A program made the position numbers and the translations under genes. The notes under the pieces were generated by a model. That model had not been told where the DNA came from. It did not search any database and saw nothing but the letters and a program-made list of their open reading frames with translations. From Paramacrobiotus metropolitanus (lineage: Eukaryota; Tardigrada; Eutardigrada; Parachela; Macrobiotidae): a stretch of 64,000 nucleotides of DNA. This document shows, one piece after another, positions 1 through 64,000 of this stretch. Location of the stretch: NCBI RefSeq assembly GCF_019649055.1, contig NW_026570360.1, positions 1 through 64,000 of the forward strand. The letters are read 5' to 3'. The stretch's first letter is position 1; each line of letters opens with the position of its first letter.

Positions 1-1
1 A

Positions 2-1920
2 AGCACTCGCTATCCCGAGTTAGCCCGAAGTTATTTAGTATCCTTCAAAGGAAAACGTTATCTGTATGGCATTGGATCCAACAGTCGTAATTCGCTATAC
101 CACATCCACAATGGGAAGGATATTATCATTTTGACTACATGCCGCCATGGAAAGCAGTCGAAGGAACTACGAGACGAACGTTGCGATCGAGATGATTCTC
201 TTTACGACCGGTAACGCGGTGACAGCAAGTAAATGGCGTCCGTAACAAGGGTGCATTTAGTTTTAGAATTTTTCTAGAAGTATTCACGTGGGCACCTTTT
301 TATTATTTTTTGAATCCGTAGTGGACACGGTGCTGCTTAACAGTTAGGTGCCTATACCTATAATAAGCATGGGTAGGAAGAGCTGCCTGAACTGTTTCCT
401 GTCTCTGCCGAAACCACCGATTTTTTTAAAAAAATTATGCGGCATAAATCGGTTCTTGGTGCGCCATCGTACCGTGGTTTCGATTTCATTCATATACGTC
501 GCTTCCTGATACTTGTACCAGTTGTACACACCTTGTCTGTGATTCCACAACGCCTTTGTGCCGGAGCTTATTTATAATATTATGTGTTGTTAAGTTGGTG
601 TAGGAATTATTGGTTGTTGTGATAAATGCATAACTCATTCACGAAGCCTTGTTACAGGTACGATTACCAAACTCTGCTGGATAATACCACTTTTGCCTTG
701 TCCTCGGGGTCGGCGACTGGGTTCCTTCCGGTTTTGGAATCACTGCAAGCCGGTTGTGTTCCTGTAATATTATCAAACGATTGGGAGCTGCCTTTCACCG
801 AAGTGATAGACTGGAATAAAGCAGCGGTCATGGCGGACGAACGACTTCTGACACAAATTCCTAGTCTGCTGAGATCCATCCACTTCGACCGGATACTTAT
901 TTACCGCCAACAGACTCAGCTACTTTGGCGACAGTATTTTTCTTCCATTGAAGAATTGTAGTAACGACTTTGGAAATTGTTCGCAACCGCGGCTACCGTG
1001 CGGCGCGCGAAAGACTATTGGAATAAGTGGCCGGCAATGGCCATGTCACAATTGACGCATATTGAACTGGATAACTTTCACCGAGGATTCATTCATAATG
1101 TGCATAAACCACGGTTGTATACAAAGCAAAATCTAACGATCCTCGTCAACGTAACTAGCAAGCAAATTTGATGGGACGTTTCGTGCGGCTTTTGAAAGTC
1201 ATTAACCGTATCGGATTTGTGGATAAGGTCATTGTGTTTAGCCCCTGGAAAGCCACAACACTGAGTACCCTGAACAGCTGGACCTGGTTGCGAACCCCTT
1301 CCGTGTGGAAGACGCACAGCTGAATTTCTCACAACTACAGCAAGTGTTCAGAAAAACGATCTCGACGGAAGGAGTTCTTCTCGTGCAGGACGACTGCAGT
1401 TTTACCTGGGAAGATTTCGAGTATGGTTTCCACGTCTGGAAGTCTTTTCCCAGCCGTATTGTTGGCTACCGGGCAGCCTCACACTATTGGGACGAGCCAA
1501 GCGAATCGTGGAAATATTCGGACAAACTAACTAACGAATATTCGCTGGTCTTCTGAAAGAAGCCTTTTTCACGTACAGTATTATGGCCTTCTCTGGCATT
1601 ACAAAGAAAAGTGGTGCCGAATCTGCCCGATATTTGTTTGGATATTCTGCTAAATTTCCTGGCGGCGAGAATCACAAGAGTGCCGCCTGCGCGATTGACC
1701 AGAAAAATGTCGGATGAGGATTCTATAACTTCTGACATGGACAGGTATTGGATAACGGTACGCCAACGGGTGATTGCATCAATGAATTGGTGCAGTTGTT
1801 TGGTTACATGCCTCTTTTACGGTCATCTGTTGTTTATAATCCTGTATTGTATAAAGATAACGTGTCCAGCTACAGGAAAAATACCGCCAGCTGGAAAACA
1901 GTTTGAAAACCGCACCATAG
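2..1920 (+). CDS. EXT1: EXT1-type exostosin (heparan sulfate co-polymerase), 3' part, frame broken
   Basis: The EXT1 family builds heparan sulfate chains in the Golgi as a GlcA/GlcNAc transferase. The window opens inside the gene. The first exon (2-210) reads [16 protein letters not shown] then [16 protein letters not shown], an EXT1 hallmark. An intron at 211-657 (GT...ACAG) joins it to [30 protein letters not shown] and [10 protein letters not shown] (GT47 end). Further on come [14 protein letters not shown] and [20 protein letters not shown] from the GT64 half. No further intron is seen, and the stop lies at 1918-1920. The conserved reading hops between frames, and nearly every hop is explained by one missing base in a homopolymer: T run 691-694, C run 702-703, T run 732-735, A run 954-955, G run 1768-1770 and A run 1877-1881. 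Either the consensus is poor here or the gene is a recent pseudogene. Family identity is sure; functional status is open. Confidence 0.86.
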
Positions 1921-1998
1921 ATTTTTTGTTCTCTTTTTCGCTATGATCTCAAAATGTGCATTGTAGTATTAGTTTACTGTGTTGTCATTTAAAAAAGC

Positions 1999-2004
1999 AT
2001 TAAA
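1999..2004 (+). promoter_or_regulatory. ATTAAA polyadenylation signal of the exostosin gene
   Basis: ATTAAA lies about 80 bases after the inferred stop codon, in an AT-rich stretch, as expected for the 3' end of this transcript. Confidence 0.45.
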
Positions 2005-2754
2005 ATATGAAAACCTGGCGAGAAATTCATGTGTTGAGTAGCGGTAGCTAAATGTTTTATTTTTCGCCGTACTTGCCGCCTTTTCACTGCGATTCATTCA
2101 CAAACCTATAAGAAAAATCTCGTGGTATGACTACTGACTGTAAACTGAAATACATGGTCGAAATCCTGTTGTAAACTCCCATCAAAAAAATTTTATTCTG
2201 TAGTCTGCATTAAAGCAAGGTTCATCATTACCTGGTACCTGCTTTTCTTTACACGGACAATAATGAGGAAGCATTTTACGGGCATGCAGCAGTAGCTGTT
2301 GTACAGTAATTTGTCTGCTCGTCTCAATTAAGTTCACACAATAGAGAGGTGAAAAGAATTCGTGAACGTAGATAAAAGATGGCTTTTAATTTGGATGCAA
2401 CGTTACATTCTTATCCTCGGCACAAATCATTATTGTCCTTTCGTGTGTGTCGGATTCAGCAGGGCTAGCAATAAAGTGTGACCACGGGGAGCCGGTCAAT
2501 TGGCCGAAAGCGACACTTTCACTTCCGCCAAGTAGTGGTGAATGAGGATGGTTAACGTGTCCAGATCAATTTTACCTTAATTATTTACCAGGTTGCCAGG
2601 ACACGATGACCTGATTCCGATGATAAAAGCGGGCCACGGGCTTAGCTAATGGAACAGCACATTCCCGCCGCTGGATTGTAGGAGACATTTACTACACTCG
2701 TGTCTCTCGAGTTTATCATGCTTGCAGGAAGTCGGTCAGTTTCACATCCGACAC

Positions 2755-2784
2755 TATATATGGAATCGGTACTCGCGGATCAGT
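2755..2784 (+). promoter_or_regulatory. candidate core promoter (TATA box plus initiator)
   Basis: TATATAT at 2755-2761 is followed by the animal initiator TCAGT at 2780-2784. The A at 2782 lies 27 bases from the first T of the TATA box, which is the canonical spacing. No convincing coding sequence follows directly (the first ATG at 2854 opens only ten codons). If real, it drives a non-coding leader or an RNA. Chance in AT-rich DNA remains likely. Confidence 0.3.
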
Positions 2785-3152
2785 TGTCCTGCGTTCGTTC
2801 GTTACGACTTATTTTGTTAATTCCGTTTGATTCGTATTAAATCGCCCGGCAAAATGAGAAAAATTTTTGTGCAAAAATTAATCTGATAGGTTGTATGCTT
2901 TCTACAATGGTATGTAGTTGAAATAAATCAGTACAGTACTTATGTGAACGACTCCTGAATTCGTCATCATTTAATCGGCTTTTATTTACAGAAAATTAAT
3001 TAGAAATATGTACCAAACAGTGACGGCTGACCATACGGCAGAGTACTGCACTCATATTTTTTGGCGTACAAATAATTCTTATTGTTTTCAGCCGGCTGTC
3101 GGCACTGGCAGTGAGAAACAAAAAGTACGACCAGTTACATCTGTAGATATGT

Positions 3153-3332
3153 TTAAGTACGCATTTCTTCGAAAATTCTCTCTGCATCACATCTGTACAG
3201 TAGATCAATCAGCGAATCACTATACATTTTTGTTTCTTCACCTGCCCATCCTGTCGAGAAGGAACTGAAGAGCAATGCTGCATAAACTACAGTTAATTTT
3301 GCGCTTATTAACATTTTCTCCGATGCCACCCA
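3153..3332 (-). CDS. doubtful small secreted peptide ORF
   Basis: Starting at an internal ATG (MLISAKLTVVYAALLF) the frame gives about 53 residues. An n-region with one lysine is followed by a hydrophobic stretch, a plausible signal-peptidase site after STGWAG, and a short acidic tail containing MYSDSLIDLLYRC. A CAG|GTGAAG donor falls right after the signal segment, so the ORF could instead be a first exon. I find no match to a neuropeptide family I know. It lies in a region without other genes. Chance is a real alternative. Confidence 0.22.
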   Translation of the reverse strand, partial: WVASEKMLISAKLTVVYAALLFSSFSTGWAGEETKMYSDSLIDLLYRCDAERIFEEMRT

Positions 3333-6040
3333 ACCGTTTAAGCACAATGCCCATAATGACCAGATGTGGCTAATGGCTTGTTCACGGGAAAACTATGTAC
3401 CGAGTCGCGGAGTAATAAATGCAAAATTTCCCTCGACGGAGCAAGATGAGTGGTACTCGTACTGGCCATGAAGAACATGCTGTTGGTCTGGCGTGACAAT
3501 AGGCGGAGTGGAGTGGCAGCGCTAATGAATATAATGGCCAGCAGGTATCCGTCGCTGGCAAGATGATGGGCAAAATTTGCAGTCTGCACCACCCTACTTG
3601 AAGTAGCGTGTTCCCGAGCATTTTCTCCCCTTCTCATAATACACTGCACTGCAGTCATACGTAGGCTGGGACTCCGCTGCTTTCTTTGCTTAATCACTTC
3701 ACATTTTGCGCGTATATGGACGACGAGACCATTGTTGATCTTAGCTAAAGTATTCAGCAAATCATTTCAGACAGAAACGAAATTCAATCATCAGCAGGAA
3801 CAATTGAGTGTCCCTGCTGGCGTGAGTGACCGCTGGTCAGCACATCTGTGCCTCCTTCCTAATTTGCACTTTTCCCTCTTCTGTGCAAATATCCAACAAG
3901 GCTGTTCTGCTAATGTGTCATATTTCGCCTCGTCCCATGTAGTTATCTGTTGTGAAATTGACAAATGGATCTGCGGTCCGTTGTCAGCGCCTCACTTACC
4001 TTATGGTTAGCAAGAGCAATAAAACTTAATTACTGCACAGAAAAAATAGCTACTGAATACAGTAGCTGCAACAAAATAAACCAAAAGGGACAGGTCCCGT
4101 TTTTTTATCGCAAACAACCTTCATGCTTTCAAAACTTTTATCGAAGTTCGCATAAAGCCATCCAAAAATTTTTTGAACTTGAGCTAATAACCGTAAAAAT
4201 TTAACCTGGCCTGTTTGCGGTTTTATATCAACGGCGATGGTGAACACAAAAAAGCAAATGTGACAAAATTGTTAATATAAAATTATTAGTGCACTGTAGA
4301 TCAAATCAATCTGCAGCAATATTTTCGCTTTTTGTTATTGACATGTAAGTTAGTAAGAACGAAAGGAAAATTTTAATCGCAGCATTTGAAATACGGTAAT
4401 AATGCAACATGACGATGTGTATACTTCTAGAGTGACTGCATACTTACTTGTACTTGTTGTATCTGGCATAAAAACATTACTGCTTGTCCAGGGCGAAACG
4501 ACAGGCTGCAGAACAAAGTTCATGACTCTATCGCGAAAATAATTAGGTACTTATGCATAATTTTGATTCAAATGGTCAAATTGAATCTGCTGATTAATGG
4601 CCAGTCCACATCAGGGTCTATTCGCAGTCGTTCTAATTCGACAAGAACTCACCATTAGTTCTCGGACAAGTAACTTATTTTATCGATTTTACGCTATTGC
4701 ATCTCGAAACGTCCAGTGCCAAGCAATCGGGGCCGGAACAAAACCAAACCTTTACATTCAATATTTAGTTTTCCGCGAATATCAGAAGGATTATATTTAT
4801 ATTAGCTTATTATACCACCATTATAAAAAATATGTTCATCTTGTACTAGTACTAGTCATAGAACTAGTAGTATACGTACAGCAAAGATAGTGTCAAGGTG
4901 ATAGTGTTTAAATAATCCTACTGTGTACAGAAAAATTATTCAGCGGTACGCGAACGCAAGAACAAACAGTAGCTGTTGCACTTTGAGAAATGCATAAAAG
5001 GTCACAGCGTTCCGTATAAGGTAAACGCGTCATTCTATAAACGTTTTTTTGAAATGAGCAGGGATCGTACATGTAAGTTGCAATTACCAGGAAAATATTC
5101 GTTATTGACAAAATTGTTTTAAATTGTATGTTTCGCATTCATCCTGACTTAAACATCTGATTCTTAGGGTTTGAAATGCACCATTGTTCACCATTTCACA
5201 CGTTTATGCCAGCTAGCCTCACTGCACTCTACCCTGTTTAACTTTCCCAAGCTTCTGTTCTTGGGATATGCAATGGCTCAGATTCCTTTCAAACCGAAGA
5301 CACAGAGATCGCCAGAGATACGGTAGTAGCCCTTGTTTTCGACATCATTGCAACACGTCCCACACTAATCTCTATACCTACATTTATTATTCACTCGTCC
5401 TTCTTGTTGAAAATCGATAATTTGCCCGGCTAAACGTTATGTTAATGTTCCGATTGATTGACTCCTAATTGACAGGACTAGTAAATACACTGCACCCACG
5501 GTCATTTTCCATTTCTCTAATAGCTGGCGCATTACTGACCAGAAGCTGGCTAGGTGTGACCGATTAGGCGGCCGGCGACCAATCAGCGATCGTGACGTTC
5601 CATATTTTGCACACAAGGCCCGCCCGCCTCATTTTCCGGGATGATTAATATGGTGATGGAGTTATCAGCAGCTTGTTAAATGCACTGGTCAGTCGCGTGG
5701 TAGCATTCTTCGGTCTTGTCCGCTCTTTCGTCTTGTGAGTGATCACAATCACGCACGCCCGTAAAACGGCCATTCTCTTCTGACTGCCCCGACATGTTAA
5801 CGGAGTCATTTTGTCGCCGCAATTTGACAGATTATGATTAATGTGGGAATAATCGTTTGAAGTTTTTCTAGTATGCGGTGTTCGTTTCCGTTTTGAATTC
5901 ATCTTCGATTTGATGCGAATTTGTTATTAAACTCAAGGTGCACTCACCGCATGCCGTATTCTCAGCATACTGCATTCCGGACTTAATCCTAGCTTTGTGA
6001 GAATAATTTGTCCAACCTGCTTTTCTGCCGGCAGACGAAA

Positions 6041-6056
6041 ATTCGTCGAGGTAAGA
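6041..6056 (+). promoter_or_regulatory. strong splice donor, possible non-coding first exon of Frizzled
   Basis: CGAG|GTAAGA at 6050/6051 fits the animal donor consensus well, and no coding frame precedes it. The next good plus-strand acceptor linked to a gene is TTGTTGTTAG at 7504-7513, 17 bases before the Frizzled start codon. A 5' untranslated exon spliced across about 1.46 kb would explain both. No transcript evidence can be seen here. Confidence 0.3.
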
Positions 6057-7529
6057 TTAAGACGCTTTGTTCTCTGTCAGCCAAATCCTTTTTGCTTGCT
6101 GTGTTCTTATTTGAAGAAAAGAGTCAGCAAGCTTTATCCATTGCAGTAGAGGAGGAATAATGGTTTTATGCCCGCTATTTTTCTGAATATTACAACATAC
6201 ACATAGTAAGCATTTACTACAGCTAAAATTAAGTCAGTATAGTAGTAACTTGTTTTTATTTTATGTCCACATGATTGACCGATGCTTGCCTGCACAAATA
6301 CTGATTAAAACCATAAATAGTTGTAAAAAAATCTGCATAAACCAACTATTTCATGTATAAACCAACTAAATCAACCATTTCACTATAGGGAAATTACGTA
6401 GCCGTGCATAAGTTTAAGGTTATCCACTCTGCTTCAAAACATGTAGTGCGTAAGGAGTAAGTAAGCAGCTTTACAACGATTTGATTATGTTATAATCGGA
6501 ACAGCTATGCGCGTGCCAGTGTACGGAACCAACGACAAAAAATTTTTGCTCTAACTAACATGAGATTAAGTAAACTTAGTAAAGTAAGTATTAACGTATT
6601 AAGTAAACTTCATTAGATTGCAATCTAAGTTTCTGATTTATGGGCGTTTATGCAGAGTATTATCACATGTGTTGCACTAACGATATAGAACTATTACACA
6701 AGCAGGTATTTCCAAATTTCCACTATTCGTTCCATTGCACAACAGTTGCTGATGTTGTTCTCATATGATATTATTCAGTCCCCAGTTTCAATTTCACAAA
6801 AGCCAATAATTTAATACTCTGATCTATTTCAGCCAACTCAATAGGCAGAAGAACCATTGCGTACTTGTTGTATCTTGTTGTAAGATAATTTAGATGTTCA
6901 AATTTTAGGTAGATAATTGATCACCTGAAACCTGCTGGCTATTTATTTAAGTATCGAAAATTTGCGTTTTAAATATTAGCATTAGAGTAATTATTTAACA
7001 GTATCCGAGAAACCGGTCATTTTCGCAAGTGAAAATCATGCAAAAATAAGTGTGTTTTTCTTGTTAGCTCATTAATCTAATGGCCTGAATGTTTTCCACT
7101 GAAATCTGGATATAACTGAAATCTTGCGTTATTTGCCAGCCTTACTTTTAGATAGCAGCAACATGTACGCGCCGAAGCAGAAGTATTTGTTACTCGAACG
7201 ATCGCAGTTGATTGTTCTGAAACACAGTCTGGATCATCCAGGATTGCGTTGTGAGACAGTGAGAGCGCATAACGGAATTGTGTATATTTGGTTAAGCTGA
7301 GGAAATTGAGTCCAGATGAACTGGCCTGTCCGTGCGAGAGCAAATTGAATTTCGCTCTACCGAAGGAAATGGTCGCTGCACCATCCCTTCAACGGCTTCC
7401 ATTAAGCCCTGCAGTTCGATATACAGATATCCGCCGAATAGCCTTTGTCCCAACACTGACACCGCATACTATAGTGGCGTGTAATTCAAATCGTTTCTGC
7501 TTTTTGTTGTTAGGTTTACCCAGCTTAAA

Positions 7530-9650
7530 ATGGCTGTTCTTTTGCCGGTTGGCGTTTGGCTATTGACTGTAATTCTGGTGGAAATGGATGGTGTTAATGG
7601 GAGTTTGCAGCCGGAAACTGTACGCTGCGAATTGTTAAAGATTCCGTTGTGCCGGTCACACGTGCCGTACAATTACACCATGATGCCCAATCGATTCCAT
7701 CATGAAACACAAGACGAAGCCGGCCTAGAAGTTCATCAATTCATACCGCTAGTGCACACAAAGTGCAGTCCGGAACTGGCCAAGTTCCTCTGCAGCATGT
7801 ATGCGCCCATCTGCATGGAGAATTTCCACCGGCCTATTCCCGTTTGCCGATCCGTGTGTCTGCGTACCAGGGCGGCCTGTGAGCCGGTTATGGCACAGTA
7901 TGGTTTCGAGTGGCCTGAGAGGATGCAGTGCGAACAGTTCCCGAGTATAAAGAAGACGGTGATCCGGAAAATCTGTGCATGGACTGGCTCAACGGCTCCG
8001 TGCCGGATCAGCCGGAAGCGCGACCAGTGCCACCGCCCCGGAGCGGCGGCAGCACCAAGAGTACCAAAACTCCCATTTCTTCGTCATTTCCGCCGCCTGT
8101 TGTTGCAACCTGCCCTCCCTGCAGTTGTCCTAAGGATTTATCCGTGCCAGCGATTGATGGCACCAGTTTTGCGGGATTAGCCGGCTGTGCAAGTCCCTGC
8201 CGGAGTCCATTTCCCAGCCGCAATGAGTGGATGATTATCGAATATTGGATTGGTGGATGGTCTGTGTTGTGCTTTGCCTTGACCTTTTTGTCCGTTCTTA
8301 CATTCCTGCTTGACCGAAAGAGATTTTTGTATCCGGAGAGGCCTGTCGTCCTTATTACCGGGTGTTACCTGATGGTGTCACTGGGCTTCGTATTACGACT
8401 GTATTTTGGGCATTCCGATGTTTCGTGCAGCGGAGGAGCTTCCAGGCACGGTGATATTAGCAGTTGGAAATGCACCGTGATTTTGTCCTTCTTTACTTTT
8501 TGGGATGGCCAGCTGCATATGGTAAGCTATGCTGTAAATCTGTTGTCCACAGACATGAGCACATCCAAAATTAATAATGAATACATTGAATGAGATCAAT
8601 AATAAAAACTGGGGATTTCAAATTCACGGTGGCTTGTTAGATAACTTAGATGCTCGCCGGCGACGCCAGCTGCAAAATCGTAATGTCCAAATATATATGA
8701 TGTGCAAAACATTGCGATCACCTTAGAATTTTTGAAGACGGCTCAGATAGTAATTTTTTATAAAATAGGAACACAATAATTGTTTAAATAAATAAATATT
8801 GCTGCTTTTGCACGGAACTGGTAAAGTTTGTAAAACTTGAATGTATTAATCGTCTTGATCACTTGTGCCGGAACTGCTTTCTATGACTGCATATTTCTAG
8901 TTTTAATTGGACATAATTTGTAGGTGGGTGATTCTGTCTTTTACGTGGTACTTATCGACTGGCCGGAAGTGGACGACGGAAGCGCTGGCTGCGCACTGGA
9001 AATGGTTCCACTTAGCAGCGTGGGGACTGCCACTGGGCTTTACCGCTGTCGTCCTGGGAACACATTCCGTCGACGGCGATCCGGTAGCCGGGGTGTGCTA
9101 TGTCGGCATGCATGACCCCAATGACCTCTTGGTCTTCGTGACGGCACCGCTGGCTGTTTACTTAGTGATCGGAGCCGGTTTCATACTGCTGGGAATGTGC
9201 TCTTTGTGGGGCGCGCACTCGCAGAAGGGTCGACTGATTTCCCTGTCCGACAAGGAGGAACACCAGCGCTTCCACCACCAGATGAACCGGATTGGGGCCT
9301 TCGCCATTTGTACGTTCGTCCATTTTGCCACTTTCCTTGGCTGCACAATATATGAAATGCTGTATCGAGAAGACTGGGAACGGACGACACTGTGCAATTG
9401 TAAAGGAAGTGGAAGCCAGCCGAATGTTTCAGTATTATATATCATCAAATATTTAGCGATGTTGGTTGTGGGTGTTATTTCTGTGGGTTGGTTTCTGAAT
9501 TTAAAGACGGTAAAGTCTTGGGGTTTTGTATGTTGTGGATCCCGCGCAAAAGCCCAGCAAGTAATTGCGAAGGCTGATGAGTATACTTTGACCAAATCAA
9601 CGGATCCATTCCTGCGACTGCAGTGTAAATACTCGTTAAACGCGGTATAG
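7530..9650 (+). CDS. FZD5/8: Frizzled-5/8-type Wnt receptor (two coding exons, three one-base gaps)
   Basis: This is a seven-pass Wnt receptor of the plasma membrane. Exon 1 (7530-8521) gives a signal peptide (MAVLLPVGVWLLTVILV) and a cysteine-rich domain with PNRFHHETQDEAGLEVHQF, FLCSMYAPIC and CRSVC, closest to the Fz5/8 class. A Pro/Ser linker and the first membrane helices follow. Exon 2 (8924-9650) holds the remaining helices and the intracellular KTxxxW motif (KTVKSW, 9504-9521), which docks Dishevelled. The intron is 8522-8923, phase 2, restoring WWVILSFTW. Three frame breaks each need one extra homopolymer base: CCC at 7940-7942, TTT at 8492-8494 and TTTTT at 8497-8501. Adding them restores the CRD end (EYKEDGDPENLCMDW) and YFFGMAS, and makes the total divisible by three (about 573 residues). 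I treat these as consensus errors. ATG 7530 is chosen because the signal peptide starts there. Confidence 0.93.
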
Positions 9651-9812
9651 CTCCGTGGCAGTTCGCGCTGTGTCTGATGGATCTCAATTTTGAAATTCTC
9701 CGTTCAGAAAGCCATACAAAGTGGTCAATGTTCTTTGTTTTTGTTGTGATACATACTGTACGACGATTGTTGAACGCGTACATTATTATGTGTTATATGT
9801 TATGTTAATATA

Positions 9813-9818
9813 AATAAA
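9813..9818 (+). promoter_or_regulatory. AATAAA polyadenylation signal of Frizzled
   Basis: AATAAA lies 163 bases after the Frizzled stop codon in AT-rich DNA, with no later gene on this strand nearby. Confidence 0.6.
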
Positions 9819-10554
9819 GTTGAGTATTTGTATGGTGTTTTCATAATGGCACCGAAAACGAAAGCCGACGCTTAGTTAGACGACAATTTGGACGCTCAAG
9901 ACGGTACTTTTGTTATCGCATATCGTCACAAGGAAAGCAATAAGCATTTCAGTATTCCGCAAATCTGAAGTCAGTAATCCTGCTTCGCAGGTTGCAAAAC
10001 TGAACTTCATCACAGTGTCAAAATAAATAACAATACGCCAAGTAATTTGCCATTCATATTTTAAACCCCTAAGACTTAAGCAAAACACTGCATTTCACTG
10101 ATGACTAACTTATATAGGCATTTGGACGCCGAATTTTAAGTAATGCTTATCGTCAGTTATAACAGGGCTAAATTACGTAAAAAACATCGAAAGGATAGCA
10201 TTGGTTTGTTATTTAAAAGCGCTAATAATTTAATACAATACTGTATGTTGATAGTTCTGGTACCAGTAATCTAAAGTGGGATAACGAGACAGTTGAACCT
10301 AAATAGGTTTTTCTGTATGTCTTCGCCAAACTTTTTCTACCGGATAGACAAAAGAATTTAAACCATTGACAATTAGTGGCATTAATCAAGCGGTCATCAA
10401 ACTGACCTACCAAAAACTGAAATATTTCGCAATACGCCACGTCATCATGCAGGCATTCTATAAAAAATGCAGGCGGTTCGATCGATAACGCCGACACGAT
10501 CTACGTATCGGTCATTCAAGCACACATAAAATATTGCAGTCAACAAAATAACTA

Positions 10555-10564
<10 letters not shown>

Positions 10565-10594
<30 letters not shown>
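10565..10594. repeat. (TA)n microsatellite
   Basis: An uninterrupted TA dinucleotide tract of about 15 units, just beyond the 3' end of the minus-strand lysozyme-like gene. Confidence 0.9.
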
Positions 10595-10595
<1 letters not shown>

Positions 10596-10724
10596 GTCAC
10601 TGTACGTATATCGACTACAAAAATATTCAAGCAGACATTAGAATTATTTTATATACACATTAACTTAAATTGTCTTGAAATGCTTAATATGAAATTAGAA
10701 TGGAAGAAGCAGGCAGCTTTGAAC

Positions 10725-10730
10725 TTTATT
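10725..10730 (-). promoter_or_regulatory. polyadenylation signal of the lysozyme-like gene
   Basis: TTTATT on the plus strand reads AATAAA on the minus strand, about 40 bases after the stop codon at 10769-10771. Confidence 0.5.
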
Positions 10731-10768
10731 GCCATTGGCTTGGCTTGGAATTTCCATTGGCTTCTCGA

Positions 10769-12227
10769 TTATGTCGGTCCGCCGCTTGTGCACGACATTG
10801 CTTTTCTACATTCAGTGATGGCCAAAATAAAACTGTTCGGATTGCGAACTGCTCCCATCTGCATAGAAAGGCTGATCTGGTTGGAGGATGATGTATGGTA
10901 GCAGCGCAAGTAGAACGTCGCTTGGTCAGGCAGGGAATTGGGAATAGGTCGCTTACACTCGCCGGGCTGCGTTTGGATTTGAAGCTGGAGTCGGGCGGCT
11001 AGCAAGGAGTAAAATGGCTTGCGCAGGTCCTTCCACAGAACGTCCGGCCAGCTTATGTTCAATTTGCTAGCGATTCGAGGTTGCCACACGGAAATCGCTA
11101 CCGGGTCAGTTTGAGTATTGAAAAACACGTCAGCGTCCACCTGGCGAGAATAAAGCATGTGCACAAGATTCTAATTATCACCTATCTGTACGGTATTTCA
11201 AGGTTTACAACTACAGTATTGTATAAAGCTTCGCGCATACACAATACTATAATTATGTCCAATACTGCAACGCAGTTTACCGCCATTACCTCTCAGTCGG
11301 ATATATAACTGAAAATTTTTTGCGAACTCAAACTTTGTTTAAGGCTGAAAATTTTACATATAGTAACAAACACGGAGCCACGACCTTTCGGTACAACCTT
11401 GTCGCACAAAGGTTTGCGAGCCGCGTTGCTGCAACCGTCCCGTGCTACTAAAGCCATGTTTTTCAACTAATTATAGTGTGGAAATGTAGTGTGGAAGTGC
11501 AGGATATCGCGAATGGTAATTATATTTGTGGAAGCAATCGTAGCACAGGTAAAGGTCACAAAACTGTGGCTGGGGTATCGATAACCTAAACATTATCACT
11601 GTAAATAATTCTAAAACGCAAAGAGCTGCGCTACGCGGACTGTTAATACACCATTCGATGCATTTTCCTAATGACGTACGAACGTACGAATTCATGGTAA
11701 TTTTCCGTACGAACCAAAACCTCTCTGGTTAATATGATTATGAAAGTATATACCGTATCATGAATTATGAAAGTATAATATACCGTATTATGAAAGTATA
11801 TACCGTATCATCCGCATTTAGTAGCTATTAGCAGTTTTCATGCGCTCTGTTTGTGAATTTTTAAAACGCAACAGGCTTTGCGCCAAGTACCGAAGTAGCA
11901 GCTAAATCGAATACAAAGATGGCAAGCGTTCGAAACCTTCATTTTCAGTTTGTTTTTAGTTTCTACCTGCCATATTCCACCATAATATCCAGTGCGGAAT
12001 GTTTTCGGGTCACCACCGTCCCTCGTTTCAATCCAAGCAACACGTCTCATGAATTCGTGGTCATCGTTAAATATCCGGGCTCGGCTCAATCTGCCAATAG
12101 CGGATTCAATGGCATATTTACCCGTACTTTCCATAGTAAGATCTGACTGTCCACCAACGAGCCAAAACAAAGAAGAAACTGTTGCTAAAAGCACCCCTGC
12201 GGTTACCCATCTTTGGCGGTAAAACAT
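10769..12227 (-). CDS. small membrane/secreted protein with lysozyme/transglycosylase-like motif
   Basis: Two exons (11967-12227 and 10769-11140, intron phase 0, CAG|GTAGAA to CGCCAG) give 210 residues. The N-terminus (MFYRQRWVTAGVLLATVSSL) is a signal peptide or anchor. The body contains EFMRRVAWIETRDGGDP, YYGGIWQVDADVF, then ISWPDVLWKDLRKPFYSLLAARLQL. The spacing of a glutamate in an IETRDG context followed by GGIWQV resembles the ES...G..QV core of soluble lytic transglycosylase/goose-type lysozyme folds, so the glutamate could be catalytic. I recall similar anonymous animal proteins, but no formal family name. If the reading is right, the protein cleaves bacterial cell wall outside the cell. 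That function is inference; the gene structure is well supported because the motif is rebuilt exactly across the splice. Confidence 0.68.
11738..11810. repeat. three-copy minisatellite
   Basis: Three direct copies of a 23-24 base unit beginning TTATGAAAGTATA and ending ACCGTAT start at 11738, 11765 and 11788. The middle copy has a small AT insertion. It lies inside the intron of the minus-strand lysozyme-like gene (11141-11966). Confidence 0.75.
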
Positions 12228-13431
12228 GATTATTTCTGTTTTCGTAAACTACAGAATATTTGCTGTAAAGGTCAACAGGTGGCAATACGACAGCAGTGCG
12301 TGCCATGCGACGGGAAAACATTACGTAGTTGTATGCAGTGCATATAAGGCTGTATCAAGCGAACGCCTAAAGGGATCCGAACACTGAAACAAGTTTAGCA
12401 CAATGCGGCGTTTGGTCTGCAACACAGGTTCCATAAAACAAAGCGTGAGAACTTTTCCGGAAGCATGCGTAACAAATGGTGCCATGCAATAATGTGTCTG
12501 TTTTGTATCTCATCCTCGTAAAACTGTTTAGTTACGTCCTTAATCGCAACCGATCACAGTGGCAAATCCTAAAACTTATGTTTGCACGGTTTGTTTTATA
12601 TATGTTGTGATTCCCGTGGACTCTGCGTTTTTTTATATGTTGCATAGTGCATACTTAGTCTTCTAGCCTAATTGTTTATGAGTTTTTTACCATAAGGTCA
12701 TTCGCTAACGGAACAAATTGACTTCAGCAGGTATCATTTTCGCGTTTCTATAATCAGTTTTACTTTCAAAGCAGCAGGCGTGCTATTATTCATTAACCTA
12801 AAAAGCAACACCATTCAAAGTCTCGTGCAAGGCTTTTCGTTAACAAATGTAAGTAGGAAGTCACTTTAGAGGAGCATTGTACACCAAGGTCGTGATGTAG
12901 CAAGTTTTTTTGCGAGAAATACAATACGTATCTACAACTCGTACTCCAAATTACTCATGGAATGTGCTTAATGTAACGTAATGATTGTCTGAACGGCTGT
13001 TTTTCGTGTAGATGCGAAATCATTATTGACACACTCACACGGAAGTATGGTAATTTCGCTTTCACACGACACAGATTAATCCCTTCGATACTCTGCATAT
13101 TATATAAAAGTATTGTACGTCGCGCGAAACAGTTATTTTTATTTAGCAACGTAAATGTCGCAGCAACGTAAATACTTCAGTAATTATGACGAAAAAAATC
13201 GTTGGACCAATAAACTGGCAAGCAATCTTGAACAAAATAGGGCTGTAGTTATCCATGTTTCAATATATTTCGTGGTACTGGAAAGGCTCTGCACGATTAA
13301 TTGATAATCTTGCATTTTGACTAGTACTAGATTTAATGACTATTTAAAATTAAATCGTTCTCGCATGCTCATATATTACCCGTATTTTTTATATTCTGAA
13401 AGTAACAGAAAAATATAAGCAATTAGGCGAA
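12228..13431. other. 1.2 kb between the lysozyme-like and Ly6 genes
   Basis: This stretch presumably holds the promoter of the minus-strand lysozyme-like gene and the 3' untranslated region of the Ly6 gene. No other supported feature is seen. Confidence 0.5.
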
Positions 13432-14924
13432 TTAGCAGGATACGAAGTAATAAGAAAATTTCTTGGGTGCCGCATTGCATCCATCGGCATTATCACAGTT
13501 ACAAATAGTTCCTTCGAAGAACTCTTTGCTTTTATCCTTGCCCAGCTTCACATCCACGCACTCATGATCCAGGGTCCTAATAGGCGCTTCTTTGAATTTT
13601 GTTAAATGCCCACATCCATACCGTTTTGCACCGTACACTGAAAAATTGAATATTCTCTATTAGGCATTTATTTTAATTAACGCATTGCGCCGAGTTTATA
13701 TGTAACAGGTAAATAAATCCTTGCCGCTGTTAATATGGGTCGCAAATTTTGAGCAGCCATGAACAAAAATTGTATTGGCCATACTACAGTAATTTTATAT
13801 TGCATTAATGTCACTGCATAAGTGCATATTACGTACTAAATTGCAGTTTCATTGCTTTCTTGGGCAGAAACGGACTAATTTGACAAGCCAAATTTTGCAG
13901 ATTATATCAATAAGAGTCGGTTTCACACACATAGCCATACAAGAGATATATACAGTAATTACACCCGACTACAGTAAGACTAAATGTAATTGCATTGTAT
14001 TTTTAATGGCACACTGACCTTTCCCGTGCCCATAAGCGACGTCCCTTTAATTTTGTAGCACGAAAACGGCTTATCGGGATCTAGTGATACTTCCAGCGGT
14101 GTGGGATTCTTGGAATGCCGGGTGTCCGTTGGAGGTATATAGCAGTCGTACGGTGTGGCTAAATTGGGCTTGAAATCCCGGCAGTAGTTGTTGTAATCCG
14201 TTGGGTCACACTTGTAACACCGCAGTCCCTCCCGTCCAGATGGGCCTTCTTCCTCCGAACTACGGATATATACATGCAAATGTTAGAATTGTATCAGCAT
14301 AAAAGCGACAACAAAACAAGCACATGTGTTATTTTGCACACTGTTTGGTGTACCACTGTACGGGTTTTCAACGTTAACGAGCCATCACGATGATTTTCAA
14401 ACGGAAAAGAATCAAACAAGGAACACGTGCTCAACGTGGCAAACAAGTGGCACTTCACTTCCAGACAGCTTGCTGCAGCAATACGGATAATTCGTATCGC
14501 AAGTACTCAATAGATTTGCAGTGAAAAGCAAAACAATAATCATATGTTACGATTATAATTACCACGGACAGTCACATAATGTGCAGAATGTACCAACAGT
14601 TACTTAATGTTGCCCATTAACAGTTGCAAAGTATTGTTATATGTAGTACTATATACTAGGCTGCCTATTGACTCGCGCAAAAAGAGAAACACTTAACAAT
14701 CAATAATATTTTACTTTCAACAGTATAAAATTTATAGTTTTCCAAAAGTACAATGAAGCGTATAAGCTCATTTGGGCAATATTTCGTTTCAGTTACCTGG
14801 AATCGTGTGCACCATGCTTGGGTTTGGGCGGTTTCGGGTGCTTATCAGCAAAAGCATAAGTAGGAAAGAGAAGTACCATCAAAAGGACATTAATGTATAC
14901 GGCATGCCAGTGGCCAGTTCCCAT
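13432..14924 (-). CDS. secreted Ly6/uPAR (three-finger) domain protein
   Basis: Three exons. Exon 1 (14797-14924) encodes MGTGHWHAVYINVLLMVLLF, a signal peptide ending near TYAFA, then a Pro/Lys-rich linker. Exon 2 (14019-14259) has GLRCYKCDPTD, NYC, YDCYIPP and FSCYKI. Exon 3 (from about 13637 or 13656 down to 13432) has RYGCG, HECVDV and the family signature CNCDNADGCN. Ten cysteines in this order fit a complete three-finger fold, as in Ly6, quiver/sleepless and related extracellular modulators. No C-terminal hydrophobic tail is visible, so secretion is likelier than a GPI anchor. The junction of exons 2 and 3 is one base out of phase with the best acceptor (TTTTTCAG, 13638-13640). A weaker acceptor at about 13657 is in phase and adds six residues. 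A missing base in exon 2 would also explain it. Confidence 0.75.
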
Positions 14925-17629
14925 GATTCCATCCCTTCCAGTACAAAATAATATGGGCAATCCACTGAAAATGCATATAAGGTCAGCATGCGAAACGACC
15001 TGGGTCGTTGGTCAACGCTGCCATAATCCGTGCAGGTCAGTTGATATTGCAGGGATTAGAGTATAACAAAGTGGTGTACAGGTTGTTTTAATTATTTTCT
15101 TCAAGAAACAACCAAGTCAAGTGAGACCAACCCGGAGCCGATAGGTAAGAAACTTGGTATATGCAGCAAACAGCTAATTCAAGTATTACATATTTTACCC
15201 AGTCAGCCAAAGTAATCCGCTTACTGGCAGCGCTAAGCAGCTGGTTACATTGGAGTTGGTTTTAAAGATGTCAACAGTTGCTTTTGGAGAGTCCTTGGCC
15301 AGCCATTTCAAGACTAAGCTCTTTGCACACTCTCTCACGATACGTTGTATTGTATATGTGGTATGTGTACGGAAACGCTAACAGACGCTGCTCGAACAAT
15401 GCCTCGTGCACAAAGAAATATGCCTTTTTCTTTTTACGCTTTTCAACATCCAGCCACACTTTGCAAGCCAGCGTTATGATAAAAACCGCGCCAACAATTA
15501 AAAATCGCTTAATCTATGGGTCCTGTAAATAGATAAACAGAAGCGTGGTTCGCTTGCATGAAAACCGAAATCCGAAATTCTAAGCCATTGTTTACATTTA
15601 TGTATCCAGTTTGACTGCAAATATTTGCACTCCTTTACAACGCTTACAAATCAACATCGTGTCCTAACACTCGCGGTTCCACGCCGCCAATGTAGTAGGA
15701 ACACTCTTTTTCTCTTCGCCAGCGCAAAAAAAACTTCTGTACAGTCATTGCAGTAAAACATGTATCGGATTAAGGGTAGTGCAAAGAATGGCGATACACT
15801 ACATTTCGAAGGTCACATGGACAGGCCCCGGTTCTACGGCAAGCAATTTTTTGACGTGCTTTAGACATCATCGGAGCATAAAACGCCGTCTTTAGAACGG
15901 CATGTTTCAGTATACTTATGGAGCCCCTTTTTTATGTACATTTTCACGTCTAAAATACATGGTCTACGGAACTATAATATGGCTTTTGAAATTCGAAAAT
16001 AACCATCCAAAAGACATCTTTTGGATGAAGAAGACATGGGCGCTTTTTCTCGAATAGAACCGGGTAGGTTAATTCTCACCGATAAGCTGCTTAACCACAC
16101 AAAGTGTACAGGAAGGTGCAGATGCAGATCTATACAGCACTTCTATAAAAAAACTGTTGTGACCAAAACTGGAGAACATCCATACGGCTATTCTAACAAC
16201 TTGAAATATGTACGTTATTAAACTTACTCTAGATCTTTGGTTCACTTTTGGTTGGTAAACATATATTTTAACCATCGGCTGATTATAATATTATGGCGAT
16301 CGTAAAATGATTAATGTAAATCAGTGATGTCCTTCCCTAAAATTTCTTGACTGATGGCGACTGAGATAATGACTAACTCTCTGGACTAACCTATACTGGG
16401 TATGTGGATCTGCTATCAGATCTCCAGCAGTATAAGTACTCGTAATTAAGGCACTGTTCATGCAAACTCTGGTTATGCTCGCAACAGCACGAGCCGACTT
16501 GGCGTTATGGTTAAAATGTTCAGTTCGCACATATTCCGACCCGCGAACCGTCACCTTTCGAAGGTGTTCGCGACACAGGCTGAACCAAGCCACTCGCTTT
16601 GAGGTGACCTTGCGTGACTGCTTTACTATCTGCGTTTACATAATATTGTTTTGTACTCGTGCAAACCCCCACGTAGCTGTAACATACAGAGTGGCTTTCG
16701 TGTATTTTGTCGGCCACGAATCTGAATTAAGCGATGGAAGTACTGATCTCTGGACAATCGATCTCTTCTATCTCCTACAGTATGTAGTGGTTGGGTATTT
16801 TCGGCCCGGTTGCAAACAAACTGTTGCATTTCATGGGCCGAAAAATTCGTCAAGTGACGAGAGAAGCGCGCTTCACTGCTGAAGCGCGTTTTTTTAAGCA
16901 ACGTTTCATTTTGGCTGTTATTAGGGGAAACGCTGCGGCTTTATATTACCTTTAACGTACGGGAAGATAGAGATTTTAGTTGTTCTTTAATGTTTAAATT
17001 TTAATTATGAAGTAGTGCGCTCGTGTCTGCAATTTTTTTTCTTAATCTGAATTTGGTTAGATGGATAGATGATGGGTTTGAAATGCAAACAACAAGTAGA
17101 CTGGTCAACGCTTAAGTTAGTTAGCCCTGCATAGCGTGTTCGCGACAAAAATATCCAACCAGGAATTTCGATGAACTATTTAATCCAAGTTCCGTAACAA
17201 AATACAGATGCGATGGTAATCCTAAATCCTAATAGATCAACTGTATATTTTGTAACCACGAAATGCTATCCAATACCGGCCTTAAAAAATCATAGAAAAT
17301 CAAATACAATTAAACCTTGCGGTGCACAAAATGCAGCGGTCAACAAAAATCGATTTCCGGTGACAACTAACAGTATTTGACCAATAAGATTATACTTGCA
17401 TGCAACCAGGATGAAATTATTAAATCTTCATTATTATGAAAACAAAAATGAATATAAATGCATTATGTTGAATTCGACAAGAAGCAGCACAAAGACAAAC
17501 TAACTCTTTTTGAGTATTTCGCAAGCTAAAGGTCAGGATAGAAGAAACAAAAGGAAATTAAACGGGGTTGCTTTGACACCGTATGAGAGAGAAGGGATGC
17601 CAATGTGGATACAAACTGCAGCTTCTAAT
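14925..17629. other. 2.7 kb without a supported gene
   Basis: Only short open frames occur on both strands. The longest (16460-16882, plus, 140 codons) shows no domain, signal or splice context. A GC-rich hairpin with a T run lies at 16867-16895. The filamin 3' untranslated region should occupy the right-hand end, and the Ly6 promoter the left. Confidence 0.5.
16867..16895. repeat. perfect 9-bp hairpin followed by seven T
   Basis: CGCGCTTCA at 16867-16875 and its reverse complement at 16880-16888 flank a four-base loop (CTGC), followed by TTTTTTT at 16889-16895. The shape is that of a bacterial intrinsic terminator, but the setting is eukaryotic. Here it could be a polymerase III stop region or simple chance. 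Confidence 0.6.
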
Positions 17630-20600
17630 TTAGGCACAATGGATCAGGAAGGGACTGCCGGGTATGTGATCATCGCCGTATTTAACAATCAAAAGGTATT
17701 CTCCACGTTCACGCAGCATATAACTGACTTGATAGGAATCATGACCGACGTGCTTAACATGTACTTCCTCTGCTGGTTTCTCTTTACCATAAACACCAAC
17801 CAGCAAAACGTTATGACCTGAAAAACAATGAACAGTCAATGTAAATGGGTTTACGAAAACAACTTTACAAAACTATGATATTCGCAGTGGTTCTAGTACA
17901 TACCAGCAGTTTCGGCTTTTACATTGAATGTATTCTGCTTATTCTGATAGGCCTTCTCCAGACCAGGCCCTTGGCGGTGACCTTAGAGGCATCGGAGCGT
18001 CCATGTAAGCCGCTACTCAAACTCTGCACTTTAGTGGCAGTTTCCGATTTTGTCACTGTTTCGACGACGACGGAGTTTGTCTGCTTGAACTGACTGGGTT
18101 GTTGTTGAACAACGCTTCCAGCACGCCCTTTTCCTGTAACAAATCACTGATCAATAACTGTTCTGATAACTGCGTAAATTTTCTTTTTTTTAAAAAAATA
18201 TAACCGTACCCATCCGTCAAATCCCGTTTGTAAAATTACGTTTTTCGATGCGAAGCATAAGGTACGCACAGCAAAATTCTGCACAAAAATAAAATTAATT
18301 ATATATATGTACCGGAAGCTGTGACACGGAAAGGACTGCCGGCAATGTGAGCGTTGTTGTATTTGACGGCGATAAAGTAATCTCCTGGCGCTAATGGAGT
18401 ATAACGGATTTTGTATCCTTCGTCCACTTCCGAACAATCCATACTAACTTTGCTTGGTCCATCAATAGTGACCTAAATAATAAACGTAAATACCTAGACA
18501 TCCTCTATATCGTGTAAATAATAACAGTCGCACTTTAACAGTCGCACTTACAGCCAGAGTTCCAGCACCAGCTTTTGACGTGTTGACAACGAATTCTGCT
18601 TTTTCTCCAGTTTGTACACTTTCCAATCCCTTTCCGTACGCAATAACTTGAGCGGGATCTGCCTCTTCTTTACCGACACGCACTCGGAACGGCGATCCTC
18701 GAATTTGAGCACCATTGTATTTGACATGGACAAAGTAAACACCCGCTTCGTATGGCATAAATCGAACGGCATAAACGCCTGTGACGCAAAGAAAACAAGT
18801 ATTAGATCAATATCCAGTAATCCACTCATGGCCGCGCTGTCCGTCTCTTACCGTCATCGACTGGAGTAATGACACAGTCTTCCTCTTTACCATTGGGATT
18901 TACCACGGAGGCGGTCAGTTTGCCTTTAACACCGTGCATGTTGACGGTAAAGGCCACGGGTTTTTGTGGCTGGAGGTTTTGTTGCATGGAACCGACTTCA
19001 ATCCGCTTAGCTTCTCCCACCGAAGGGGCAACGTGCACCTTATAGGGACTGTCCGGTATGTGGACATCATTGTATTTTATGGCGATAGCATATTCACCTG
19101 TCAGAAATCAAGCAAGCTGTCTAAACAAATGTGCAAATAAAACCAACCATCACCAGAAAAACTAATACGTCACATTGTTTATCACATATCTACGTAATCC
19201 TCACTGCATTTAACCTGCTCAAAATTATTTTGGTGAATTAGAAAACCCGATTCATTGATTCCACAGGTATTCTTACTGTATTCATTCTTCCGCTTTAATT
19301 ATGTAGCAGCCATACCAAAACTGGCCTGATACCAATTTATCGTACAATATTTTTCATAATTATTTTAACAATATTTTCTATACCTGGTTGGTCGACTTTG
19401 TAGGAAACATAGCATGATCCGTCCTTATGGTCTTTAAAGTTGATAGCCGCTTTAGAAGGGCCTTCCACGGCAATGCTAAGATTGCCCGCTCCGGCTTCGC
19501 GCGTCCACACATTGAAATCATTTTGTTCCCCCACTTCACCACGTTCCAGACCCGGTCCACCGGCACGCACCCTGTGCGGCCCACCATCCTTCAGTGGCCC
19601 CACCGTAAACTGGAAGGGCGATCCGGGAATATGCATGCTCTTGTGCTTCACACTGATGGTATGCACTCCCATCTCGGTAGGGACAAAGCGGACTTTGTAC
19701 GTCGAATCATTTAAATCAACCAACTCGGCATCTTCCGTCTTTCCACTCGGGCTGGTCACCTGCGCTTTCATATCAAAAGGATCCGATCCTGGAAATCGGA
19801 TATGATGTGTTTCAGAATATTCGCGCATTTTTTAGTTACTCAAAAAACGATCGGGAGCTCAATCATACCAGGCAGTTTGAGCTGCAGTTCACAATTAGCG
19901 CCAACATGCGAGGTCTGGATGGTCTGCGCCGTATGGGTGATCTTCTCCATCTGGATGCGCGCTCCTTCTCCCGTCACTTTGACGGGGAACGGGCTTCCTG
20001 TCAGCACAAGAGGAGTCGCATTAATCAATCAATAAGCAGGCAAAAATCGATTTCAAAGCTAGCCTTAACCAAATAATACTCGTTAGCGCTACGGATTATG
20101 AGTCCATATACCACCACCGAATAATATCCAGTTTCTTTAACTCAAAGGATTTCCCAACAATACGTTCGGATATCAACAGCCAAATCATTTCCAGACGTAC
20201 GCACCTGGTATGTTTTGATCGGCAAAACGGACATTCAGGGTGTAGTTGCCGGGTTCGGTTGGTTTGTAGCCCACTTTCAGTGTGCCATCCGGACCGTCCG
20301 TGCACTGGATATCCGCTTTGCTTGGTCTATAATACAGGCATAATTATTACCGAGTTTAAACGGACCTCTCGACAGGGTTCATAATTTCAGTTTTAATTTT
20401 CTGTATGTTTTTCTTATTATTCTAATTATTCCATATCGTGTGCGGTATTGTGTTACTTGTGCTACTACTTACCCTTCGATAGATACGCTCAATCCTCCAT
20501 AGCCTAAGAAAAAACAAAAAATGCATACAGGAAAACAAGACTGGCAAAAATTTTATTACCGGCTTGCTTCGTATCGACAATAAATTCGTTCAAGACTTGA

Positions 20601-21949
20601 GTCTTTCCTTCCTTGACAGCGTTCCCGCTGACCTTCACACGGCTAGCATTGCCTACTTCCTTGTCACCAACTTGCACTTTAAAAGGAGATCCTTGGATCG
20701 GTTTGCCATTGCGGGTAACAATAACCTGGTGTTCACCGATCTCACGGGGCGTAAATGAGATTCCTACAACGGTAACTCGTAATGCAACGTAAATCATAAT
20801 TGCTCTGACCTTTCACTAACACTGAACACAAACTTGACACTTACCAAGATGTCCATTGGGCAAAAGCTTAAGCATGCACGGTTCTTCCAAACCACTCGGC
20901 GTTTTAATTGTAGCTGCAACGAACCAAATAAATCACCTGAGCCACAAAGGACCGAGTTTTCATATATAAAAATACGAGTATTATACAAAGTACTTACCCA
21001 GTAAATTTCGCACATCGGTCTCATGCACCATCAAGGAGATTTCGCTGGCGGTTCCCACCGAAATCTGATTGGTTCGCTTGCCAGCTCCTGTAACGTGAGC
21101 GGTGAATGGGCTACCCATAATGTGTTTATCCGCGAATTTGACAATGATTTTATATTCGCCAGGCAAGACAGGTAAGTACGAGACATTGCAAGTGCCGTCT
21201 TTGTTATCAGTGCAAGTAATATCAGCTTTGCTCGGTCTGCAAAAAATTAATATTTTAATTACAGTCTGGACGTCTCATGAACATTTTATTAGCATACCCT
21301 TCCACGGCTACGGAAAGTCCACCTAAAAAAACAACGCTTTTCGTCAACAAACAGGCTTACAATTCTGTATCCCATGGAGCAGATAAAACCAAGAGCAAAT
21401 GAAATCTACTAACGCAATGCAGATCTGTGCGTAACTGCGTATGTAATTAACCGGGAGGCGATGTACCCATACGCATTTCCATTACGTAGCGCACATATCA
21501 CATATGTACTAATTGGTTAATTTTCTCCAAAACAAACGCACCATGTCATATTTACTGTTACATAACTGCTGAATGTTTATCTGACATTTGGAAAGGTTAC
21601 AAATGCCACACCACTGACACCAGTACTAAAACAATCTTCCAGGCCAAAGATCATTTCGAGAATTTGAATGCTTACTAACCTGATCCCGCGTCCCGTGTGT
21701 TGATGGTGAAGTGGCTGGGCTCACCGGCATTGCCATGTGTCAGACCCGGTCCGTAAGCCGTCACATTGCCGGTTTCAATTTGGTCAACAAAAAACTTAAA
21801 CGGACTGCCATGCACGTGTTGGTTAGCGTATTTAACATGCATTTCATGCTGACCAGCCTCCGTAGGCTGATAACGAACTGTCACTGTACCATCTTTATTG
21901 TCGACTAATTCGGGTTGAGCCTGTTTTCCGGACGGCATGATTACAAGGC
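17630..21949 (-). other. filamin rod 2 and dimerisation repeat (Ig16-Ig24), with micro-exons
   Basis: Exons: 21680-21949, 21298-21322 (25 bp), 20998-21236, 20845-20913, 20560-20763, 20473-20503 (31 bp), 20205-20326, 19869-19997, 19384-19788, 18852-19097, 18552-18778, 18313-18472, 17904-18133 and 17630-17817. They encode the receptor-binding Ig16-21 region ([27 protein letters not shown]), Ig22, Ig23 and, after a linker, Ig24 (the dimer contact). The two micro-exons code for GGLSVAVEG and [10 protein letters not shown], the same structural strand in two different repeats. Confidence 0.9.
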
Positions 21950-24900
21950 CTGTTGCAGAACAACACAACCCCATTAATTCACTTTCGCTACCATAAGAAG
22001 AAATTCGTTCACGCACCAGATAAGGAACCACCACCCGACGGGATCTGAATATTTTTCAGTTCAAGAGCGCGATATTTGCGAGTAGTCGTACGCTCAACAG
22101 TTCTCTGGGTGATGATTTCCTCAGTTGTAGCCTGCGAATTGAAAATAACGCTGATTTACCGGGAAAGTCGTAAACAAAGCTCCTAGCCAGAAATGTAATC
22201 CACAGAAGTATAATTTGAACAGTATGTCAAAGCAGTGATATTATTTTAAATCCAATTATAACCACACATGTCCAGCTGACTTTCGAAAGGGCAACGAGAA
22301 GTGATAAAAAATCAATTTCCAGGTAGGACCTCACAATTACGGCATCTAACAACGTTTCTAACGTATCAATTTCCCCTGATAGAAATTCACGGCTTCACAT
22401 CTAACTCACCTCCGATGAGAGCTAATTAGCATATGCTAACGCGAAGAGATTGTAAATTCTAAAAAGCTCTTAACTAGCCCTGCTAAGATGTCTTCTGTTG
22501 TGCCTTCCGACTCGGAAGACGGCCGATGACGGAAAGCGGTATCGGAACGCTCTTACGACAAGTTATCCCCAACAGTTATCTCAGGCCAAAAAAATTTACT
22601 GTAAAAATCTTGTCTAATTGGTGGCGTAGTCTATAGTGGGAGTTGGCAGTCGTTACATGTGGCCATATATGTACGTCCATGTGTAGAAAAATGTGCTCTA
22701 ACTGTCAATCCTAACATAGTCCACATGTGTCTGGCTAACACTGTTGCCTTCCAGTTGATACAATTCCCTTGCAATCCTACCCAATTTATTTTTATCTAAC
22801 GGACTTACGGAATGACACATCTCTAACAAAACGAAGAAGCGGTGATGCTACTGTCGACAGTGACTGTCCACTGTGAGACGCACTTAACCACGAATCATAT
22901 CAAAACTCAAAATATCGTAGTAATGAGATCTCCCTAGCGCAGTGCAAAAACTATCACTGTGCCGCTCATGAACGACATATTTGTGGGCTTGCGCAAATTT
23001 TGCAATGGCATAATAATTATGATTTACTGCAGAATGGAGGAAGATAATAGTGCGAGGGGATATGAGCACACGACTGACGCCACTACCAGAACACTCAGCC
23101 CCAAAATGATTTTACGCATGAGACAGCTTATAGCGCGCAAAAAGGCTCTGGTCATTAAAATTGTAAAATATTCAGCTAGTGCAGTATCAGTCGGGGCTAA
23201 AAAGTTACTGTTGGAAAAAAAAACAGCGCACATACGACTTGTGTGATAAAACAGGCACTCACATTCATTTTACTATGCAAAACAAAACATACGCACCAAA
23301 AAAAGGCGCTCCCATTAAATCAGTAGAAAATATTGTATTCTATTAGGTTTTTTATTTCGCTGAATGTACATTAGAAAACTTCCAAAGCTTAAAAAATGTG
23401 CCCTCTCTCATTATACGGTTACACAAGATCGGTGGTAGAGTGCTTACCTTGACCTTGAACGTGCCTCCTGGAACAGGCTGCCCGCCGAACTTGATATTGA
23501 TGGTATAATCGCCCTGTTGTTTCATGGTGTAAAACAGACTAATCGTGCCATCGCCATTATCCTGAATATCCACAGCGAAATCTTGACCCTCCCCGGTCAC
23601 TTTACACGTCACATTGCCCACACCAGCTTGCATTGTGTTAACAGTGATGCGGTACTCTTGGTTAATCACAACTTGTTCATGCACACCCTCCAGAATCTTG
23701 ACTTTCGACGCATCGCCGGTCGGGTAGGTCTTAATCTGGAACGGCGCCCCTTTCACCGGTTCATTGCCGTACATAACGTTGACATTGTACGTTCCCAAAT
23801 CATCCGGCACATATCGCACTTTGTACGTCCCATCGTTCATATCTTCGATCTGCGTTTTCACCGGCCGACCATCCGGTCCCGCGATGTTCACCCGGAGGTC
23901 ACCGTAGCCGGCTTCGCGAGTGTCCACGATAAACTCTGTCGGCATACTGGCCGGAATACCGGATTTATTGACACCGGGCCCGCTGACCACCACTTTCTGC
24001 GGCTCGCATGTGGGTAAGACGCGGGTCTGGAAAGGACTGCCTGGGATGTCCTTGCCTCCGTGGGTCACACGGACCTTGCAGTTGGATCCTTCGGGTGGCG
24101 GGAGATAGCTGACGTCGAAGGTGCCATCACCGTTGTCGTACACCTCTGGGCGCTTGCCAGCTGGTCCACGATCCGACGTAACGTCCACGGCAACCGGAGC
24201 GCGCCCGGATTTCGTTGCATCGATCTTGAAATTGGCTGGAACATTGGCACGCACTTTGTTCGGTTCCACGCCGGGTCCATAAGCTCGCACGCGACTCGAA
24301 TCCACGGGGTTGTCGATGTGCACTTTGAAGGGGCTGCCAGGAATATGTTTATCAGCGAACTTGATGGTGATGTCGTATTCTCCGGCTTCCGTAGCTGTGT
24401 AGTCAACGAGGCATGTACCATCGCGGTTATCCTGAAACACGGTACCAAGTTCGAAAAATATTATAAACTATACATCAGCAACAGTGAACTTCGGCATACC
24501 TTGCAAGTCATGCGAGCCTCAGATGGTCCCTGAAAATCGAAATACGAAGCTGAAATGTTGCTAGATATTTTCAAGTTTAATTTTCGCTTTCTACCTCAAT
24601 GGCCAAAGCCAAACCTCCGGTTCCGGCTCCTTTGGTTTCAACGGTGAACTGATTGGTGATATGCGTGTAACCGCCCTGTAAACCTGGTCCATACGCTTTG
24701 CACTTTGTGTGGTCCGATCCACGAACGGCATTGACTTTAAAGGGACTTCCCGGTACAGGAATTCCTTCGTACGTGATTTCCAGCGTATGTTTTCCTGTAT
24801 TCATAAAACGAATGGAAAATCACATTTCACAGCAAATCATATTTCGTTTTTATAGAATTGTAGTAGTATAGTGTTTCTGTGATAGTATTCTGGCAATTTT

Positions 24901-27900
24901 AATACCGCTGTAGGACGCACCTTCTTCAAAAACACTGTAATCTACAGTGTATGTTCCATCGTGTTTGTTAGACACCAGCGCCTCTGTGCGGATGCCACTC
25001 GGACTGGTAACGATGACCTTCACTTTGCCTTCTCCATTTCTAGTCACACTGCGCGCATCAACTGTGAACTCCGTCATAGAATCCAAGAATGCTCCTTGAG
25101 AAAAAGAATATTTATGTCACAATGATTAAATTACCAAAAGTGCGCACCAACAACCGCGGTAATACGATACGAAGCAGATGGCAAGCAGCAGCAACAAGCG
25201 AAACATTAGCAACACCAAAAGCGGCATCACCATCACCACAACAAGCAGACCGCCACCAATACCCTGCGTTCCCGGGCCGTGAACTTTTACGCCCGACACA
25301 TCCGGCCCGGCTAATGGACCGCCCTTAGGAACAACTTGAGCTTTAAATGGGGTTCCATTAACGGGCTGCCCGGCGAATGTCACATTCAGATCATAAAGGC
25401 CGGGCTCCACTGGGTGGTACACAACATCCACAGTGCCATCTTTATTGTCCACCGTCTCGATTTTTGCTTCCTAAAATAGACAAACAACTTCATGAATTTC
25501 CGTTTCCAAAACAGAAGATCTGCATTAGAGCCTAGAGATATAACTTCGATCCATTCCATGTCTTCTAATCTATTTAGCTATTTCTGATCTAAATTACACT
25601 GTGCAATGACTACCCGTAGTACTGCACTAGTCAATAACTATTTCATGATCCGCAAGACCGCTCGGTATTATTCGCTGCTTTTAAATCACTTTTTGTTGTT
25701 GTGTAATTGTAAAATTATACAACAATGAATTATAAATTACAATCTCAATTTCGAATCATCCACTAACATTTTTATAATTCAGAAGTATTTTTCTAAAACT
25801 ACGTCAACTAAGTCATCCACATCTGGCTTCTTAGTAGTTCTTACCGCTGGCCCATTAATACCCAAACCAACCGGTGCAACCCCAGCTTTCCGGCTGTCGA
25901 TGCGGAATTTGGCGGGTACACCCACTTCACCGTGATTGAGTCCCGGACCCTCCACTTTCACCTTTGATGGGTCTGGTGTAGGACTAACGGTGAATTTCTG
26001 TGGTTGATGGGGAATTGGTTGACCTCCGACCGTAACTGCCAACTGATTCTCCCCCACTTCCGTTGGCACAAAGTCAGCCATCACAGCTTTTCCATCTGGG
26101 GTAGGCGTCAAACGCACTGGTATCTTCTTTCCTGTGGCAGATGTTATTTCGGCCACTGTTTCCTGAACCTCCAGATGAGGATGCTTGCTATCCGTTGTAG
26201 CGATTTTTATTTGTTGTCGCGAATGGATAGGCATTACTGCAGAGCATATATTCACATCAGCAAACAAGCATTTTACTATTAGACTTTCTGAATCCTACCT
26301 TGATCAAGCCCTTCCACCTTGATACCGCTCAGATCGTACGCGCCTCCTTTTGGAGTGACTTTCGCCTTGAAAGGCGCTCCTGGTACAGGCTTTTGGTTGA
26401 ACAGTACGTTTACATCGTAGTTGCCGATGGCAGTCGGCAAATAAGTGACATCGATGGTTCCGTCCTTATTATCCACTGTATTAATTTTAGCTTCCTGCAA
26501 AACGACTCACGTAAATTGCGATAAGTATTACACAAAAAACAGTCCTTTGTAAACAGAGATCACGTTCTTAAAACAGAGAACACCAACCTTGGGGCCATCA
26601 ATAGCAATACCGAGCGGCGCCACTCCCGCCTTTCGTGTGTCGATGCGAAAGGTAGCCGGGACACCGGTTTCTCCGCCTTTCAGGCCAGGTCCGGTGACAA
26701 CAACTTTCGATGTGTCAGGTTGAGGAGACACTTTGAACTTCTGTGGTTGTTTGGGTATGGGCTGATTACCAACTTTTACCAGCAGCTGATTGTCGCCCGC
26801 TTCATTCGGTATGAAATCCACCAGTACGCCCTTTCCGTCCGGTGCCGGGCTGACCTTTACCGGTATCTTCTTCTGTGTAGCGGTCAACACTTCCGCCGTT
26901 ACATCCTTGGCACTCAGAGCCGGGAAGTTTTTATCCGTCGATCCAACTTTAACTTGCTGGCGCGAATTGATTGGCACCGCTACAGGTAGGACATGCAGAC
27001 CCGTTACCAAATTACCGATACCACATGGTTTCTGGATTCACGTAAATACGGACACTTGTTAACGGACCGGGACGATAGACAGATAGTTAGTGTTATCGTG
27101 TGTGGACATGAGATTCCTTGTAGTTCTCCGTGGTGTTAATCACATTCATCAGCCACTTACTCTCTTCCAGACCCTCTGCGGTCAGTGTGCTCACATCAAT
27201 CTTCGACGCGATCTTTGGTTTGAACGGGCTACCAGGTACCGGCTTATCGGCGAAATTCACATTTACCGTATAATCGCCGGCCACAGGCGGCACATAGGTC
27301 ACGTCCACAGTGCCATCTTTATTGTCTACGGTGTCGATCTTAACTTTTTCCGGACCATCCACGGTGACAGCCAACGGTGCCACTCCAGCCTTTCGCGTAT
27401 CAATGCGGAATTTTGCAGGAACACCAGCTTCTCCTGCCGTCACACCTGGTCCTTCCACTTTAACTTTAGATGGATCGGGCGTCGGAGAAACAGTGAATTT
27501 CTGGGGCATCTTGGGAATCGGGGTGTTACTGACTTTAACGGCCAGCTGATTTTCGCCCACCTCTGTAGGAACGAAATCAACCAGAATAGCTTTGCCATCC
27601 GGCGACGGTGTTAACTTCACGGGAACTTTCTTGTTAGCAGCCGTCGTGATTTCCGCTACCACATCTTTGATGTTCAACGGGACTTTTTGATCCGTACTAA
27701 TTACTTTCAGTTGTTGATGAGAATTGACCGGCATAACTATGACAGAAAAAAAAGAAAGACGATTACCATATTTTTTAGCGATACAATACACTCCTAATTA
27801 TAATCAATGATAGGTGAACCTTACTTAGATTCCCGCACACAACAAGCGAAGCCCAGTATTACAAGAGATTATGCGAGAAAGATATTTATAAGTACTTTTT

Positions 27901-30900
27901 TCCCCTTGTTGGTCACATATATCTCGCCCATAAAGAACCGATCAATGACCTTTCTACTCACTATTGTCTAGACCCTCCACTTTTATTCCACTGACATCAA
28001 TCTTGGACGCTATTTTCGGCTTGAAAGGCACTCCTGGTACAGGGCGCTGGTTGAACGTGACGTTCACATCATACTCGCCGGGTGCTGTTGGCAGATAAGT
28101 CACATCAACCGTGCCATCCTTGTTGTCAACAGTGTCGATTTTAACTTCCCCTGCAAGTGCCAAAAAGGCGTCAAGCGTTACGAGACTGACGGATGTAAAC
28201 AGCCGCACTCCCACCTGGCCCGTCTATATTCAGTCCTAGCGGCGCGACACCCGCTTTCCGGGAATCAATCCTGAATTTAGCGGGTACTCCAAGCTCTCCG
28301 CCCGTTAATCCTGGACCACTAACCACCACTTTGGTTGGGTCAGGCAGAGGTGAGACCGCAAACTTCTTCGGAGTCTGTGGTATGGGAGCGCCTTGCACTT
28401 TCACGACCAATTGAGTTTCACCAACTTCCAACGGTACAAAATCAGCCAGAACTCCTTTTCCGTCTGGTGACGGAGTCAGTTTAACCGGAAGTGTTCGCTT
28501 CGACGGCGTGACTATCTCCGCCACCATGTCCTTGACATCCAGCGGTGCAGCCTTCTGATCGGTTTGGATAACTTTGATTTGTTGGCGAGAATTAACAGGC
28601 ACCGCTATAAAACCGATTCTCGTTAAAAATTTACTAATTAGCCGACTGATAATGATTTAATAGACCCACGTACTCTGATCCAATCCCTCAATCTTAACTC
28701 CACTTAAATCAATCTTTGATCCAATATGTGGATGGAACGGCACGCCGGGTACAGGCTTTTGGTTGAACAAAACGTTGACATTGTAGTCACCCGGTGCAAC
28801 CGGCAGATAGGTCACATCTACAGTGCCGTCTTTATTGTCCACAGTTTCAATCTTCGCTTCCGCTAAAACACAAATTAATGATATTACCGATTGCAGGAGA
28901 TAACAACTGGCATGCTAACGCACCTGGTCCGTCAATGTTTAGGGCCAGAGGTGCTACTCCAGCCTTTCGGCTGTCGATGCGGAACTTGGCTGGCACACCG
29001 ACTTCGCCGTTTGTCAAACCTGGACCGCTAACAACCACCTTGCTTGGATCGGGCATGGGAGACACGGCAAACTTCCTGGGTGTCTGCGGAATGGGAACGC
29101 CGCCCACTTTCACGCTGAGAACGTTCTCACCAATTTCAGATGGTATGAAGTCCGCAATAACCGCCCGACCGTCGGGAGTGGGGGTCAATTTGACTGGCAC
29201 ATTGCGTTTTGAAGCGGTAACAATCTCCGCTACGACTTCCTTGACGTCCAAAGGCGGTGCTTTTTGATCGGTTTGAATAATCTGAATTTGCTGGCGCGAA
29301 TTTACAGGTACAGCTAAAAATATCGAAATCAATGTGACGGAAATCAAATCTTTTGATTGCGCTGCTCACTTTGGTCTAATCCCTCGATTTTAATTCCGCT
29401 GACATCGATCTTTGACGCAATCTTTGGCTTGAAGGGGACACCGGGAACAGGTTTATTGTCGAACTTCACATCAACCTTGTATTCTCCCGGTGCAGTTGGG
29501 TGGTATGTGACATCAATTGTTCCATCTTTGTTGTCAACTGTGTCTATCTTCACTTCCGCTGAAATAAAAAAAAACGTATTACCATAAAATACATCCAGAG
29601 CAAATTACTTGAACCTTATATTACCGGGGCCATCAATATTAAGTCCCAGAGGCGCCACACCGGCCTTCCGGCTATCGATCCTAAACTTGGCCGGCACTCC
29701 AACTTCTCCAGTCGTCAGTCCTGGGCCGCTGACTACCACCTTACTAGGATCGGGCTGGGGAGATACTTGGAACTTCTGTGGGGTTTTTGGAATCGGTGCT
29801 CCGCCGACTTTCACATTCAACAGATTCTCTCCAATTTCCGAAGGAACGAAATCCGCAATTACCGTTCGACCATCCGGACCTGGAGTCAGTTTGATAGGCG
29901 CGGTCTTTTTCGAAGCAGTGGTAATATCTGCCGCAATTTCTTTGATGTCCAGCGGTGGGGCCTTCTGATCAGTCTGAATAATCTTGATCTGCTGACGTGA
30001 ATTAACCGGCACAGCTGCAATAATACACCATGTTACCGTTATTTCAATGCCGAATTCGAAAGTACAGTAATGCGAACTCACTCTGGTCCAGTCCTTCAAT
30101 TTTGATGCCGCTAACGTCAATTTTCGAGGCGATTTTGGGCTTAAACGGTACTCCTGGAACTGGTTTCTGGTTAAAGGTAACGTTGACCAAATATTCTCCC
30201 GGTGCAGTGGGATGATAGATGACGTCAACCGTGCCATCTTTATTATCGACCGTATCAATCTTCACTTCAGCTGTATCACAAAATTTTTCACTTTAACATA
30301 AACACGCTCAAAGTTCTTTCTGTAGTTGCCGTGGACACTGGAGATTTTATTTACCTGGACCATCAATATTCAATCCCAGCGGAGCAACACCCGCTTTCCT
30401 GCTGTCGATTCTGAATTTTGCAGGGACGCCTACTTCACCGGCAGTCAGCCCTGGTCCACTAACAACGACTTTGCTTGGATCTGGTTGTGGCGACACTTGG
30501 AATTTCTGTGGGGTCTTTGGAACAGGAGCCCCTCCGACTTTCACGTTCAGCTGATTTTCTCCCACTTCCGAAGGAACAAATTCTGCAATGACGGTTCGGC
30601 CGTCAGGACCCGGAGTTAACTTCACCGGCACAGTTTTCTTAGTCGCGGTGGTAATATCGGATACAATTTCTTTGATATCAAGCGGGGGCGCCTTCTGATC
30701 AGTTTGAATGATTTTGATCTGCTGTCGCGAGTTGACAGGAACCGCTAAAAATAAATACTCATTGATACGCAAAGTTCAGCGGCGACGTCAGAACATAACA
30801 TGTTATCCTTACATTGGTCAAGACCTTCGATTCTGATTCCACTAACATCTATCTTGGAAGTGATTTTTGGTTTGAATGGAACACCAGGCACAGGTTTCTG

Positions 30901-33900
30901 ATTAAAAGTGACGTTCACCAAATATTCGCCGGGCGCGGTTGGGTGATATGTTACGTCGATTGTTCCATCTTTGTTGTCCACCGTATCGATTTTCACTTCC
31001 GCTGGAAAGAAAAAATTACCCGTAAAATTAATTACCCGGTTCCGAAAAAGCGAAAACAAGTACGCTCAGTACGTACTCAGTAGTCTTTAACTTGATTTAA
31101 AAAAATGGAAATTACTGGAACTGTGAAAGTAGTAGATCGTGAATGCCAGCATTCAAGAATTAGGCAAATAATAAAGCAAATTGCGGAATCAACCTACCAG
31201 GTCCATCAATATTCATCCCCAAAGGTGCCACACCAGCTCTGCGAGTATCAATTCTAAACTTAGCAGGAACACCAACTTCTCCGCTGATAAGTCCAGGACC
31301 TTCAACCTTGACCTTTGATGGATCCGGATTTGGAGAAACTTGGAACTTCTGAGGCTGATTAGGAATCACGGCACCTCCGACTTTTACCAACAGCTGATTT
31401 TCACCCAGTTCAGTAGGTACAAAATCTGCTAGAACAGCGCGTCCGTCCGGAGTGGCTGTCAGCGTGACAGGGATTATTTTCTTTGAAGCAGTAGTGATTT
31501 CTGCTATGATGTCTTTGGGATTAAGATTTGGCGCCTTGGAATCAGTCTGCACAATTTTAATCTGCTGCTTGGAATTGATCGGTACGGCTGTAAAAACAAA
31601 AATTATTAACAACGGTAATGAAACATAACGGCAATTACCATACTTTTCTCCAATCCTTCCACTTTTATACTGCTAACATCAATCTTTGAAGTGATCTTGG
31701 GCTTGAACGGCACGCCGGGCACCGGTTTCCCTCCAAAGGTCACATTTACAGCGTACTCTCCAGGAGCTACAGGATGATAAGTAACGTCTATAGTTCCGTC
31801 TTTGTTATCCACAGTGTCGATTTTCACCGGCTGAGGCCCGTCGATAGTGGTATTAACCGGCGCCACTCCCGCCTTCCGGGTGTCGATTCTGAATTTTGCT
31901 GGTTGGCCGGCTTCTCCACCAATCAATCCAGGCCCTTCGCATTTCACTTTGCTCGGGTCGGGATTAGGACTGACGGTAAATCTGTGAGGCATGTTCGGCA
32001 CGACAGCACCACTGACTTTGACCGTCAGCTGATTTTCTCCCAATTCGGTGGGCACGAAATCGGCCAGCACGGTTTTGCCATCTGGGCCCTTAGTTACTTT
32101 AACGGGAATAATTTTCTTCGACGCTGTGATGATTTCTACTGTTGTGTTTTTTTCATCCAGAGTAACGCCATCTTTAGCGGTGGAAATGACCTTTATCTGC
32201 TGCTTGGAATTGACGGGCACAGCTGCAGCATGAACGGAATATTCAGCCGCTGATCCGGATAGGTGAGTTTCCGCGACAGACTGGTTATGGCACATAATCT
32301 GCGCATGCTGCGCATTCCTTAATGGATTGGTTATCGGTCACGGACAAACAGCGTCAATAAACTGGAGTTATCGATGCATTAATAATACCACGTATTTCCA
32401 TAAACCGAAACGTGCTCAATTGTTTGTGGCAGTTTGTGAAATTCAATCGGCGTCAAACAAATGTTAACCAAGTTAACAACAGAGAGTAATAACCATATCA
32501 AGCTGAGCTGAGCAAGCAGAGGCATGCAAGCGATAAGCAGAAGCACATGCAACAGAGAATATCACAGTGAATAGGAAGAACTTACTTGGCTCCAGCCCCT
32601 CCACGCGAATCCCGCTCACGTCAATATGCGGTGCCACTTGGACTTTAATGGGCGACTGCGGAACCTCCTTTCCGGCAAAATGCACGGTCACTTTGTACGT
32701 ACCGGGCGTCGGCGCAGTGTATTCCACGGTAAACGTCCCATCGCGATTGTCGTTGATCTTGAAAGGGACATCCTGCCCTTTCTCGTTTTGCAGCGCAATC
32801 TGGACGTCTCCGGGTCCAGCGTGCGCGCAGTCGACCGTGAAATGAGTGGGCGTTGCCGTGCGCACACCCAGCTCGACTCCAGGGCCATACACACGGACTT
32901 TACCGGGATTTGTCGGTTCTTGCACGAAGACCTATAGAGGCGACAAAACAATATAAGCATCTATGCTTCCAACAAGCATTACATAAACGGCCATAAAATC
33001 TTTGTTAACAACAAACTGTAACAATAGAAGTTTCATTTTCATAAATTTCTCAATACGGCATCTTACCCTGAACGGACTCTTCGGCACACCTACACCGGCG
33101 TAGTGAACCTGCACGGTGTGCTTTACGCTCCGTGTCGCCGTGTACGTGCACTTGTAAGTTCCATCTTGCATATCGCGTACAGTAACATTCACCGGATTGT
33201 AATCAATGTCCATTATGCTGACGTGCAGTGGAGCTCCTCGACCAGCTTCGCGCGTGTCAATAGTAAATTCGGTGGGACGGCCTGTCTGTACGCCTTCAGG
33301 CTCCACACCCGGTCCAAAAACCTTGACCTTGTCGGGATTGACACCAGCCGGCATTTGTGTTATCTGTGCCATGAAAGGGCTGCCGGGGATGTCTTCATCG
33401 TTGACCAGAACATGTACAGCGTACTCTCCGGGCGCCGTGGGCCAGTATTTTACATCCGCTGTTTGATCACCGTTATCCTTGCAGTCGATTTTCGCTTGAC
33501 TGGGGCCCTCAATAGAGAAACCTGAAAAGCATATGGGAACATTGTAGCTCCTATCAATATTATAATCGCGAATCGAATTATCAAATTGTAACCTAGCACA
33601 AAACATAAAAACAAAGGCCGTACCGAGAGGCGCCGTTTCGCCATTCATTTCCACACAGAAATCTGCGGAATGGCCAACAACTCCTCCTTCCAAACCGGGA
33701 CCAAAAGCGCGTACTTTCGAAGTGATGAATTTTCCGACGTTAACTTCGAAGGGAGATTTGGGCACATCCTGACCACCATACTGCACGATGACTGTGTAGC
33801 GTCCGGGAGTTTTTGGATAATATTTATATTCGAAAGTAGTAGCGTCAATCTTCTTCATGTCGAAAGGCTCAGCCACACCACCTGGACCAATGATCTTTAC

Positions 33901-36900
33901 TTCCAGCTTGCCTTCTCCAGCTCCTTCTGTCCAGACCTTGAAATCCGCCACATCTCGAACACGCACACCGTGCTTCTGCAATCCGCGCCCGGTACAACGA
34001 ACTTTTCGAGCGTCGCTGACTGAGAAAAATATCACAAAAAATTGACAAGTTGAAAACAGTAAGCAATATTATTTATCGGCTCTTTTAAGACATTATTTCA
34101 ACTCGACGTAGTAAAAACACAACGAAACTTACCCGGACCAACTTTAACGCCAAATGGACTATTTGGAATTGGCTTGCCAGCAAAGAACACATTTACAGAA
34201 TGGAGACCGAGTTCTTTAGGTGTGTAATCAACCCGCCACACCCCATCTGCTCCTTGTTTCAAAGTAGGCACAACGGTGTCCTTTCGGCCGGCTGGATCCA
34301 TTATGACCACTTCCACCAGCCCATCTCCAGCACCTGCAGCACCGTTTTTATGAACAACTATCCTACTGACGACTCTAGCGACTAAAACAATTCTATTACC
34401 TTTGGTAAACACCTCGAACCAAGTCGGTTTTCCGATTTGATTTCCTGTCGCTTCCAATCCGGGGCCCTTTGCAGTCACCTTGGAAGCATCACCAGCGTAG
34501 CCACGCACATCAACGTCGAACGGGCTCTTTGGCACATCTTTTCCGGCAAACTTCACCGTTACACGATGATGGCCTTCCATTTTGGGCACATACTGGCACG
34601 AATACGTTTTGTTTCGATCGTTGTTGAATTTCACGGTTGACTATAAAAATAACATTTGAGATCAATCAAAACAAATACAGCAAGGGCAGTATTAACCGCC
34701 AAGGCGCCAACGTAGTACCGATGGTACTAACCGCTGTATCGGTATGAGGCTTTATATCAGTTTCGTAAAGCACTAGAGCGATTTAAATGAGGAAGTTTGC
34801 TGTAATCTGCAGTCTGCGATATTTCATATATTACTATTGTGCAATATTTTATAGTCAAACTGTACTGTACTTTGCATCGGCCTAACAATAAGTTCCTCTT
34901 GACAAACGGAATGGTCCGGTAAATATTCGGGCTAGAGCTTGACTTTTTAAACGCGCCAGCTTTCACATTTTTAAGCAGTGACATTGTCGTTTGAAATATT
35001 TACCAGTAGGCTTTGAAGCCGTAGTAATTTACGAAATTGTACTCGTACGGCAATGATTACTACAGCGTAGCTACCACTTCACATACAGTGGTGCATGTAC
35101 AACACATGTACTTAATGTATTGTACTAAAACATTTGTTGATTTCACAGAGGTAATCTACTAAAATTAAATGAAACATCAGGTATAGCCCGTTAAGAGACT
35201 GTTAGTTTCGTACACGGACACTTACAGGCACATTTTGTCCATCTGGACCCAGCACGTCAACTTCCACGGTCCCGGCGCCGGCACTGAAGGTCTCTACAGT
35301 GAATTTGGCCGGCACTCCCACCTTGTTACCGGGCTCCAATCCAGGCCCGTATGCTCGCACACGATTGGGTGCCAGCTTGCCGTGTAATGGTGCTCCGGGG
35401 CGTAGTTTGGCGTTGGGATACTGCGAGAGGTATGTCATCATGGACAATTCATCCACATTGGGATCCACCATCTCTTCGGGTCGGATCAGCTGAGGTACGC
35501 CCAGCCAGTCCTCGGCTAACTTCATTGCTTCTGTGGCGTTGGCCTTGGCATTCTTGGGGCTCCAGTCAGCCCAATCCGGACATAAACCTGTTAAAATTCA
35601 TAATTAAAAAAGATTAAGAAAGCACGCGTTTTCGCGACGAGAACACAGTCACGGTTTTCAACATTCTTTAACCTGGAGCAACAGCATCCACCAAAGCGCC
35701 CACAGCGCGGCCATCATTCCAGTCGGAAGTGAAATTGGTGATAGGCAGATCGGGCACTTTATTTTGGATCCAGCGTAACAAACGCTGTTTGGGTGTGAGA
35801 TCCTTTGCGCCTTCGTCTTCGTCCGCCCACATAGGCATGGAAATCGAATAATGCAAGATGAGCGTCCATATCAATCCGAGAATAAGTTTCAGACGGCCGT
35901 CAACAATATCTGTACTGTCTGCAAATATATGAAGAAACATAAAAGAACGTATATTCAAAGGCTCGAATACCGGTAACTCAATACAGACAAAAAGTAAGAC
36001 GATGTCGACTGAAAACAGCTGATACGTAGGCTGATGCGCTCAAGGGATGAATTTCTATCAATAAGTACTTATATTATTTTTCACAATTAACTGTTTTGCA
36101 TTATTTATTTCAACTGAACTATTTTTGTTTTATATATTTATTTGTTTCTCTGAATAAATAAGAACAGACACTGCAAGTCGTCAGATATGGTGATATAACG
36201 TTAAAATTGGTGCAGTCTTGTAAGATCTGCTCTATTCGTTAGAATAAAACTAATCTTTTAGAATAATTCCCGAAAACAATTGGGGAAAACAAAATACACG
36301 CTTCTGCTCATATTGAACAGGAATTAGTGTCATCTTCTAGTTGTGGGGTTTTGTAACTGCTATTTCTTATATGTAGTCGAGAAAAGTTTTCCAAGATTTG
36401 CAGTTTATAATAACGCACGCGTTCTAACTTTTAATTACCTTGCATAAGCATTCGCCTACGCTACGCAAACGCTGGCAAGATATTCGTTCATTTTGAAATC
36501 TCGCAGCAAATCCCCATGATCGACACAGTCGGCAGTGACTATCTTTATTGATCTACCGCACCACCGTACCAAGTCATCAAATATTTTATTTGCTCCATAT
36601 AGATTATATCTTCGTTTTGACGATACTAATCAATCGATCGAGTTATTTAAGCCATCCCAATCTTTTGCGGCGAATTTCATACTAACAAAAACCTAATCAA
36701 GCATATTGTTACTAGTATATACTGGTGGTATGGCTGGTACGAAGGCACGTTTTAAAAAAGTACTGGATGTTGTTTACTTCAACAAATTTTGAGTTCACAT
36801 TTTAGTTGAGGCCAAATTTTTAATAAAGCAAAAAATCCATACTTAAAACAGAAACTGTAAGCACGAGTATACTGGGCATATGATACGGAAACAGTTCACA

Positions 36901-39498
36901 AAATCCAGGTATCACTACAGTTTACACACTTGCGAGATAACTCCCAGAGACATGCTTTTTTGTTGACGCTGCGATATTTGAATGCATTACGCAAAAATCA
37001 AGCCAGACGACAGCATCTGAAGCATCTTGCAGTGTAAGTATACAACCAAACGATTCACCCACGGTAAAGTTACGATAATCCCTACCACCTAAGTAGTAAG
37101 ACAATCAAAACTCAATGCTGCACTTGCAGTTGAATATTTATTTGTGTAATAGCATGTGTAAGATGTAGCAACATGCATCAAAGACTATGCGTTTCGGAAA
37201 CCGGCTGCTCGAAAGCTGCAAAGACGAATGAACTGGAGATTCCATTTATGGCGAAAGTACGCTTTGAGCAGGTTGTCTTCCGCAACCGCGAATCGTTGTA
37301 CCATCGTTCAGAAAGTTTTCTAGCTGCTTTTCTCATGGTCAGCGCGACTGACAGACAAGTTTCACAAAACGATTTAAATCGCGATTCTTGAACGTTCAAC
37401 GACAGTACAATATCCAAGGAAAATATTCAAGCACAAATGCACAAAACAAGCATATGCAGGCGCTTTGCTATCTGAAAGCCGAACAATAAATAATCACATC
37501 TTAAAATTGCTAGTAAACTCTACAAATTGTAATTCTGGTGTTGCGGAAACTAATAATTGTAAGCATCTGATGCACACATATTTGTTTCAGTAAACCGTCA
37601 AATAAAAAGTGAAAACAGAAGTATTTCATTCCGAAATCACTTACTAAAACAATACAGTACGTTAAGTGTAGTAACCAGTGCAACTTTTATTTGTAAATTG
37701 TTATGTGTTATAACTTGAAAACCTCTTTACGGTTGGTTGCAGGTATGCAGTAAATTATAACGATATTGCGTTTATTAAAGCCATGTCACTGCGTAAAGCG
37801 CATATCTTTGCTTAACGAGGCAGTTTGTTGTGGATCTATCAGAATTACGTTCTCCGACGCGATAAGATAAGGCGACTAATCAGTAAACAGTCAATATATA
37901 AACTGCGACAACACCGCTCATCATTTTGTGTCGTTTTCATAAACAATTTCCGTCTGGAGATCAGACCACTTGCACTGTGACTGAAAGCTTATTAGAATCC
38001 CCTTCCACACGAGTAGTTGCACATGTGATCTTTAACCTCTCAAATGTTTAGAATCAGAAAGAAGCCAGCAAATGCAGTTTATGAAAACCGAAACGATTTC
38101 AAGGACAGAAGAATAACACATTTCTTCAGCTGACCATGCAGTCCAAAAGGTGCTAACAGAATTTAATTCGGCACTTTAGTGCGTTTGTCACACAACGAGC
38201 AAATAGGTAAGTATACGGTATACCTAATGCATTTACTCATCAATGACAGCGGAAGTGATAAGCAATGGTTTCACGGCGGTCAAATGCAAATTCCAATTTG
38301 TGAAACTTTATTTGGTAAAGTTAGATTGGTTTCTTCTGCGTATTATTAATTCATTTGTTTCCGCATGTCTCGCGGAAAACTAACATTAGTCGACAATCGA
38401 CATTAACTTTAACATCGATAAAGACAGTCAAGCAGCTTACGACCAATCCGTCGAGCGTGAAGCTATAAAATTTATGAATGCGATGCTCTGTAGTTGTACA
38501 GTACTGTACCACAATATCCAGCGCGTGCTGGACAAATGCATCTCTGTACTACAATTTTATACATATTTATCCCATAAAATACTGCAAAACCTTACCACAT
38601 CAATATTACTTGTTAAACTTTGTTAAAATTTAAACTGAATACGCACAGTTATTAAACGAAAAAGCTTTCTCGTTTTGTCATTACATTTACCGGCAAAAAA
38701 AGAAGTAAGTACATAATTACATTACTGTACTAAATCCGCATTTACTCTTGAAAGTCTGCCACCAGTCAAGTGTTTTACAAAATGCGAAAATATCAATAAA
38801 TGAACAATCCTCTAGGTAGAAAAGATTAAGGACAAACGTACGGCTGAAGACACTTGTTGCGCTCTCTTAACTCGGGAATATAGCATGTATATAAAATTTT
38901 ATTGTATTCACGCAAAAGCATTTGATAAATTCGTAGCAGATCAGGACTTACCGATATTGACAAGCTTGATGTTTTCGTCTTCCTGTAGAAAAGTTAGGGC
39001 TACCGAGACATTTTCCAGTTTCTGCGACCGGAACGTGGGACGCCTGTTGTGTCTCGGCAATTTCTTCCCGCTCAGTACTTCAATAAGTGCGATTAAGCGT
39101 AATCCATCTGATAAATCCGTTTCAAGATTGCCGATATTCTTGTTAACCGTTTTCAGGTGCTCGTTGGCCCATCGCGTGAAGGTATTTTGCTGGATACGTT
39201 TCCAGGGAGCATCATCAGCTAGGTCGCGCTCAGTGGCCGGCATCTCTTCCTCGCCTCCTTCTGCGCCTGACGGGTTTAATGTTGGCTCACGATCTAATTC
39301 CTCTTGTTGCTGGCGTTGGGATTGCAGCTGCTGTTGCTGTTGCTGTGGTTGTTGTTGTTGCGGAACCTGCGTATTCTGACTGGAACCTGTACCTTGGTTA
39401 CGGTTTAAGTTTATCTGTTGGGGAGGCGGTGGATTGGAAGGCTTTCGGCCAAAGACCGTGCCCCGCTGGTCGAGATTAAGATTTTGTTTATTACTCAT
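17630..39498 (-). CDS. filamin: giant filamin: actin-binding domain plus about 38 Ig repeats
   Basis: Filamin crosslinks actin and anchors membrane receptors. I reconstruct 43 coding exons, all phase-compatible, from ATG 39496-39498 to TAA 17630-17632, about 4,026 residues (vertebrate filamins have about 2,600-2,700). Order: a Gln-rich leader (residues about 25-65), then CH1 and CH2 (about 95-320). Six Ig repeats follow (24 exons numbered from the N-terminus, ending with the array at 25263). Next come nine two-Ig modules (25263-32222), then repeats matching vertebrate Ig11-15, a hinge-1-like linker (22017-22131), repeats matching Ig16-23, a second linker (17904-18133) and the dimerisation repeat (NVLLVGVYG to GSPFLIHCA, 17630-17817). 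Introns are mostly 50-400 bp, but the first is 3,033 bp (35919-38951) and another is 1,316 bp (22132-23447). One base is missing in a G run at 17966-17967; with it the total is exactly divisible by three. A 5' untranslated intron is likely, since an acceptor abuts 39528. Confidence 0.97.
22017..22131 (-). other. filamin hinge-1-like linker exon
   Basis: A 115-bp exon with no Ig motif. It encodes a Thr/Arg-rich stretch ([15 protein letters not shown]) between the Ig15-like and Ig16-like repeats, exactly where vertebrate filamins place hinge 1. It is followed by the N-terminal part of the Ig16-like repeat (IQIPSGGG). A 1.3 kb intron precedes it, long for this gene, so this boundary is a natural place for alternative splicing. 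Confidence 0.75.
23448..25094 (-). other. filamin repeats equivalent to vertebrate Ig11-Ig15
   Basis: Exons 24921-25094, 24595-24794, a 30-bp micro-exon 24500-24529, and the 984-bp exon 23448-24431. Order matches vertebrate Ig11 ([12 protein letters not shown]), Ig12 ([12 protein letters not shown]), Ig13 ([20 protein letters not shown]), Ig14 ([20 protein letters not shown]) and Ig15 ([13 protein letters not shown]). Several repeats fuse into one exon here, in contrast to the finely split regions on either side. Confidence 0.9.
25263..32222 (-). repeat. nine tandem copies of a two-Ig filamin module
   Basis: Each module of about 193 residues has an A repeat starting [11 protein letters not shown], with PVKLTP.PDG and DFVP.E.GENQL, and a B repeat with SKVxVxGPGL, [17 protein letters not shown] and DTVDNKDGT, ending [10 protein letters not shown]. 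Modules, from N- to C-terminus: 31644-32222 (one exon), 31198-31587 + 30813-31001, 30355-30744 + 30082-30270, 29625-30014 + 29370-29558, 28924-29313 + 28674-28862, 28215-28604 + 27962-28150, 27161-27736 (one exon), 26588-26979 + 26299-26494, and 25845-26236 + 25263-25470. Modules 2-6 share exact exon sizes of 390 and 189 bp with phase 1 borders. The block sits where vertebrate filamins have repeats 7-10. Confidence 0.93.
32586..34640 (-). other. filamin Ig repeats 1 (end) to 6
   Basis: Exons 34400-34640, 34133-34333, 33624-34019, 33067-33521 and 32586-32931 encode the rest of repeat 1 through repeat 6. Each repeat shows the GPGL/GPGV strand start, a DGT-type turn and a PxSPF ending (for example [15 protein letters not shown] and [16 protein letters not shown]). 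Two introns here are very short: 66 bp (34334-34399) and 102 bp (33522-33623). The second is free of stops in frame and so looks like coding sequence until the family is compared. Confidence 0.9.
35226..39498 (-). other. filamin actin-binding domain exons (CH1-CH2)
   Basis: Three exons: 38952-39498, 35673-35918 and 35226-35587. The first codes for the leader and most of CH1 ([34 protein letters not shown]), ending in ENIKLVNI. The second starts [19 protein letters not shown], closing CH1, and opens CH2 ([34 protein letters not shown]). The third finishes CH2 ([28 protein letters not shown]) and starts Ig repeat 1 ([15 protein letters not shown]). All hallmark actin-binding segments are present, so this is a functional-looking tandem CH domain. 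Confidence 0.95.
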
Positions 39499-41824
39499 CT
39501 TTGTTCGTACGTTGGGTCACCGGCGAGTCTGCAAACCAGTCACAGAATGAAGCAAACAATAAACTATACAATTACAGCCAATAAGAAACTCGTACCATCA
39601 CCAAAGATAGCCACCTTTCATAATGCATGTTACGAACCATCACAGTGTATATGCCGCTTACCGGTACCACCTGATCGTTACTATACATTTGAACACGTAT
39701 TTGTAAAAAATGGCAGGTGTACCTATAGTTTTCACTCGTACGAGAGTTATCATCAAAGTTGATCAGTTTTGTTAACGCCTTCCTGTGCCTAATATGTACA
39801 AAGCTGTTGCTTTCTTTTCTTTGCGATAGTCATAAGCGGTAAAGTCCAAAGTGTTTCAAACTAATAAGATACAACTGACTCATGCATTTTTTGCGATAAA
39901 GACCGTGACAAACTTTGTTCCGTATGCAAACGAAGATGATTCATGTCAGCGATTACTTCGCGACTGTTTTGTTGAATAACTTTGCGTCTCACACAGACAA
40001 AAAATTGGAATAGAGGATTAATACGTCCTATCTCTCAGGTACATTTGAGGTTTCTTTTCCATCTGTTGAAATGCTAGAGCAAACAAAAAGGTTTTTCAAG
40101 GGTGCCGCGGTTACCGTAAGTACAATTTCATACTCGGTCGATATTCGCGTTTGATTCAACAGGTTTAAAGGATGGAATGTTGAGAAAAAAAACCCAAGAA
40201 AGAAATTCAGCAATATCAAAATTATCAAAATAGTATTTGCTATATATCCACACGCGTGGTATAATTTATAAAGTACTCCTATAATTAACATGGTGAGGCG
40301 ATTTCACCTATATTGCACACAATGTCATATCATACGCGCATTTATTGTTGGGATTTTAAGCTGCAGCGTCTGCGGTCTGTGATCCCACTGATCCTATACT
40401 TCACAGACAATTCACAGTAACAATTGTGTTGTATTGTACAACAAAGAGTTTATAAACATATAAATCTATATTACTTATCGTTAATTAAATTAATACAGAG
40501 TATAGAGACAAGGATCTTAATACTCGTAGTATATGTACAGATCTATATTATATAATTATAGATCTCTATTACATAATTAAATTACTATTACGTGCCTGCT
40601 ACGTGTGTATTAATAGTGTACGCGAGACGATCAGTAAAATCAAGTGAAACCCTAATATTGTTCATATATGCACAGTTATGCATATTACATACAATTTCCT
40701 TAATTAAATAAGTCACAAAGTAAAACCTTTTTACAATTAAAATGTCTACGTTAACGACAGAATTATGAAATATTATTGAATTTTATTACACATAACACCA
40801 TTTGCCATATGCGTGAATAAAGCTTGTTTTCAAAATGAATTTTAGAAGAGCGTGGATAAAAAGACTTCGCCGGTATATAGTTCATAGTTCATACCTAACC
40901 ATAAGTCGATTTGAGATGCACAGCGCTTGTATACTTTACTGAGTCTACTCCCAAGTTTGGCAAACATGCGCAAAATTAGCCTTTTATATTTCAACGCTCA
41001 GAATTCACGAAGGAAGGGAAGCACTTCTTCAGCTGCGTTCAGGATAAAACATTCCTTTCGGGAAACAGTGCTTTATGCAATAAAGACTTACATCATTAAT
41101 CCAATTATTATTGAATGCGTTCATACAATTAATTCTATTGCCTATTGGTACAAAACCTCCATCTTTAAAAGGCACTGGATATTCTACTGCAAATGCAAAT
41201 CTGTCAGGGACTTACAAGTACTTTGCAGTTTGTACTTGTTAGTTGTTAATTGTTATATTATATTACCCATGCGTACAGTTCGCTTGCAAACAAAAGACAA
41301 ATAATTATAGTTATAAATTACCGTAATTTTGTATTTCTCTGTACCAGCCACGCTACAATATTATAATTATATGCAGACTGTATAGCACTGAGTTCTTTAT
41401 TTTCTTAAAGATTCTTGTTTACAAACATCTCACAACGGTACAATATTACAAGCATAGCTGATTGCAATTTTTTGCAAAATAATCACGAATTAGTTAAGAA
41501 AACTAATTTGACGGTGCACGTAGCCACACACTGTGACCTTACTGATTTAACCAGAACAGCAGTCCTACGATAATTTCCTATACGTATTTATATCAAGTAA
41601 GAGTGACGATTTTGAAAGTGCAACAGCTGCCGGTTACAAGTACGTACCAAAAACCTCCGGCTGGATGGTTGTCAGGAATTAAATGCAAGGAGGGGAAGCA
41701 AGGTTGATGTTTGATAGAAGACAAAAGGGTATAACAACTGTAAGTAATATACGGCTTAAGGGCTATAAAAAAGACAAAATGCGAATAGTGTGGAAAATGT
41801 AAGTGACTTATGGAGATACAAAAA
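39499..41824. other. 2.3 kb upstream of filamin
   Basis: A splice acceptor (TTTGCAG, minus) abuts 39528, so a short 5' untranslated filamin exon spans 39499-39528 and the first exon and promoter lie further right. The 40400-40700 stretch is very AT-rich. No supported ORF. Confidence 0.5.
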
Positions 41825-42261
41825 CTAAATTCCAAAAGCAGTCGCGGTCACGCATCCCACCAAAGTGACTACAACAACAAGCTTGTTGGGCCGTGTTGCG
41901 CCATTTAGAGAGGGTGAATCAAGCAGACGACGGATCAGTGGACTAACTATGGAAGTGAGAAAATGCTCTGGCGAGGAACTATGCATCATTTTGCATAGAT
42001 TCAGGCGGTGTATGATGCATTTTTCCAGCAGGCGGCACAACATAAGTGATGTTATGCTGTGTCCCATTCGATGATATTTTTATCTTGCAAACTAACGCTT
42101 CTTGCTTTCTCTAATAAACATACCTCCTAATCGTCATGATCAAATACTGCGGTTACGTTGGCCAAATAGCGGCTATCTCGGATAAGTTTGCCGTCGAGGG
42201 TACTTTCTTCCATGGCGAATTTCCTTCCGTCTACACCAAACATAATAACGCAATTTTTTAA
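41825..42261 (-). pseudogene. Ig-like, GPI-like gene fragment with frame breaks
   Basis: An acceptor (TTTTCAG) opens an exon at 42261 reading NCVIMFGVDGRKFAMEES and SRYLANVTAVFDHDD. An in-frame TAG follows at 42128-42130, just before a GAG|GTATGT donor. One extra T there would give DDLG. The next exon (from 42091) continues in phase as VCKIKISSNGTQHNITY, completing an Ig-like DxG.C ending. A second break follows, then a tail NGATRPNKLVVVVTLVGC that looks like a GPI signal. I cannot place its upstream exons. It may be a pseudogene or a live gene with missing homopolymer bases, as seen elsewhere in this window. Confidence 0.35.
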
Positions 42262-42960
42262 CTGAAAATCGCAATTACATACACTATTTTTCCCGAAATT
42301 TCGTGGCGACACCGGAAAAGGCTTTGTCTTATAATTAACAAAACGGTTTCAGTTATAAAAGATGCAATCCACATCTCGACGTAGAAATCAGTGGAATAAT
42401 AGGAGTAAATACTCTGTACATACACTTTTATTTGCAAATTGCAGCTTGTACACTTACCCATTTTTGATAAGTCTCACAGACTTTATTAATCGAAGATTGA
42501 AATTTGTCTGTTCATTAAATATGCATAATTTTCCAGACTTATGCTGCTGTAGCTTTCATTCTTCCACAAAATATGAAAAAAAAATTCGGATGGTAACAGA
42601 TATATTTGGGCAATGGGTGGTAGCCCGTTAATTTTACCTACAGAGAACTCACTGAAATCCGATCTTTTTAAGGACTTGCTTTTTAAGAGCTCCAATCATT
42701 TTAAGGACTCAAGGATTTTTTCCCAATTTTTCAAGGACTTTAAACTGGTATGTTAGTCTTTTCGATTCATTATGTTTCGTATGTTAGTACTAGCAACCCG
42801 AACATACAAAATAATAATTTGTTAGTTGTTCCAGAGACTGTCATGATCAAGCGCAACATACGCAGCCATAATAAACTTTCCTGAACAAGATATTCTGGAT
42901 GAAAGAAGATCACACTGAACACTCTAGCACGGTGCAAGCAGGCATGCACTGTTATCATGA

Positions 42961-45026
42961 TCAGCTGTAAGAGCTGCCTCCGAGCAAGAAGTCTTCGGCA
43001 TCCGGATCGACGATGCGGTATTTGGTGACCTTTGGTTTCCTGGCGCAAATGCAGCGACAAATTACAAATAGCGTAACAACGGCGCAAAAAGCAACAGCAA
43101 TAATCAGCACAACACTGATAATGAAATGAGTGGGATCAGAAAAGTTGACCCAGGATGGAAAGCCATAGTTATTGGACTTTTCGATATGCAGGGATTGGAT
43201 ATCATGCGGATTGGTGGATGAGATAATGGAAACCGTTGAGGAAATCCTGTCGAGTGGCACTGCTGTGGACGGCCGGTTGGTGGTTGGAACTGTGTGTCGC
43301 TGATGAGCCGGATTTGCTGGACTGAACGGTTCAGGTGATGGTCTTAAAGTAGTACTTTGAGCTGTGGCTGTTTCCGGCTTAAAATTCCTACCGAATATCC
43401 TTTTTTCAGTCATTTTGTTATTGCTCCATGTACCAAAACGATTTCCTTACCATTCGTCAGCAGGATTATTTCTGGTATTTTCAGATTTTTCCGAGTTAAT
43501 TATTTGTGTATTTGGTCCTGCGTTTCCGTGAGGACGATTACGGCCACGGTCCCACAGTGTCTGCTCGTTCTCATCCATTGCCGACATTCGCAGCTCGTCC
43601 TCTATTTGCACTGGCTGATCCTTTAGACCTCTGTAGCGGCTACCCTCTTCGTTCCTGGGAATCTGTGGAACTTCTAAGAAAGATTGTTGTAGTCAGTATC
43701 AAATCATCGCGCCGATATTGGTTTTGAACAACAAACGCACTCAAGCTCATGCAGAGTTAGTTCTTCATAACCTATTTTATGTCAGCATTCTGCATATATC
43801 GAAGTAACTACGGTAATTAGTGAGCACATTCGTGACACGTGTACCTACCTTGACGAGTTTGCTGTTGCTCACAATTAGCTTCGTCAGATCGGTCGGGGCA
43901 TTCTGCAAACATGTGTCATGTTACAAATTATTTCCGGTAGAAATGGGGAAGACTGTGATACACAGATCTGATCCCCACGATATACAAGTACTGAATATAT
44001 CTAGTACCAATTACTTAATATTTGTATATATCTATAATCATAGTGGGGTCTAATCAAGATGCTCGAGTATTCATAGTTATATTTATTAGTTTACTGTGAC
44101 GCGAGTATTTTGTAATGTTCAAAGCATACGTATTACATACCAAAGGCTCCATTACATCGATCATAACCAGCGATGCATTCGCCGGATGTTGTACACCTGA
44201 ACTCAAACGGTCTGCAGCCACCATTATCTGCAAAATTTTGAAACCACTTCAAAATTTTCAGTACAATAGACTGTGGGCTATCTGATTCGGGACGATGGGA
44301 CCAAAGAATGTGACGTACCATGACCATCGGGGCGACCAATTAGAGCATTTGGGAAAGACCGAGGCAACGAACCAATTTGCGGTTTTGCGGGACTTTTAAG
44401 AGCTTCGCGAGATACTGTTAAAATTCCCACTTCATAGTCGCTGTACGGCACCAGTTCGCACCGAAAATCATCCAAGTATCCACAGTTAAATAAATAGCAT
44501 GCCAGGCGTCCCTTCAAACATAATTATTTCGTTAACAATCTCAAATTTCGTGCACTACCGTATTACAAACTTTAACAGCGAATAAGTTTTGCAGCATTTT
44601 AAATTAGTAAGACAAGTAAGACGTACAGAGTACGAACATGCAGTAATATCCTAGAGTAGTGCTTCGTACCTGTTGTTCAAATGCAGCAACGGTGCAGTGC
44701 TCGGTTTGACAGCATCGTTTTAGGCAATCCGATCCTGTCAGTCCTGTCGTCGCATTGATAAGTCGTCCTCCTAGTTTTTCCGATTTCGAGACCTGGACAA
44801 CAGAGCCCTTTTTGAGACTGAAAGCGTCGAGGCATATTCCATCTTTGTCTTTGGATGGACCAACTCGTCTTCCTGCAGCATCGTCTTCGAACATCACAGG
44901 ATCTGGATTTCCGATCAACAGCTGACCTTTTGCCACAGCAGCGATAGCACAAATAAATAAGCTTAGAATAACCATCGTTGTTAAATACCCCGACTGCAGA
45001 GTTTTCCGCGCCATTATACTACGCAT
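42961..45026 (-). CDS. MANSC + LDLa single-pass receptor, LRP11-like
   Basis: Six phase-compatible exons (44670-45026, 44319-44511, 44141-44227, 43849-43902, 43451-43673 and 42961-43387) give 446 residues. A signal peptide (residues about 6-34) precedes a MANSC domain with CLDAFSLKKG, CLKRCCQTEHCTVAAF and CYLFNCGYLDDFRCELV. An LDL-receptor class A repeat follows, CRPFEFRCTTSGECIAGYDR then ECPDRSDEANC, split over two exons with intact calcium-binding acidic residues. A Ser/Thr/Pro-rich stalk leads to a membrane helix (HFIISVVLIIAVAFCAVVTL) and a short basic/acidic tail ending SSYS. MANSC plus LDLa plus one helix is the plan of vertebrate LRP11 without its PKD domain, and is also seen in HAI-1. 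A role in cell-surface binding is inferred; the ligand is unknown. Confidence 0.85.
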
Positions 45027-46702
45027 GAATGAAGTGAATCACTTTAAGACTTTACAAGAAGTGGTAGTTTTGCAACCAGGGAAAACGATGGTTGTTGACA
45101 GTACAAATCATTTCTTCAACATCATACGTTTTAATTAACAATGGGTTATAAACATTTCTCAAGTACAAACTGGTTCAAAAACTGAAAGCGATCGTGTTGT
45201 TTTAAAAATATAAGAAAGCGAACGTCCTATCTATCGCATTCGCGACGTGCACCTTCGTGATGGTGTAGGTACAGCTGGCATTATTGAGAGAGCGCTCCAG
45301 TGGATCGATAAAACTGCGATTCGCCTGACAGCGAATTCAGTAGGTTTTCCTGGAAAAGCTTCGTATGTTGCGGAATGTGGCACAAATCGATCGATACCGA
45401 TGTAGCGTAACGAAGACCGACGGGATATGTCATAGTGATGTCTGCTTGGAAAACGAGCATTTCTGGGATTTCCAGGTTTTAGCGCTATTTTCTTCTGCAC
45501 AATACTGACGTCCTTGTGCTTCTAGAAGATAAGGCGCATATAACTGATAACCATTAAAGGTCAACACAGCTTAGCGGATTCTTATTGGGACATTGTTAGT
45601 ACAGGACAAATATTTTCCGTGTAAAAATATTGTCATAGAGTTGTCCAACACATAGATTGATTGTTGATTTGATAAGCAAGTCTTTTGCCGGAAGAAACCG
45701 ATGGCCAAAACCAACACTAAAATTAATCGGTAAAATGGCGGACTTCTTTTACGAGTAACTGCGATGGTGCATACTCTCTGATTACAATAATCCTTTTTTC
45801 AGTACCTGTAAAACGTATAATTCTACGTAGTTAACAAAATTTACGAACCTTTAAAACCTTCTGTGTTCTATTGTGTTATGATAATTGTAGAGATACTTCA
45901 CTGTCTATTTGCTGCAATACTTTAATTAATAACTGAATCACAACATTCATAAATATTTTTACACTAACGAGCCTAGAGCAGGGCGAATCTTATTAATTAA
46001 TCCTTTACTTAATACTGGTATGTACTCATATACACATAACTACAGACCTGTAGCTCTGAATTTGCGGGCGAATACTGTTTGATTTTTTTCACTTCGAAAG
46101 TTCGAATATGAATTTGATAACTGTGTCAACACGTTATCTTAAACAATTAAGTACCATATGGATTCATGTAGAATTGTGAATTGATAATCTGACATGATAC
46201 GCAGATTCTTTTATCTTCACGTTATACGTTTGCACATACATATTAAAGATACATACTTACTTGTCTCATAGTACTATACAGCTAATAATTTTGATAAACG
46301 CTACTCTAGCCCGCGATACTGTGTACTGTAAATCATTTATTTATCTTTTTGCAAAAATAAACCTGTCAAGTAGTTTTAACAGAAGTATATTAGACACCAA
46401 GCGGCTCAAACAATTGCGATCTGATTATCACATTTTACCCGTCCCTGAAACTGCTCGCAACTTATCGAACTCGAAATTATTGCGGCACTTGTCTTTCTCT
46501 GTATTGGCGAGGTGCGTCTACACACTTTAAAATGCCCGAAGGCTTTCGAATTTGTCAATACCATGATTTTCTATGGTTTTACGAGAATTAATGAAATGCG
46601 TTTATAGAATTATTTTGCACGCATGCTGATGTAATAAGAAATAAGTAAAGCTTTTGACTGCAGGATAACTTTCTCCAGAACAGCATCAGTGCAAATCGAG
46701 AA
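45027..46702. other. 1.7 kb spacer between divergent receptor and acyltransferase genes
   Basis: This should contain the two divergent promoters. A plus-strand frame stays open for 64 codons at 45214-45405 without an ATG and resembles nothing I know. Nothing else is supported. Confidence 0.5.
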
Positions 46703-48209
46703 ATGGCGGTTGTACTGCAGAAGGATCACTTGCCAGTGCTCATGAAAGAACTGGAGACCTACCTTCCACAAACGCTGGCGGTATGAGTGCGCTTCATCTC
46801 AAACATGTATAATAATTGAATTATGTTGATGTGCATTTGTTTACTTCTTATGTTTTTCTCTCGGACACTGTTCATTCGGAATTTTTCTCTTATTCAATTT
46901 CAGATCTACTACGTGGCCAGAAATATTGTAAATGATTCCAAACTCGCGTGGCCTGGCGTTCAGTTTGTAGTCGGCAAGTATTTTATTCTCACCAGTCAGT
47001 TTACGTTGTTCGAGAATACAAAATACTTTGATGGTATTGTTATACTATTGTAGATCAGTTTCCGGGTCATACAGCTTGCGTTGTTAAGCCTGCACCTGAC
47101 GATCCCGTGCGTAGCATAAGAATTATTTACTTGCCAAATTACAAAAATAATACTTATAGAAGCCCGTTTACTATTTAGTCTAGTGCGAGGAAAATAACAA
47201 GGACAGTTTTCGTTTGGTTGAACTCTGTATTACCGTTATTGCAAATTTTCGCAGGAATATGTTCCACGGCATTCACATAGACTTCACACAGTATGTGCTA
47301 AAAATGCCGATGCTCTAAGCAACTTCCTGACAACACCCGGTGTGATTGACTGGATGAAGCCTCTGTTTTTTGGAAGTAAGAACCATAGTGTCTGCTAAAA
47401 GTGTGTTCTCCTTAACCTAACAATAAGTGATAAATAGCCGGTACTGAAAAAGCCACCCAATAGTTTTTGTGATCAACAGCTTTATGGCTTCCTTACGCAA
47501 AAGTCGTTACTGATATTTGTCGAAAAAAAGGGAGATGTATTGGACCGGAAGAAAGGCAGGATTTTAAAGCTATGGGTGTATGGTTCTCAGCTGATAAACT
47601 CCGTCCAGGGTACAAGCTCCCCATCTTGTGTATATAGATATTCGAAAACAGTCGGATTATATCAAACACATGTACGATTTCATAATCAAACTGAAACTTG
47701 CGCATTTTATGACTTTTTCCAGACCGCCACCTCCTGAAGGATTTACGGTTAGGCCTTTAACGCGAGCGGAAGCAAAAAAGGTCAACTCCATATGGAAATT
47801 TGGCGGTACAGCGACCACTGAAGAATACGTTCTGTACTTGCACGACAACGGATTCCCGACAATGGGGATTTTCGATCAGGACAATCAGATGGTGGGCTAC
47901 GAACTCTGCAATGCGGAGATGACGCTGATAGCCGCGTATGTTGCTCCGGAACACAGAAATCGCAAATTCTTCCAGATCATTTCGTATGAATGGTGCCGCG
48001 AAATGTTCAAAATGGGCATTGAACGTCCTTATGCGTTTATCGCCGAAGAGAATATTCCCTCACACTCGGCCATGTTCCGCTTGGGAGGTGAACGTGCAGA
48101 CTGGAATATATGCTGGGTATTATGTATTCCGCACGATTACAATGAGCCCGGTGATGAATTTCTCCAGTGGGTGGCGCAGTTAGGGGATGTTATTTGGAAA
48201 CAACAATAA
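46703..48209 (+). CDS. glycine N-acyltransferase-like (GLYAT family, GNAT fold)
   Basis: Six phase-compatible exons (46703-46780, 46904-46973, 47054-47106, 47255-47375, 47480-47627 and 47723-48209) give 318 residues, close to mammalian GLYAT at about 296. GLYAT enzymes transfer acyl groups from acyl-CoA to glycine or related amines in detoxification. The N-terminal half carries LPQTLAIYYVARNIVNDSKL and WPGVQFVV. The C-terminal GNAT half carries FTVRPLTRAEAKKVNSIWKF, GYELCNAEMTLIAAYV and RPYAFIAEENIPSHSAMFRL. Substrate cannot be told. Intron 2 begins GCAAGT (46974), a GC-AG intron, confirmed because joining there gives FVVDQFPGHTACVV. ATG 46703 is the only one that opens this frame. Confidence 0.86.
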
Positions 48210-48210
48210 A
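48205..48210 (+). promoter_or_regulatory. AATAAA overlapping the acyltransferase stop codon
   Basis: AATAAA at 48205-48210 contains the stop codon TAA (48207-48209). A further AATAAA lies at 48377-48382 and is the likelier signal for a normal 3' untranslated region of about 190 bases. Confidence 0.4.
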
Positions 48211-48853
48211 GCGTCAACTGAGACGAAATCACATTGCGTATCAGAATTGTATGCGTCTATGATGATTTTACTAGAATTATTGCAACTGTTGCCGAAATCT
48301 GTTGCATTTTGAGTGCTGAATTTTGCGTACGCCTGCACTGTATAACTAAGTAATATATTTCCATCGCATAAAACATAATAAAAAAATATGTTGGAATTTA
48401 TGCATATATTGACATATGTTTATAAATATGCTGGAATTTGTTCGCATGATATTACATCCACGGCTTTCCTGTTTGAAGCTGTTTGTGCAAAATCAGTTTT
48501 CAATGTACTGTACTAATCGATTTCCGACCAGCGCAAACCTGATCTTGTTTTTCTCGCAATCGTAATAAAATGAGTGTCACCGATGTGTTAGAGCGATGTA
48601 CTACTGTCAGCAAGCATTCCAAAACTAGAACTGAGAAAAGAAGTGCTGTAAAATGGGAAATGACATACATCACGCATCAGCAGGGTTTGGCCTAGGCACT
48701 TCCGGGGAGCGCTAAGGAAGACGACATAAAACTTAAAACAATTAACAAATTGATTTTGTAAATCACGGAAGACGAGGTCACTGATACTTAATCGTAATCA
48801 AAATAGTGGAAGCCCGCCAAAATAATTCACCCAGACAACGGCTGTAGAAATGT

Positions 48854-49243
48854 TCAGCGACTTGTAAAGGGCCGATACGGTTTGGGATGGATGTAAGACG
48901 GTTCACGTCTAAGATCCGGCTCATCATCAATCATATCTAAACTAACACTGCGATCGTTCGGCACAAAATCCACAATGCCCTCCTCCACAATGGTCTCGCC
49001 CAATGGCGTGCTGTACGACGCCACGTAGGACCGCTGCAGTCGCTCGATTTCCGCCGGCGTCACCGCCAGCCCATGGGAGCCCACCGAGGAGAAGCGCGAC
49101 AACCGGCGCAGCATGGACTTGGTGTGATCATCCAGACTGGGATCCTCCAGACTCAGCCGCTGCACCGTCGACACCGCCGACGGACTGATGCCGCCGCGCC
49201 AATTGATTTCTTCCAAGAAATGCTGGGGATTTTCCTGTGCCAT
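48854..49243 (-). CDS. orphan 129-residue ORF, or alternative last exon of PMCA
   Basis: From ATG 49241-49243 the frame encodes 129 residues. It is polar, with a Ser/Arg-rich centre (MLRRLSRFSSVGSHG), an acidic segment (SVSLDMIDDEPDLRREP) and a Pro/Tyr-rich end (SYIHPKPYRPFTSR). It has no helix typical of membranes and no domain I recognise. Base composition is clearly richer in GC than the surroundings, which argues for real coding. An acceptor (GCACAG) at 49235-49237 would let it be read in phase from the PMCA donor at 53343/53344 as an alternative C-terminus of 126 residues. I cannot choose between a separate gene and a PMCA exon. Confidence 0.5.
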   Translation of the reverse strand: MAQENPQHFLEEINWRGGISPSAVSTVQRLSLEDPSLDDHTKSMLRRLSRFSSVGSHGLAVTPAEIERLQRSYVASYSTPLGETIVEEGIVDFVPNDRSVSLDMIDDEPDLRREPSYIHPKPYRPFTSR

Positions 49244-50235
49244 ATTGTCACATGGATTTAGGAGCAATTTGTTCGAAAGTATGCGTTCGGAATAGTAGAA
49301 CAAGAAACCTCCATAATACAAACGATGTCTTTTACGTACGCTGCACGAGGTTGGAACTGTCAGCTGCACCATGCTATAAGCTTGGACTGGTTAAATAACT
49401 GACGAGGCAAGAGGATTGGTTAACATACAAGGGTGTCACATGCGGCAGATGCGGTTATGTATGCATATCGGGAGCATATGAAATCAAGTCAGTTCCTCTT
49501 GGGTTTAGAAATTGCCCCGCAATATGGTAAGGTAGTGTAATTTGCAATTGTATTTGCTCGCCTGCGAGATAACATCCGTTATAGTACTCAGTTTTCCCGT
49601 GGTTCATTTCCCCAGTGTTACTGATTTTAACGACCGTTTTAATCTTTAGCTTTCTCTAATGTGTTATGTAATTACATCTGTGGATCATACGGAGGAAGTA
49701 CGGAGCTTCTCGACAATTTAATCTTTTATGTCATCTCTGCAGCATTGCAATATAAAAAGAAGGATCGCGTGCGCACAACGATGACTACATACAACGTTGA
49801 TAAGGCTAATGCAGTCTGGATAACATAAGATTATTATTATTCATATTAATTATTAATACAGTTCAGCACAGTTCAAACCGTAGCTTTTGACAACAAAGCA
49901 CGCTATATAAATGTACAGACCTGCAAAATGTGATTTATAAGTAAAGGAGATTTCAATCCACTACGAATTCTCAGTAAAAACACAGATTAAACTGAAGAAC
50001 AGGAAATCAGACAAAAAGAACACCAAATCAATCTCTGGTTTGGAATCCGTCCCGATTGCAGCTCACACACAAGTTTCATAAGCACAATTTCCACCACCAG
50101 TTTTACAAAGGGCAGAGGTTGGAGATGTCTCTGTGAGAATGTTCTGTAAATTGCGCCTGAGAGTCCAGTGTGCATTACTTTAACCCACAAAAATCGTGCA
50201 ATTCTTAGTAAAACAGGGGGAAATCTGTTCGTGGT
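49244..50235. other. 1 kb without a supported gene
   Basis: Only short frames occur. If the orphan ORF is a PMCA exon this is intron; otherwise it is its promoter region. Confidence 0.45.
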
Positions 50236-50400
50236 TCATCGATGATGACCGGCGTTGCGATTTTGCGCCGTACTATTACCCTGCTGCGTATGCGGCACAT
50301 CCAGCACAGCCGTTCCCAAATGGGAACTGAGTAAGGCCAAACAGGACACTGCCTGCCCTCGCGGCGGTACATAGCGGTCCATTGACTCCGATGTTAAAGC
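50236..50400 (-). CDS. candidate alternative last exon of PMCA
   Basis: An acceptor (TACGTCGCAG) opens a 165-bp frame in phase 0 with the PMCA donor at 53343/53344. It reads ALTSESMDRYVPPRGQAVSC and ends with HHR and TGA. Splicing to it would replace the second half of the calmodulin-binding segment (LRVVRAFKSTL) and yield about 1,178 residues. PMCA genes of other animals vary their C-terminus by splicing at this very site, which supports the idea. It could also be a lone exon of an unseen gene. Confidence 0.4.
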   Translation of the reverse strand, partial: ALTSESMDRYVPPRGQAVSCLALLSSHLGTAVLDVPHTQQGNSTAQNRNAGHHR

Positions 50401-52671
50401 CTGCGACGTAAAGATAACCATGCAGGTTAGCTTTGCCAGATTTGTGAACTACATGAAGGACAAATTTACCGAGAAAATAAAGTTAATTCCGCAAAACGTA
50501 ATTAAAGCGAACCCGAGATGGGAATATTACGAACCAAACACCAAGCAGAAATTAAACCAACTGAATGACCAAAGGAAAAATCGTCGATACGTAAAGGGAA
50601 GTGAATTGTGCTGAAATCTGAAGTTCCGAATTACGTGGTGGAGCCAGACGAATTGGTGTCAACTATTGTCACTAATATGGTTACGATTTTGGTTTTCCCC
50701 AAACCCCAACTGCACCAATCCCCGAGTCCCGATACAGTAGTAATGCGTTGATTTCATACGGCTAACACTCTCGAATTCAACGTTCGTATAATTTTAACGC
50801 ATATTACTGCATCGGTGATTCGGTACAACTAACTGTAAATGTCGTCCTAATTGCTCAAAAGAAGGGATACTATGAAGCGTCCATTGGTCAGCCCATGTGT
50901 GAAAAAGGCCAACGAATATAGATCGATGCATTCTCAATGCCGGAAAATTTGCGTAACCGAGTACTACTTTTAAACAACTCCGATAAAGGTCATCGAGCAA
51001 AAACTAATCATGCAAAAATTATACCGTAATTTGTTGCAAGGGATCATGCAATTTCTTGTATGCGCAAATCGCATAATTCTTTCAATGCAGTAGGCGTGTG
51101 CTCTAAATACACATCTGCAGGGTAGCAGGTCTAGTGGTCTAATTATTTCAAGGTGGCTGTTGTTGTTTACATTGTTAGCAGAACTTAATTCCCCATTACA
51201 GAAATCTTTATAATCACTTGATCTTTATAAAATCTGTACAATGTACGACAAAAAGAAGTTGATGGCTCGGCTTTAAAACATATTGTGCGCACTGGCTGTT
51301 TTTCCTGTTGCAAACTGATCTCCGTTCATGCGTGTGTCGTAAAGTCAGTTCTACCACCCATTTCTCGTGAATTACGAAACAGAATCACTCAGCCAATAAT
51401 ATACCAAAAAATCCAGAAAAAAATTATGAGATTTTTGATTCCAAGTAAGTGGCAATTCATGGGAAATGAAACGAATTATCAGTGTTTGTTATTCTCATAG
51501 ACTTAAGCATAGATTGAGCGCAAAACGGTTTTGCGCGCAGATCGTATGCTGTGCCTACGAGAAGCAAAATGGCTAGCATTTGTGTTGTTCGCCATAAACA
51601 GCCACAGCTTTAGTATCAAAAAGTTCGTAATTTTTTTCTACACGTTTTGATATGCAATTTGCATAGTTGCACTCCAAAATTCACGGAGCGCGAACGTTTT
51701 AAAGTAGCGTACAAAGAAACTAAGCGTCAAAGTTTCACTGGTGGCGTGTCGTTGCGAGGTTATTTTTGAACCGCGGAGGCGCGGACCGACTGATCGGTTC
51801 AACTTCTTTTTGTCGTCCATTGTATAATATTTTTTCGACAGAATAAAAATGTTGTAAGGTACAATGGTACATAAAAAACGCAAATCCGTTTGCTACCAAC
51901 ACAATATATGCTTTCAATGGCGTGTTGGCAACAGACCAGTAACACGGTTGGCAAATTATAGACTATTAAAACTTCTATAAGAATTACATGGCCCTAACAA
52001 GCAAGGTGCCGAAATCATTTCTGTTAGATCAGGCTTTATACTTACATAAACAATTTTATAAAACCATGGAATACGGTTCGTGCGTCACAATAGTTCAAAA
52101 GAACAAAATGTAACATAATTCTCTCATTTCAAACGAACTTTTTTCAGTCGGTAAATATTAACTTTAACAACACATCACAATAACAAATGAAGCAATAAAA
52201 AGTTAACTTAAAACAAAACACAAGTTGTCGCTTTCTTTAAAAAAACAAACGGAAACCATATGGACTGAAGCGATATGAGCAGACGCATCAACTGTCCAGC
52301 GTCATTTCCCAGCAAGCAAAATATGGGCAGGATATAACCGAATTGTGCTAGCTTAAAGCTCATGATAAACTTAAAAAACAAGCAAATAGTTGCACACGTG
52401 TTTATAACAGCCGGGCGTACGACAGCATCCTTAGACAAGTACTTTTAGCAGCACGGAGAAGCACGGGATCATTACAGAAGCACATTTACGTGAGAACACG
52501 TTGTAAGGCCACTTGCGATGGACTCCGAATAATTGATACCCATCCATCAATTACCACAGGCGTCTGTTCAAATTACCATCATCAAAAAATTTTCAACGAA
52601 AACTATAGTTTATCAAACCGCCATAAAAAGCCGAAAGAATGCGAATGTAACAGAAATATACATAACTTCTC
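50401..52671. other. 2.3 kb downstream of the main PMCA stop codon
   Basis: This holds the 3' untranslated region of the main PMCA form, and possibly intron leading to the alternative exon. Several 60-80 codon frames on both strands have no domain or splice support. Confidence 0.45.
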
Positions 52672-57817
<5,146 letters not shown>

Positions 57818-58170
57818 TTCCCAAAAATGGAAATTCTGGCAGTATCAGTATGTTATTTGAAATAACAGCACTGATGCCCGCAACAGACCTAAACCAAGAT
57901 ACCATCATCCTTTCACACAGCACAGTCAAACAAATTAATGCTAACCATCGGAAAGGATGGACCACAAAGCAATCAAGAGAGCGGGGACCGGATAACACAC
58001 AGCCCGTTTGTCTTGAAACGAACCTTGACGTTATGCTATCCACTACTTACCGAGCGCGCGCTGCCCCAAGCGATCTTGTGTCGGGTCGGACCGAAGAGCA
58101 ATGTCGATCTCTCGCGTCTCTCACTCAATCGATGCCAATACGGCAACAGCAGCAACAGTCAGCCTGCGCA
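57818..58170 (-). promoter_or_regulatory. PMCA 5' leader with a spliced untranslated exon
   Basis: An acceptor (TGCCAG) ends at 57836, 19 bases upstream of the PMCA start codon. A strong minus-strand donor (GCTCG|GTAAGTAG) lies at 58051/58050. Joining them gives a 5' untranslated intron of about 215 bp and a GC-rich leader exon running right from 58051. The exact transcription start is not visible. Confidence 0.5.
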
Positions 58171-61100
58171 ATAGAAAGAAAAATTCAATAAACATTCATG
58201 TTAAACTGCTATAACAAGAAACCACCAGCACCATTCCTATGTTTCATTCATACAACAACTGCCTTCGGAAGACAGGGTATACCATTTTTATCAGTAATCA
58301 CTGGCAACACTGATGTATGAAATGGTTGTGGTTCCAACGATCTCAAGAATTTTCAAACTAATCGACAATTTCCGCTACCATCACCGTATTGTACAGATGC
58401 AGATGCAAAAGTAATTCGACAAAAAATTCATTCGCTCATCAGGGATCAATCCTGCCACATACATATATTAGACAATGCTGCATACGGCTGCCACTCTTCA
58501 ACATTCCTGATTCCATAATGTATCATCCATACGTAACAATCAGTATGGATAATTATCATAAAACGGATTCCATTACTCGTACGAATTCACATACTGCAAA
58601 AACAGTTTATCCTCAGACTTCACACTTCCCGATCCCACAATGATTGTACTAAAACCACATTCACAAAACGGTCCAAAACGTGACAAGTCTAGACATACGA
58701 GTACAATATATCAAGTAACGTACATAAATTCTTCAGCCGATCTGTAAAATCATCCAACAAATAGCAGTATACGGCTATGCAGAACGTCGACCGTCAAAAC
58801 AGTGTCACAGTGTTGGACACTATTCCTTCCAAATCTTCGACAAGCTGTGGAACAGTTACAACAGGCAGTTATCGCCAAAATGCAGCGGCTATAACTCAAC
58901 CGGAAGTACATTTCTAGCTAATTATCGGTTCCGCGTATGAGCAAGTAATTGCCTCCTATTGTTCAGCTAAACCGAAACCTTATCACACCCCCGACAATCC
59001 CGGAGCACCAAACTCTCAAGTCTGCACGGCAGGGAGCCACGCAGAAGGACGTAAAATAACATTTAAACACAAGAGAGGCATTTTCGGCTGTGATATAACC
59101 TTTGTATATCAGGCACCAGCGCCGAGCTCTCGGCACACACGTACACGCTACACACACACTCACTCTGTTCAATACGAATCCCAAAGTATAAGCAAGTTAT
59201 CACGAACTGTCAAATTACAAGCATTATTGCTCCTGACTGTATCATGCCAAGGTTCCTCCGATAAATACAGCACTTTATGTCCCTATCGATCAGTGCAACA
59301 GGAGCCAGCTGCAGTACTACATCCCATGCACACAGTATACAGAGCGCACCCACAATCATATCCGTGATCCAGCTTGTATACGCCCAGACAGCACTAGCTA
59401 GCGCAAGGCTCCCAGTTCTACACGCATACTGCACGGGATCGCACAAACTTCGTGTGCCGGAAAGCTGCATTGATCGCACTTCTTAACACACTGAAATAAG
59501 ACAGCCCATCAAGGGTGCTGCAACAAATTATCTACAAACAATACGGGATATGACAATCCGGCATTTACTGATGAGGTCTAACGCATGCCCAAGCCAAACT
59601 CCGACTAGGGAAAAATTCTTCAGTGATGTGCTACCGCTTTTATAGAAGATGCATTATGATGCCAAAGCTGGTAACGATAATCACGTAATAATTCCCTCTG
59701 GAACAATGCTCTCACTTCCTTTGCGCAAAACTTCCTTCAAGCGAACAGAAATTACAAAAACAACAAAGAAAACACAAACCTCCAAATATGCTACAGTCGA
59801 CAACTGATATGTTCACTCATACTGGAATGCAAGTTATGGGAACAACTTCCACGTTATAAGATATCCAAGAGCGTTTGCAGCTCCTTTGTCCGACTTGTGG
59901 TCGATTTCTTACACTTATATCGACGTATGCTTGTGGAGAAAATACGAATCTCAACAAAACTCTTATCTGGTTCAAAAAGACATTACTTGGAGAATGCAGG
60001 AACGTGAAAACGAAATAGTTTAAAAAGCATTTACAAAACGCTTAACACTATCATGAATCAAGGAATCAAGTCCTCATTCAGCTGCGGCAACGATCGGCGA
60101 AATCCCCAACTCAATTGCCACGACCGTATTGCTACAGGCAGTGGTGCAGACACCGTCGCCAAACTATTTTTAACCCTTAAAATATAAACTCACTGCCTAA
60201 CGCTATATATCACGAAACTTAGCCGTATGTGTAATTCCCGAGTGCATAATGCATGTTCCGCTGGCCCTATTAAAATATTTTCATTTCATGGTGGAAATCC
60301 TCATTCCTCGACAAGCGCCTATACCAAAAACGGATAAAACATTAAAACGTCAATTCACACGTGGTACTACTAGTATCACATATTTACCACACATTTATGC
60401 AAAAAATGTGCTATCAGTTCACGTTTATTGTTCAAAATAAGATGTTCCCGCGAGCGCAGGTAACAAAATTTTGGGCAACTAGTACCTACGTGAACAATAT
60501 TTCGCACTAACAATATTTCCACAAAAAACCTGGCACAGTCACATCATATCGACACTGCAATGCTACTTAATAATAAGAACGTTAATCAACTTGTTCTAGA
60601 TATAATTCAACATTAAAAACCAGATCGAAGTCACAATTATTTTTTGAACTGGATGTCCACGGCTTACTGGTATACTGCGATATGCTGGCAAACGGCATTA
60701 CTTCTATTCATGCACAGCAGGGATCTCTAATGTAATTCTTCCCATAACGCCTAAGAATGCTAATTGTAACAATGATTTTCGACATAGCCCTTGGATGGCC
60801 TGTTGGCAGCGATTCACTGGCCACATGCAACCAATGTATTAACCGGCATTTTTCAGAAAGGGACCTCGCGGAGCACGCCATTATGGTGATATTCAAGCGT
60901 GTGTAAAAAGGTTTGCTTAAATCAGCGAATCTTTTACGTCAGTCGTCATGGGAAAAACAGTGCAAATATGATTAGGATCAAACTATTAGCCATGAACATG
61001 AAACATCGTCCCGTTTCATGGCGACACATGCGGCATTATTCATGGGTTTACGAATAAGTAGTTGCAGCCCGCATACGCTAAAAAGATGAATCAGAAGGGC

Positions 61101-63097
61101 TGCAAATTTTGTTCGGAAAATGCAAAGAAAACATAATCTAAGACAATAACGCACGGACAGTCTGCAAGGTTGGATCTGACATGTACAGGCGTGTGCCATG
61201 TATGCTTCACTCAACGCTGGAACCAAAGAACAGTTAAAACGAGGGTGGAAGCGTAAGCAAATATCGCATATACTGATGTACTCGTACATACTGGTCGGTC
61301 GCTGTTAATTTATACATTAATACGCCTACTACATCCGAAATTCTACAAAATGTTGCTAACTAGTAACAAACAATTTTGATGATGGTTTTGCTCCGTCATC
61401 AAAATTGTTAAAAAATGATTAACAGTGACGTGAATGTTTCTTATTCAATCGTTAACTGGTTAGCAGAATAATATTATAATATTCTCATTCTAATAAGATA
61501 CTATATAGTAAACTGCTACCTCCTGCTATTATAGCCTGCTAATTATCGTGAACGTATAATAAAGTGAGAAACACCGGTTGAGAATAAAAAATGCAATTGT
61601 CAGACTGTCGACTGTTTCAAAATCATGATGTTCAAACTGTGCACCATGAGGTTCCTGTAAGCTCCCATTTTAAATAACGTGAGATGACTGAGATCTAATC
61701 ATAAGCTATTTTATGCATGATTACAGAAAATCAGTCCTCTGTATCGATATTATTGCAGCCTCCATAAGTTTTACTTTCGCTAGAGACCAGAGTGTCGGCC
61801 GGCGTAATCGAATATTTATCACACTGAAACGCATTCAATACGCGAACAATAATTTCCTAAGTATGTTTCGATGCATCGTGTTGGCAGTAAATAAGATACG
61901 AATGTTATCGCTAATTAAACAACAATAACGCATTGTTGCGCACAAAGCTGTGTACAGAATATAAAAGTACATCTAACACTGTTGTTGCGCACTGCAGCAG
62001 TTTCCTCGTTCTACTGGAGATACAAGACGTAAATTTTCATGCAGCGTTGTAAATAAGTAATTTTGCATTGACACAAAATGCTAAACCGACCGTCATATTT
62101 GTAGAACCGTCCTGGCTTTTTAAAGATAAATCGTGCGTTGTGAGCGATATTCTGAATTTCACTAAGTCGGCTCAAATCTTCACCGCGCGTTTGTGCGCAA
62201 GCAATTTCTGTCGATGGAACGCGACCTTCCCAAAAGGAATAACAATTATCAAATCTTTGACAAGTTGAGTGACTGCATGACTCACTGATCAGACGCTAAT
62301 ACACTAACACATAAAATTAACACTACCTAATAGCGGTTTTACAGCTACCGTAATTCAGTGTAAGTTTTCAGGTCTAAATTCCAAAATATTTCCACAGATA
62401 TTTCTAATGCACGAGGTGACGAGCGTAAGAAAAACTGCTTTCAGATTTTCGAACACCAAACCATCAAACTAATTTTTTGCATATCGGTATATCGCTGGAA
62501 ACATCAAGTGACAAGCAAAGAATTTTATCAACCAGTTTCAGGAATAATCAAAATATCCGTATACTATTTTTCAAATCAAACAACTAGAAAAAAACTCACT
62601 CTGCGGAGGTTCAAGCCGCCATTTTGCAGTACTGTAAGTACCTGCAAACAATGTTGAATTTACCTCAAACACGAAATTAAAAAAAACAAACCTTTAAGTT
62701 CACTTGTGATGTTTCTATTAATGATTTTCAGTCACGCTAAGGACCACTTCTCGAGTACACGTAATAAAAATTTATACGTCTGAGTGTCTGACGATGCTCC
62801 TTGTCACTAACAATAAGATGTTGGCAATAGTTACAAAAAACAGGAGTTTAAACCTTAAAACTGAAAAAAACCGTGACCCAGTACACTGCAGGCAGCACAA
62901 ACAGAATATGGTCCAGAATCCCGTTTCACGCATGGTAAAGCGAACAGCTCGAGCACGGGAAAACTCAAACAGTAAACAGAACTTCGAAATTCTGTTTTCA
63001 TACTTAACCGCATGCGAATAAGATTGCTTCCATGACAAACGATTTACAGCATCGCTCGTAAAATCTTCCTATATTACTCAGCCAGCAATTCTTCAAC
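58171..63097. other. 4.9 kb without a supported gene
   Basis: No frame above about 100 codons and none with a domain. A short CA-rich run lies near 59145-59165, and a hairpin at 61369-61409. The PMCA promoter should be at the left end. No transposase, tRNA or rRNA sequence was noticed. Confidence 0.5.
61369..61409. repeat. perfect 14-bp inverted repeat
   Basis: AACAATTTTGATGA at 61369-61382 and its exact reverse complement at 61396-61409 flank a 13-base loop. The stem does not extend outward, and no target-site duplication is evident. Confidence 0.7.
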
Positions 63098-63219
63098 ATG
63101 TCTCACCTAGTAGAACGGAAGCGCAAAACTGCCGAAGGATCGGCCTGGCCTGGATGGAATGAATCCGAGTCGCCCACGACAAACGATCGTCCCTGCAGCT
63201 ACGGCACAGCTGGTTTCAT
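63098..63219 (+). CDS. possible first exon, perhaps phosphoacetylglucosamine mutase-like
   Basis: An ATG opens 40 codons plus two bases, rich in charged residues (MSHLVERKRKTAEGSAWPGW), and ends CSYGTAGF just before a donor GTAGGT at 63220. YGTAGF is the start of the YGTAGFR motif near the N-terminus of phosphoacetylglucosamine mutase (PGM3). The split codon here begins AT, which cannot give the usual arginine, and the leader does not resemble PGM3 otherwise. No next exon is identified before the window ends. Weak call. Confidence 0.28.
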
Positions 63220-64000
63220 GTAGGTTCCATGTGCGAAACAATCATCAAAACCAAACAATACCCAACTAAAAAATGAGTTACTCGTCTAATTATACCCCCA
63301 AAAACAACTTGAGTACATATGCAATTCATGCATAAACGGAGATCCAATAAAATATCCCATATCCAGCCTGCGCTGCAGCTGGCATTTGGCAAGGCTGAAA
63401 TCAAACTGATCCTATCGGCTTGTCGGTGATGCGTAAAGCCCAACCAACACAAACTTGGGCGGTCTGTTCACTGTGATGCTAAAATCCACACGCGCAAACT
63501 GTATTGCAGCTGGGTATACCCGCTCTGTTCAACGATGGCGGCGACTCGTGCGCCGAGTTGTATGATACTTGTTATACTCGTAGTTGTATCTATCCACTAT
63601 CCAGTGCCTTTTAGTTTTACATTTGTATTTTTAATGCCATAATGCCATTCGATATTTTTAAATAAATTTATTAGTTGTGTTATATAAAAATACATCTGCT
63701 AGGAACAGCAAAATTATTTTTCATTAGATGCTCCTTCAGATGGATGCCGAGATTACTGCTGAAAAGGAGCGTAATGAGCCGAAATCTGACAGTGTCAGCG
63801 ATCGTTGTGACAGCGTGACGCGCCAAGCCCTGTCACGACGCATCGTCATTCGCCTGACGACCCACCTTGATATCGACGACTAAATAATATCACTGAACCA
63901 GTGGTCAGCACGAGCGCGGAGCGCACCCAGCCAGAGTTCGCCAATTTGGGCAGGAATACCGCAGGATGCCCAGTCCCATAAATGGGCCATAATGACGAGA
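63220..64000. other. right-hand end, unassigned
   Basis: A TATAAAA-like motif near 63683 precedes a 51-codon frame at 63728-63883 (MLLQMDAEITAEKERNEPKS onward) that follows an AG. Neither is recognised. The final 100 bases are GC-richer and may be coding, but the window stops. Confidence 0.35.

What the first reader, a model, noticed from the sequence alone, without database searches (positions are those of the whole stretch)
25263..32222. Filamin with nine tandem two-Ig modules, about 38 Ig repeats
Aligning my reconstructed exons with the vertebrate repeat order shows that Ig1-6 and Ig11-24 are each present once, while the segment equivalent to Ig7-10 has become nine A+B modules (18 Ig domains). 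The predicted protein is about 4,026 residues against about 2,650. The count rests on nine A starts ([24 protein letters not shown] four times, [24 protein letters not shown]) and nine matching B segments. A longer rod 1 would change actin-network spacing and the pump's neighbours not at all, so it is a private change of this gene.
Basis: partly seen in the sequence, partly recalled or inferred. Interest (0 to 1): 0.82.

Follow-up and report, generated by a model that had tools for sequence, protein, structure and literature searches.

The report
Filamin with nine repeated two-domain modules
This animal (probably a tardigrade) has an unusually long version of filamin, a protein that ties actin filaments together: one pair of its building blocks has been copied nine times in a row, and the copies are old and well conserved, so the long form is a lasting design and not a sequencing error.

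Summary
A 43-exon model (minus strand 39498-17630) gives 4,026 residues: two CH domains and 38 filamin Ig repeats (Ig1-6, nine A+B modules, Ig11-24). A six-frame Pfam search hits 36 of the 38. The unit is not an Ig7-10 block: all nine B repeats are closest to human Ig9, the A repeats to Ig20 or Ig8, and none to Ig7 or Ig10.

"Private change" is not supported. Modules are 60-90% identical in protein, yet their silent codons match almost at chance (mean z 0.35 over 36 pairs); simulated pairs at dS 1 or less always stand out. The array is ancient, under purifying selection, and not an assembly duplicate.

Precedents exist: leech filamin has 35 repeats, and Trichoplax has tandem expansions. This is a new variant of a known kind. 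Most likely function (inferred): an extended spacer with nine class-A-type ligand faces. The genome also encodes a mini-filamin (CH-CH, Ig3-4-5, Ig11, Ig24). No relative could be searched. The organism is inferred to be Paramacrobiotus metropolitanus.

The parts
35379..39498 (-). N-terminal region with the actin-binding domain, CH1 and CH2 (exons 39498-38952, 35918-35673, start of 35587-35226)
   Evidence: PF00307, two stretches; genome search; splice model
32632..35378 (-). Ig1-Ig6, once each
   Evidence: PF00630 six stretches; each best against human Ig1-6 in order (human letters from memory)
31690..32631 (-). module 1 (A1 32631-31966, B1 31965-31690); most of it in one fused 579-nt exon 32222-31644
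30859..31689 (-). module 2 (A2 31689-31331, B2 31330-30859), exons 390+189 nt
   Evidence: A2 has no Pfam hit of its own
30128..30858 (-). module 3 (A3 30858-30488, B3 30487-30128), exons 390+189 nt
29416..30127 (-). module 4 (A4 30127-29758, B4 29757-29416), exons 390+189 nt; 90% identical in protein to module 3
28720..29415 (-). module 5 (A5 29415-29057, B5 29056-28720), exons 390+189 nt
28008..28719 (-). module 6 (A6 28719-28348, B6 28347-28008), exons 390+189 nt
27207..28007 (-). module 7 (A7 28007-27483, B7 27482-27207); fused 576-nt exon 27736-27161
26348..27206 (-). module 8 (A8 27206-26723, B8 26722-26348), exons 392+196 nt
25321..26347 (-). module 9 (A9 26347-25980, B9 25979-25321), exons 392+208 nt, the last running into Ig11
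23448..25320 (-). Ig11-Ig15, once each
   Evidence: Ig11, 13, 14, 15 best against their namesakes; Ig12 best against human Ig9 (120.8 bits), then Ig12 (113.7)
22078..22131 (-). 18-residue linker between Ig15 and Ig16, at the place of hinge 1
   Evidence: splice model; homology to the vertebrate hinge not tested
18314..22077 (-). Ig16-Ig23 (second rod), once each
17630..17999 (-). Ig24, dimerisation repeat; one frame slip near 17970 in this assembly
   Evidence: 108.1 bits to human Ig24

Best explanation
This is the cheerio/FLN-1/FLNA-type filamin of the animal, whose first rod was lengthened by repeated tandem duplication of one two-exon cassette. The cassette encodes an even-type repeat (A, taken as Ig8-like by position) followed by an Ig9-like, class-A-type repeat (B). 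Nine modules now stand where human filamin has Ig7-Ig10, so rod 1 has 29 Ig repeats and the protein has 38. Supported by the sequence: gene model, domain order, the nature of B, and that the modules are old and held by purifying selection. Inferred: the protein works as an ordinary filamin (actin binding at the N-terminus, dimerisation through Ig24, pairs 16-21 unchanged), and the array acts mainly as a long extended spacer. It would hold two actin filaments further apart and present nine class-A-type ligand faces, giving 15 such repeats against 7 in human.
For: 38 repeats and 4,026 residues; PF00630 on 36 of 38. 19 of 20 flanking repeats are best against their human namesakes and 9 of 9 B repeats best against Ig9 (human letters from memory). 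Among PDB chains with one matched stretch, B4 scores highest against 2di9 (103.1 bits; domain 97.3, against 79.5 for Ig19 and 72.3 for Ig17 among the domain scores printed), titled the 9th filamin domain of human filamin-B. Modules are 60-90% identical in protein with pS 0.72-0.85. Identical-codon rate 0.373 against 0.359 expected by chance, mean z 0.35 over 36 pairs; in simulation dS 1 gives mean z 5.2 and dS 3 gives 0.36. All nine A exons start in phase 1, and 5 of 9 modules have exons of exactly 390+189 nt. All 9 A repeats keep a first-strand motif, D.S....EGL, absent from this protein's Ig16, 18 and 20, which argues against a detached A strand. Human FLNc 8-9 was the most extended of 14 two-domain rod-1 fragments by SAXS (PMC4170960, passages). 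FLNA subgroup A repeats are 4, 9, 12, 17, 19, 21 and 23 (PMC7714767, passages).
Against: A repeats are not clearly Ig8: phmmer puts Ig20 first in 6 of 9 and Ig8 first in 3 of 9; global alignment Ig8 in 5, Ig20 in 4. The module could therefore be an even-odd pair like 20-21, and such pairs are compact and self-masked. The AlphaFold model of module 1 is confident within domains (pLDDT 86) but not for the whole (pTM 0.64); the exon modelled lacks A1's own first strand, so the model cannot test strand detachment. No transcript supports the splicing. No relative was available. The array lies on one contig; the overlapping contig C28 reaches only the last 15 bases of module 9. On checking, the phmmer count for A moved against me (6 to 3, not 5 to 4), so I lowered this confidence by 0.02 and raised the mechanosensor rival by 0.02.
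Confidence: 0.7

Rival explanations
1. Assembly artefact or very recent duplication: a long-read assembly repeated one or a few modules.
For: The assembly is noisy: C28:2-9900 duplicates window 25335-15347 with 76 gap openings, and the Ig24 exon has a frame slip.
Against: Silent-site likeness between modules is near chance, where dS 0.25 would give a mean z of 11.7. The best nucleotide identity to the reference copy is 76%. Exon fusions and lengths differ between modules.
Confidence: 0.02
2. A mechanosensor array: each A-B module is an even-odd pair like 18-19 or 20-21, folded compactly with B's ligand face masked until force opens it, so the array reports tension in up to nine steps.
For: A's nearest human repeat is Ig20 in 6 of 9 by phmmer. 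The class of B and the even-odd order match. Over both domains the module model aligns with 2k7q, FLNA 18-19 (172 residues, Z 14.3, rmsd 7.6).
Against: All nine A repeats keep a regular first-strand motif. Superposition over both domains is poor (rmsd 7.6 A on 18-19, 13.6 A on 20-21), although pair orientation in the model is unreliable and its first strand is missing. Human FLNc 8-9 is extended (PMC4170960).
Confidence: 0.22
3. An adjustable-length ruler: module exons are skipped in sets, giving filamins with different rod-1 lengths in different tissues.
For: 12 of the 16 array exons are multiples of three, and modules 1-8 each begin and end in the same phase, so whole modules can be skipped in frame. 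Alternative and truncated filamin isoforms are known in worm and fly (PMC3143143, section 4 part 1 and passages).
Against: Symmetry is what tandem duplication of a symmetric cassette leaves anyway. No transcript data here. Two modules have fused exons.
Confidence: 0.15
4. A private, species-level novelty.
For: None beyond the absence of comparison. Worm FLN-1 and fly cheerio have 20 repeats (PMC3143143).
Against: Silent sites are saturated between modules at protein identities from 60 to 90%.
Confidence: 0.06

Closest known systems
Leech (Hirudo medicinalis) filamin, 35 repeats
   Same: Invertebrate filamin with two CH domains and a large lineage-specific expansion of Ig repeats (35 repeats stated in PMC3081291, passages; expansion in PMC8275333, passages).
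   Different: The leech expansion is reported as mainly single-domain duplications (PMC8275333). Here the unit is a fixed two-Ig cassette, and the total is 38.
Trichoplax adhaerens filamin
   Same: Cascade of tandem duplications in the filamin domain array (PMC8275333, passages).
   Different: Another phylum. The unit and number were not compared here; the dataset of that paper spans 5 to 36 domains per protein.
Drosophila cheerio / C. elegans FLN-1
   Same: Same gene type: CH-CH and a second rod of 8 Ig in the same order (PMC3143143, passages).
   Different: They are given 20 Ig, with four repeats fewer than vertebrates in the first rod; here the first rod has 29 Ig. Their sequences were not compared here.
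Human filamins A, B and C
   Same: 19 of 20 flanking repeats match one to one (FLNA letters from memory).
   Different: 24 Ig; no repeat here is best against Ig7 or Ig10; one Ig8-Ig9 pair against nine modules.

Membership tests
Filamin (FLNA/cheerio/FLN-1 type) | N-terminal actin-binding domain of two CH domains | tested here: met
   PF00307 two stretches, 144.5 bits for the piece
Filamin (FLNA/cheerio/FLN-1 type) | Rod of filamin Ig repeats | tested here: met
   PF00630 hits on 36 of 38 repeats
Filamin (FLNA/cheerio/FLN-1 type) | Second rod with Ig16-Ig23 in conserved order | tested here: met
   8 of 8 best against human namesakes (human letters from memory)
Filamin (FLNA/cheerio/FLN-1 type) | C-terminal Ig24-type dimerisation repeat | tested here: met
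   108.1 bits to human Ig24, read across one frame slip
Filamin (FLNA/cheerio/FLN-1 type) | Actually dimerises and crosslinks F-actin | not testable with these tools
   needs protein
Filamin (FLNA/cheerio/FLN-1 type) | Hinge between Ig15 and Ig16 | tested here: inconclusive
   an 18-residue non-Ig stretch is present there; calpain-site homology not tested
Class A (ligand-binding) filamin repeats | Sequence closest to class A repeats (4, 9, 12, 17, 19, 21, 23) | tested here: met
   9 of 9 B repeats best against Ig9; other top-four hits are 12, 17 and 19, with Ig13 among them in B1, B7 and B9's global list; 2di9 best single-stretch chain for B4
Class A (ligand-binding) filamin repeats | Binds integrin/GPIb/migfilin-type peptides on the CD face | not testable with these tools
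   needs binding assays
Compact self-masked pair (like 18-19, 20-21) | First strand of the even repeat is detached and covers the CD face of the odd repeat | tested here: inconclusive
   first-strand motif D.S....EGL kept in 9 of 9 A repeats; the model lacks that strand and its orientation is unreliable

The most novel reading that the evidence does not exclude
The genome holds a graded set of filamin crosslinkers made from the same end parts: a 38-Ig giant whose nine-cassette array is a long-conserved molecular ruler, shortened by in-frame module skipping in some tissues, and a 5-Ig mini-filamin with the same actin-binding and dimerisation ends. Together they set actin-network mesh size, perhaps for the large shape changes of a tardigrade.
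Probability: 0.15. Interest if true: 0.7.

Novelty: new variant of a known kind. Interest (0 to 1): 0.45.

Why it matters
An evolved filamin with a first rod of 29 Ig repeats instead of 15, built from one repeated cassette and kept under selection until silent sites were randomised, stands in the same genome as a mini-filamin with the same kind of ends. That makes spacer length, and the role of Ig8-Ig9-type pairs, directly testable. It also suggests that domain number in long repeat proteins can stay stable for a long time after an expansion.

Tried and rejected
Assembly duplication: rejected by silent-site saturation. Recent gene conversion between modules: rejected by the same test; only M2/M4 (z 2.48) and M6/M8 (z 2.02) reach 2 among 36 pairs, and only M2/M4 (2.38) if codon usage is taken from the modules. 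Origin from an Ig7-10 block: rejected, because no array repeat is best against Ig7 or Ig10 (Ig10 appears only among weaker hits of A repeats, Ig7 once in a global list). A control that failed: I first took the C74 paralogue as a younger array that the codon test can see (z 4.5, 2.4, 1.7 for three pairs; one of its four modules had been cut by my pattern and left out). With all four modules and C74's own codon usage the signal goes (6 pairs, mean z 0.52, one at 2.3), so it was codon bias, and C74's array also looks old. Power was then shown by simulation. Relatives: viral contigs with module 4 and genome contigs (prokaryotes) with B4 gave no relative, as expected for an animal gene; the cap for metagenome scans is 0, and G000 has no relatives held. 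Order of duplication: trees of A, B and whole modules have no starred branch (M1+M2 93/93, M3+M4 89/89; the B tree is unresolved). Organism by a lipocalin/SAHS route: the one strong hit on C14 was not searched further. Paper searches listed no report of a 38-repeat or tardigrade filamin array (listings; passages of PMC3459984 name a filamin-A-like fragment in Milnesium). Light et al. 2012, the key review, is not held, so I cannot exclude that longer filamins are listed there.
Full report
What is there. The window is the first 64 kb of contig C140 of a 169.8-Mb animal genome in 533 contigs. On the minus strand, a splice model made with a small dynamic-programming gene finder and corrected by hand has 43 exons from 39498 to 17630 and encodes 4,026 residues. 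The order is CH1-CH2, Ig1-Ig6, nine A+B modules, Ig11-Ig24, 38 Ig repeats in all. Pfam gives two CH domains and six filamin repeats in the first 917 residues, the only part of the spliced protein scanned. The six-frame PF00630 search of the genome, run without my model, covers 36 of the 38 repeats when its 43 hits on this gene are laid on them; A2 and Ig18 are the two without a hit.

Correction of the domain assignment. Of the 20 flanking repeats, 19 are best against their namesakes. The exception is Ig12, which scores 120.8 bits against human Ig9 and 113.7 against Ig12. All 9 B repeats are best against Ig9. The A repeats are best against Ig20 in 6 and Ig8 in 3 of 9 by phmmer, and against Ig8 in 5 and Ig20 in 4 of 9 by global alignment; their best scores are low (21.9-31.8 bits). 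By position and neighbour I call A Ig8-like, but that is the weaker assignment. A check from solved structures, with B4 only: among chains with one matched stretch 2di9 scores highest (103.1 bits), and its domain score, 97.3, exceeds those printed for Ig19 (79.5) and Ig17 (72.3); domain scores of other multi-domain chains were not printed. Its title is the 9th filamin domain of human filamin-B. No array repeat is best against Ig7 or Ig10, so the unit that multiplied is an even-odd pair of Ig8-Ig9 type.

Gene anatomy of the array. Modules 2-6 each have exons of 390 and 189 nt; modules 1 and 7 carry fused exons of 579 and 576 nt; module 8 has 392+196; module 9 has 392+208, the last exon running into Ig11. 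Twelve of these 16 exons are multiples of three. This is what repeated tandem duplication of a symmetric two-exon cassette leaves. It also means that modules could be skipped in frame, which no transcript data here test.

Age. Modules are 60-90% identical in protein (M3/M4 90%), but pS is 0.72-0.85 over all 36 pairs. Among codons for the same amino acid, the share of identical codons is 0.373 against 0.359 expected if the two modules chose codons independently: 36 pairs (not independent of each other), z from -1.08 to 2.48, mean 0.35, 34 of 36 below 2; with codon usage from the modules themselves the mean is 0.25. So a small excess remains. In a simulation of neutral silent change, dS 0.25, 0.5 and 1 give mean z 11.7, 8.9 and 5.2, dS 2 gives 1.6 and dS 3 gives 0.36: the modules stand at dS of roughly 3. 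A control that I first trusted, the two-Ig array of the C74 paralogue, failed once its own codon usage was used. The array is therefore ancient and held by purifying selection. I infer, with an assumed silent rate and no fossil or relative, an age of the order of 100 million years or more. Artefact, recent duplication and recent gene conversion do not fit. Invariant columns are 47 of 94 in B and 28 of 103 in A, so B is the more constrained partner.

How it most likely works. The two ends and the second rod are those of an ordinary filamin. The array should therefore add length and binding faces to rod 1 without touching actin binding, dimerisation or the pairs 16-21. Rod 1 has 29 repeats. B repeats belong with the class A repeats (FLNA 4, 9, 12, 17, 19, 21, 23; PMC7714767, passages), giving 15 class-A-type repeats (Ig4, nine B, Ig12, 17, 19, 21, 23) against 7 in human. 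In human FLNc the 8-9 fragment was the most extended of 14 two-domain rod-1 fragments (PMC4170960, passages), and all nine A repeats keep a regular first-strand motif. I therefore favour an extended spacer with open ligand faces. Against it: A is as close to Ig20 as to Ig8 or closer, and even-odd pairs of rod 2 are compact. The AlphaFold model of module 1 (pLDDT 86, pTM 0.64) has the filamin fold (best Z 18.4 to FLNA repeat 21), but it lacks A1's own first strand and does not fix the orientation of the pair.

Surroundings in the genome. C28:2-9900 repeats window 25335-15347 with 13 mismatches and 76 gap openings, mostly bases missing from C28: a poorly polished overlapping contig end, which reaches only the last 15 bases of module 9. 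C203 encodes a mini-filamin: CH-CH (64% identical to this gene over 274 columns), Ig3 (42%), Ig4 (56%), Ig5 (41%), Ig11 (47%) and Ig24 (60%); no array was seen, the B-type matches above 25 bits falling on its Ig4, and one B7 match also on its Ig5 (gene-finder model, no transcript). C74 encodes a jitterbug/FLN-2-like filamin with its own alternating two-Ig array (the name rests on my reading of the sequence, no tree was made). C68 holds several 99.3-99.8% identical segments with parts of the 3' portion of a C74-like gene, beside less alike ones.

Organism. The published Paramacrobiotus sp. TYO assembly is 170,483,395 bp in 684 scaffolds, longest 4,484,941, GC 43.46%, nanopore with Canu (PMC8277472, passages). 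G000 has 169,799,020 bp in 533 contigs, C1 4,484,719 and C533 10,170 bases, window GC 0.39-0.47, and trehalose-phosphate synthase matches on C67, C208 and C84. I infer the tardigrade Paramacrobiotus metropolitanus; the 222-base difference in the longest contig is unexplained.

Comparison with what is known. Worm FLN-1 and fly cheerio have 20 repeats, four fewer in rod 1 than human (PMC3143143, part of section 4, section 10 and passages). Leech filamin has 35 (PMC3081291, passage). Leech and Trichoplax carry lineage-specific expansions, mainly by single-domain and by tandem duplication respectively, in a dataset of 5-36 domains (PMC8275333, passages). Filamin repeat number is said to differ substantially in invertebrates (PMC7714767). 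So this is a new variant of a known kind, notable for its regular nine-fold cassette, its age and the accompanying mini-filamin. The review that would settle whether longer filamins are already listed (Light et al. 2012) is not held.

Noticed in passing
G000 C203:98032-107827 (L008, L009): Mini-filamin paralogue: two CH domains and, by matches above 25 bits, Ig3, Ig4, Ig5, Ig11 and Ig24 only; one exon (104173-103778) has the same 396-nt length as window exon 34019-33624.
   Followed up: partly
G000 C74:85297-118087 (L002-L004): Second filamin-like gene (jitterbug/FLN-2-like by eye) with an alternating two-Ig array, eight Ig in one 2,185-nt exon; CH hits upstream at 112013 and 117842. Its array is also silent-site saturated if its own codon usage is used.
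   Followed up: partly
G000 C68:504001-540000 (L005-L007): Several 99.3-99.8% identical segments with parts of the 3' portion of a C74-like filamin gene: recent segmental copies or unmerged alleles.
   Followed up: partly
window 15347-25335 against G000 C28:2-9900 (L001): Contig end C28 duplicates this stretch with 76 gap openings and 13 mismatches, mostly bases missing in C28: unmerged, poorly polished overlap.
   Followed up: yes
window 17970: The filamin frame slips once inside the exon that starts Ig24 in C140, while the overlapping C28 end differs there: probably an assembly error.
   Followed up: partly
window 7485-9647 (+): Frizzled receptor exons (Fz domain and seven-helix region, which scanned 20 of the 24 longest frames listed outside the filamin gene).
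   Followed up: no
   Followed up: no
window 44607-45038 (-): MANEC-domain exon.
   Followed up: no
G000 C203:94978-96384 (L010): A gene that looks by eye like a MORN-repeat protein follows the mini-filamin.
   Followed up: no
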